Shown here: positions 1 to 64,000 of the stretch, one piece after another
Layout of the letters: the number at the start of each line of letters is the position of its first letter
Numbering within the stretch: position 1 is the stretch's first letter
From: Gossypium raimondii
Taxonomy: Eukaryota > Streptophyta > Magnoliopsida > Malvales > Malvaceae
Direction of reading: 5' to 3'
DNA length: 64,000 nucleotides
Assembly: GCF_025698545.1 (NCBI RefSeq)
Contig: NC_068571.1
Location: 51,245,733 to 51,309,732, forward strand
The notes under the pieces: model-generated
Databases searched by the model: none
What the model was told of the DNA's origin: nothing
Seen by the model: the letters and a program-made list of their open reading frames with translations, nothing else
Made by a program: the position numbers and the translations under genes

Positions 1-1716
1 AAAATTTTACTTTTATTCAATTTAGTCCCTGAACCTAAAACATGCAAATTAGACATTTTAATAAAAACTCATGCTAGTTGAATATTTATATGTTTTCCTC
101 CTCCTCTCCATTCCACATCCTTTAATTTATATAACATGCTTATAAGTATCATAATCTATGATTTCACTATTTACTTATAAATTTATTCAAAGTCGTCCAT
201 TCGTGTCATAGTCATTAAATTATTTTTATCTTAAGCTACAGAACTCAAAATTAGGATCCACTAATTTTATCTGAAACTATACTCACATATCTTTTTACCG
301 TAAAATTTTCAGAATATTTGGTTTAACCAATATGTACAGTTTATTCTTTAAAGTCATCGCTATTCTGCTGTCTGACAGTTTCGACCCGGATGATGTTCCC
401 GTTTGTTTCTCTTGAAAATAGACTCATTCAGGATTTTAAACTTATAAATTTAAGCCCCTAATTATTTTTCTTCAATTTTTGATGATTTTCCAAAGTCAGA
501 ATAAGGGAACCCGAATTCATTCTGATCTTGTCTCATAAAATTTATTATATCTCATTATTTACAATTTCATTGCTTACACCGTTTCTTCTACGAGAAACTA
601 GACTCAATAAGATTTAATTTCATATTTTTTTTATCCTCTAATACGATTTCCACAATTTATGGTGATTTTTCAAAGTTACTCTACTGCTGTTGTCCAAAAC
701 TGTTTTAGTGCAAAATATTGATAATCAAATTTATAACTCCCTCCTTTTCTTTCTCTACAATATTTCCCATCTCTTCTTCTTATTTCCCTTCACTAACATA
801 TCAAGAACATAGAACCTTATATAATAAAACCCTACATTAACATCAATTTCATACTTTTTCAATAATATCAAACTCAAAAATATATTGAAATCTTGATGTT
901 CTTACATTGCCCTATTGATTTCAATCTTTAACTTGATTTTATCTCTCCTCCATCTTCTATTTATTGAATCTAACTTGATGTTCTAGCTCCCCATAGTCTC
1001 CTTATCAATCTTATCTCTTGGTGGCTATGAAAATTCTTTTGATTCCTAAGTGAAAATGGTAGATTTTTGGTGAAAGGACCAAATTGTAAAGAAAAGAAAG
1101 TTTTTTTCTTTCTTTTCTCCCCATACGTTGGAATGCATGGAAGGTTGATGATGATCCCTCATCTTCCTTTTCTTATATATATGCTAAATAAAATAATAAT
1201 AAAATAATAAAATATCATTTAAAAATCAAATTAAAATTTTAATAAACTAATATTTATTTATTTAATCTAAAATATCTCCAACATCATCATTATCTTCTAG
1301 ATTTCTCTTTCTTCTAATTAACCATTTTTCCCTTCATGATCTTTTAAAACTCCATCCTTGAGTCGTTATTTAATTTGGTAAAATTATGATTTAGTCCCTC
1401 ATAATTCTTCACTTATTCAATTTGGTCCTAATCCATCAATTTTCCTTAGTTTCTAGATCATTCCACCCTTAAAATATTTACACTATTGATCCTTCAAAAT
1501 TTTCATATTTACACTTTAACCCCTCAAATTAAAAGTATTTATTCCTAGGCAACAAAACTTTTCTCACTTTTGCAAATTAGTCCTTTCTTGCATTAATATG
1601 TCATAATATGCTTCCCAATGTTGCCATAACTCAAGATTTCCCTTTTTGTCACTTTATTTCCTTATTTTACTATATCGAGGATACTATCTTACTATAGTAA
1701 TTTTCGGGGTATTACA
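1..1716 (-). mobile_element. LTR of a Ty3/gypsy-like retrotransposon, cut by window edge
   Basis: Read on the minus strand, the segment begins at 1716 with TGTAATACCCCG, a form typical of long plant gypsy LTRs (Tekay/Del style). It continues as AT-rich non-coding sequence with the stock phrases of such LTRs (for example rc of 'aatttagtccct'). No gag or pol reading frame is visible, so this is an LTR only. The other end lies outside the window. The superfamily is inferred from style, not from protein homology. Confidence 0.45.
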
Positions 1717-3360
1717 AGTCACTTGTCGAACTCACACTGAGCTCGTGTAGCTCACTCCCTTTAGTGTTTTCTCCTTTCAGGTATATTTACGTGTTCTGAA
1801 GTTGGACTCGGTTTGCGGAGGTCTCGGAAGCATCACGTTGTTTTTAAAACTGGTTAATAAAGTATTTTCTGTAAATCTGATTTTATGTAAACGTTTTTGG
1901 ACTGTAAGTTCTGTTATTAATACTGTAAGGTGTTTCGGGTTGTTAAACTAAAATTTCCCACAATCACTTCGGTGATCAATGTCACTTCCAAAATTTGGTC
2001 TAAACTTCTAGGCTGGGTTTTTGGATGGTACATATACATTATTTATGTGAATGTATGTTACTAGTAAAACCATATCCTATACATGTTCATATATAAAATT
2101 TGAAAATGAATGAGATTTATTAATTTTGTATTTTAAAGTTTATTTATTAAATAAACTAAGTTACTATGAGTTGCTCCGGCAACAAATGTGATATCCTATA
2201 TTTGGATCGATAATCAGGTCGAGTATGGAGTGTCACATAAACTGGTAAAACTATAGATTTTTAGGTCGACAATGATTAAAAATGTTACCCAATTGGACTA
2301 ACTTCTCAATTATTATAAATTAAAGTAGAAAGGCCAACTTCCCAAATTTCACAAAGTAAAAAGATGAAATTCATAAATAAACCCGAAAAAAACTATTTGT
2401 TTAAAAGATCACCTACCATAAAACAAAAGATTTGATTATGAATATATGGCTTCTAAGGTTTGAAAATGATTGATTCCCATAGTTATGATGTGATAAAGTT
2501 ATTATGATAAGTTAGTCCAATTCCGAGCCAAATTCAAGTCAATGAAACGGATAGCCTTATTGAAATAGATGATTCCATTCAACAAAGATGATAATTAAAA
2601 AGAAAATAGATGAGTATTTTTTTTATTTAATTTTAAATTGTTTTGGGGGGAATCATGCCAAACTTTGATTCATTATACAAAATGGTCCATATAGAGAATC
2701 TCAAATGCTTCGTCTTTGACGTTGACCATTTCAACAATGTTCTTTCATTTATTTTCCAACTTATGTTACATTTTCTATAATTTAAGTCTTTGATTTGGTT
2801 TTATTCTTTTAAATTCCTTAAGCCCACTGTCTGTTTGAATGTCAATTTTTTTTGTCTAATTCTAAATTTCATATAATATTATTTTGTCAAATTTACCCAT
2901 TTTATTATTTTATTGAAATTTAGTATGAAAATTGAAAAGTTATTTCAATTAGGTACTACTATTAAACTTTATCGTTAAATTGTTCTTGAAAATCAAAGGT
3001 TTGAATGAATGAAAATTAATAAAGCAACAATTTATATATAACAAATAAGCAAAGATTAGTTGTTTTTTTTTTTTTTGGTGAAAAATAAAACAATTACATC
3101 AAAATCAAATCAATTGTTTAAAAGCACCTCATTAGGTGGCACATCGAAAATTTGTAAGCTTGACATCCAATCTAGGCAGAGCTTAGCCAAACCTTCTGCA
3201 AATTGCAGATTCCTCTCTCTGGGCACATATCTGACCCTCCACTATCCTTCATAACGCATAATCCTTTGAGCTCGTCTAAGTACTGTGATGCTTGAAACTT
3301 CCAACCCCTTATCTGTCAAGGCCTTAGCCACCTCTAAATTTACTAACAATGGGATTAACT
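1717..3360. other. Gene-free AT-rich stretch, probably old repeat DNA
   Basis: No supportable gene. The first 300 bases (GAGCTCGTGTAGCTC and following, rich in GG/CC compared with the surroundings) look like an internal piece of another LTR on the plus strand. The rest is AT-rich and carries a poly-T run at 3061-3076. The short frame opening beside that run begins with a low-complexity Phe tract and is not a credible protein. Confidence 0.4.
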
Positions 3361-3439
3361 TCTCAATTTTTGTAATGTATGATGACTAAATTTTCAGAAG
3401 TTAAAGTACAATGACTAACTTATCAATTTTCATAAAGTA

Positions 3440-4010
3440 TAGGGATGAATGTGGAGTATGCCTCGCATTTCAGTCAAATTAAGACACAATCAGATAGTGA
3501 CATCGCAATGAGGAGGAGCTCTTCGTCCCGATGAGTTGTCGACGTCATGACAAGAAGAAGACCGTCGTCCCGACGACGCAACGCCACCTCGTCCAAACAA
3601 TGCAAATTCCACGTCACGGCGTGGCGACGTGTTAAACAATTTTCTTGATTTTTTTCTCCTAGTTAAACTCTGATTATTTGTTTCAGTCAAACTCCGATTA
3701 GTGTAGATTATTTTAATATTATTTGAACCTACGAAATTAGCCTCTTTTTACAACCTTAAAAAGAACAACCCAGTACACGTTTAGGTATTAGTTTTTTCAA
3801 GCTTTCAGAAAATCTTGTGTTTACGTTTTGAAGGTTCTTATTTTTTGGGTGTTGAGATTTAGTTTTATCTCCATCTTTGTACTCTTCATTTTTGTTGTTA
3901 TAGTGAATTTATCTTTCCCCGTGGTTTTTTATCCTCTTCGAAAGGGTTTTTCCAAGTAAAATATTTGTGTTCGATCTTTTCAATTACTTTGTTATTTTAT
4001 TTGTTCGTTG
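3440..4010 (+). mobile_element. Copia-like LTR fragment
   Basis: A CG-containing block (3490-3620, several CGACG/GTCG motifs) is followed by a T-rich transcript-like stretch. This ends in 'ccgtggttttttatcctctt' and 'aaagggtttttcca' (3920-3955), an arrangement common at the R/U5 end of plant Ty1/copia LTRs. The open frame on the minus strand through the CG block has no recognisable domain. Limits are approximate and the assignment rests on style. Confidence 0.35.
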
Positions 4011-4330
4011 CTTAATCGGGTTTATTTGCAACAATGATATTTATAATTTAAATATATTTTTTTGTATTCTTTATTTCATTTGTTTCAGAATAGAGGTGTT
4101 CATGTGCCTAATTAGATCATTGTATGTTATTAACATAATTTATTATTGCCCAAGCCTGGCCTAGGCCAAAATATGGCCTCCAATTTTATCTAAATTTATT
4201 CAATTTGTAAATAGCTAATCCAATATAATTTTAAGCTCTATCACATTTTAAAAACAATTAATTTAATATTTATAAGTTTTATTTTATTAAAATTTTAAAC
4301 ATAGGCAACATAACATGTTTTATAATATTT

Positions 4331-4464
4331 AATTTATAATATTATAGATTATTATAGATTTTATTTTTATGTTATATAATATTATAAAGGGCAAGGCAAT
4401 TTATAATATTATAGATTATTATAGATTTTATTTTTATGTTATATAATATTATAAAGGGCAAGGC
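4331..4464. repeat. Perfect 67-bp tandem duplication
   Basis: Bases 4331-4397 and 4398-4464 are identical by eye. Each unit starts AATTTATAATATTATAG and ends AAAGGGCAAGGC. The two copies show no difference, so the duplication is recent compared with the decayed surroundings. It lies inside a longer AT-rich segment flanked by GGCC-rich motifs (4148-4170 and 4450-4472), which may be a worn non-autonomous DNA element. Confidence 0.95.
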
Positions 4465-4599
4465 CGGGCCATGTTTGGAGTTTTAAATGTTGAAGCCTAA
4501 ATTTGATTCATAATTTAAATGAGTCTAAATTTTTATTTAAATATTAATTTTAGACCTATTATTTTTGTCCAAAATTTCTCAAATATTAAATCTAACTTT

Positions 4600-5110
4600 A
4601 AATTTGAAAGAATAACCCGAAATTTTAAGTGTGAAAACAAAATAGCACGAACTGCTTCGAGTGTAGACTTGAAAAATTCAAATCAAAACACATAACTAGA
4701 AATAGTTTTCTTTGTTTAAGTGTAAAAGTGAAAAATCTCTTCTCAAATAGATACCGGTAGAATTGTTATTCTAACCAATTGATTCAATAGTTGAGAATAA
4801 ATTATCTCTATTTCTAGGCAAAGTAATAATATCTTAAAGTTGTGTCAATAGCTTTACTGATACCATTTATTTATAGAGAGAGAAAGTAGAACTCTTGTTA
4901 AATTGTAAAAGTTTATTTCAACTTAAAAAATGAACTCCTAGCCTATGTAGGAGTATAGGGGCAGCAACCCTAGTTAATAATACTAGGGTTTGTCACCCCG
5001 TCATTAACATGGGGCTTCTGGGCCTCTCCCATATCGGATTCAATTACAAATATTTTTTTATTTCCCAAAATAAACATCTCAATATATATCCAATTAAATA
5101 ATTTTTTCAA
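4600..5110 (-). mobile_element. LTR fragment, same family as 44990-45560
   Basis: On the minus strand there is a TATA box (CTCTATAAATA, about 4871-4881). It is followed by a leader containing GTTATTCTACC(G/A)G and GATAATTTATT, motifs also present in the same order at 45350-45420 on the plus strand. Upstream, both copies carry an 'acaacccta' block followed by a 'gctgccc' block. This supports one shared LTR family. No coding sequence is attached to either. Confidence 0.5.
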
Positions 5111-6133
5111 CCCAATTTTACATATAAATATTTCCTTCTTCAAAGCAAGACACAGGAAAATCTACATAGCTACACTTTGTAAAAGCACCCTCTAAACTTA
5201 AACAAACCACTACCTTTATGGCTCTACAATCATCTATTGTGTGAATCTGGTTTTTCACACCATCTACGGCGTGAGCCATCGTGGTCGTCGTCCTTTCTAA
5301 TTTACTAATGTTATAATAAATATGATATATTCAACAACATAGATTAAAAATATGTATACACAAATGATTACGATCCTTTATTTTATAAGAATCTACATAA
5401 TATTTGTGAAGTGTTCTAAGGAAGCGTAGCAAATACGTAGAACGAATTGTACTCGGAATCAACCTAAAAGAGAAAAGAATATATATGTTAAAAAAACTTA
5501 AGTTAATTTATTAATTTTTCATGCCACCAAGAAAAGCAACTGTTCTGTTTAATGAAAGGCCAAAAAACCTTAAATTTAATGTTTTAATTTCTGAAAAGGC
5601 CTAAAAGGCAATTCTCCCATTTAGTCAGACCCCTTTGGCTACTTGTCTATGTGTTAGATTTTTAATCTATGCTATTTTTATGTATATATGAGTTTGAGTC
5701 TAAATTATTTAGAATCCTCAATTATGATGATATTAATTTAATTCTACTTTGTAGTTGTTGGAACATTTATTTATAATAATGTTATTGTTGTAGAGTCTTT
5801 AAAAAATCGAGCTGGACGATTAGCGATGAAGTGTCAGTGGCATGTTGCACCCCAAACAGAGTGTCGACAGGAGGAGAATGAATCTTATTTTATTAATAAT
5901 ACATAGACACAACGATCAAAAGCGAATTCATTTTACATGTAATTACGATCAAAAGTAAATTTATTTTACATGTAGTTAAGACCTTAGTATTATTTATTGA
6001 CGCATATACATCATCAGGTACTCATTAATATGTCTTTCTTTTTCTTTTTCTTTTTTTAATTTAAGGATTCATACTTAATTTCCATACCATACAATAGTTA
6101 TTGTCAATATTCCCTTTCCGAAACAGAACTTGA
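5111..6133. other. Intergenic, no gene seen
   Basis: AT-rich sequence without a supportable reading frame or recognisable element. The last 100 or so bases probably form the 3' untranslated end of the MLP-like gene on the minus strand. Confidence 0.4.
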
Positions 6134-7073
6134 TTAGGCATCAAGAAGATAAGCATCGATATTCTTGGTCAAGCACATCATGTAGCTGATGTACTTGTCT
6201 GGATCAGGGATGTTCTCGTTTTGCTTTTCGAATTCCATAGTCCATTTCACCAAGCTCCCCTCACCCATGGGCGTGATGTTAAAGATGCTCCTCCAACTCT
6301 TATAATAGTTCAAGATTTGACCCTCCACCATTTTGAAAACCATTGTCTTGTTTTCGTCGTCAACGTTCTCAAGTATCTCTTTAACCATTTCAGACTTACC
6401 TACAACACGCATTAATTAGCCATACAAGAAGTATATATCATATGCTTCACATTGTGTGGAAAGCGCGCAAAAGTATTTTAGAATATTTTAGAGTCTATGT
6501 ATTAGGAGTCAAATTTTATTTAGTTTTTTTATTAAAAAAAAGGACAAATCAATCTTTTTACTTTAGATTAAAGAACAAATTGGTTCTTCCGTTAAATATT
6601 TCATCAATTTTGACTATTAAAAATTAATTCTTGTACATTAGTATAAAGTACTTATGGCATGTCATGTGTCATTGTCTAATTATTCTATTAACTACGTCAG
6701 TTTTTAGCGGTAAAAATGGATGAAAAATTCAACAGAAATAATTTATTTGCTCTTTGATCTAACGTACTAGTTTACCCCTTTTTTTTGTTAGTAGAATGGA
6801 CAAAATATAATCGGATTCCTAATACACGAGGAAAACATATTTATATACGTGATTGTGTGAGCTATATATTTGATGGTATTTACCTTCGGAAACATAAGAC
6901 CAAAGCCTGACGCAGCCGACAGTATTCCAATCACCTTGAAGAAGTTTGCCATCTATCATTAATCCGTTGGACATCTTTGGTATCAAATGGGATTTGATCC
7001 TGAATGTATTGTAGAACTTCTCAGCTGGTGTCTTGATCACTATTTGGCAATCCATCTTCTTAAGTTGAGCCAT
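6134..7073 (-). CDS. MLP: MLP-like protein (major latex protein / Bet v 1 superfamily)
   Basis: Two exons, 7073-6884 and 6399-6134, joined by a GT-AG intron, give 456 nt and 151 residues, the usual MLP size. The start MAQLKKMDCQ is the first ATG after a TATA box at about 7150. The MLP-type glycine loop LQGDWNTVG lies at residues 45-53 and is followed by VRLWSYV; the C-terminal helix region (YISYMMCLTKNIDAYLLDA) is intact. The single intron falls after the codon for Glu63, splitting a Gly codon, the standard place in this family. Family proteins are small cytosolic hydrophobic-ligand binders linked to development and stress; the ligand here is unknown. The intron carries a MITE-like insertion. 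No truncation is seen. Which MLP paralogue this is cannot be told from sequence alone. Confidence 0.92.
6526..6790. mobile_element. MITE-like element in the MLP intron
   Basis: About 265 bp with inverted-repeat ends: 'tagattaaagaacaaatt' near 6563 against 'tttgctctttgatctaacg' near 6747. A second copy of the same family sits at 31660-31913, sharing both ends and the GTCA-type centre. There is no coding capacity. Boundaries are approximate, and because no clear target-site duplication was found the transposon superfamily is left open. Confidence 0.6.
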
Positions 7074-7148
7074 AGTTTCACTTCGTAGGAGACTAAGAAT
7101 ATAATTGAGAGGACTTGAATGCAGAATCGTTATGTCTGGTCGAGTGTC

Positions 7149-7157
7149 TTATATAGA
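7149..7157 (-). promoter_or_regulatory. TATA box of the MLP-like gene
   Basis: The minus strand reads CTATATAAG, about 80 bases upstream of the MLP start codon. This predicts a start of transcription near 7120 and a short leader of roughly 45-50 bases. Spacing and sequence fit a plant core promoter. Confidence 0.55.
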
Positions 7158-7235
7158 AAGATGATGGAACCCTTCGAGTCCCTAATGAGAACAGAAATAT
7201 GTTTGCATTTAAATTATCAAATATTAGACAAAAAC

Positions 7236-7443
7236 CGGTTAGTGGTGGGGGACTGGGGATCGATCAAGTGTATTGATTCGATGAAAATTATGGACCAATG
7301 TCCACAGCTTTTTCACCAATGCTAATGGATTGGAATCTCTAATTGGTCTACCAAGTTGATTAATAAAACAGAATAGAACTTCTAATTAAAAGGGAAATTG
7401 AGTGGGATAGCTTTCCATATATTATTACAACTTTGGTCGATCG
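7236..7443 (+). repeat. Upstream segment of MLP gene, inverted copy at 10352-10549
   Basis: This stretch, directly upstream of the MLP promoter, matches the reverse complement of 10352-10549 over about 200 bases. Shared blocks include GATCGATCCCCA, CCATTAGCATTGG, GTTTTATTAATCAA and CTTTTTAATTAGAAGTT. The match stops near 7236, before the TATA box and coding region. It is therefore the distal promoter of an MLP-type gene that was copied, not a known transposon as far as I can see. Confidence 0.75.
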
Positions 7444-7593
7444 AGAATATTTTCAACAACGCTTTATGTATTTTAATTCTCTATCCTCCCATATTTTCAA
7501 TTATGTCAGTGTAGAAGTTTTCAATATAATTATATTTTTCATACAGGTAAGTTTTTAAATAAATCTAATATCATTATCATATCGATCAATAAG

Positions 7594-10060
7594 CTATGGC
7601 CAGCTAAAAGGTATCCAGGACTCCGCTGCTATGATCACCATATTTTCCACCAGATGTAGATGATGGCGATTTAGTTGACAAAGTATAGTCATCCCCTGTT
7701 GGAGGTGTTGTATATCAGATCGTAACGGTTCCAACCTCCGGTTAGTGTTAACATGATTGTGAAAATTTGCTTTCCACTGCTTATTAGGAGTCTTGCAACA
7801 CCAACACATGATACTGAGATTATGAAAGCGAAATAAGATAGAACGTACCAATAACAGTCGACAATGTAGTTTTGAGTCTCCTCTAATCGTCCTCCATATG
7901 ATGATTTGATTGCCTTTGGCATCCATGGCTAGGGCTGCACCACCAGTTAGGCCCGTACTATGATTGGAATGCCTCCTCAATACCAGATGCCTGACATCGT
8001 AGTGAGGAGACAGTGCAGCGGTCATGTTGGACGGTAGATTCTTCCTGAAAAGCTCTCAAGATAGAAATGGCAAAATAGTTAGCCTGAAGAATACACTTCA
8101 CTGGAGAAGGTTTTGTGTGCGAAAAAACACATGCATTTCGACTTTTCCAGATAGTCCAAACGTTTGGAGCAATATAAGAAAGAAAATGCCTGATTCGTCG
8201 GGTCCTGGTGGAATATCGTATTCAATATTTGGTACAGCCATAGTTAGATACTAGCTTCTTCAATGGTGTCAAGTCTAAAATTCATGTACCTTCCAAACCA
8301 AATAGCCTTCGCGAAAGAACACTCTTTGAACAAACGGTTCACTGACTCAGATTCCCTTTGGCACATGGGGCAGATATCATTTTCAACAATGCCTTGATTT
8401 TTGAGTTCAACATACAAGGGCAAACAATTATTTAACAACTTCCAAACAAATATTAGTACTTAATATGGTAATCTCAATTGCCATAGCTTTCTCCAATTGC
8501 AGTGTTGGTTGGTAGGTAAGGAATGAGGGAATGGTCCGTAGCTAGTCATAAGCACTTTTAACAGAAAAATTACCGCTATGATTGTATTTCCAGACATATT
8601 TATCCTTACCTCCAACCATGGAAAAACCCCGTGAACACAACTCTTAGAGTGTATCCCACATTTGATTATTAGAGTCTATGTATCTGTGACAAGTAGTACT
8701 ATAGGGCAAATAATTGGGATTAGTTTTGGTGAACAAAAGAATTGGATAGAATAACAACATTTTCCCCTTCCCTTTTACAAATATCACGTCCGCATGGAAG
8801 GTTGTTCAAAAACCAAGAGTCAGATTGCCAGAGAGGCAAATCAAGAAAATGGTGATCGTGACAGTATTTCCCAAGTAAGATGCTTCAGGTAAAGTTCTCC
8901 TGATCTATTAGCATTCTCCAAGCTTTCTTGCAGAGAAGAGCTTCATTTAAGAGCTCGGTACCATGGACACCCAACCGACGTTGTTCAACAGGGGAGCATA
9001 ATTTTTTCCAAATTGACGTGTAATTTCCACTTGTTTAATGCAAGACATGACATATAGAGGAATAGATGACAACGCAAATTTTATAAGATTATATCTTCCC
9101 CATAGAGACAGTCACTTGGCTTCCCATCCTGCAAGCTTAGTCTGAAGTTTGTGGATCATATGACGAAAGGTACGGCAGATAGCAAATGTATTTTTTAATT
9201 TCGCCGAGAGATTCTAGACCTCTTTATGACTATTTATTTGATGAAAAAGACAAGAGGTATGGTTTCGTATATTTAGTGATTGTGAAATTAATTTCTTGGA
9301 TACTAAAAAATAAATAAGATAGCCAAATATGAAATTGTCATGATAAGAAAAGATAAAGTGACACCGTAGTTTGTCAACTGTAGAAAGAATATTCTTTATG
9401 ACATTGTTTTGCGAAAGAATGGATAATTGAACATGGTGAGAATGTTAGTGTTGTGAATTTTCAAGACACAAATAAAAATAAAGTTTCATCATGTGATATG
9501 GACAATTAACATAGTTATGTTGAAAATTTGAAAATTTAGGGATGAGATACAAGCCTATAATATTTGATGGTCTAAAGAGATAACAGTACTGTGTAAGAAT
9601 ATGTAGTAGCATTAAAGAACAAGTATTCGTCATTTGCAAATAGGAGATGGAAGACGGGAGGGCATGTCCTTGCGATGCAAATACCCCGTATCACTTGCTC
9701 AGATTCAGCTTTTAAGAGCAATAATGAAAGTATATTTTGACAAAAGGGATCTCCCTAACGTAGGCCTCTACTAGGGACAAAAGGCTCCGTACGACTACCA
9801 TTAATGAGGACTTGATATGTTAACTGAACTAATGCATTGGTGGACAAGCTGCTTCCAATGCTTGTTAAATCCCATGATTTCCGTTACACAAAGCAAGAAA
9901 TCCCAACTTATGCGACTACACGTCTATTTTGAATACCCTTCCCTGTCTTCTTTCACTAGATGGTATAGATTAGTTCACTCCCGAGCAGCACGTTATCCAT
10001 GATGCCTCCACCATGAATGAGTGCATTCTGAAAAGGGGTAATTAACTGCTTCATGAAAGG
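7594..10060 (-). mobile_element. Decayed LINE (non-LTR retrotransposon) remnant
   Basis: On the minus strand the order of domains fits the 3' two-thirds of a plant L1-type LINE. Reverse transcriptase comes first: LITPFQNALIHGGGIMDN at about 10045-9985, VLINGSRTEPFVPSRGLR*GDPF at about 9810-9740, and LLFANDEYLF at about 9645-9615. A zinc-finger region (ICPMCQRESESVNRLF, 8375-8325) follows, then a worn RNase H-like end with MDAKGNQIIIWRTIRGDSK near 7925-7865. The conserved GLRQGDP motif has an in-frame stop in place of Gln and the catalytic FADD reads FAND. Frames are broken throughout, so the element is dead. The 5' ORF is not seen. Confidence 0.8.
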
Positions 10061-10351
10061 CTTTAATTAATTAACTAACATCATACACTACCTCTTACAT
10101 ATCACGTTGCAATGACTAATCTGTTAAAAATTTATGATGAATTCAATTGTTAAATTTATTAGTACATATAAAATTTTGAATTGATCCAATATCTTTATCA
10201 TATAGATCTAAAATATAATTTATATTAATATATATTTATTAGTTAAAAGTATTTTATATAATAGAAATAATTAAAAAATTTAAATTTACTCCCAACTTTA
10301 AATAAATAAAACATGAAATGTGGCAATTAAATTAATAGTAGAAAAAATTGT

Positions 10352-10549
10352 TTGATCCACCAAAGTTTTAATAATATTTGGAAACTCAATTTCCTTTTTA
10401 ATTAGAAGTTGTAATCTGTTTTATTAATCAAACCACTTAGAGAACCCAATCCATTAGCATTGGCCAAAGAGCTGAGGACATTGCTCATCCAATCAACACC
10501 GTTGATCGATCCCCAACACTCTCCACCAAAGATTGAAAGTAGAAATGAA
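10352..10549 (-). repeat. Inverted copy of the MLP upstream segment
   Basis: Reverse-complement partner of 7236-7443. In its own orientation the copied promoter would point rightward, toward 10.6 kb, but no MLP coding exon follows. The downstream sequence becomes unrelated after CTCTCCACCAAAG at about 10550. This is what would remain of a head-to-head MLP duplicate that lost its coding part, or of a partial promoter duplication. Confidence 0.75.
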
Positions 10550-10639
10550 GGCTGACGACAGAAACCAAAGGTTTATGCTTTAGGTTTTTAAGTTTTAATA
10601 TTTATAAGTTGAGTATCACCATTAGTCAAATTACGGGTA

Positions 10640-10890
10640 ATTTTCGTTTCCATCACTTAATTAAAAAATTATAATTTGATCACTCATTTTCTCACTTAAT
10701 TTTTTTTAATTTTAATTTTTCCAATTTTTAAAAATTTAATTTTATCATCTTATATACACTTAGGAGCAAATTAAAGTATAAAAATTGAGTATTAAAATTA
10801 TTATACCAACTAAAAAATGGGTGACTATCAAAATAATTTCAAAAATTTAATGATCAAATTATAACTCTTTTAATTAATTGACCAAAATAA
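10640..10890. mobile_element. MITE-like inverted-repeat element
   Basis: About 250 bp whose ends are inverted relative to each other: 'aattaaaaaattataatttgatcact' style sequence at 10660-10685 against 'atgatcaaattataactcttttaatt' style sequence at 10850-10876. Non-coding and AT-rich. It lies immediately outside the outer edge of the left ELF3 arm. Boundaries are approximate. Confidence 0.5.
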
Positions 10891-10939
10891 AAGCTTGCTC
10901 TTAATTTAATATAATTTAATAACTAATGGTGAAATTTAC

Positions 10940-13900
10940 CATAATTTCAATTAATACCAAATCACTAACTAACAAAAAAGAAGAAGGAAATACTAGTACT
11001 AAATAGAACTATGAATAATTTGTCCATAAAACTAAACAAAAGCAAACCAAACCATGTGAGGTTGTAATCAAAATAGACAATCACAAAATGAAATTAGGTA
11101 TTAGTATGTATTGATATCATTATATTTCAATATACTGATTCAAATTTGTCAGTACTTTTAAATATTTTCATAGATATATAAATTATTTTTGTATATAATA
11201 TATTTAATATACTAAACTTAATCAAATGATTATATTTTAATTTAAATGAAATAATAAAAAAATCAAGATATAAGGTAAAAAGTCAATTTAAAATATTAAA
11301 AACTTGTACCAATCGGTCTGAACCACTCACCGGTACAAGACAATATTGATCGAAACGAAGTTTAAACTAGTTACTAATGATTTAAAACCGAAATGTAAAT
11401 ACACCGACTAATAAGATTGATACCGGCATGATACCTAATATCATGGTTGTAATGTAATGAAGCATATGGTTGAAAGAAGAAAACTCAAGAAATTAAAACT
11501 AGTTTGCACTAAAAGAACCTATTGAATCAATGATACAAGAAAGATAAGGACATTCAAAAGAAGTCATCAGATACTATAATTATACCATCATGTTCAAAGA
11601 GCTTCTGTTTCTCATAAAAGGGTCTTGAATCAGCCTAAAAAATGCAGAGATGAAACAAAATTCATATTACATTGACTTGTAATCTCTCAAACATATATCT
11701 ACATATGAATAAACTATAACCAGAAAACATGTAAGAAAATGTTACACCAAAAAGTAAGAGATAATAAGAGATAATATTGTTCAAGCAGCACACCTAGGTA
11801 GATGGAGTCCACGATGATTTACCGGTAATGGTTTTGTTTGATATGTAAAGCAAGCTCATCTTAGTCCCGTTGCTTTCTCTCTTTCTGTATAGATTGGAAA
11901 ATTCGTGCCGCTGATTCAGTGGCTGACCTTGGATTATGAGGCACAACTCGTATCACTCTCGTCCTCTGGTCAGTTTCGCGAGGCTTCAAGGCTCCCTCCA
12001 GATTGGCTGGAGCTGTAGGGAGAAGTGAAGGTGTATTTTTCCCTTCAGAGGTGCTACGGGTCCCGTCTTTCTCTGTTCTCTCACTAGGACTGCTTGCATT
12101 ACATCGTTGTTGCTCAGCATCTTTAGATGCTTGATACTTCGTGACAGGAGGAATAGCACCATTCTTCTCGTTCGGCAGATTAGATGAACTTTGTTGCTGC
12201 ATGTTGAAGTTAGCTCCACTTCCAGATAACTGGACACTTTGGGCATGGGACCCCACTCCGGCAAATTGGGTCATCTGTTCCATGGCAGACCCTGAGAATG
12301 CCGGGTTCATGACTGGCATACCATAAGGAGGAAAGTAAGAGTGACCGCCTAAAGGAGTGCCTGGTAGAGCCCCAAGTCCTTGATGAGGAGTTGGAACTCC
12401 GTAAGCTGATGTCATGAAGTTTCCGGTCATTGGATTTTGTCCAAAAGGTCCACAGCCTCCACAAGCAGATTCCATGAATCCAGGTCCCGGATAGGGCTTG
12501 TATATCAGTCCTTCAGAGGGGGACATGACAGGGACCAGCCACTGGTGCCCGAGCATTTGATTGAAACACCAAGGGTTCATTTTGTTATCACCATTAGCTG
12601 GAGAAAGTGGTGAATTTCCAAGGAAAGGCCCATTATTTGAAGGCTGACTACCATTTTTCACAGAAGAGAGGGATGTCCTACCAACCGCATTTTCTGCTGA
12701 ACATTCCATTTTACAACTTATCTTCTCAGCATCATCTTTGCGATTATTTTGTGGCACTGGTTTTACAATTAACTCTTGAGGAAGCTTCTTTACAGGAGAG
12801 TCTTTGAAAGAAGGTTTGCTCAGATATGCTGCATCCTCAAGCAAGATATGTGGTGATCCAGCAATTAATCTCTGAACCTGTTTCAACCCAAAGTATGAAG
12901 CATTTTAACTATATATATTCAAGTATCTTCATGTGTATGCATGTATCCATATGAGAACCGGAAGAAATGGATAAACAAGTCAAGGATCACCTTACCTTAA
13001 TCAGCCTATGTAACTCAAACACTTGTACAGCAAATACTCTTTGTTGACTGTAGAGAGTAACAGGAGTTTATCAACAAAATGTTGCAGAGGTCATAATAAA
13101 CAGTTTTAACAGAAAAAACTGCTGGCAGGTAAAAGGGGAAGATCAACTGGATACTCATCACAATAATGCTTGAAAGCATCAACTGGACACAGTTCTGATA
13201 TTATGCATACAAAATTTGCTTCATATGAGGACAAGGTTGCTAAAGTAGTTCACAGGTAAAGAGTTTAAGCTTATTATTCCTCTCACTTTTCCTCAAATCC
13301 TTGTTTTATGATGTGGGGAGGGGTAGTTTGTAACTCATTCACAACTGAATCTCCATGGGATGAAACCTTCTAAAATAACATCAGGCTCAACAACATACCT
13401 TATGCACTTTGTAGCAATTAGATATTTCTAAAGCAGAATCCAACAAATAGAAGTCAATTTCATGCAAACAAATATGCTAGCATTATGTTGAAGAAAACAC
13501 CAAAATAAACAATCTAGCTATATCTATAATAGTCAATCAGAAGAATTCTTCAATGTCACCTTTGAATCGGCCAAATATAAAAACATTAGTTTCAGTACAA
13601 TAAAATCAAAGCCAAAGCCACATGCAATTGTTGCAAATAGAATATTATCAATTTATAGAATGTACACAAACAGATATTTCCTTGCATAGATATATGTGCA
13701 AAATTGAGTAAAACATATCGTAGATGTACAACAATTAGCAGCTGAAACATAGGACGGAACTATTAATCTAAATTGCAGTAGACCTATAGATCCCAATACC
13801 GCATAAATCCTTCACCACAAAGCCCAAAATATCAAGCTAGACAAAATCCCTTTTGCCAAAATATCCATCACCAACTTATAAAGAATTTAAAACATTTCCC

Positions 13901-16800
13901 AGTTACCCTCCTCCAAGATCCACCCAACATTAGCTCCAGGGATAATCCTCCGTTGCTCCTTCTCCTGCTCAAGACCTCAGGATAAAAGGTGAAGAAAGCT
14001 GCACCAACCCAAGACAAGAATATATCTCAAATGAAGATAAGCAGACACGGAATAAGAGGAGTTCTGCTGTCTCAGTTGTTGCTTGGACAAATTAGGATAG
14101 CCCTCTCCCTGCTAGAAGATGATCCATGGTTAATACGTTATTGAGGGCCTCTGAACACATAAAAATGCCACTTTGAGCAGAACTCCGGATCATTACTTCT
14201 CCCTCCTTCAAAGCCATATTACTATGCTCCATAATATATCATTTATTCCATATTCTACTGTCAGTAACCTAAATTGCATTCAGCATACTAAAGTCAACTT
14301 TAACCTGTGATAATAACTAGAATAGTGATCCTAGTCAATGCCCAATTGTAGTTTCAACCAAGAGAAAATATTTAAAATGCTTAATGTCTTTACAGCTATT
14401 TCTAATTGTCTAACTTTCATAATGATTGAAAGCAATGCTTCTATTTCTACATAATAACCATGGGGCTAAAAGTTACAGCTCGATACTGTAACAAGTGAGA
14501 ATACAATAGAGCAAACCTCAGAACATATAATCACATTTAAACTAATAGTAACATACCATTCAATTAAATTATCATGAAAACATTGCATGGATAAATGCTA
14601 TGTCAATATATCAAGTCAGTACAATAATTTCACTATTGGAACGGGCATCACATTGAATCATCTAATCTTAATATATACTACACCTCTTGTTCCACCCCTC
14701 CTCCTAAGGGACCTAAAAATTTTCTTGTTTAAGTTCTCATTCTCAAAGGCACAAAACTTGCACTGTTTTTTCGTCATATGTACGAGTGTATAATCTGAGT
14801 AAGTATTCACAGAGATAAAAATCCAGAAAAGTGAAAAAAATCCAAGACGATATACTTAACAATGAATGCTTACTTAACAATAGCTCTTCTTGCTTTCCAG
14901 AAACGCTTCTGACCTATTATTCCCACCACGTCATCAGCAGAGATATCCAAGCCTGATACAATATCCACCGCAGAGGTCTCAGAGACATCATCGCTTTTAT
15001 CTCCATTTGCCCACTGCAGTGAGCCACAAGTCTTGTCTTCATGGCATTCACTGTCATTATTAGTTTCATCAGGAACACTGCGATTCCCCTCTGAATAAGA
15101 CAGACTTCTCTTCCGGGAAAGGGTTCCCTCACCATTTTCTTTCATCAAGGAAGCATCATCAGCACATCCATTATCAACTGGTTGTCGGTCAGCTCTCAAC
15201 TTTTCTACCAAGCAAGCATCAATTTCACGTGAACCACTTAATCTAGATGCTGGAATCTCTTCACAATATTGATCAGGGGACACATTGTCCTCTTTGGCAT
15301 ATCCATCAATCGTTTCTCTAGTTGATGAATTTGCAGCAGGTTTTATTGAGCGCTCCCTACTTGAGCACACTTGAAAGCTCCCTTCACTCTGATTTCTTAC
15401 CTCCTTTCTTGAACCGACACCAGAAGAGCTACATCGATTTGTATCATTATCACGAACATTACAGACTTTTTCCCCATCAAACCCTTCCTTATTTTTGCAA
15501 TGTTGCAGACCTGTCTCTGAATTAACAAAAACAGGAACCAAGAAATCATCTTCATCTCCAACCTTCTTTCTTGGTTCAAGGCGTGCCATTGGAGCATTTA
15601 CACTTGCTCCTCCATGCTGTCGTGTATGAATCTTCTCAGCTTGATTAGTAGATGCCGAATTCGATACACGAGAAGGAAAAAGCCTATTTTGAAGGCAACT
15701 TCCCTGCAGGCATCAACCAGTTACAGCATGAATCACCATGACTACAAAATCACTATAGTTCACGTTTCATTTGCCTAAATACTAAGGAAATAACTAATCC
15801 CTCACCAAACCCACAACAGATATATAAAACAAGTCATAAAGAAAGGAATTCATCCCTTGTGAACCAATAAGAATAACAAAGAGACATGTAGATAAATTGC
15901 AAACACACACCAACCTGGCTTGAGGAAGTAGGAGGAACCAAACTGCTTGAATTACTTGTGTTAAGAGGCAAGAGGCCAGGGTTAAACCTCTGTGAGGGAA
16001 TACTCAGCTGCTCATAAAGGGCCATCTTATTCCTTGGCGGAGCCCTCGGCCCTCCTTTTTCTGTATCATTAACATGAAGCCTAGGGAACATAGGCTCCAT
16101 ATTCTTCTCATCATCTTTCCCTCTTTTCATTTATCTTGTTTTCGATATCAAAATTTCAACCCAAATAATAATAATAACACAATTACCAAAACCCACTTTT
16201 GCATAAAATTCACGAAGATACCTAATGAACTACATCACCAAAGTTAAAACCCACCACTAAAAGCTCAAAATTTAACAAACCCATAAAGCAATAACTTAAA
16301 TTGGTCGATGCCCAGACTTCAAAATGCACCTTTGACTTGGATTGAACAGTCTTTACAATAACGCAGAGAATAACCAGATCGGACAATGGTGATTTGCAAC
16401 TCAAACGAAGAAAAAGGGGAAAAAGGAAATAAATTAAGGAAATAAAGAATCGTTTGGATATGGAAAAATTAAAAATGGTATAGTTGATAAAGAGAAGATA
16501 GATTAAATGAAAACGGTGAGAAAGGAGAAGGAAATTGAAGTGTAAGGTTAGGGATTTCTATGAAGAACAAGAAGAAGAGGCAACCATGGTAGGTCTGAGA
16601 AAAAGGGCAAAGCGTTTAGATTTCGGGCCCACTTTTGGATGGAACTAGAAGCTCCTTTTCCTCTTGGATTTTCTATATTTTACTCTCTGCCATGGTTGGC
16701 CCCCAACAATTCTTATCCATTTGAAATTTTTTAACCATTGAGTACTTTTCTTGCAAAAATACCCTCCTACCCCCCATTGGATTTTGCGTTCACATTTGGC
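10940..16800 (-). repeat. Left arm of the large ELF3 inverted duplication
   Basis: Reverse complement of 19560-25230. The match covers the whole ELF3 gene, its introns, about 650 bases upstream of the start codon and about 900 bases beyond the stop codon. Inner edge: 'attttgcgttca' at about 16785-16797 against 'tgaaggcaaaat' at 19560-19571. Outer edge: the block containing AACCTCACATGG and its reverse complement (about 11060 and 25110), fading near 10940. Divergence is visible as many substitutions and small indels, so the duplication is not recent. Confidence 0.9.
11861..16130 (-). CDS. ELF3: EARLY FLOWERING 3-like protein, copy 1
   Basis: Four exons, 16130-15915, 15703-14874, 13047-12996 and 12877-11861, total 2115 nt and 704 residues (Arabidopsis ELF3 is about 695). 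Conserved blocks are all present: [10 protein letters not shown]...MFPRLHV with [16 protein letters not shown] (residues 1-48), [19 protein letters not shown] at the end of exon 2, [17 protein letters not shown] in the tiny 52-nt exon 3 running into VQRLIAG, and [20 protein letters not shown] at the C-terminus. ELF3 is the scaffold of the nuclear evening complex (with ELF4 and LUX), repressing growth and flowering genes at night. The Gly/Pro/Met-rich stretch in exon 4 corresponds to the prion-like region but has only three consecutive Gln. The reading frame is intact. Compared with copy 2 it lacks one codon in exon 2 and differs at many exon 4 positions. Confidence 0.96.
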
Positions 16801-17029
16801 ACCATTTCTCGCTTAGACCTTTTTAAGTCTTTCTCTCTGGCGTCTTCCTGTTTTAATAAGAGGGTAAACCGGTAAACCACTTTGATTCATTTAACTACTA
16901 GTTTTTTTTTGTGTGTTACCTCAATATTACTAAAATTGTGTATGTGCGGCTACCCAGTCTAATATGAAGGAGATTTTAAATATATATATATATAGGTTCA
17001 AAAAATAAATTTGAAAAAAAAAATAAGAT

Positions 17030-17290
17030 TTGTTTAAAAAATAAATCAGGCCTCATGTAAGGTTTTTTTGTCTAGACCCGACCTAAATTTGTAATAAAAA
17101 AAACTCTGGTGTTTTACTGTTGCTTTCCCACTTTTTACCTTGTTTTGCTATCATTTCACTATCATATTGCTATTATTTTGTGGTTAACGTTTGGAATTTG
17201 TATAATATTTGTTTTATTGTTAATTTTGCTACTATTTTAGAAGTATTTGCGTGTTAAATTGTACTTATTTTAGTGTTATCTAAATATAAA
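17030..17290 (+). repeat. Fragment of the same repeat as 27508-28133
   Basis: Shares with 27690-27850 the ordered phrases 'tttactgttgctt', 'ttgctatcatttc', 'tatattgctat(t/a)', 'attttgctactattttagaagtattt'. No coding capacity. It appears to be an interior piece without both terminal repeats. Confidence 0.6.
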
Positions 17291-17329
17291 TATTCGAATA
17301 CTTTTCTCTTTATCTTGATGCTTGGATAT

Positions 17330-17760
17330 CTCTCCATTGAATCTTGAAGTGTATTTATATCAATGAACAAATATGTGGACGTTTATAATTGTTGGGATGA
17401 ATTCTAACCGTTGAAAGCATTCTCGAGACATGGCTAAAAAATAGCTATTATATAGCCATTGGCAAACCGAGACATGAATTGTGTCTCAAGACAATCAACC
17501 AATTGTCTCTAGACATACTACACAATGTCTCAAGACAAGCAGCTCTTGAAGCATATTTTTGCTTCGAATTTTTATGTCTATAGTCATATGTCTCGAAATT
17601 TGCATACCATAATCTCTTAAAAACATTTTAAAACATTTTGGTATTAACTCAAAAATATTTAGATAAATTAAAACATATTTGAAACATATTTTTAAGTATT
17701 TTGTAAGTTTTCGAAAATGTTTGATAAAAGTTTGAATCATATTAATAGAATTTTCAAATT
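17330..17760. mobile_element. Possible LTR fragment
   Basis: A stretch with repeated 'gtctcaagacaa'-type words (17480-17540) followed by AT-rich sequence with 'aaaacattttaaaacatttt'. The order resembles the segment at 43740-44130 (a 'gaagtgt...tttatacc' leader, 'ccgttgaaag', then the AAACA-rich block). No protein-coding remnant. Assignment is weak. Confidence 0.3.
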
Positions 17761-17843
17761 TTTTTATGATACCCTTTGCATAGCAAGTGGATGTTGAGCT
17801 TCCAATTAATGAGAGAACCCCATCAAATGTTTAAAGCAAGTTA

Positions 17844-17992
17844 AAGTGAGTTTGGATGGGCGATTAGGTGCGGTGCAGTGCGGTGAGGTGCGTTTAGCTT
17901 ACTTTTTGTCTTACGCTACAGTATCTAATCTCACCGCCACCGCTGTTTTTACACTAATCATAGGTAAACGTACTGTCCATCCAAACTCACCC
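17844..17992. mobile_element. Small MITE with TTA target duplication
   Basis: A 149-bp element with terminal inverted repeats AAGTGAGTTTGGATGG (left) and the complement of GGGTGAGTTTGGATGG (right), 14 of 16 matching. It is flanked by TTA at 17841-17843 and 17993-17995. A three-base TTA/TAA duplication fits the PIF/Harbinger (Tourist) type. The interior is unusually GC-rich for the area (gcggtgcagtgcggtgaggtgcg) and is itself partly self-complementary. Confidence 0.75.
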
Positions 17993-19559
17993 TTAGTAGA
18001 ATAAGGAGATTGAATTGGGGAATTTCCAATTTCAACCCAACTATCTTATTAGCCAGACCGAATCCAAACCACAAAGCTCATATAATGATAGATGACAGAA
18101 ACTGAGGGAAAATTGACATCAACACACTAGCAATTGAGTAATTAGAATTTGGGGATTTAGGGTTTGCTGGCCTTAACGAGAGGAAAAAACTATTAAGATG
18201 ATTAAAGAAACAACAAATGTGAGAGCTAGAGAATTATTTATGTTTTTACTAAAGACATCAACATTTATTTAATATTATATTTTTGTAAACTCGAGAAAAT
18301 ATATATTTAACTAAATAATTTTGTATATGTATTTTGAAAAGTAAATTTAGCTGTATATGTCTTACTTTGTTTAATATTATTTTTTTATAATTTTAAAAAT
18401 ACGAATTTTGGCGATTGTGTCTTATCTCGATTGGTACGGACCTTATTGCCAATGCATGAGGACGTAGATTCGAGATTTATGAGTTGAAAAGGGGTTACGG
18501 ATAGTTTTAGATATTGTGTCAAAAAAATAGATACGATCTTGTTAAAAAAATACAGATTTCAACGCATTCAAATATTTAATATATTTTATTTTGAAAATTA
18601 GAGGGTTAGACTTAGTTTAAGCTTATTATAAAAATAAATAAATTTATCATTAAATTAAATTAAAAGGTCAATATTATTATTAAAATAGAAAGAGACCAAA
18701 AAAAAAAGTTGTGTTTGTTTCACTCGAAATAATTTTTAAAAATAGATTGAATTTTTGAAAATTTTATTATCTTTGGATGATTCTTTGTTAAATATTTTCA
18801 TTGTTTGAAAAATTTTCTGAAAATCATTTTTGAAACATGTTTTCAATGAAACAAACACAATATAAATTATATTTGTCACAAAATATATTTAGCAACCGAA
18901 ATTTGTTTTATAATAAGATAATATTTTATAATAACTAATATCTTATATAGATTTAATAATAATCAATGTCTAATTAAAATTTAATTTGAAGTTATACGAG
19001 AGTGAATGGTACAACATTGAAAGTGGAAAGGATAAATAGAATTAAATGGGATTTAAAATACCTGTATTTGTATTATTAAATTATTCATATTTTATATTAT
19101 AAAACATTTATTTATCTAATATATTTTTCTAAAAATAAAATTTAATATAATTCAACTTAAAATTTAAAATAGTTACGGGTTTAAAATTTATTATTGAAAT
19201 AAATTTGTAATATTAAATAATTTTATTAAAATAAATTATGTTAATAATTTATTTATGATTAAAATATAAATGTGAATGATTAATACTATTGAAAATTATT
19301 ATATTTAATAATATTTTTAAAATATTTAAAATTTAGTTTAAAATTTATTAATATAATAATATTTGATTATATAAAATGAATTTACACATTTTTCCAGAAA
19401 ATGACATACATTTTCCAAAAAGAAAAATTGTCAATAAGTTATTTTGTATTCACCAATTTATTTTGAAAAAAAAATTAATCAGAAATTATTTTCTATTAAA
19501 CAATTATAAAAATGATAATTTGTATGGAGTTATTTTGGGTGAAATAAAGACATGAAAAA

Positions 19560-22500
19560 ATGAAGGCAAAATCCAATGGTGGGTAAGATAGGGTATTTTA
19601 GCAGGAAAAGCACTGAATGGTTATAAAATTTCAAATGGATAAGAAATGTTGGAGGCCAACAATGGCAGAGAGTAAAATATTGGAAATCCACGAGGAAAAA
19701 GGAGCACCTACTTCTACTTCCATCCAAAAATGGGCCCATAATCTAAACGCTTTTCCCCTTCTCTCACACCAACCATGGTTTGCTCTTCCTCTTCTTCATA
19801 CAAATCCCTGACCTTACTCTTCAATTTCCTTCTCCTATCTCACCCTTTGCATTGAATCTATCTTCTCTTTATCAACTTTACCATTTTTAGTTTTTCAAGA
19901 TCCAAACTATTCCCCTTTTCCCCCTTTTCTTCGTTTGAGTTGCAATTCACCATTTCCCATCTGGGTATTCTCTTCGTTATTGCAAAGACTGTTCAATCCG
20001 AGTCGAAGGTGCATTTGGAGTCTGGGTATCGACCAAATTAAGCTATTTCTTTATGGGTTTGTTAAAATTTGAGCTTTTAGTGGTGGGTTTTAATTTTGGT
20101 GATGTGGTTCATTAGGTATCTTCGTGAATTTTATGTAAAATTGTGTTGTTATTATTATTTTGGTTGAAACTTTGACATAGAAAACAAAATAAATGAAGAG
20201 AGGAAAAGATGATGAGAAGAATATGGAGCCTATGTTCCCTAGGCTTCATGTTAATGATACAGAGAAAGGAGGGCCGAGGGCTCCTCCAAGGAATAAGATG
20301 GCCCTTTATGAACAGCTAAGTATTCCCTCACAGAGGTTTAACCCTGGCCTCTTGCCTCATAACACAAGTAATTCAGGCAGTTTGGTTCCTCCTACTTCCA
20401 CAAGCCAGGTTGGTGTGTGTTTGCAATTTATCTTATGTCTCTTTGTTTTTCTTATTGGCTCATAAGGGATTAATTCCTTTATTTATGACTTGTTTTTATA
20501 CATCTGGTGGGGATTTGGTGAGGGATTAGTTATTTCCTTAGTATTTATACAAATGAAACGGGAACTATAATGGTTTATGCTGTAACTGGTTGATGCCTGC
20601 AGGGAAGTAGCCTTCAAAATATGCTTTTTCCATCTCATGTATCGCATTTGACATCTACTAATCAGGCTGAGAAGATTCATACAGGCCAGCATGGAGGAGC
20701 AAGTGTAAATGCTCCTATGGCACGCCTTGAACCGAGAAAGAAAGTTAGAGATGAAGATGATTTCTTGGTTCCTGTTTTTGTTAATTCAGAGACAGGTCTA
20801 CAACATAGCAAAAATAAGGAAGGGTTTGATGGGGGAAAAGCCCGTAATGTTCATGATAATGATCCAAATCGGTGTAGCTCTTCTGGTGTCGGTTCAAGAA
20901 AGGAGGTAAGAGATCAGAGTGAAGGGAGCTTGCAAGCATGCTCAAGTAGGGAGCGTTCAATAAAAACTGCTGGAGGTTCATCAACTAGAGAAAACATTGA
21001 TGGATGTGCCAAAGAGTTCAATGTGTCCCCTGATCAAGGTTGTGGAGAGATTCCAGCATCTAGATTAAGTGGATCGCATGAAAATGATGCTTGCTTGGTA
21101 GAAAAGTTGAGAGCTGGCAGACAACCGGTTGATAATGGATGTACTGATGATGATGTTGCCTTGGTGAAAGTGATTGGTGACGGAACTCTTTCTCGGAAGA
21201 GAAGCCTGTCTAATTCAGAGAGGAATCACAGTGTTCCTGATGAAACTAGTAATGACAGTGAATGCCATGAAGACAGGACTTATGGCTCACTGCAGTGGGC
21301 AAATGTAGATAAAAGCGATGATGTCTCTGAGACTTCTGTGGTGGATACTGCATCAGGCTTGGAAATCTCTCCTGATGACGTGGTGGGAATAATAGGTCAG
21401 AAGCGTTTCTGGAAAGCAAGAAGAGCGATTGCTAAGTAAGCATTCATTGTTAAGTATATTGTCTTGAATTTTTTTCGCTTTTCTGGTTTTTTATCTGAGG
21501 GTACTTTTTCTTTTTCTGTGAATACGTACTCATATTATATACTTGTATATATGAAGACAAAACAGTGCAAGGTTTGTGCTTTTGAGAATGAGAATTTATA
21601 CAAGAAACTTTTTAGGTCCCTTATGAGGAGGGGTGGAGCAATAGGTCTAGTCTATATTAAGATTAGATGATTCAATGTGATGCCTGGTCCAGTAGTGGAA
21701 CCTTTTTAGATTGATATATTGACATAGACAGAATTTATCCATGCGACGTTTTCATGAAAATTTAATTGAATGGTGTGTTACCATTAGTTTAAATGTGATT
21801 ATATGTTCCTGAGGTTTGTTCTATTGTATTCTCTCTTGTTACAGTATCGAGTTGTAACTTTTAGCCCCATGGTTGTAAAGACATTTTGCATTTTAAATAT
21901 TTCCTCTTGGCTGAAACTACAATTAGATATTGACTAAGATCACTATTCTAGTTGTTATCACAGGTTAAAGTTGACTTTAATATGCTGAATGCAATCTAGA
22001 TTACTGGTAGTAGGAATATGGAATAAATGCTATATTATGGAGCATAGTAATATGGCTTTGAAGGAGGGAGAAGTAATGATCTGGAGTTCTGCTCAAAGTG
22101 GCATTTTTATGCGTTCAGAGGCCCTCAATAACATGTTAACCGTGGATCATCTTCTAGCGGGGAGAGGGCTATCCTAATTTGTGCAACCAACAACTGAGAC
22201 AGTGGAACTCCTTTTATTCCTTGTCTGCTCATCTTCATTTGAGATATATTCTTGTCTCGGGTTGGTGCAGCTTTCTTCACCTTTTATCCTGAGGTCTTGA
22301 GAAGGAGAATGAGCAACGGAGGATTATCCCTGGAGCTAATGTTGGTGGACCTTGGAGGAGGCTAACTGGGAAATGTTTGAACATTTTTGAAGTTGGTGAT
22401 GGATATTTTGGCAAGAGGGATGTTCTCTAGCTTGATATTTTGGGTTTTGTGGTGAAGGATTTATTCGGTTTTGGGATCTATAGGTCAATTGCAATTTAGA

Positions 22501-25230
22501 TTAATAGTTCCGCCCTATATTTGTTTGGTTTTGGTGAAGGATTCACTTGATTTTGCACATATATCTATGCAAGAAAAATATCTGTTTGTGTACATTCTGT
22601 AAGTTGATAATATTCTATTTGCGACAAAAGCATGTGGCTTCAGATTCGATTTTATTCTACTGAAACTAATGTTCTATATTTGGCTGCTCCAAAGGTGACA
22701 TTGAAGAATTTTTCTGATTGACGTTTATAGATGCCTTCAGATTGATTATTTTGGTGTTTTCTAGCATATCTGTTTGCATGAAATTGACTTCTGGTTGTTG
22801 GATTCTGCTTTACAAATATCTAATTGCTTCAAAGTGCATAAGGTATGTTGTCGAGACTGAGATTATTTTAGAAGGTTTCATCCCATGGAGCCATGGTTGT
22901 GAATGAGTTACAAACCACCCCTCCCCAAATCATAAAACAAGGATTTGAGGAGAAGTGAGATGAATAATAAACTTCACCTCTTTACGTGTTAACTGCTTTA
23001 GTGACTTTGACCTCATATGAAGCAATATTTGTATGCTAAATAACAAAACTGTATCCAGCTGATGCTTTCAAGCATTATTGTGATGAGTATCTAGTTGATA
23101 TTCCCCTTTTACTTGCCAGCAGTTTATTCTGTTAAAACTGTATTATTATGACCTCTGCAACATTTTGTTGATAAACTCCTGTTACTCTCTACAGTCAACA
23201 AAGAGTATTTGCTGTACAAGTGTTTGAGCTACATAGGCTGATTAAGGTAAGGTGATCCTGACTTGTTTATCAATTTCTGCTGGTTCTTATATGGATGCAT
23301 GCATGCACATGAAGATAATTGTATTTATACAGTTAAAATGCTTCATACTTTGGGTTGAAACAGGTTCAGAGATTAATTGCTGGATTGCCACATCTCTTGC
23401 TTGAGGATACTGCATATTTGAGCAAACCCTCTTACAAAGACTCTCCTGGGAAGAAGCTTCCACCAGAGTTAATTGTAAAACCAGTGCCCCAAAATAAGCT
23501 CAAAGATGAAGCTGAGAAGCTAAGTCATAAGATGGAATGTTCAGCAGAAAATGCTGTTGGTAGGACATCCCTCTCTTCTGTGAAAAATGGTAGTCAGCCT
23601 TCAAATAATGGGCCTTTCCTCGGAAATCCACCACCTTCACCAGCTAATGGTGATAACAAAATGAACCCTTGGTGTTTCAATCAAATGCTCAGGCACCAGT
23701 GGCTGGTCCCTGTCATGTCCCCCTCTGAAGGGCTGATATACAAGCCCTATCCAGGACCTGGATTCATGGGATCTGCTTGTGGAGGCTGTGGACCTTTTGG
23801 ACAAAACCCAATGACTGGAAACTTCATGACATCAGCTTACGGAGCTCAAGCTCCTCCTCATCAAGGACTTGGGGTTCTACCTGGCACTCCTTTAGTCGGT
23901 CACTCTTACTTTCCTCATCATGGTATGCCAGTCATGAACCCAGCATTCTCAGGTTCTTCCATGGAACAGATGAACCAATTTGCTGGAGCAGGGTCCCATG
24001 CCCAAAGTGGCCAGTTATCTGGAAATGGAGCTAACTTTAACATGCAGCAACAAAGTTCATCTAATCTGCCGAGTAAGAAGAATGTTGCTATTCCTCCTGT
24101 TGTGAAGTTTCAGGCATCTAAAGACACCGAGCAACAAAGATGTACAGCAAGCAGTCCAGGTGAGAGAGCAGAGAAAAACAGGACCTGTAATACTGCTGAA
24201 GGAAAAAATACACCTCTTATCCTTACAGCTCCGGCCAATCCACAGGGAGCCTTGAAGCCTAACGAAACTGACCAGAGGACAAGGGTAATACGGGTTGTGC
24301 CTCATAATCCAAGATCAGCCACCGAATCAGCAGCACGTATTTTCCAATCTATACAAAAAGAGAGAAAGCGACGGGACTAAGATGAGCTTGTTTTACATAT
24401 CAAACAAACCATTACCGGTAAATCATCTTGGACTCCATCTACCTATGTGTGCTGCTTGAACAGTATTATCTCTTACTTTTTGGTGTAACATGTTCTTGCA
24501 TATTTTCTGGTTATAGTCTATTCATATGTAAATATATGTTGAGAGATTACAAGTCAATGTAATATAAATTTTGTTTCAACTTTGCATTTTAGGCTGATTC
24601 AAGAACCTTGTATGACAAACATAAGCTCCTTGAACATGTTGGTATGATTATAATATCTGATGGCTTCTTTTGATTGATCATTGGTTCAATATATTCTTTT
24701 AGTATAAACCAGTAGTTTTAGTTTACATTACAACCATGCTAGTAGGTTTCGTTTAGGTAGGTACCGATCGTATCAGCCGGTACTTATCGTTTTGGTTTTA
24801 AACCGTTACTAACTAGTTTAACTAGTTAGTGTCAAAATTTCAGTGTATTTTCTGCCTGTTTATTATTTTGACCAATATTGTTTTGTACCAGTGCATAGTT
24901 CTTAATACTTTAAATCAATTTTATATTTTTATTTTTATTATTACATTTAAAAATAAAATATAATCATTTAACTAAGTTTAATAAATAAATAAATTTATAT
25001 ATAAATATATATGAAAAGTACTTATAAAATACTAATAAATTTGAAAAGATATACCAAAACAAAAACGATATGTTGATGGAAACAATACTATCTTATCTTA
25101 ATTACAACCTCACATGGCTTAGTTTGATTTGGTTTTGTTTTGTTTTATGGACAAATATTCATAGTTCTAATTAGTTCTACTTTATTCAAAGAAAAACAAA
25201 TTAAGATGGTTGTTAATTGAAATTTTGAAG
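19560..25230 (+). repeat. Right arm of the large ELF3 inverted duplication
   Basis: Partner of 10940-16800 in reverse orientation, collinear from the upstream flank through all introns to about 850 bases past the stop codon. Intron 2 (21436-23194) aligns with copy 1 along most of its length with small indels, so the whole genomic block was duplicated rather than a spliced copy. Confidence 0.9.
20193..24380 (+). CDS. ELF3: EARLY FLOWERING 3-like protein, copy 2
   Basis: Four exons, 20193-20408, 20603-21435, 23195-23246 and 23364-24380, total 2118 nt and 705 residues. Splice phases are identical to copy 1. All ELF3 blocks are present: N-terminal MFPRLHV...[12 protein letters not shown], the [29 protein letters not shown] junction across exons 2-3, and the C-terminal [20 protein letters not shown] block (about 672-691). 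The prion-like segment in exon 4 carries only QQQ at residues 595-597. Like copy 1 it should act as a nuclear evening-complex scaffold. Against copy 1, exon 1 differs at 3 of 72 residues while exon 4 differs much more, for example [21 protein letters not shown] against [21 protein letters not shown]. Both frames are intact, so both may be functional. Confidence 0.96.
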
Positions 25231-26129
25231 TCAATGTTACATGGTTTTAATAGCTCTCTGGAATTACTATGGAAGAGTAGAATGAAACAATCTAAGTTTT
25301 TTCACCAATAAATGATTTTATCATGTGGTTTTCTTCTTTTAACTTTTTTTATTCCTGACAAAATATTTGATACCCCGAAGTTCTTAAACTTTATAAAATT
25401 AGCAAATTATTTATTAAAATAGTAATGATTTTATCTTTATAAATTTGAGAATACAAATTTAAATATTAAGAAGTACGAACTTCACGCATAAGATATGGGT
25501 TTATACCAAAATAAATAAATATATATAGTAGTAATGCTTTATTGCCAAATTATGAATTAATGCTAACAGTTCTAAGTATAGGTGAATTAACTTTTTCTTT
25601 TATCTAAATTCTATTGGAGTTTTATTTTTTAAACATATTAATATATGAATATTTTAAATTAAGAAAAATTATTTGATATATCGTTATTGAAGTTTTCTAG
25701 ACTCCACAAGTATATTATAAAATACAGTAAAAATAATTATATAAATAAATGTGACACTTGTTACGCCTTTAGTTCGCTTGTGAAATCTACTGTGTCATAT
25801 AATTATTCTTATATTAATAATTAAATAAATATTGTTTTTATTATTAAAATCTATTTACAATCAGAAACCTATTGGACATCTCTAGTCACATGAGTTATTT
25901 AAAGCTTATGAATTAGCTTCGAGCTAACATCGGAAAGAGAAGCCATACAAAGCTTCTGCCAATGAAGACCTATGGAAATGTGGACTGAAAGTGCTACTCC
26001 CAAGAAGTCTTCGCAATTCGAGAAGTTTGAGCACTCCTGGTGTATTTCCATTTTGTGCCAGCAACGAATTTATTACTTTCTCACCACCCATCAAGCTTCT
26101 TCATCCCTGTAGCCTGGCAGGCCCTTGTC
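25231..26129. other. Intergenic, no gene seen
   Basis: AT-rich sequence beyond the right ELF3 arm. From about 25900 the composition rises toward that of the LINE relic that follows; the part before it may be further worn LINE sequence, but no motif is clear. Confidence 0.4.
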
Positions 26130-26400
26130 AAGGGTTTTTCAAGCTCTACATGGATGGATCTTGACGGGTAATTCGGATAGAGATGGGACGCTGCAATCAT
26201 CCGCGGAAATTGGATAATCGATTCTTGCCGTCATATACCATTTGCTCCTAGTGTGGAGGTCCAGCTATGGGCAGTACGAGAAGGGCTTCAACTTGCTAGA
26301 GGGCCTTAACATTCCTGACTTTTCAATTGAAGTTGATGCTATTGTTGTGATCAATCTTATGCTAACTAACACTAAGTCGAAATTTGTTTTGTCTATTGAG
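26130..26400 (+). mobile_element. LINE RNase H relic
   Basis: The plus strand translates to KLYMDGS near 26137-26160 and, in another frame, LWAVREGLQLARGLNIPDFS followed by IEVDAIVVINLM (about 26265-26360). This is the pattern of the RNase H-like domain at the 3' end of plant LINEs. Frames are broken between these parts. No reverse transcriptase remains beside it. Confidence 0.65.
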
Positions 26401-26489
26401 TGATGAATGTAGGATACTTTAGATTTCTATGGAAAATAATTCACTCAAACATATCTTTAGGAACGCAACAGATGCACAGACACATTAGT

Positions 26490-27130
26490 AAGATTAGAAA
26501 GTGTTGAAAGAGATTGGTTTCTTTAGGAGAAGTCTTGGAAGTGTCATTTGCCAGACAGTCGACCGATCTCCTAACAACCAATTGTATTGTCCACCAATGG
26601 GGTTCTATCTCTTGTACTTTTCTGAGACCCAGCGTACCTTAAGCACATGCTTGAGGGGCTTGCTTCTCAGAGTTAGGAATGCTTCAAGCACATGCACCTT
26701 TCATTGTTGAAAGGGGTCGACTCTTTCAGGAGAAGGTCTTCGAAGCGTAGTAACTTTTATTGTTGTGCCTTGGGCACGTGCTCACTGACGCATTCTCAAC
26801 AAAGTACAAGAGACAAAACCTTTCATTAAAGGACAATACCTTCAGTTGTTGGGGTACAGGTCAACTGCTTGGCGAATGACACTTTGAAGACCTTTCCCAA
26901 AGGAGTTAGCCCTCCCTCAACAACAACCGGTTGCATGTAAGTCGCTTAGCCCAGGTGAGTTCTATAAGTATTACACGCCCTATACTGACACCTCTCCCTT
27001 GAGCCTTGCAAGTCCACCGACTGAGGAGCTCCTGACTCTATGAATCAAGCCCCCGAGTATGTGCTTATGGTACGCTAGCTAGCTCTCGACAAAGTACAAA
27101 AGACAACCTCCCAACTTGAGGATAAAATAG
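26490..27130 (+). repeat. Worn repeat, related to 37800-38000 and 39250-39660
   Basis: GC content rises above the surroundings. Phrases such as 'gatgacac-tt..aa..tttcccaaa.gagt' and 'tatactgacacct..cccttgagccttgcaagtc' recur in modified form in the other two segments. Frames are broken, no domain is recognisable, and ends are not clear. Probably an old LTR or spacer of a retroelement. Confidence 0.4.
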
Positions 27131-27507
27131 GATATGTCAATTTGATTAACTTGAATTTTTTCACTCAATTTAACTTGATTCGATCGAACGCTATTCAAAC
27201 TTAAAACTTCTCTTTTAATAAATGAGAGACATAACCAATTACGCTAAAAATATTATCGATTATATTAAAATACATGATTAACTTAATACACTTATACTAT
27301 TAATTAAGCTTTTCATTGAGTTGGTATCACGAGTCAATCATCACCAACTCGATTAGAGAAATTACAAAAATGTTCTTTTGTAATTAAAATAAATTATATT
27401 ATTAGATGGTATCTTTTTTTTCAAAAAAGTAACAATAAAAATTTGTGTGTGGTGGGATTTAAACTTATACTATTTGAGTTAATAAAACACTAATTTTACC
27501 ATTAAAC

Positions 27508-28133
27508 TAGACCTAATTATGGGTTGGCCATATGCCTAGCCCCGAAGGCTTGCTCAAAAAGTGAAAGGGTTTGGGCAAAAATATAGGCTCGAAAAATGAG
27601 TTTGGATAAAAAAATGCCCGTTCAGCCTCAAGCAAGATTTTTTTTTACTCGAATCTGATTGAATTTGACAATTTTTTCCTACTGATGTTTGTTGCTGTTT
27701 ACTGCTGTTATGTTATTTTTATGCTGTTTTGCTATCATTTCGCTATTATATTGCTACTATTTTGTTATTATTATTTGAATATTGTATAACTCTTGTTTTA
27801 TTTTTAATTTTGCTACTATTTTAGAAGTATTTACTTGTTAAGTTACAACTATGTTAGGGTTATTTAAGTATGATTTTTTTAAATGTATTTTCAATTTATT
27901 AGAAAACATTTATCTGAATGTGTTTAGTATATTAGATGTATTATATTTTTCAAATTTATTTTTATATAAAAAATCATCTAAAAAATTAATACGGGCAATC
28001 TAAGCTTAGGTAAAATTCTAGGTTCATTTTTTAGGTCCAGGCTTGGCCCAAAAAATGAGCCTAGAATTTGGCCTCGACCTAAAAAATGGACCTAAAATTT
28101 TGCATTAGCACGACTTGGCCCATGATTAGATCT
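27508..28133. mobile_element. hAT-like non-autonomous element
   Basis: About 626 bp. Left end TAGACCTAATTATGGGTTGG; the complement of the right end reads TAGATCTAATCATGGGCC, giving imperfect terminal inverted repeats. Subterminal GGGTTTGGGC and GGCTTGGCC motifs occur on both sides. The flanks CATTAAAC and CATAAACC suggest an eight-base target duplication with decay, as for hAT elements. There is no transposase. Related pieces occur at 17030-17290 and probably 40170-40710. Confidence 0.6.
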
Positions 28134-29104
28134 ACATAAACCAATGACTTATTTCAATATAATACTTACATTTTAATTGTATTACCTCAATCAATTGTAT
28201 GTATATTTATACTATTATTTAAGACATTGACTGAGTTAATGTCACAAGTTAATCAAACACCAACTTGGTTATGAAAACTACAAAATTATTTTTCGTAATT
28301 AAAATAAATTATATTATTCGGGTACTTCAATTTTTTAAAATAAAAAACAATAAAAATTTCCATGTGGTGGGATTTGAATCCATGTTATTTAGATCAAATA
28401 AACTTTAATTTTACTAATAAACCAAAACTTTATTTTATATTTTAATTATGTTAAGCATGCTTCCATCAATTGTATATATATTGATAATATTTTTGATTGA
28501 ATTGGTGTCATAAAGACACTAACTTAAGAGTGATGATAATACTATAATAAACCATTGTAATGCATCTTTTATTTCTTAATATAATGTATTTACGTGTTTA
28601 AATTTTATTTTACTCACAATTTAATTTTTTTCATTTTAATATAGTACATATTTTACACATTATTAATTAATGTTAAACCATACATTTAATTATTTATTAC
28701 ATGTTACTTTTAAATTAATATTTGTATTTTAAATTGAATAACCAAAAATTTAGGCCTACTTGTGGGGAACATTTACAGGTTATCACTATTCAAATTTTAA
28801 ACGCAAATTATTTCGATTAAAAGGTGAAATTGAAATTCAAATCAATTTAACCAAAAGTGTTTTTTTACCAAATCTAATAATCTTTTAATTAACAAATTGA
28901 ATTATATGAGAAATTCAGAAGAAATTTGAAATCCTATACCAAAAATAAAAGATGAAAAAAAGTTTGGCTTAATTTATTCCTTTCTCATTAATCTCAAAGG
29001 ATGAAAAAGGTCCTCATTTACACCCACTTCAATTTCTTCTCCCATCTTTAACAAAATGACCCCCAAACTGCCTCTCAACACCTAAGCTCAAAAAAGGCTG
29101 CTTT
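28134..29104. other. Intergenic, no gene seen
   Basis: AT-rich DNA without a supportable gene. The last 100 bases or so lie just past the stop codon of the DUF1639 gene and would hold its 3' untranslated region. Confidence 0.4.
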
Positions 29105-32100
29105 TTATTCGGAGTCCGATTCCATATTACTATTACCCATAGCCTTCAAACCTCTTGGTCTCTGCAAACATTACATTTTGTAATATTTCAGCCTTCTAAC
29201 CATAACTATAACAAATCATTATAACTCAATTGTTACCTTCTTTGAGATCTTCTTCTCCCTGACCTCGTATCGTTCAAGTGTTAAATCGCATAGCCATGCC
29301 CCCGGGCTTACCAGCTGTACAATATATTTTCCCCAATTAGAATTTCAAAGGCTTAAATCTACTCAATAATATAATCTTTTTAAATATTATCAATTTTTTT
29401 CCCATGTAGTAGAAAAGAAAGAGGAAGATTAATCATTGCTTGTGTTTTTATGTATGCAATGTGGTCCATCCCGGAAGACAACTGGAAGTACAAGAAGGGA
29501 AAAGTAACCCTATAACAACAACATATTTGCACAAATGCCCTCCAGTTCAGCAACGGACTGGTTGCTCTTCATTTACAAAATAATCAGTATCTCCCGAACC
29601 GTCCAATTCAAACCGGATTCTATTGACTTCTTCTAAGCTTCAAGTCTGCTGTATAAGAAAACCCCCTTTTTCTTGAAGTAACACGTGTATGTGTGATGTG
29701 TTGTGCCGGTTCAAATCTCCTATATATTTTTTATGGTAGGCGTACATCATAGCAGTACACAACATTATGGGTGACAGCCTCGCAATCACAGCCTTTCCAG
29801 TGGACCGCTAACACTTGGATTAATCTAATTAGATACTCATCCACTCCTCCACTGACACGTAGACGACTACGTTTCATTTATTGTCGCTTTACCTACTCCT
29901 TCAAAGCCTTTTCTTTTCTTTTTCCCTTTTTCTTTTTTCCTAAGAGGATGGCCTAAAAATAATAAAAGCGAAACAACCCATTATTTTGACGTAATTCACG
30001 GGTAGTCTCCCCTACTTTAATTTTTGTACCTCATCTATTATCCCCATACAATTTAGTAAAAATAATTCCGTTTTCAAATCAAAATCTGCTCTAAATGCTA
30101 AAAACATTCAATTTGCCTAAATTTTTAAAACAAAATTAGGAATCAATTCAAGGAAAAGAGTTCAGAGTTTCTTACGTTGAGGGTACGTTGAATAAATTTC
30201 GCTCGTTTTTTGGGTCTCTGCGGCAGCTTAGATCCTTTAATGGCCATGAAATCTTCTTCTTTCTCTTTATTAGTTAAAGCAATCACAAATTTTGGTGGCC
30301 AAACGATGGGTGGAGCTGCCTCACCGCTTCCTGAAGATGAGCCTCCTTTTTTGCTGTCATGGGTCATATCCGAAGATGCCGCTGATTTGTTGTTGTGGTG
30401 GTGGTGGTGATGGTGGTGATGGTGGTGGTGGTGGTGGTTGTTATTGTTATGGTTGTTACCACCAACTCTCTTATCGTGCGCACCCCTATCTGGCGAAGCA
30501 AATCCCCTTACACCACCGTTGTTTTGGCCTCTCATAGCACTGGAATTCTCAGAGTTCCTGGAAAACATTAACAAGAATTAAGAGGAATAGAAATACTAAA
30601 AAAAAAAAGTATCTTAAAAAACACATGGTAAAAAGAACCAACTGCTGTAACTTTTAAAAAAGTAGAAAAAAAGAAAAGAGAAAAGGTTTAAGTTGTAAAA
30701 CTAGAATTACAAAAATAACCTTGGGAGTGATCTAGAATTCTAAATCGGTGGGTGAAAGAGAGTGGATAGAATCTGTACAAGTATTTGCGTAGAAAATGGG
30801 GGAAGGGATTTTCTTTTTTTATAATTGGCTTTTCTTAAAGAGAAGGGTGAGACTTTGAGATTGGCTTTTAAATAGGAGAGTTGTTAAATTTCTTTCCTTG
30901 CTTTGATGGGAAAGTTTAGATTATTAGAGAGAAAGAGATGAATTGGATATAAGGAAAGCACAGGTGGTTTTAAGGCCGTAGGATTAAAGGCATATTTTTT
31001 GGTTTTTGTAGTGGATTAAGGTTACGTGTTGAAATATGGGTTGGTATTAGAAAGTGGGACCAAATTCCTAAATCAGATTTATAATCCGACGGTTGATAAA
31101 GTTGGGATCAAAATAGACTATTTGTAGTCATGTGGTGAGGTAACTGTCCATTCTCCATGGTTGATGTTTCCAAGGAGTCCCCCTGATCAGACTAAATAGC
31201 TCTAGGAAAGAATCGTGTACATTAATTGAGCTAAGTCTAAAGCAGGACAAGCACCATCGAGAAACTATAATAATTAATAAAAAGAACATATAATAATAGT
31301 AATTACTAGAAGATAAAACTACGGATACCATCAAATAGTAATAATAATTATCAAAACTCAAAACAAGATCCAGCACAGATTTTCGTCTACGATGGAGGAA
31401 CACCTCGACAAACATAGAGACCCCATCATCAGTTTCAATTGATGAGTCATTTATAAACATCCCTTTCAGCTTTTTATGAAGACCATGGCATACTTGATCC
31501 TACTGATAAAATCTTTCCTTATCTAAACTTTTTTCGATAAAAATAAGAATTACAACACATAACTCATTAGGTTTTTTTCTTTTTGAAATATCACAAAACT
31601 ATAATTTGATAATTGATATTTGACTCATGTACTAAAAATTAAATTATATTTTACCTTTCTATTAAAAAAGAGTAAATTAATTTTATATATTAGATTAAAG
31701 AGCAAATTAATTCTTTATCAAAATTTTTATCCATTTTCACTGTTAATGGCTAACAAAATAACCAAATAGTTATATTTAACATGTCACATATACCTCATTC
31801 CAATGTACAAGGACAATTTTAACAATAAAATAGATAAAATTTTTAATAAAATGACTAACTTACTCTTTGATCTAACGTATTGTAATTAATTTACTCATTT
31901 TTTTAAATAAAGAAAACAATATAATCCAGCTCCTAGTATTTCAGAGTAATTTTAACTAATTTGGCCAATTATGTTTTGTAATAACTTAAAATCTAGAAAA
32001 ATGATCCCTCAAACAACACCACCTTCAAACAAAGACGCATAATAGAAGCGGTGAACCAGAACCTACTTGAAACTAGAGCAATCCTTTATTTTTTCTGTGA

Positions 32101-33990
32101 CCATATTATTAAGATCCTCGTGAAAAAGCAAAAGCATAGCCCTATAATTCATGTGTTTCTATTTTTAATCACTAAATTAGCATGAATAACCAGATTCAGT
32201 CAGATCTACGAAAAAGAAGTAAAACCCTAAACATAGAAGGCGCCATTCATAAACTCACCATTTGTTTCTCTCCAGAACCATACACTGGCGCCCACCTGAC
32301 CAATTGGGGAGTGCACAAAATAAAAGCCTCTTAAAAATAATTCAGCCCTGAATGCATCATTCATATAATGTTATGTAATGTTAGAATAGCAAATCTGAGG
32401 CTGAAATGTTATTTTATATACGAGAGCCATTAAATGCATTCACCAACTAGTCAAAAGGCCCATCTGGAAATATCCATCCAAATTTGTGTAGGTTTTAGGA
32501 GTGTCCGTGGCATTGGCAACCAACTATAAAGATTATCCATTCTTGGAACAAACCTTTACGCTACCAGGAAAAATGAACAGTCAACGAACAACCTTGATCT
32601 TTGTAGCATGATCGAGAAGGTTTGTCTTTTTTGTCTAGACTTTTTAAGTGTCCGATTTCTCAATTTCTCTATTCACAGGAGTTAGTTTACTATTAAAGTT
32701 GAAAAATACGAGCAGTGGTGGACTCAGATAAAATTCTGAGGCTTAATAAAATTTCAAAATTTTCGAGAGTTTGAATTTCTTTTTTAAAAAATTGGGGTTT
32801 AATTAATTTTTTGTAAAATTAATGAAAATTTTCAAAGATTTTAAGAAAGTTTAATTAAAATTTTAAAAATTAAAAAGTACAATGAGAATTTTTAAAATTT
32901 GAGAGGACCTAATAAAATTTTCTAAAATTTTACAAAAATAAAAAGATTTTAAAATATTAGGGGCTTGGGGATCTGCGTCTAGTTGTGAGAAAATATTTTT
33001 AAATTTTTTATTTTGTTTTATAATTATCTTTAAAACTGCTTAAAATATGTATTTCAAATATGATGTTACAAAGTAAAAAGTTTACTAAAGATAAAATGAT
33101 AATTTCACTAAAAGCATATCTCCAAAAAGCTAAAACTAAAATTTTAACTTTTTAATTTAGATTAAAATCTCGATTTAAAAATAAATTTTGATTTAAAAGA
33201 GGCATGTTTATCAATTTTTTATTTAAAATCGTAATTTAAATAAAAAAGTACTTCCTTAACCTAAAATCTTCTCCCTTATCCATGACCTCAGAAAACTCAT
33301 CTCATCAAAGGATATATACTAGTCAAATAAGCTTAATCCAGATCAGTAATTTCTGCTTTTGAAGCAGGGGAAGAAATTATTTTAAGAAATTTCAGACATG
33401 ATGAAGTGGGGCCTGGAAATGATGGGATCTAAATCTTTATAATCACTTTCTCACGCCAATTTGAACTAAAAACCCAAGGCAAAAACAAGTGGCAAAAGAA
33501 ACCAGACATCAAAAACTAACCAACACCGCCCATTATTACCCCATCACAAGTGAGCGTATCTTAAACGCGCCCAACACTCAAGGAGAAGAAGTGTAAAATC
33601 GTAAATTACACAGTACCTGAGAACGCGCTGAGATGGCGGAGCTTGAGGAGAAGCAGGTCGTTGACGGAGGTTAAAATATCCATTCCCGTGATTATTATTG
33701 CTTGGTTGATTCGAAGAGTCTTTGTCGGCCCTCACGACTCGGCGGTCGACTCGAACCGTTGTTCGATTAACCGGGCCGGACTGATCGTCTTTGACTTGTA
33801 TCTTCATACACCTCAGACGCTTCCGATTTCCCCACTGCAAAACGAAATCAGAAGACGACGCCGTTTGCTTGGCCGGATCCGAGCTGGATCTTAACAATCC
33901 GCCGTCTCCTGCGCCTCCGTTTCTATCTCTGCTGTAGTTGATGCTATTACCAATACCACTGTTATTGATCCTTAATGCGTCCTTCTCCAT
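29105..33990 (-). CDS. DUF1639 family protein with a 14-His run
   Basis: Four exons, 33990-33617, 30557-30176, 29314-29237 and 29161-29105, total 891 nt and 296 residues. The family signature is at the C-terminus: IKGSKLPQRPKKRAKFIQRT, then LVSPGAWLCDLTLERYEVRE in exon 3 and KKRPRGLKAMG across exons 3-4. The N-terminal part is low in complexity (Ser, Asn, Gly). Residues 160-181 are Asn-rich flanks around 14 consecutive His (166-179). DUF1639 proteins are plant-specific, basic at the C-terminus and of unknown function; a nuclear location would fit the basic KKRAK stretch but is inference. Intron 1 is about 3.06 kb and contains a MITE. The ATG at 33990 is chosen because the frame continuing upstream starts only at a non-ATG codon. 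Confidence 0.9.
30395..30436 (-). repeat. CAC/CAT triplet run encoding 14 His
   Basis: Fourteen consecutive CAC or CAT codons on the minus strand (12 CAC, 2 CAT), bordered by AAC/AAT codons for Asn. The interruptions by CAT suggest a run that has aged somewhat since its expansion. It lies in exon 2 of the DUF1639 gene and keeps the frame. Confidence 0.97.
31660..31913. mobile_element. MITE-like element in DUF1639 intron 1
   Basis: Same family as the MLP-intron element at 6526-6790. It shares 'ttagattaaagagcaaatt' near the left end and 'ctctttgatctaacgta' near the right end, with AT-rich inverted-repeat ends. No coding capacity. Boundaries are approximate. Confidence 0.6.
31914..33616 (-). 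other. Remainder of the long DUF1639 intron 1
   Basis: No second gene is visible inside the intron. AT-rich, with an AAAATTTT-laden part at 32700-32960 that reads like old repeat. The donor site is CTCAG|GTACTG at 33617/33616 and the acceptor TTTTCCAG|GAACTC at 30558/30557. Confidence 0.5.
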
Positions 33991-35720
33991 CGTTTTCTCC
34001 ACCACACCTGACCCATCATGAAGAGTAAAAAATTGAGAAAAACAATTTTGGGAAAAGGCGTTGGATACAAATTCAGAATTAAAGTAGAAATGCCGAAAGG
34101 ATAAAAAAAAAGATAGTAAGAGATTAGGGGAATTGAGATGTCGCTTCTCTTGAAACTTTCACGCAATTTCAAACAACAGTTGCCCTTGGATTAGCACTAG
34201 AATATGTGCATCGAACGACTCAGAATTTACATAGAAATTTTTCAAAAAAAAAGGGCCAAAGACTGATGAAAAGTTCAAGACGGGAGAAACAGTTTTTTGT
34301 TTTGTTTTAATTTTCTCTTGGATTCCTGGTAACCAAACAGGAATTCATTGACTAAGAAGAAACGCGATGAGAAAAAAAACTGAAAAGACGATTCAACAAA
34401 ATCGGGAAAACATCGCAGCCAAAGAAGAAACGATGTTTCTCAGTGGTGATTTAAGGACGCGAAAACCAAAACCAAAACAGAGATCCAATCTGGAGGAAAA
34501 ATCTTGGCGGAACAGATTAAATTCTTCTTAAAATTGTTTGAAATATCCATAGACGGACATGGAAGAGAACATATTAAAATTATCAGAAAACGAAAACGAA
34601 AACGAAATAAACAACACTTCCAAAGTGAAATTAAAATCTGAGGATAAGTAATCCCAACGTTCTGCAGAAAGATGTGTTGAAGGTCGCTAACGTTCTCGGG
34701 AAAAAAATCAACTCTGTCAAAAAAATTCGATTCTTGATCAAATCCAAGCTAGAGAAAACCAATTGGTAGAACAGAGAGTGTTCTAAAAATAGAAGCCGGG
34801 GAAGAAACAAAATAACCGTGACTTCTTTTTCTTCTTTTAACAAAAAGCTTGCCATAACAATGGCGAGAGTCAATTCCCATTAGATGGAACTAGAATCGGT
34901 ATTTGGATAGTCAGATTCCTGATCTTATCTCATACCTGAATTACTCAGGCTTAGCCGTTACAACTTTGCTTCTTCTAGTCTATAAACACAAATCTACTTC
35001 AAATTTTCAACAAAATAATGACATTTGCAGCCTATTCCTCCGAAACTCTCTTGTGATTGTGATGAAGGTTCTAATGTTTGAATATGTCAGCAATTGATCT
35101 GCTTATTTGCAGATGAATTCAGTTGAAATTTCTCCCCGAAGTAGCTCTTCTATCTTCCAAATGTATCTGTCAAACAAGAAAAATTGAAGAAAGACAAAAT
35201 TATTTCCAAAAAAGAAATCGAAACGTAACGGTAGTTCCAAATCTCTTGAACTTTGTTCACCGTTTTTCTTACAGATTCTCAAAAACTTCAACAAAATAAA
35301 AAGAAATCTTCACGATTAGTTATCAGAACCAGCAAAAAACTTCCCTCCAATCTCTTCAAGTGTATCTGCAGAAAAGAAAAATCGAAAATCGTTGTTTAAC
35401 AAGTTATCCATTGGAAATAGGTAACAAAAACTCATCACAATAAATTAAAACACAAACAATCTCAACTCTCAATTACACACCTAACAATTCCTCAAATCCT
35501 TCTCTCGTCTCTCTTTCACTCCCTCGCTTGGTTTAAAATTCAGATCCTCAACATTTATTCATAAATTAACATCAGCTTTTGAATTTTTTTTTTCCTTTAG
35601 GAAATTTCTGTTTGGTTCACGAGAAAGAGAAGAAGAAGGAAGTAGAAGCAAATTAGCAAAGAACATAGAAAATAAACAAAAGAAAAAATTGATTAAACGA
35701 AATGCGCTCTCTCCCTTCCA
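33991..35720 (-). promoter_or_regulatory. Likely 5' leader region (with intron) of the DUF1639 gene
   Basis: On the minus strand a strong pyrimidine tract (TTTTTCTCAATTTTTTACTC) ends in GGGTCAG at 34008, 18 bases before the start codon, a good splice acceptor. A TATA box lies 1.7 kb further upstream at about 35730. Together these suggest an untranslated first exon near 35.4-35.7 kb and a leader intron. Further acceptor-like sites (CTGCAG or TGACAG followed by ATACA.TTG) sit near 35170 and 35370. Without splicing, a 15-codon upstream frame (34019-33972) would overlap the start. Confidence 0.45.
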
Positions 35721-35727
35721 ATAGCCA

Positions 35728-35738
35728 GTTTTTATACC
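35728..35738 (-). promoter_or_regulatory. TATA box upstream of the DUF1639 leader
   Basis: The minus strand reads GTATAAAAACTGG, a good plant TATA box, followed by a CT/GA-rich stretch typical of plant leaders (GGAAGGGAGAGAGCGC). It supports a start of transcription near 35700. Confidence 0.5.
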
Positions 35739-35759
35739 TCCTCTCACCCCTCCGTTACA

Positions 35760-37799
35760 CCACAGAGGGTTTCATCACCGTGAAATCCAATCCGTTCATC
35801 ATTAATCCAACGGCTCATATTCCCCAACCCTAAATTCGAAAAGTTAACTCCGTCTGTATAACGATTCTCGTTTCAGGATTTTCTTTTGCCTTACTCCTCT
35901 TTAACGGCGTTAATAGATCTAGCGGAATCTTCAAACAACGCTGGAATAATAATATTTTTATTTTTTCTTTAATATTTTATTTTGTTTTATTTTAATTTTG
36001 TCGCTGCCGGGTGAGGTGGTGCTTAGCACAACAATGCAACAAGTTAACTATGGTTGGTTATGTAAACTCGGGTGAACTGACCATGGTTAATGTAAACCGG
36101 GTCTGTTCTTGTAGGACAGTTTCGTAATTCTTGGTGGACTTTTGAATCAAACGGTAATTATACTTTTCCCACATTATTTATTTTTTGCAGTCGAAATTAG
36201 GATGTGACTAATTCCCCCATTATGAATATCCTACGTAAACATAAGCAACAGATATGAATAGAGATTAAATCCTTGATCTTATAATTTAAAGATGAAGTAA
36301 ACAATCACTATGTTATACCTTACGATTATTTTATTTTTAATGTTTATCCGTTGTGACAAAAAAAATGTCACTTCCTCTTTTGGTGAGGTTCATCGAACCC
36401 TTGTCACGGTCGGTGATAATTTTCTTAATTATTAAACGTATAATAATAAATTTAGTTTTTAATGTTTATATTTTTAGTAATTTTTATTTTTATTTTTATT
36501 AGTTAAATTTTGTTATTAATTTTTAAAAAGAGTCAAATCATTTTTCAACGTAAATATTAATTAAAACATTAATTTTAATGATATTTGTGTGGTAACTCAC
36601 GTGAACAATCCACATGTATTTTATGCAAATATAATACTATTTGTCTTATTTGTCACATTAAAAATCATAAAAAATAAAAAACATGAAGTATATTTGGATT
36701 GACATGTGTGTTGCTATTTTTAAATTTTAATAATTTAACTAATAATTTTCATTAAAAAACAATTCGATTCTTTTTAAAAATTTGATGATTAAATTCAACT
36801 TTTTTAATTAAATGTGAAATTGATAGAAAAATATAAATATTAAAATTTTATTCAAATATACTCATATATATATATATATATATTATCAAGAGAAAGTTCA
36901 AGGAATTAAACCCACTTTCCAAATTTGTGTTTTCAACATTTTGGAATCTTATTAGTAAATTTAACTTCTTTCAAAACATAGAAAATTTAGGAACTTTATT
37001 TATTAAAATATTTAGAAAAGTTGGTTTTAGATATTCTGTTTTGGGGTGCTTTTTAAAAATAAATAAGTTGAATTATTTTGATTGAAAAATTAAAAGACAA
37101 TAAATAATAATGTAACAAAAGAGATTGGCATGTCACTGGAACGTGTAGTTGATAATGGTAATTAAGTAAATTTAATTATATCAATATTTAAAAGTCTTGA
37201 TTTTTTTTATTAAAAATAAAATTTGATGACAATTTTTTTATGATTTAATTTGTGTATTTTTTTGAACAATTTCACTAAAGGTTTTGGCCATATCTGTTTA
37301 TTTTTACGCAATGCTTAGAACTATCTATAATCCCTCTAAAAGGATAATACGCTTCAGTACACTCGAACTCACGCCCTCTTGTATTGATAACAATACCCAT
37401 ATTAATCAAGTTAAGACTCAATCAGCATGAAGTGATATATTCAATCGACTAGATAAAAAATCTAAAGTTCCATTACTTTGATTTAGGATCCAAATTTTGA
37501 TTCCTTGATTAAAAGGAATGTGAAATAGGAAAAGCTCATGAGACGTTTGCCAAATGGTAAGGAAAAAACTGAGTAAAAAAAAAACAATTATGTTAAGCGA
37601 TTTTGGCCTCATTTAGGAGAAGTTTATAAAGTGTTAGTTGATTCAGAATCAATGAAATATTTAACAAATATGATATTATCTTTTATAAGGATTTTTCTTC
37701 TATATTTATCAAGAGATAAATAGTTTAAAAAGTTGGCAATATCATAGAAAGGAAACAACTCACTGATGCCCGAATAAGCAAACCATCAAAGAAACTGAA
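35760..37799. other. Intergenic, no gene seen
   Basis: AT-rich with a TA run near 36864-36883. No reading frame with recognisable content. The part up to about 36.1 kb is the distal promoter region of the DUF1639 gene. Confidence 0.4.
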
Positions 37800-38000
37800 G
37801 AGTTTGCAAACAGTGGAGTTTGAACCTTGTTAAAGGGTTGACTCATTTGGAAGAAGATCTTAAAGTTTTGTCGTTTAGACGTACCTCAGGTGGTGCCATA
37901 CTTTCAAGCATGTGGTCTATATACCTTAGGTTGGTGGACTACGTAATTATTGTTATACATTATACTAACACTTTCTTTTAAGCCTTGTAGGTCTTATCTC
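37800..38000 (+). repeat. Worn repeat, related to 26490-27130
   Basis: Shares in order 'ggttgactcatttggaagaagatctt' / 'ggtcgactctttcaggagaaggtctt' style blocks and 'tatactaacactttcttttaagccttgtaggtc' / 'tatactgacacctctcccttgagccttgcaagtc' style blocks with 26.7-27.0 kb. Both are non-coding relics of one family. Confidence 0.5.
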
Positions 38001-39240
38001 CACCCAGCTTTAAAACCACTTAAATTGGCCCAAAAAAAAAAAGAAATTTTTTAGTTATATATTTTAAAATTTATATAATTTATCTCACCAAAATTTGAAA
38101 ATGATCCACTAAAAGTTTTATAAAAATAAATAAATCTCACTCTACCCACTAAAACCCCAAAATCCATAATCATTTTATTGTTTTAACACTTATCACTTTT
38201 CTTTTAAATTTATCTTATTCTCTCACACACTCTCTCTAGAATTTCTTCAAGAAAGTGATTAACCTTTTAATACTTTCAAGCGAGTCTCCCTAATTTGATG
38301 ATAACTTTATTTTCTTTTCAAGTTTTATTTATTAATCTCTAAAATTTTAAGATTGTGGCTTTTCTTGTGATAATTTAGAATTTTTATGCAAGATTTAGTT
38401 TTTTTAATTTATTGAATGATTTTGAGATATTGATTTTGTGTGAAATACTGGCATGTTGAGCAATTGTTTTAAAGGTTAACTAATAGAAATCCTTAAAGAA
38501 ATTAAGATTAGTTGTATTTATATAATCTTAAATTTCTTAAATATTGATTAGAAATGTAACATTCTTATTTAGAAATTGTTGTTGCTAGTGTGATTGTTGT
38601 GAATCTTGTGTTTGAAAATTAACATGTTGCATACTCGTGACACTAAAAAATACTTAAGTGATTTTTATTTTGTGAAAGAAAATTACTAGTTGTGTGTTGG
38701 CTTCATAAAATTTTTGTGCTTATTGCTTAGATTTATTTATTCTAAATGTTTAACAGGAATGAGAAAATATTCTAAAAAAAAGTTTACTAGTGAAGTAGAG
38801 GAAAAGCAACAAGAAAAAAAAAAGTGAATAGCCAAAAGGAGATTCAAACCAATTTGTAAAAGGATCAAAAGAGTCAAGTTAAGTTTAGCATTGAAAACCT
38901 TCCGATCGATCCAAAATTGAGAACTAAGATTACAGATTATCATCCAAATGATAGAGATAATATAAGAAGGGCACATTTTTAATAACATTGACAAAAAGAA
39001 GATAATTCAACAGTTTCAACACATGAGAAAGCATGCAGGACAATTGTAAAAAAAGGTACGCGTTATTCAAAATTATTTGATGTACCTTTTGTTTTAGTTA
39101 TTGTTTTAATAGTTTTGTAATAGTCTTACATTTAACCATATAGATCGATTTATTAATAACTAATATTTAGTTTATATGACTATTATAAATACTTTGGTTT
39201 TTTTTTCAAATTAACCCCACAACCCAATTTTTCTAGCTCC
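38001..39240. other. Intergenic, no gene seen
   Basis: AT-rich sequence; short frames here have no domain. A CT-rich patch at 38217-38240 looks leader-like but no gene follows it. Confidence 0.35.
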
Positions 39241-39249
39241 GCCCTTGTC

Positions 39250-39660
39250 TTCACCAATTGAGGTGCTCCCCCTCTGTAAATTGTACATGGCTCTTAATAG
39301 AGGAGGGAGACAAAACCCCAACCATGAGTACAATACCTAACATTATTGGGGGTTCACACAACTGTTCAATAGATGACACTTCAAAAATTTTCCCAAAAGA
39401 GTATCCCTCTTAATAAACCCATACATTGAATGAGGCATGAGTGCAAGTTAGGCTAAGTGGTGGCATTTTCCACCCATAAGTGCTATAAGGCATGAGTTTG
39501 AGTTCAACCATGTGCGACACCCGTGGTTTACTCTCTCAAACACTTGATGAGGTGCTCCCATTTGCACATGGTTTACTTTTTGAAACACCTAATAAGGTGC
39601 TCTCACTTTATCCTTAAATCGCATTTTCAAGCACTCGAACTTTCGAAAGGTTAAGAGATA
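39250..39660 (+). repeat. Worn repeat, related to 26490-27130
   Basis: Contains 'gatgacacttcaaaaattttcccaaaagagt', matching 'aatgacactttgaagacctttcccaaaggagt' at about 26874 with changes, and 'gtgctataagg', similar to 'agttctataag' at about 26958. A GAGGTGCTCCC motif occurs twice (39252, 39549). Non-coding. Confidence 0.4.
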
Positions 39661-40169
39661 AAACCGTTACTAAAAAAAATTACCAAACTTGTTAAGAGGT
39701 CCATTGGATCCGAATAGATTATATTTCGCATTTTTTTCTAAAAAATCCGTCCACCAAATTATAATTTATTTATAAATTATTTATAAGTTAACTACATCAA
39801 TAGTAATTCTGAGTAAAGACAATAATTGCAACATCTCATATAGTTCTAACTTTAATAGATATTGTGAAATAGTTATTTTCATCTAAATCATGTAATAAGT
39901 TTTTTTAAATATTTTTAAAATATTTTAATGAAGAATCAAATAAAATATCAAAGAATTATTCAGTAAATATTCATCATATTAAGTATTATAAAATGCAATT
40001 AATAAATTTTTTAAAATGACAAGTGGCATATAATAGCATATAGTAATTATTTTATAAAGTAAAAGGCTGCGAAAATGTGATATATTATACTTTTTTTTTA
40101 TATTTAAAATTCTTTACAATCTTACAGTAATTAAGATAAGTATCTGCCATTAATGAATTAATCACACAT

Positions 40170-40710
40170 AGAGGTACTCATGGCCGGGTCAGATCAAGTT
40201 CGAGTTGAATCTAAACATGATATAAATATATTTTATGTTTGTCTAAACTTGATTTGAAATCTAGACCTAAAATTGTTCAAACCTGCCCATATTTGTAAAA
40301 AATTAATTCAAGCGCCCATATTTTTTTTTATTTTAAAAATTATTTTTTTTTATTTTAATATTTAATAATTTTATACATTTTTATTTATTAAATTTTTTTA
40401 TATTGTCATCTTAACATTATGTTAATGTTTACATTAGAATAGTATCACATATTTAGTATAAGTTTATTTTTTAATGTGTTCTAAATTACATAATATATAA
40501 AATAACATAATATAAAACATTATAAATTTAAAATGGGCTCGGGCCTTCAATGTTCAAGTTCAAGCCCGGCCCATATTTTAAACGGGCATAATTTTTTGCC
40601 CAAATCTATTTTCGGGCTTGATAATTTTATCCAAACCCTTCCATATTTCAAACGGGCTTAAACAGGTAACCTGACTCACAAACAAGTCTAATCACGCCTA
40701 TATAACTATT
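40170..40710. mobile_element. GGGCC-type non-autonomous DNA element
   Basis: Begins near GGTACTCATGGCCGGGTCAG, has an AT-rich centre, and ends with GGGCTCGGGCCTTCAATG, AAGCCCGGCCCAT and CAAACGGGCTTAAACAGG. This is the same type as 27508-28133 (alternating 'gggc', 'tttgcccaaa' and 'ccaaaccc' words). Clean terminal repeats were not found, so ends are approximate. Confidence 0.45.
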
Positions 40711-43490
40711 AGGCATAATTTTGAATTTTCAGCTCTAATAAATTGTAGGCATAATACTGTAACGGTTAGATTTTTGTCGCAACAAAAGAAAACAATTGTT
40801 AGTCACCGATGTCCTGCTTAAATCATCACTAGCTGAAGTCCATTCCTTGATATTTTAGGCAAAATACTGTAATGGTTAGGTGTTTATTTATAAATTAATT
40901 TTTTTTTATCAGAAATCCTTTTGATATATGTTACTCTTATATTTCACTTCAACATTGTATTAAAAATAGAAGTTGTAACTAGTAATTAAGTGGTCTAATT
41001 TAACAATCTAAGCTTATCAATACCCGAATGATAATCGAGATTTTCTTGTAAAGTTGAAATCATCATCCACAATATTCAACTTCGACTTTCATCATACTTG
41101 AATGTATAAAAAAAATGATAAGATTATTGATTGGATTGAATTAAAACAAGAAATATTGGACTAATTGATTTGCATTGCTTCCTAACAGAGTCAACTCATT
41201 CATGTAAAATTTCTATTAGGAGAGGCTTGGTTCAAGAAATGAGATTACAAGTGTTATGTTATGTTTAATTCATTTGATTGGAGTACCTAAAATTTAGGTG
41301 CTCAATTGATTAAATGTATGGTTCTCTAGAAAACATAGTTTACTAAATTGTTCTTCTAATAGAATTTGTTTTTATAAGTTTAGTTCATTTAATACTTTTT
41401 AATCTCAATTTTCATAAAATTATGATAAATTATTTTATTTTTATTTTTTATTACAATTTATATATTAATAAGTAAATATATTATGTTGAAATAAATTTAT
41501 AAATCATAATTATAATAATTTATGAAAATAATTGCACCACCAATCATAATTATAATTATAATCATAATTAATATACTAATAAATAAATAAATTATTAGGA
41601 TAAATATAATCACTATAATTTTAAAGTACGACTACTATTTCACTGTCAAGAAAAACATATTTTTGTTTTTAGTTAATTTTAAATTTTATTTAAATAAAAA
41701 TAAAAATAATAAATATAATAAATATAAAGGATAAATTAATCTAAAATTTAAAATCATATCTTTAATATAAGATAATCTAATAAATAGATCGTAATGAAAT
41801 TATGCTCTATATTACGATATTTTAATACTATTTAAGAAATTTTAATGAGTGCAATTTTATTTCGAAATATATCGTAATATTAAATTTGACACGACCAAAC
41901 CAATCGTACTACTACGATGTTTGTTGATATAAGAAAACGCTACTAGGCTTAAAAATAGAGGCAAACACGTGGAAAATTCAAAAAAGAAAAAAAATAGATG
42001 TCGCATCCAAATTATGATTTTATTTTAATTAGAAGCCTAAATTACAAGCTTGAAAAGACAGAAATAACCATTACACTTAAAGAGTGGTGGCTGGTTGGTG
42101 GAGGACTTTTTCGTCTATAACAAAATATCATAATTTAATTTTGAATTTTAATTTCTCAATAGGACGGGTAAGTATGCCTGTCGGGCGGCTCAAACAGTAA
42201 GAAGAAGGCAAGTTGCCAAATTGAAATTGGTTTTATTTATTATTTATTCTTTTTAAAATGTTTCTTAATTGGAATGGTAGTTTAACTATTGTTAACACTA
42301 ATTTTTAATTTGATTAATTTGGTTTATATTAAATATATAATTAAAAATTATAAAAATATATTTAAAAATGGAAAAAAATCGTTTTAATCTGTATTTTGTT
42401 TAGTTCAATCAATTCATATCAGTTTGTCGATTGTTGATATAGTAATATAACAATGAGATATGAAGGAGAGAGTGGTAGATTCTACGAAGACTGGTTCACC
42501 CAATCTGAATGGAGAGCTGGAGGTAGGAAGGATTAGAAGTGAGGAGAATGCTTGAAGGTAAGTTGACAGTGTGTTGACTAAGCATCTCTGGATAATCAAT
42601 CATTTCTTCATCGTTCTTGAAAGTATTTATAGGTGAGGGTCTCATCTAAGATGACGTTAACGTGTTTGGGCTAATCGTGTGGGAGCAAATGTCTTCGATG
42701 GGATGAGGAAGTTTGTGATGGGACAATCCTGTCATTTACTTTGACTTGATGGTATAGAACAGTTGAGCTCACGTGGTGTTCGGTAACCAACAACTTCATG
42801 TTCCCAATGAAAGCCTGAAGACCTAGGTATCAGATGGTATCTTCGGAGAGGAGGACTTGTGAACGACTTCTTAGTTTGCTGTCAACAAGCTTACTACTCG
42901 AATGCCTTTTTGACTTGTCACGTGTTCTTACACGAATGGTGGTATAACATGAATAAATTAATCTAATCCCTTTAATCAAATCGATCTCTCAACTGATTCT
43001 CGATCTAATTCAAATAACATTGGTGATTTCTTTTTCCTGCTTTTGGCTGTTATTATTAATTATTGCAATTTCCTTTTTTATTTATCTGCTTTTGATGTTG
43101 TATTCCGCTGAAGATGGAAAATTTGGATATCTTTGAATAGTATTAGAAACCAAAAAAAAGTTGAAAAATGAGAATTGTGAGCTAACACTAATAAAATTTG
43201 TCTAGATATAAACATGAGTTTGAATTCGTCATTATGAAACTAAGCTCAAGTTATTAAGCGACTTTGAGTATTTTATAATATTTTAATATTAAATTATTAT
43301 TTTATTCTTAAAATATATCCATATAAAATGTAAACCCTAAAGCTTGTTATTTAAATATAAAAAAAATTATATATGAGACGAGTTTCAACTTGAGCTCGAG
43401 CATGTAAATCATGTAAATAAACTTAATTGAGTCAAACTCAAATAGTTCGAATTTGGTTCGAGCTCAAACTTTTATAATAATATTGTGAAT
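40711..43490. other. Intergenic, no gene seen; possible LTR piece at 42410-42970
   Basis: Mostly AT-rich filler. The stretch at 42410-42970 has higher GC and includes GAAAGTATTTATAGGTGAGGGTC, which reads like the TATA region of an LTR, but no matching second copy or coding remnant is in the window. The antisense frame through it (61 codons) has no domain. Confidence 0.35.
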
Positions 43491-43499
43491 GCCTTGATG

Positions 43500-44130
43500 G
43501 ATCAAATTTTTCCAAGAAAGGGATGAATTAGTATTTAACTATTTTCTAAAGGCTAAGCTAAAACCGATCCATTTTTCAAAGATAAATGCGAGTAATAAAG
43601 TAAGTGTTTGCGAAATATAAGCTATCAAGAAGAGTGAATAAAACTTATACAAAAATTTACAATAAAGTTCTCAATAAAATTTGTACAAGAGAAAGATGTA
43701 GAAAAGAAAGCTCTAATAAATTTTCTCTTGATTTCTTGTATGGGTATGAGTTTATTGCTTTTTGAAGTGTTTTTGAAATATATTTATACCAAAAATTTAA
43801 TTTCTAACCTTTGGAGCCATCGGGGATGAAAAATGATCGTTGAAAGTAAAAAAATCATGTTTTGCAGTAGTGTAGAAAAGCTAGTTGTTAGCCATAGGGG
43901 ATCGATCCCTTGGGCAAATCAATCCCCCACCTTTCTCAAAACCTCATTTAGCTACTCAATTCAGGGGGACCAATCCTATGCCATTGCCTTGGGGGATTCC
44001 CTGTGTCTCTAAAATGTTGAAACAATTCTTTGAAACACTTTAAATTAATTTTAATTTAGCTCAAAATTATTTTATAAATATCAAATCATTTTAATAAAAG
44101 TGTTTTTTGAGATTTAAAAGTCATGAAAAT
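43500..44130. mobile_element. Possible copia-type LTR fragment
   Basis: Carries 'ttgaaatatatttatacc', 'ggggatcgatccct' and 'cttgggggattccctg' words typical of some plant copia LTRs, and resembles 17330-17760 in order of motifs. No gag/pol remnant is attached. Weak call. Confidence 0.3.
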
Positions 44131-44989
44131 GTTTAATAAGATTCCAATAATATTTTCATAAAATGGTTTCGGAAAATATTGCAAATTTTATTATTAAACG
44201 TTGTTATATCAAAGGTTTGGAAAATGAAAACTAACATATTGGATTGAGTTTGAGACGAATTTTGTGCTACAAATTTCGAGTTAAGTTTAAGATCTAACTT
44301 ATTACCGTTTGAGATCCATTTGATTACAACAATTGAAGCTAGTGATGCTTCGAGTAAGATTGTTAACATCTTTTTTTGGAAGGGGTTGGATTGAGATTTG
44401 TGTTTTGGGCTGGAAGTATGGAAGAACCTTTAAAACAACAGGAAACTTATGGAGATACCGAAACTAATGTTGTAGGAAACTTTCTGACACCTAAGTTGGA
44501 GGAAGTAACAAAGGTAATGTAAATAGATTTATCCAAAAAAGATTAAGGATATCCTATAAAAGTAATACATTTCTGACAAGGTCATTGGACAAATACTTGT
44601 TAAATAATTTTCGTAATAGTATATAATAAGGAAGAGCTCAGTCACAATACTTTAGTGACTTTAGTGGTTCATAATTAATAGGTAAAAAGTTGAAACTTCC
44701 GCTAGCTCGTTGAAACTATAAATGAATCACATGTAGAACCAAATGAATAGAAATGAATGGAAACGATGAAGTAAGAGAAATATATTTCACAATGAATGTG
44801 TTTTCTCATTAAGTACAAAAATAACTTGAGAATTAATTGAAGATTTTTGAATTATTATTTAATTATTTATAATTAAATAATTAAAATTCAAAATGAAATT
44901 AGATTAATTAGTCGTCATGAATCATTGAATAAAGAAATTAAATATATTTCCTCACGATTCTATTACAAGAAATTGTTATAACTTTAACG
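44131..44989. other. Intergenic, no gene seen
   Basis: AT-rich sequence without recognisable genes or clear repeats. Confidence 0.35.
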
Positions 44990-45560
44990 AATTAGAATTT
45001 GGCTGAGAAAATTATCTAATTGAGAAAGTAACTTAGTTAATTTAATTAATTTAATTAATTGATTAACTATCATTTATTTGAGAATAAAAAATAAATATTG
45101 GGTTGGTTTAAATTATAAAGTGCTAGATCAAAAGTTCAGAAAGCACATATAATTAGATCTAATACATGATAGGCCAATTTATCTGTCATGTAACATGAGG
45201 AGGTAACAACCCTAGTAAAATTATGAGAGTGTGCTGCCCTCCTCTCTCTCAGTTAGATAGAGAGTATGTTTTCTATTTAAATAATATTATTTATCAAAGA
45301 TTTGTTCAAACAGGATTCTTGTACTTCCCTCTATAAATAGAGAGGATCGATTGACCTAAAAACACTTCATACAATCATAAGGTATTGTTATTCTACCAGA
45401 AAGTAGTGATAATTTATTTACTTAAAATAAATCTTATTTTCTAGAAATTACAATCTTTACTAGGAGAAAATTACTTTCCTACTAAAAGTAATTAAAATTT
45501 TTATTTTGTGTTTTGGTTTATATTACCCGAACCCTTGATAATAATTTGGTGCAATTAACC
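44990..45560 (+). mobile_element. LTR fragment, same family as 4600-5110
   Basis: Has a TATA box (CTCTATAAATAGAG, about 45331-45344), a leader with GTTATTCTACCAGAAAGTAG and GATAATTTATT, and an upstream block AACAACCCTAG...GCTGCCC, all shared in the same order with the minus-strand copy at 4600-5110. Non-coding. Confidence 0.5.
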
Positions 45561-47518
45561 CTTTTATTATTATTATTTTATATACATTTGTTTACATGAT
45601 TTAAAATTGAAACCCATGCTGGTTTTATCGTTTTGTGTCACTTGTATATTGAAATTACATAAAATAATTATATGCAACAAGGTTGAAAAAGATTTCTTTG
45701 TTTAAAAAATCTTATAGTTATCATATCGTGTTAATAGTTAGTGTAAATATATTGTCTTCTTGTATTAGACAACGATAATTGAAAAGTGAGGTACCTTCAA
45801 AATTTCGACACTCTTATAAAGCCACCCCAAGCAACTCTCGACACATTCACATGAAGAGTCGCTAACTTCCAGCCCGAGGAAAAAGGGTTTAAATTCCTGA
45901 TAATGAGCCACGGAATTGATTGAATGATTTGTACTTAGGCCAATTACAAAACCCACACAGCCTGGATTATGCATATGTTGATATTATATATCCAACCAAT
46001 GATGAAAGTTTTGAAGTGTCTTTGCTTAGACCCACCCGTCACCTTCCGAATCACTTCATCAACCTATTACTAATGGTAGATGAAAAACATGCCAAAATGG
46101 CTACTTTCAGCTCAGTTTCTTTCTTTATTTTTGTCCTTAAAGATGACAATGACCCAAGGGTGTCACCACCAAGCTCTTTGATTGGAAAATAGAGGGGCCT
46201 TCTCTTTAAGCACAAGTTAAAATTTTTATTCGTTCAGGGGTTTGTTGAGTGGTGGAATATTTTTTAAAGTAAAATTTTGATTTCGTAATTTAAGGACGGA
46301 AAAGTACAATGTTAAAATAAATTACTTTTCGTTTAATAATATGATTAGCTTCAACTTCAAATTTAATTAGAATCAAATGTAATTACCGAACAGTTTAATT
46401 TTCGTAAACTTTGGAACATTATCTTCAACAAAATAGGGTCTTCATGCAGTGTTTCATTTCTAGTATTAATTGGAAAAATATTAAGATAAGCTTATATTAA
46501 AGTATGATGCAATTTATAATTTAATTTAATAATACTTCTAAAAAAGCTAAAATAATTATATTTTTATTATTTTTAATTAATAATTATTGAATATAATATT
46601 AAAACAAAAATACGTAATTAATGCAGAACATATTTTTAAAATATAAAAATAAATGTTTTTTTAATTAAATCTTAGAGGAATTGAATACTTTTCCTTATAT
46701 GTACTAAACAAAAAAAAGTAAAATATTCACCAAGTCCCTATATCTTTTGTAGATTTTAGAATTTAACCACTCTACTTTTATGTTAATAAATTTAGTCTCT
46801 TTTTTTTGAATTTAAAATCCAGGTCCAATTATTAACATGATTAATATTATTTTATCAAATTTGTTGGTTTGGTATTTTAAAATTAAAAAAATACTCAATT
46901 GGTAGGCATGTAACAAAAAGATGTTGTAATGACCTAAATTTAATAATAAAATTTTAACAATATTAACAATTGGGTCTGTTTTTAAATATGAAAACTAAAG
47001 GAATTAAATCCTAAAAATTAAAAATAGGACTAAATACAAAAGTAAAAATATATGTATAGGAGTTGAAGAAAAACATTAAAACCAAATATGTCCGTTACAA
47101 ACAGTCTCAATATCCTTTATCCTTTATGCAACGTAAGAATAAGTGAAAAAAATTCCAATATCTTTAAGCAAAGTTTCGGATTCAAAACTTGAAAAAAAGA
47201 AAAAAAAAACTGCAGTGACAAAGTTTTACCCTTGAGAGATTTAAATAAATTCGAATCTAAATTGAAAGATGCTACACCAAAAACATCACATTTTAGGCTT
47301 TGCAATATTTCATTTGAATCATAACTGAAGCACATTAATTTAAATGAAGCATGTCTGGTTCAGTGTGGCTACCCAACAATTTTGGGCAGAAGCAATCACA
47401 TGAATAATCATAAAAATGCAGAGAGTTTATATATATACATATCTCTTAGGAAAACACATTATGAAATACAACATCATCAAAGTTAAGGTCTTCCAACAGT
47501 TGACAATTCTGCTACATT
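45561..47518. other. Intergenic; weak coding-like stretch at 45765-46190
   Basis: The stretch 45765-46190 has higher GC than its surroundings and overlapping open frames on both strands. The minus-strand one contains Cys-rich DSSCECVESCLGW. I recognise no family in either and see no splice context, so I call no gene. From about 47100 the sequence is likely 3' flank of the VPE gene. Confidence 0.35.
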
Positions 47519-50237
47519 TTATGCACTGAACCCTTTCTCAACAGAACCCCAATGTCCTGAAGGAATGTTGACACAAGCTTGTGCTGATGCCTCACCCATC
47601 TTTTCTGTCTCAATTCCAGCATTGCAGATGTTCGCAAGGGAACGCATGTGTTTCATCCCGTACTGTGCCAGTGATCCGCAGTGCGTCTCAAAGGTTCTTA
47701 CCTGTGTCGATGGACAGAGCATCTTCGTAAGTTGCATGATGAGAAAAAGGAAAATGAGGAAGAGGGACTTGGAATCAAGGATATTACCATTTTCTTAAGG
47801 CATTTCCAGTCATCAACAAGAGGTTGACCAGTTGGTCGAACAGTGTTTAAAACTTCAGGGCCTCTTTCGACTCCGAATAACAGCTTTCCAATGAGTTGTA
47901 TACTGTTGTCTACATGCATTCTGTGGGACATGGCTTCCATAACCTGCTTTTGAGCTTCAACCTTCCTAACCGAGCCATCAGGTGCCTTGCGATACTGCAC
48001 AATAGGTTCGAAAATAACTTGAGTGGGATGAGCTCTAAACTAGCAGTTCAGCTTTCAAAGTACGGAACAAAGTGTTCATATCTTACACTCATTCACAGTA
48101 ATTTCCGATGCAAGAGACATAAGATACAAACCTTATCCCAGAAATGGACAAGATCAGCATCGCGCTGATTAACAGCTTTGGTGGGTGGCAACAAGGAGTT
48201 CTCATCGATGAATTTGAAGTTATCGTTAGCAGGATTGGTACCCAAATATGTGAAGAGATTGTCCATGCTAATTCCTATATCACCAAATTGCATAACATGA
48301 GAACCATATGCAGAATTGCCATTGATAGTCCTCCTTTTTACCTGTAAAGACCAGAACAGTGAAATTTCACCATATAACTCAACCGGGTAACCATTTGGAT
48401 TTTAGCATAATACTGAATAGACCCATTGGCACTTGAATTCAGTGTCAAAGGAACTTAGACCGACCTCTCATTTTCAGTATATAGTTTCATATTTATTTAT
48501 ATCTATATAGCAGTAATAAATAACTACTATAGGAAGATGACATTGAAGTCGCAATTTTTTTTTTCTCTTTTTAAGAAAGGAAAGGAACCCGCTCATGCAA
48601 AGCATAGATTTAAAAAAGCCTTACAAATTCATATTGCTGGTGCAAAGTCTCCTTCCGCAGATTATGTATGTCGCTGCTCAACAAGACACAGAACATTAAA
48701 AATACATTCCGAGAGATGTAACTCAACTATTTAGAAAAAAAACTGATTCCTTAGTATTATATATCCTAATTTAATCCAGATGATATCAAAAGAATCAGAA
48801 TATATCCACCTACTTTGCCTCTGATTTTTGTATTTGTTTACCAAATTCTTAAAGAAATGAAATAAACTGAAGATGCTACACTTAAATCTATCGAAAACAG
48901 ATATAGGCAATAGGCTTCAACTTCAAAAACCTCGCAGATTCAATGATCCGAAGGGTAGATGAAAAATTATATGTACCTGTCCTCCATCCAAGCAACACTG
49001 TACAAGTCTCCCAAGCAGGTTTCATACTCTGGGGGAGGACTTGGATACTCTCCAGGACAATAGGTTCCCCAGCTACTCTCGACTGCATTTGCCGCAGTCG
49101 TTGCATAGATGTTCAAACCCTCGGGAAGAAGACCCTCAAAGATACTTCCAGATTCACAAGCTTCAAGATAGAACACCTACAAAGTTACATACAGAGAGAC
49201 AAGAAATTAAAAATTACGACATAGTGATGAACAAGACATCTAGAAACCGACAGATATTTAGAACAAAAAAGTTTACCAAGCTTTTATAGGTTCCGGAAGC
49301 ATGTTTTTTCTTTAAAACATCAATCAAATCATCAGCATAAAGATAAGGTAAGGTAGGCATGCCTGGATTAACACACAATTCATCATTATTCATTAGCAAC
49401 TCTATAAACCAATATTAAGTTTCAAGCTGAATGACATATAAGAATCCAAGGTAATAGATATGAAGTTAATGACCATGCTAATGAGAACTAACCAAGTACA
49501 CCAGGACCTCCATGGTCAGAGTAATATATGAAGATATGATCATTGGGGCCACTATTAACAACTTTGCCGCTACCCCCTGTAAGAGCAGATTTGTTTCCAA
49601 GGATAGCAGCAAAAAAGTTGTTAACAGTAACATTTTCTCCAGTGTAATCCTGCATAAGAACATCAATTAGGCATACAATTTATAATCTTTTTAAAGAATA
49701 TTACAAGTAACCATGAAAAAAGAATAAACCTTTGGAACACCCTTATAAACATCATCACCATGGGGATTGTTAATGATGATTCCAGGTCTAGGGTTTTCTT
49801 CATTGTAGGCAATATCATCATACATAAAAACAATGATATTTTCCTCTTTTAGGCCACCATTTCTCAACAGTTGATAAGCATGACAAACATCAGCCTGAAA
49901 CAAATATATAGATACATATGTCCTTCAAAATTAATACGACCCATCAATCATTATGAATTAAAAAACAATAAATTCATCATAAAATTCCCCAAAATAAGTA
50001 ACTTTTTTGACAAATTAGACTATTTATGACCTGATGCCTGTAATTCCAATATCCATTAGATCCGGCAATCAAGACCGCCCATCTCGTGCCTTCAACTTCA
50101 TCATCGTCGCCCCCATGGAAGAACTTATTAGCTTCTGAAGGTAACCGGAGTATGTCTCCGGTTACATCTCTACCGGCTGAGACAATTCCGGTCAACGACA
50201 ACAAGAGAAGAATCGCACCAACCACAAGAGATGTCAT
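47519..50237 (-). CDS. VPE: Vacuolar processing enzyme (legumain, peptidase C13)
   Basis: Nine exons, 50237-50031, 49894-49730, 49649-49493, 49362-49277, 49176-48977, 48673-48625, 48341-48132, 47994-47788 and 47701-47519, total 1464 nt and 487 residues, full family length. Residues 1-21 are a signal peptide (hydrophobic [12 protein letters not shown]). The Asn-specific cysteine protease core shows [20 protein letters not shown], the catalytic His170 in YYSDHGGPG and the catalytic Cys212 in [15 protein letters not shown]. The specificity-side [18 protein letters not shown] and the C-terminal legumain stabilising domain (from about 340, ending GFSA) are intact. The enzyme is made as a proprotein, self-processed in the acidic vacuole, and matures vacuolar proteins; it also has caspase-1-like activity in plant cell death. 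N-glycosylation sequons are seen at N130 and N143. Whether it is the seed (beta) or vegetative (gamma/alpha) class is not settled. Confidence 0.97.
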
Positions 50238-50732
50238 GATTTGGCCAAATTATAGAGAACCATAAAAAGGAAACAGATTCTTCAAGCCTTTTGCAGCTGG
50301 TATACATAGATATGTTTACATTATCATATATAGTAAAGGATACGTAAGGGGCCCAGAGCTACATTATCTATAATTTTTTTATAGAAATGTGTGCTTGCAT
50401 CTGGGGCGTCGATGTTGATGATTAGGAATCGTATATAATTGGCGGTTGTGATGAGAGTTGCTTAGAAAATTGGGTGAAGGCCCATTTAAAATTTTTATGG
50501 GCTTTCTCTCCGACTGGTTATTTTCCCGAGAAAATGAAAACCCAAAATCGGCTCATATTATTCAGTTGGGCTTCCCTTTGCATTACATAAACAAAACCGA
50601 AAAATCCCCACTAATGTACACTCAAAAACGTTCGCACGTTCACTGAAAGCTCGGCCGACAAACTTCTCCATTGTCCATTTAAAGGCCATAAAATTTAAAT
50701 TTTTTGGGATTGTTTTGGTTTTGAAATTCTTG
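50238..50732. promoter_or_regulatory. Divergent upstream region shared by VPE and PHAX-domain genes
   Basis: Only 495 bases separate the two start codons. On the minus strand a TATA-like ACTATATATGATAA (about 50321-50335) would give VPE a leader of about 60 bases. No clear TATA box is seen on the plus strand before the PHAX-domain gene, which fits a housekeeping promoter. CG dinucleotides are more frequent around 50600-50660 than in flanking DNA. Confidence 0.55.
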
Positions 50733-52551
50733 ATGGAGAAAGGAGAGAGCATATTGGAAGCGATTTACGAAGACGAAGATTTAGGAGATGGAGAAGATGT
50801 AGAGATGGTTGACGTTGAAGAAGGAGAGCTCGTGGAATGTTGTAACTCGGGAAATGATCGGGAAAAAAGCGGCTCTGCTGCTGTTAATGGTGAAAATCAA
50901 GTGCCCCATAGTAAAAATAAAAAGCGCCGAGCAAATAAGAGGAAGAATAAGAGAAAAAAGGGTGGTTCTGGACATAAACCTTTGGATATAAACCAGTAAT
51001 TCTCTATGAAAATTTTTTCTTCCATCAAAACATGGTTAATTTGTTGATAAATTGATAAATATGGGTTTTGCAGGTTTGTGTTAGATACTTGTAGACGATT
51101 AAAAGAAAAGAAGTCATACATGGTGTACAACGCTGTGGGGTGCTTGGGGGTTTCTGCATTGAGTGATCTTGTCGTGGAGGTATATTTTTTACTCAATTAT
51201 CTGTGTTTATAATGTACAATCTAATGATGGGTTTATGTTTATCACTAGTATCCCATTTGCAACTGATAAAGGTTAAAACATTGAGCTTTTCTTTTGATTT
51301 TGGAGCTATGTTGCTCGGATTTTTCATTTTCCTATATGTGCTCGACACATGTGATATGACCTTTGAGTACAGAAAAATCTAACCATACACATGTCGGATA
51401 CATATACCCAAGTATTGTGTAACATAGTTTTGGAGATTCCTTAATTTGGTGTCTGGTGTGGAAAACAATTTTCATCATGGCCATGGCTCATAAGATTGTT
51501 GTGTTGAAGTCCCTCACCTTGGCTACCATTGCTTGATGTATATATAGGAATAAGCGGAAATTCATGACTTGTTTCTTCTTCCTTATGCCCTTTTTACCTC
51601 TGTTGCAAATTATAGTTTTTGTTATATGTTATGATAATCTCAATATATCCTACTGTACTATTCCATGCTCGGTTTGATACTTTCTTTCCTTCATTTTTCC
51701 TATTGCAATTTTCCTTCTGGGATGGTATGTTGAAATACAAAGTTCCCAGGTGTGTGCAATTCAATCTTGTGGAGGTCAGATGACTACCGATGGAAAACGT
51801 TGTCGGACAGGTGGTGGCATATTATGGAATATCCTAAAAGTGCGACAACCCGCTGCTTATCGCGAAATAATGAAAAAAACCAAGGACTTCGAGGTGCGTA
51901 TTAATAGTCACTTCAAGTACTAGCCTTTTCATTAGCTTATGAATAAATACATACACATGTGTATGCATGAGAGCTTTCTGATTCATCCAGCAATCAGATG
52001 TCTAAATAATTGTCTGGTTTATGTCCAAAGGTAAACCGTTAGCGGTTAAAGCCTGATGTTTCTTATAGTTTGGCTACCTAATGACTAATCTAATTGCATA
52101 TGACATGTTCCTTTACGTTGAAATATAAGTATGATTCAAGCAACTCTTGTTTTTGATGTACTAGCCATTGAACTTGGGTTTAGATTTCCAGGCCTTGGTT
52201 CTTGTTTCATGTTATGAGTAACCAAAGCTAGTAATTAGTTTCGTTCTTCGAATTGTAACATCGAATATGTGAGTTGTGGTATTTATAATTTTGCAGAAGC
52301 AATTCAAGCAACAAAATGTCGGACGAACACTAGCACAGAACAAAGAGAGCTCGTCCCGAGAAACTGCTTGCAATCTGACTAATGGAACCTCGGTAAGTGT
52401 TTTGGAAGATTCTCAACTGCTTCCACAAACTCGGGAAGAGCAGTTCAGTACCGAAGGAACACGAAAAACTGTTCATGACAGGATTAGGGTTCCTGTTTCG
52501 TATGAAGACATTCTTGGTGAGGATCTAAAAGAAGATCAATGTCATCAGTGA
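50733..52551 (+). CDS. PHAX: PHAX RNA-binding-domain protein (snRNA export adaptor-like)
   Basis: Four exons, 50733-50995, 51074-51179, 51750-51893 and 52297-52551, total 768 nt and 255 residues. The N-terminus is strongly acidic (EAIYEDEDLGDGEDVEMVDV, residues 9-28) and is followed by a Lys/Arg-rich nuclear-targeting-like stretch (KNKKRRANKRKNKRKK, about 62-77). Exons 2-3 encode the PHAX RNA-binding domain (about 88-165): CRRLKEKKSYMVYNAVGCLG, then GGQMTTDGKRCRTGGGILWN and ILKVRQPAAYREIM. In animals PHAX bridges capped snRNA, the cap-binding complex and the exportin CRM1. Plant members share the RNA-binding domain but are shorter, so the export role is inferred by family. The C-terminal part is polar and has no recognised domain. 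The ATG at 50733 is the first in frame after the divergent promoter; it lies tail to tail with NDUFS7. Confidence 0.9.
51305..51428. mobile_element. Small MITE-like repeat in PHAX-gene intron 2
   Basis: About 124 bp bounded by CTATGTTGCTCGG on the left and TGTGTAACATAG on the right (CTATGTT/AACATAG inverted ends). The interior includes the 'tgctcgacac' and 'catgtcggatac' words often seen in a common plant short repeat. The length of the inverted ends is short, so confidence is limited. Confidence 0.4.
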
Positions 52552-53218
52552 CTAAACTTGAGTTTGGATTGCCATCGGTTTAGAACGCATATAATTGTTG
52601 ATAGAAGGGATTTTCTCTTATTTGGGAAACTACATATGAAAGTATCATTAGTTGTTCTTGAATCATAATTCACTTTTGGAATAAAATGGTTGTTATTAGG
52701 GTATAAAAGGCCCTTTTTTGCAAGGTTAAATTTTTTGTACTGCCGACCTAAAACAATTTATCTAATCAAATCAATTTAACATTGATAGGTCGATTCAATA
52801 ATGAATTCTAATAATCAATAATTGACCAATTTAACATCATAATTGACTAAACCAATAAAATTGAGTTAACCAATTATCAATAGAACTTTTTTGACCAAAT
52901 TCGTCTTCCACAAAATAAGAAGATAAACACTTGCATGAATGCAAAAACCATCAAATCCAGATAATACCACAACAAAACAATGAAATTATTCATATTTCAT
53001 ACCCATTTAAATCCGAAACAAAAACTGAAGTTCCAAATGATACAGGAAGTACAGTCACCATGCAAAGTAATAGAAACCCCATGAACTTTTATAATCAAAA
53101 GCTTTTCTTAACAATCTCCATCTACATGGCATTTCACCAGAAAGTTTGATTTTATTTATTTGTTACTCAACACTGCAAAATGCAGTGCAAATAGCCCTGA
53201 AGTAACTTGCAAATTTTC
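52552..53218. other. Convergent intergenic region (3' ends of PHAX gene and NDUFS7)
   Basis: 667 bases between two stop codons facing each other. It should hold both 3' untranslated regions and polyadenylation signals (AATAAAATGG at about 52680 for the plus-strand gene). No further gene is seen; the short plus-strand frame at 52931-53149 has no domain. Confidence 0.5.
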
Positions 53219-55024
<1,806 letters not shown>

Positions 55025-55985
55025 GGCTCGACGGTGGTTTCTAGAGAAGAGAGGGTTCGCTTTGGGGAGGCCCAGAGATTTGGAAGATTATGACTCAGTT
55101 ACCAACTCACTCTCGGGCTATGGTTTATGTTTTGTGGTGTTATTAATTGTCTTTGTTGTAATGGTTCGTTGCCTACCACGTGTGGGTTAGGGGACTAAAC
55201 AAAGTGTTTCCCTTCCTAAGGCATCCATTTGGATCCGCAAATCAATCTAATTTAATCCTAAAAATACAATAACTCAAAATCAAAACCGATCAAAACTCAA
55301 AATTATGCGAATTTGTGATGACAAAATTGAGAATAAATCCTACTCACAACTAAATTATCAAGTCCATGCAAAATATATTTTATGTAGATATTTATAAATA
55401 TTGATTAAACATCATTTAATTACAATTGTAAATTTTAATTTAAAATATTGTTTTTGAAAACTTTCCGGTTTGTTGGATGTCCAATGCAATGTTTCAACTG
55501 TTTGGAACAAGACAATTTAACGCAATCTAGATTCACCAATCCCCCTCCACGTAGTTTTGCTAAGTGAATGATTTTATTCAACAAAAGATTCAAAACCCTA
55601 TTGAAAAAAAAGCTCAATCTACCTTTACACAAAATACTCCCGATACTACCATTATTCACCCCAAACAACTTCTCTTACAACAAATTTTATTCTCCAATGA
55701 AATACCTGACACAAGAGCAAAAAATCAATAAACACTTGACAAAAGCACTGACGATACACCCCCAACATGTGCGGTAATAAATCTGATCAGCTTTATCTCC
55801 AAGAAAAATAAATTTAATTAAACCTTATTACATAAGGATAAAGTTTACTTTAAATCAATCAGTCCTTCTTCCTTCTTTTCTTTGAAATTAAATCTACCAA
55901 CAAGATAAAAAAAAAAAATTGCAGCTTCAATCCAAGATAGAAAACTAAGTAAGATGAATCAAGTAGAAAATGTTAACAAACTGAC
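55025..55985. other. NDUFS7 upstream region and AT-rich intergenic DNA
   Basis: The first 180 bases are the likely NDUFS7 promoter and leader. The rest shows no supportable gene; overlapping short frames on both strands at 55435-55777 have no recognised domain. It may be the worn downstream end of the gypsy-like LTR that follows. Confidence 0.4.
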
Positions 55986-58259
55986 TGCACTTTAACTGTT
56001 CAAACTCATTGTCCTAACTTATTATCCCAAGTAGCAGTCCCAAATACAATCTTTAACTTGTTGTCCCAAGTATTATTTGAATAAGGAATGAAACAATGGC
56101 ATGTAAAGAGTATCTCTTTCTTTCACATTTTGACAGCACAACAGTTTTCAGCTTTTAACAAGTCTTCCTCTGTCACATAGCATTTTACTAGAAATCTCCC
56201 CTTATACATGCCATTATACCAAAGTTGATTTAATAAATAATGTAATGTGGCTCCGACCAGCTTCCAACCTTATGAGCCTCCAAGTACTATAAAACAAAGG
56301 AAATAAAATAGAGTAAGCATTTAATGCTTAGTAAGTTCGTTTAACGGAAATTAACTTACCATTTAATTGCATTTAAGGTAAATATACATAATATATTCAA
56401 AGCAAGTTGGTCGATAGCCTATACACATATCCTCATAAAAATGTTAGTCATTTATTTCACTTGAATATCAATAAACAAGTATGAACTTATCATTAATTAA
56501 GTTTTCTTATTCATGTACTTTCCATATCATGTATTCAAACTTCATATACAAGTCATGTTCATGTAGTCAAATATATGTCCATAATCTTTCATTACAAACT
56601 CTTATTGCCATTTATCATAACTTTACCCTGTTGAATCACTTATAATATCGATGGATACATGGTTACTACACACAAATTGTACATACTATATTCCGTCAAT
56701 TCATATTCAAGAATGCTCATTGAGCATTTAATCGGGGAGCTCTTCCAAGCCAAATAATAAAAAGCTCGTGTGAGCTTATAACGGGAAGCTCATTCAGGCT
56801 TAATGATAGAAAGCTCATAAGAGCTTAAATTAGAAAGCTCATGCGAGCTTAACAGGTTACTCTAAAGAGCTATTATCAGGAAGCTCATGAAATAGCTCTT
56901 AATCAGGAAGCTCCGGATAGCCATATATCGGGATGCTCATAAAAGCTGCGATGTGTCCGCAACACATACAGGATCACTACCTATCAAAATGCTCAAAAGA
57001 GCATATAAATGGAAAGCTTGGGAGAGCCATATATCAGAAAGCTCAAGAGAGCTTATATCAGGATGCTCATGTGAGCTATAACGGGACGCTCTTGTGAGTT
57101 ATGGTGTGTTCGCAACATATGCAGAACCACAAGCACTTCGGAAACTCTGTATCCATCTAATTTCATTTATTCAAACGGGATTTATTTCTTGTCGAATATG
57201 TGATTTATTTTCATACTTAACAATTATACAAATTACATACATATAAATCAAGCATATCACATAAATATATAATTTAGTTACACGAACTTACCTCGACAAT
57301 GTTCATGTTTGTATGGTACTAATCCGATACTTTTTCTTTACCTCGATCTAGCTTCATATTTGATCTATCCGGATCTAACGAGTAAAATTAGCTCAATTTA
57401 ATACAATTCATATTCAATTCAATCAAATTCACATCTTAGGCAAAATTACCATGTTGCCCCTATACTTTTAATTAATGACGATTTCATCCCTAGGCTCAGA
57501 AAATGAAATTCATGCAATTTAATCCTTATTCCAAGCCTAACCAATTTTCACATATAACATTTTCAGCCCATGTTTTTTTTAAATCAGAATTTTTCCATAA
57601 ATTTCACATCTTTATAATTTAGTCCCTAAATCACAATTTCATCAAAATTCACTTTACAAAAGTTGTTTATCTATCAACAACCTTTCATTTTCTACAATAA
57701 ATTTCATAATTCATACATATTCATCCATGGCAAAACCCTAGTACTTTGATAACTTTACAAATTAATCCCCGAGATAGCTAAATTAAGCTATTACGATCTC
57801 GGAAACATAAAAATTACTAAAAACGGGACTTGAATACTCACCTAATTGAACCAAAATAACTGGCTATCTTCAAGTTCTTCTAAACTAGGGTTTCCATGTT
57901 TTTATTTGGGAAATATGATATAAATTGATGATATTTTCATTATTTTATCATTTATCATCTTTTATTATTTTACTTTTCAATTTCATCCATTTCTTTATTT
58001 AATTTTCCATGGACCTAAAATTTTGAATTCCATAGCTATTTGATCCTTTTAGCTACTGGAATTCAACTTTTGCATTTTATGCAATTTGGTCTTTTTTTTC
58101 AATTAATCATGAAATTGGTAAAATTTCTTAACGAAATTGTTATACGATATTCCTACTATAATGCAGACCATAAAATAATATTAAAATAAATTTTCTTTCA
58201 GACTCGAATTTGTGGTCCCAAAACCACTGTTCCGATTTCGCTGAAAACGGGCTGTTACA
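55986..58259 (-). mobile_element. Long gypsy-like LTR (solo or truncated)
   Basis: Read on the minus strand the segment starts sharply at 58259 with TGTAACAGCCCG, a typical 5' end of long plant Ty3/gypsy LTRs. It continues with the stock TTTTAGGTCCATGG and AAACCCTAGTTTAGAAG blocks and an array of GAGCT palindromes, then a TTACTAAGCATTAAATGCTT block (about 56310-56330). The 3' end (expected TGTTACA-like) was not found, so the left limit is approximate. No gag/pol is attached. Confidence 0.55.
56713..57105. repeat. Array of about 15 small GAGCT/AGCTC palindromic units in the LTR
   Basis: Degenerate units of about 20-27 bases of the form (g)gaaGCTCatn(g)aGAGCttata, each a small inverted repeat. 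Near 56947 and 57101 two longer related blocks, GATGTGTCCGCAACACATAC and GGTGTGTTCGCAACATATGC, interrupt the array, so there are two levels of repetition. Confidence 0.75.
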
Positions 58260-58960
58260 TAGATTAATTTATATTTTATGTATCATTATATCAAATTATT
58301 TAAATATAATTTATCATTATATTAGATTATTTAAATATAAATTATTATTATATTTAAGTTTTTAAAATAATTTATGTTTCATTAATTTTACAAATAATTT
58401 ACATTAATTACTTAAAAGTATTTAACATTTATACTTCATGTACCATTATATTAAATTATTTAAATATCATATAATTTAATTAATTTTAAATTTCTACTAT
58501 CATATCCAAAAGTACATTTTAACCTTCAAACAGAATTTTGATAGTAATGGGGAACACTAAAATTTAATAAATTACATTTTTCACAACACTTTTCTTCTAA
58601 ACTTTTCAAAAGCATTTTCTCTAAAAAGTATTTTTCAACGAACTAGCCCTTAGTAATTAGTTAGGGTTCAAGTAGGGATTAGACATAAATAGATAATCGC
58701 CTACCACCATAGCATGTATTATGTTTACTTTTATTAAGTAGGGCTTAGACATGCTTATAATTAGTTAGGGTTCAAGGAGATTTTCTTATAAGATTAATTT
58801 CTTATATTTCTTTCTTGATTGAACTTTTATACTTTTACTTCAATTTTTCAATATTGTGGAGGAGGTTATCATAACTTTATCTTGTTTAATTCAAATCAAT
58901 TGCAAGAGCTGATTAAAGGCTAATATATTTTTCTTTTTTTTTTTTTTTTTTTTTGTAAAT
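58260..58960. other. AT-rich intergenic DNA with a long poly-T run
   Basis: No gene. The phrase 'atattaaattatttaaatat' recurs several times between 58280 and 58470. A T run of over 20 bases lies at 58932-58954, next to the LTR-like segment that follows. Confidence 0.4.
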
Positions 58961-58963
58961 GGT

Positions 58964-59560
58964 TGTTGTGTTATTTATAACAATAAATTCTTTATCAAAT
59001 TCGCACTTGTGTTAGGAATAGGCAATATAAGATATTCCCAACTTTTAACTAACACAATCTTCTCTATTATTATCAAATCTCAACTTGCTTGGACCGTAGG
59101 CTCTAATTGCGAAGCAATGATCACTTAATGAAAACTTTATTGGTACTTAGAATGAATATCAACAACTCTCAAATGTTAGAAACTGAAATACAAATTCTCT
59201 TAAAATTTAGAATTTATTTAAGAAAATAAATCTCACTAGATTTTGATAGAGTATTAACACTTAAGTGGTGCCTTTTCGATCTAACCAATGGTCTCTATTT
59301 ATAGAGAAAATCATAAGAGTCTTAATTGAATAAATATAAACAAAATAATAATATTTTAATAAAAAAATACAAATAGACGCTACTCGAAATACATAAGGGT
59401 GGTCTAAGAACTAAAGTTGCCACCCACGACATGCCAAATAGGCCTTTGGGCTTGTCTCTTGTACTAGGAACAATTCAAGTACCTAAAATTTATAATACAA
59501 TAATGTCCAATAAATTTAATATTTAAACATTTGCATCTCCGTCCTACTCCTTTATTTTAA
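58964..59560 (-). mobile_element. LTR-like segment with TATA box
   Basis: On the minus strand TCTCTATAAATAGAGACC (about 59290-59307) is followed by a leader of more than 300 bases containing TAGAGCCTACGGTCCAAGC and GCCTATTCCTAACACAAGTG. This is the layout of a Ty1/copia LTR (TATA, R, U5). No coding part is attached. Limits are approximate. Confidence 0.4.
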
Positions 59561-60343
59561 TTTTTAAGCTACAACCGAAGCTGATATTGTGTGCATAGTG
59601 CATACAACTCATAATTTCAACATCTACACAGATACTGATAAGTAATTAGCATTTTATTATTTGTTTAGATCAATTAAAATGGACATCAGTAGTAAATTTG
59701 ATTTAAAAGGAGAGCTTCTTCCACTTCTACACCATCCAAAAACCAACACAAACCAGCGGCAATTCTGTGGAGTAACAGAAAGAATAGTTAGGAATTTGAT
59801 AACAATAATAATTATTAATAAACTAAAACTCAGAAATGTGTTGAACTTATATAGTCTAAACAGTACAATAACATTTTAACCAATGAGAATTATAAGCTTC
59901 TTTTTTTCCTGAAGATTTTGGTTAACAGCTCATTTATCTCAAACTCAAACCTGGTAACATTGCAGCAAAAGCCTCTAATCATAGAAGCTTTTTTTTTTTT
60001 TTGGGGGGTTGGGGTTGGGGTTGAGTAGTTAGATGGAGTTGTGCTATTGTATTTTCTTCAACCTAATCAAAACAGAATAGGGATAGCACTGTGTGTCTAT
60101 CCCTACAAAAGAATATTAATATCAGTGGCCATCAAAGCATAAAGTCAATGTACTTCATCGACAAAATCAACAACAGCGGCATTGAACTTTGGTGGTGGTC
60201 GACATGATTGGACTTCGAAGAATCGCCAAGAGTTCGACAAATGGGTGCAGCTTTTCTGTATCATTAAATAAGGTATGAAGGCAAAGCAATCTCTCCAAAA
60301 GCTCTGCCCAGCAAAAATAATTGCAAGCTTCGTTGGATCCTCT
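59561..60343. other. Intergenic / 3' flank of the B55 gene
   Basis: No supportable gene. The frame at 59661-59879 contains no domain. The last few hundred bases before 60343 lie downstream of the PP2A stop codon and should include its 3' untranslated region. A T run followed by a G-rich run sits at 59990-60025. Confidence 0.4.
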
Positions 60344-63300
60344 TCATGCATAATACATGTAAAGACTGTTGGATGCAGCACAGGCAATAGAGTTCTCGGT
60401 TGGATGCCATGCTAAGTGTAGCAGCTTCGAAGTGAAATCAAAAGCATTTCCATTTGCATCAACTCCCGAGTTATCTGCTCCTTTCACTAAAATGGCGACG
60501 AGAGATGCATGTAGTTAAATAGATGTTTACCTCAAAAGATATTATATATAATGCTTTTTGAGTCGATGATTATTTGAAAACTAGGTGCTCAGGAAATGGC
60601 TATAATACTAATTCACCAATAATCAAGCGAAATCTTGAAAATATGCAATTAAATGAGTTACAGATCATTTCAAATTACGAATCAGTAAGTATGTGAAACA
60701 CAAACCTCGTCGGACAACACCAGAGAGATTACCAAGAGATCTTGAAGGCCTTGATGTCGCCTGACCTTGTCTCCTGGAAATTAATCACAAAATTAAAAAA
60801 GGGAATTTCTGACAAATGATGATACATCCTTTTGAATCAGAAGTTCAAAAACCAAGAAAGGTGAAACACGTTTATTTTTTTTAGAGCAACTAGCATCACT
60901 AATATCAACAATAGCCAAGCAGACAACATCAAAACATACCTCATGGGGTTTTTGCTGGCTTCCAGTGTTGTTGCTTCCGTACTACCTTCAGAACAACCAA
61001 ACACCCGAAACAGATTGCTGGAATCACAGAAAACACTAGATTATATGATGCTCAAGTCCTGACATATTGTGGATGTTTTATTTCGGATGATAAAAAGAAT
61101 CACTACTAAAAGAGTTAATTGCACCAAACATCCATAAACTATGAGCCAAATTCTAAATTGGTCCCTAAACTCTTAAACGTTCTAATTAGGTCTGTAAACT
61201 ATCACATTGTTCCAAACAGGTCCTTCCATTAGTACTTCTGTCAATTGGTGACGCATATCTAGTTGCGACACCTGTTTGCTTTTTCTGTTTTTGTTTTTTA
61301 TACTTTATTCTTTTATTCCTTTTTTTATAAACAAATAAGAATAAATAATAATTTATGTTATAATTAAAGAAATTTAAAATTTTATAATTAATTAGAAAAT
61401 TATTCATTTGTATTAATTTTATAAAATAATTCTAATTTCCTTTTTATATAAATAAATACAGAAAACAAATAATAACTTATATACTAATTTAAATCAAATT
61501 TTAATAAACAATTTATTAAAATCTATTCAGTTATATTAATTGTATAAAATTATTATTTATTTGTATTTATTATGAAAAAGGAAGAAAGAAATGATGAAAG
61601 AAAAAAATTTTGAAAAAAGAGACGTGTCGCATTCAACTGGTGACGTGTCATTAATAGAAATATAATACAAAAGTCAACAGAATGGCTGACAGAAAGACCT
61701 GATTGGAGTGATATTGATAGTTTGGAAATTCAATTAGATCATTTTGAAGTTTTGAGACCAATTTAGAATTAATGTAATGTCCGTACCTGTAGGAACCAGT
61801 AGCCACTCGAAGTCCATTTCCACTTAGACAACATTCAAATTTGTCAAAGATGGAATCATTTTCATACAGATCACAAAGCTGTTCAGGGTCCAAAAAAGAC
61901 AGGAAAACATCATACCGGGTAAAATATAGCATTTTTTAAAAAAATTATCTAAACCAAATAGTAGAATATACTACCTTAGGTCTAAGATATTCATGAACCT
62001 GGAAAGTTGCAACCGGACCAGAATCCATATTTATGTCCCACAACTGAGAGCCAATAAATCAAAACCTTGTTACAGAACAATTGAAAAAGGAGGAAATATA
62101 TAGAGAAATTCAGCTATTATACTAGCATCATACCCAGTAGGTATGACGCAAGAGCAAAGTGTAGATCAAAAGAGAAGAATCAATTCCGTAAAAACAAATA
62201 AACCTTAAGGGTCATATAGTCACGACTTAGTATATGCCTTCCATCTTTGGCAAACTTAATGTCGGAGATTGATGCTATGATCTCTGTGAAGAAAGACCTG
62301 GAACCTGGAGCTTCTTGTCCCTCAAACCTGTACCATCAAGGGGAAACTTATAAAACCAGAAAGAAAACAGCATAAAAAAGAATATAGTAGTACAGAAAGC
62401 TAGTGATGACTTTTCAAATGACATGATAAAACAGGTCGCTTACAATTTGCTGTGAGTATCACATAATGCAGATTGTCGCATATCAATAAGACGAATTGAA
62501 CCCTTAGAACTACTATATGCTAACATATTACAGTGTGTAGGATGAAATTCTGCTGAAGTTATCACCTCTGCAAGTATAAATAGCAAACGAATCATGCAAA
62601 CAGGAAAATACATAATAGTATTATCTTTACAGGGAAACATCATAAATTCATAATATCAGCAGAATCCAAAGTGTTGTATGAGGACAGAAGAGAGTCAATG
62701 AAGTACGGGATAATGAGAGAGAAGCAACTCAATTGCTACTCCTCCATAGCCCTTACCTCCCTTCAACCTCCCAACCCCCACCCCTGGTAACCCAATGAAG
62801 AGGAGGGTGTTGAAAAGAGGAAGAAAAATTTGCAAATAACCAAAATACATAAGGGGAAAAAAAGAGGGATGGGAATACTGGAAATAACTGATTCTTTTAC
62901 CAATCAACCCATAAGCAATAAAAGATGAAGATAAAAAATATCAAAACTAGATCCATAATTTCCATTTACAAAACAGATACAGACCAGTCAAATCCTCCAT
63001 GTTTGCAGGTTTCACATCAACAATGTTAAAACTTTGGCTGCTAATTTCCAGGTTCCAAAGATTGATTCGCAGGTCGTCTGCCGAAATAAAAGTTTCACCA
63101 TCACTACAAATCAAGAAAGGAACAATAAGTATTTCATAAAATAAAGAACAAGCTTAGAAGACCAAGTATTCTAGGTTCAAAAGTTGAGCAGCAACTCCTA
63201 TTACTTTCTCTCAATCTATAATTTTTATACATGTAACAACCCCCCCCCTCAAAAAAAAAAAAAAAAAATTGAAGCACAAAAAAGTTTCAGCCCCAAGAAA

Positions 63301-64000
63301 GAGGAAACTCAATGAAAATAAAAGAAATCTACCATATGTACGGGTTTGCTAAATTCAACCAAATAAGTATACGCACCTGTTATTGGATATGGAATTGATA
63401 TGATAGTCATGAGCATGAGTATATATTCTTCGACATCTGGCCATAAGGTTTGTCTCATGACTGGTTACCTAGATATGACAGAAGCATTACATGTTAGATC
63501 AGTAAACCATATAATAAAAGTATTGGCATATCAAACACTGCCTAAACCATGGAAATATGACAAAAAAAGTAATTGATTCCAAAGTATCTTAACAAATAAG
63601 CATTCTGGATTCACAACAACTACCACAGGCAAATGCAAAGATGGGAAACCCCCAGTTGGGAATGAGAAGTCATTGCTTGTGCATCCTCCATTAGCAATGT
63701 GTTGTTTGGAGCTTGTTGAGATACTTGAACCAACAATAGGACCATTTCCCATGGCTTTGGTTGAGTCCACGTTCATGTTACATACTTTTTTGACTTTCTT
63801 CTCTTGTACCTTTACAAGTTTGAAATGACATTAGAAATACCCAACAGGATAACAAGGTTAAATTTGTAGATTTGCTATGTTGCTGCTTTTGGGATATTGA
63901 TATTCCTTGGGAAAAAATAGTGGAGTTATCACAATAATAATTTGTGTATAACTTCATAACTGTAAAATCCGGAATAGAAAATATGCCTTTACCTACCTTC
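60344..64000 (-). CDS. PP2A regulatory subunit B (B55 family), 3' part
   Basis: Ten complete exons are visible: 63809-63624, 63468-63377, 63103-62985, 62567-62444, 62327-62204, 62043-61975, 61878-61787, 61017-60940, 60773-60706 and 60480-60344. They join in frame to 1089 nt and the last 362 residues. The final four bases of the window (CTTC) look like the end of the preceding exon. WD-repeat signatures are clear: [70 protein letters not shown] and the terminal [21 protein letters not shown]55 subunits are beta-propellers that select substrates for the PP2A trimer. The plant-type insert ([20 protein letters not shown]) before the second visible exon is typical of the two plant B isoforms. The N-terminal quarter lies outside the window. 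Confidence 0.96.
61147..61771. mobile_element. MITE-like element with long inverted ends in a B55 intron
   Basis: Left end CAAATTCTAAATTGGTCCC, right end GAGACCAATTTAGAATT, inverted to each other. Further inward, TAGGTCTGTAAACTAT and AGACCTGATTGG, and TTGGTGACGCATATC and AACTGGTGACGTGTC blocks extend the inverted repeat to roughly 100-150 bases per side. The centre is AT-rich and non-coding. Long inverted ends suggest a Mutator-like type, but no target duplication was confirmed. Confidence 0.6.
63238..63269. repeat. C-run plus A-run in a B55 intron
   Basis: A run of about nine C, then TC and about 18 A. It is a low-complexity site, possibly the worn tail of a retroposed sequence, lying between the exons at 62985-63103 and 63377-63468. 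Confidence 0.6.

What the first reader, a model, noticed from the sequence alone, without database searches (positions are those of the whole stretch)
10940..25230. Head-to-head inverted duplication of two intact ELF3 genes
Two complete four-exon ELF3 genes with identical splice phases (704 and 705 residues) face away from a 2.8 kb spacer, inside arms of about 5.7 kb that match through introns and flanks. ELF3 is a dosage-sensitive clock scaffold, so a kept, adjacent, divergently transcribed pair is unusual. Divergence is visible everywhere, so this is not an assembly echo of one gene.
Basis: partly seen in the sequence, partly recalled or inferred. Interest (0 to 1): 0.8.

Follow-up and report, generated by a model that had tools for sequence, protein, structure and literature searches.

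The report
Back-to-back pair of ELF3 clock genes
A cotton-like plant genome carries two complete, slightly different copies of the day-length clock gene ELF3 side by side in opposite directions; the pair looks real and both copies look intact, but it is a local gene duplication of an ordinary kind rather than a new type of system.

Summary
Arms 10994-16792 (-) and 19561-25179 (+) are 85-88% identical around a 2768-bp spacer. Each holds an intact four-exon gene with GT-AG introns in the same phases, 704 and 705 residues. Ks is 0.16-0.17, Ka/Ks about 0.39; derived sites are 9 versus 10. The host looks like Gossypium: a cadinene synthase exon matches PDB 3g4d at 95 of 97 residues.

Window DNA at 29-49 kb is collinear with C5:3.43-3.44 Mb at pooled Ks 0.58, near the published cotton decaploidy value of about 0.52 (PMC6324235). 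C5 keeps only an ELF3 fragment, oriented like copy B. So one polyploidy copy decayed, and B was later duplicated in inverted orientation to give A. Two more intact ELF3-type genes (C5, C9) and a broken one (C2) exist, so several copies are not exceptional. Published GhELF3 (705 aa, four exons, pI 8.84) resembles B (pI 8.87). Most likely the copies are partly redundant evening-complex scaffolds. Dosage, expression and silencing are untested. Ordinary in kind, mildly interesting.

The parts
10994..16792 (-). left arm of the inverted duplication (copy A)
   Evidence: blastn self-comparison, 85.0 and 87.7% identity
19561..25179 (+). right arm of the inverted duplication (copy B, in the inferred ancestral orientation)
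   Evidence: same relative orientation as the C5 fragment
11861..16130 (-). ELF3-A gene, 4 exons: 15915-16130, 14874-15703, 12996-13047, 11861-12877; 704 aa
   Evidence: gene model with GT-AG introns and no internal stop
20193..24380 (+). ELF3-B gene, 4 exons: 20193-20408, 20603-21435, 23195-23246, 23364-24380; 705 aa
   Evidence: gene model; pI 8.87 against 8.84 reported for GhELF3
16793..19560 (.). spacer between the arms, 24.8% GC, about 60% of it dispersed repeats
   Evidence: whole-genome search: query parts 189-951, 1042-1213, 1683-1747 and 1913-2597 of 2768 recur elsewhere (40 of 5486 candidates scored); GC
16131..16792 (-). upstream region of ELF3-A shared with B
   Evidence: 5' flank, 65 differences in 623 aligned sites
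19561..20192 (+). upstream region of ELF3-B shared with A
13976..14150 (-). candidate alternative (poison) exon in intron 2 of A, 175 nt, early stop; a lead only
   Evidence: the local drop in divergence is not significant (P 0.119)
22119..22293 (+). candidate alternative (poison) exon in intron 2 of B, 175 nt, early stop; a lead only

Best explanation
This is a local inverted duplication of a whole ELF3 gene in a Gossypium-like genome. It arose after the cotton-lineage polyploidy. Copy B sits in the ancestral position and orientation, and copy A is the inverted newcomer. Shown: both copies have open models with proper splice sites; their pairwise Ka/Ks is well below 1 and change is symmetric; and the polyploidy partner of this ELF3 on C5 is reduced to a fragment. 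Inferred: both copies are transcribed outwards from similar upstream regions and make working ELF3 protein, the scaffold that joins LUX and ELF4 in the evening complex, so they act as partly redundant, additive doses of the same clock repressor.
For: Arms and spacer. Intact models. NG86 Ks 0.173 (bootstrap 0.137-0.216), Ka 0.068, Ka/Ks 0.39 (0.29-0.52); ML and YN00 Ks 0.160 and 0.163. Of 19 sites where the C5 and C9 paralogues agree, A and B differ and one of them matches, A is derived at 9 and B at 10. Of eight segments, Ka/Ks is lowest at the N-terminus (0.12) and the C-terminal end (0.13). Eleven blastn blocks between 29.1 and 49.3 kb are collinear with C5:3.4336-3.4434 Mb, and an ELF3 fragment at C5:3.4546 Mb has B's orientation. 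Ks of four neighbour segments pooled is 0.579; the C5-C9 ELF3 pair has Ks 0.607; published decaploidy Ks about 0.52 (PMC6324235, passages). The fragment is the outgroup: A-B 33 differences, fragment-A 74, fragment-B 67, of 291 sites. Passages of PMC8380988 report rhythmic GhELF3 expression, interaction assays with GhLUX1 and delayed flowering on overexpression in Arabidopsis.
Against: No expression data. A pairwise Ka/Ks of 0.39 cannot exclude a recent loss of constraint in one copy, and the segment 200-349 has Ka/Ks 0.80. Ks varies along the gene (0.11 to 0.38 by segment) and noncoding divergence is uneven (variance P 0.001, longest identical run P 0.026, sites left of 11500 left out), so gene conversion may have made the pair look younger. 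PMC6324235 reports raised evolutionary rates in cotton (passages), so Ks is no clean clock. Left of copy A no collinearity with C5 was found beyond short repeat-like matches, so B's ancestral status rests on one side only. One blastn match inside the window range (40452-40643) falls out of order on C5 and was taken as a repeat. The species is inferred, not given.
Confidence: 0.7

Rival explanations
1. The two copies have split roles: one keeps the clock function, the other is drifting or specialised in time, tissue or partner binding.
For: 98 of 703 aligned residues differ; pI 8.22 versus 8.87; segment 200-349 evolves fast.
Against: Change is symmetric, 9 versus 10 derived sites. Shared upstream regions differ at only 65 of 623 sites. 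The N- and C-terminal segments have low Ka/Ks.
Confidence: 0.25
2. The inverted pair acts as a source of double-stranded RNA that damps ELF3, as recalled for inverted chalcone synthase genes of soybean.
For: Arms of 5.6-5.8 kb in inverted orientation at 85-88% identity.
Against: Both genes are oriented away from the centre, so their normal transcripts would not form a hairpin; a transcript started outside would be needed. No small-RNA data were available.
Confidence: 0.05
3. The duplication is older than its Ks suggests, and gene conversion between the arms keeps the copies alike.
For: Uneven noncoding divergence (P 0.001) and a 101-bp identical run (13114-13014 in A) that reaches into exon 3; Ks 0.35-0.38 in the last two segments.
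Against: Even in that part of exon 4 A and B are closer to each other (33 of 291) than to the C5 fragment (67-74). The unevenness could also reflect constraint.
Confidence: 0.2
4. Assembly artefact: two haplotypes, or a duplicated contig joined in inverted orientation.
For: No read data could be examined.
Against: Ks about 0.17 and 17.6% divergence in the 3' flank are far above what alleles would be expected to show; indels throughout the arms; the pair's exons are found only at these positions on C7.
Confidence: 0.03

Closest known systems
GhELF3 of upland cotton (PMC8380988, passages and section 14 seen)
   Same: Four exons, 705 residues, pI 8.84 against 705 residues and pI 8.87 for copy B.
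   Different: The paper takes the best BLAST hit as one gene; the passages and section I saw mention no adjacent second copy.
EARLY FLOWERING 3 of Arabidopsis (evening complex scaffold)
   Same: Recalled motifs; a legumain-prodomain exon nearby (the Arabidopsis adjacency is recalled); PMC4035800 (passages) describes a 178-nt stop-bearing exon in intron 2, and a 175-nt candidate is present here.
   Different: One gene in Arabidopsis, as recalled; a local inverted pair here.
Inverted local gene duplicates of plants that trigger silencing (soybean CHS, Arabidopsis PAI; recalled, with a search listing only)
   Same: Two whole genes in inverted orientation.
   Different: Here both genes point outwards, 98 of 703 aligned residues differ, and no silencing evidence exists.

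Membership tests
ELF3 (EARLY FLOWERING 3) | Conserved N-terminal and C-terminal segments and the exon 3/4 middle (recalled) | tested here: met
   Four-way alignment with the C5 and C9 paralogues shows invariant stretches at the N-terminus, exon 3/4 and C-terminus; that these are ELF3 blocks is recalled, and no reference ELF3 sequence was at hand.
ELF3 (EARLY FLOWERING 3) | Four-exon gene of about 700 codons | tested here: met
   GhELF3 has four exons and 705 residues.
ELF3 (EARLY FLOWERING 3) | Match to a curated family model or a solved structure | tested here: inconclusive
   0 Pfam families and 0 PDB chains; ELF3 may simply have no model there.
ELF3 (EARLY FLOWERING 3) | Evening-complex function and rhythmic expression | not testable with these tools
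   Needs experiments; reported for GhELF3.
Polyploidy-derived (ohnologous) gene pair | The two copies lie in separate collinear blocks | tested here: not met
   A and B are adjacent; the collinear place on C5, 3.4546 Mb, holds only a fragment.
Local inverted (head-to-head) duplicate | Adjacent copies, opposite strands, similarity reaching into introns and flanks, younger than the polyploidy | tested here: met
   the age is by Ks only.
Gossypium (host) | 13 chromosomes in about 750 Mb (recalled for D-genome cottons); cotton-type cadinene synthase | tested here: inconclusive
Genus likely, species not fixed.

The most novel reading that the evidence does not exclude
After the cotton-lineage decaploidy the second copy of this ELF3 was lost on C5, and selection then favoured regaining a second dose by a local inverted duplication. 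Both copies also keep a heat-sensitive poison exon in intron 2, so total ELF3 output could be tuned by splicing as well as by gene number.
Probability: 0.15. Interest if true: 0.5.

Novelty: new member of a known kind. Interest (0 to 1): 0.3.

Why it matters
Passages of PMC8380988 report that GhELF3 overexpression delays flowering in Arabidopsis and that silencing it hastens flowering in cotton. If a close neighbour copy exists in crop cottons, work that treats ELF3 as one gene may have cloned, silenced or mapped two genes at once. The pair is also a relatively dated case in which a clock gene lost its polyploidy copy and gained a local one, which bears on whether clock genes are held at a fixed dose.

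Tried and rejected
Poison exon in intron 2: the least divergent 280-site stretch (15 differences, A 14259-13980) is not significant against shuffles within the intron (P 0.119). My splice score used recalled frequencies and gave two true sites of copy A only 1.3, so it decides nothing. A 175-nt stop-bearing candidate in both copies resembles the 178-nt exon reported for Arabidopsis only in length, position and early stop. Kept as a lead.

Clock motifs in the spacer: three GATWCG matches were listed at 18059, 18467 and 18530. By a hand estimate from base composition, made outside any call, about one is expected, so nothing is claimed.

Collinearity to the left of copy A: the window's left part, C7:51.2258-51.2457 Mb (L030, L047) and C5:3.457-3.577 Mb share only short repeat-like matches. 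A gene next to the C5 fragment has its best match elsewhere on C8, not C7.

Identity by database: no ELF3 model in Pfam and no PDB chain; a text search for four peptides of the window protein found 0 papers. A bacterial-code tRNA scan found none.

Literature on an ELF3 inverted pair: six searches listed 25 of 269, 15 of 280, 20 of 793, 2 of 2, 12 of 414 and 12 of 554 papers. No listed title or abstract start describes such a pair; the unlisted ones were not seen, so absence from print is not claimed.
Full report
What is there. The window (G000:C7:51245733-51309732) contains an inverted duplication. A self-comparison gives two collinear inverted blocks, 10994-14394 with 25179-21874 at 85.0% and 14456-16792 with 21874-19561 at 87.7%. 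Between the arms lie 2768 bp. A global alignment of the arms has 5528 aligned sites, with differences and small indels throughout.

Genes. Joining exons at conserved splice sites gives two intact models. Copy A on the minus strand has 704 residues and copy B on the plus strand 705. Exons correspond one to one, all six introns are GT-AG, phases agree, and neither model has an internal stop.

Identity. No Pfam model and no PDB chain matches the protein, so the ELF3 name rests on recalled motifs plus indirect support. The cotton GhELF3 paper (PMC8380988; passages, and section 14) reports four exons, residues up to 705, and pI 8.84. Copy B has 705 residues and pI 8.87, copy A 704 and 8.22. An exon at 47701-48039 matches the legumain prodomain (E 1.1e-19); the closeness of ELF3 and a VPE (legumain) gene in Arabidopsis is recalled.

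Host. The genome has 750.8 Mb in 281 contigs. Matches lie on contigs C1 to C13; the known lengths or furthest match positions of these sum to at least 709 Mb (my sum), so no further contig of that size can exist. A terpene synthase exon from C5 is identical at 95 of 97 positions to PDB 3g4d, (+)-delta-cadinene synthase XC1. A second one, from C1, has the same enzyme as its best match. That 3g4d is the cotton enzyme, and that D-genome cottons have 13 chromosomes in about 750 Mb, is recalled. I infer Gossypium, D-genome-like; the species is not fixed.

Selection. NG86 gives Ks 0.173 (bootstrap 0.137-0.216) and Ka 0.068, ratio 0.39 (0.29-0.52); ML and YN00 give Ks 0.160 and 0.163. 605 of 703 aligned residues are identical; three gapped codon columns were left out. 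Of eight segments the ratio is lowest at the N-terminus (0.12) and the C-terminal end (0.13) and highest at columns 200-349 (0.80). Among 19 sites where the C5 and C9 paralogues agree, the two copies differ and one of them matches, A is derived at 9 and B at 10. Neither copy shows accelerated change by this count.

Other family members. A protein search of the own genome gave 15 matches: six from the window pair, three from C5:10.56 Mb, three from C9:32.38 Mb, two from C2:10.59 Mb and one from C5:3.45 Mb. The C5:10.56 and C9 genes give intact models of 731 and 694 residues. They share 64% with each other and 40-45% with the window pair, with synonymous sites near saturation between the two groups. 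The C2 copy is broken and contains retrotransposon-like reading frames between its pieces (the element type is recognised from recalled motifs). The C5:3.45 fragment matches only part of exon 4. I therefore count four intact ELF3-type genes, in line with the two dicot subclades reported in PMC8380988. The search scores only the best candidates, so more distant members could be missed.

History. Eleven blastn blocks between window 29.1 and 49.3 kb match C5:3.4336-3.4434 Mb in the same order and reversed direction; one further match (40452-40643) lies out of order at C5:3.461 Mb and was taken as a repeat. The ELF3 fragment at C5:3.4546 Mb lies where ELF3 is expected, on the strand that corresponds to copy B. 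The neighbour gene at 33.5 kb has one other match in the genome, in this C5 block. Pooled over four neighbour segments (466 codons) Ks is 0.579 (single values 0.465, 0.527, 0.608, 0.903); the C5-C9 ELF3 pair has 0.607. PMC6324235 gives Ks about 0.52 for cotton decaploid paralogues and 0.38 for cotton-durian orthologues, reports raised rates in cotton, dates the event at 13-14 million years in the abstract and cites an earlier value of about 59 (passages). So I give no absolute age. The pair's Ks of 0.17 is about 0.3 of the polyploidy value and below the cotton-durian value. In a three-way comparison over 291 sites, ragged ends included, A and B differ at 33, fragment and A at 74, fragment and B at 67. 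The simplest account: polyploidy, decay of the C5 copy to a fragment, then inverted duplication of B to give A. The order of the last two steps is not shown.

Limits of that account. The left side of A shows no collinearity with C5 in the stretches examined (about 20 kb of C7 left of the window and about 120 kb of C5), and a gene beyond the C5 fragment has its best match elsewhere on C8. Noncoding divergence along the arms is uneven (variance P 0.001; longest identical run 92 noncoding sites, P 0.026; sites left of 11500 left out), so conversion or local constraint may bias the age.

Spacer. It is 24.8% GC. Query positions 189-951, 1042-1213, 1683-1747 and 1913-2597, about 60% of it, recur elsewhere in the genome. 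The two start regions were probably closer before these insertions (inference).

How it probably works. Each copy carries about 0.65 kb of shared upstream sequence within its arm (65 of 623 sites differ) and is oriented outwards. I expect both to give evening-phased ELF3 protein that serves the same complex. Passages of PMC8380988 report that GhELF3 expression is rhythmic, that interaction with GhLUX1 was assayed, that overexpression delays flowering in Arabidopsis and that silencing hastens flowering in cotton. For the pair these are inferences: no expression data were available.

Intron 2. PMC4035800 (passages) describes in Arabidopsis a 178-nt alternative exon in intron 2 that carries a stop, is probably a target of nonsense-mediated decay, rises with heat and falls with cold. 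Both copies here hold a 175-nt candidate with matching splice dinucleotides and an early stop. The conserved stretch around it is not significant (P 0.119). The C5 and C9 genes have a much shorter intron 2, under 0.5 kb, and no match to this stretch. It is a lead only.

Verdict. The interpretation of a special, dosage-defying arrangement is not shown. This is a local inverted gene duplicate with an informative history.

Noticed in passing
window 13976-14150 (A) and 22119-22293 (B): Candidate 175-nt stop-bearing exon in intron 2 of both copies, similar in length and place to the reported Arabidopsis ELF3-beta exon; statistically unproven.
   Followed up: partly
L023 (C2:10590600-10600500): A third member of the second ELF3 subgroup, broken by stops and holding retrotransposon-like reading frames between its pieces.
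   Followed up: partly
L024:2125-2385 (C5:3.4546 Mb): Fragment of ELF3 exon 4, read as the remnant of the polyploidy partner of this locus.
   Followed up: yes
window 6590-6734: Rfam MIR7502 precursor family matches on both strands (95.9 and 84 bits); the match on both strands suggests a palindromic, perhaps repeat-derived, hairpin.
   Followed up: no
window 6137-6415 (-): Bet v 1 family exon to the left of copy A (Pfam E 1.6e-24).
   Followed up: no
window 8247-8459 (-): Reverse-transcriptase zinc-binding domain, a LINE-like remnant left of copy A (zf-RVT, E 1.6e-11).
   Followed up: no
window 12191-12199 (A) and 24045-24053 (B): Both proteins have only three consecutive glutamines (MQQQSS) in a region where, as recalled, Arabidopsis ELF3 carries a variable polyglutamine tract.
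   Followed up: no
window 30146-30577 and 33547-34158 (-): A DUF1639 gene (Pfam E 5.9e-15) and a second small gene without a family above cut-off, both kept in the C5 block.
   Followed up: partly
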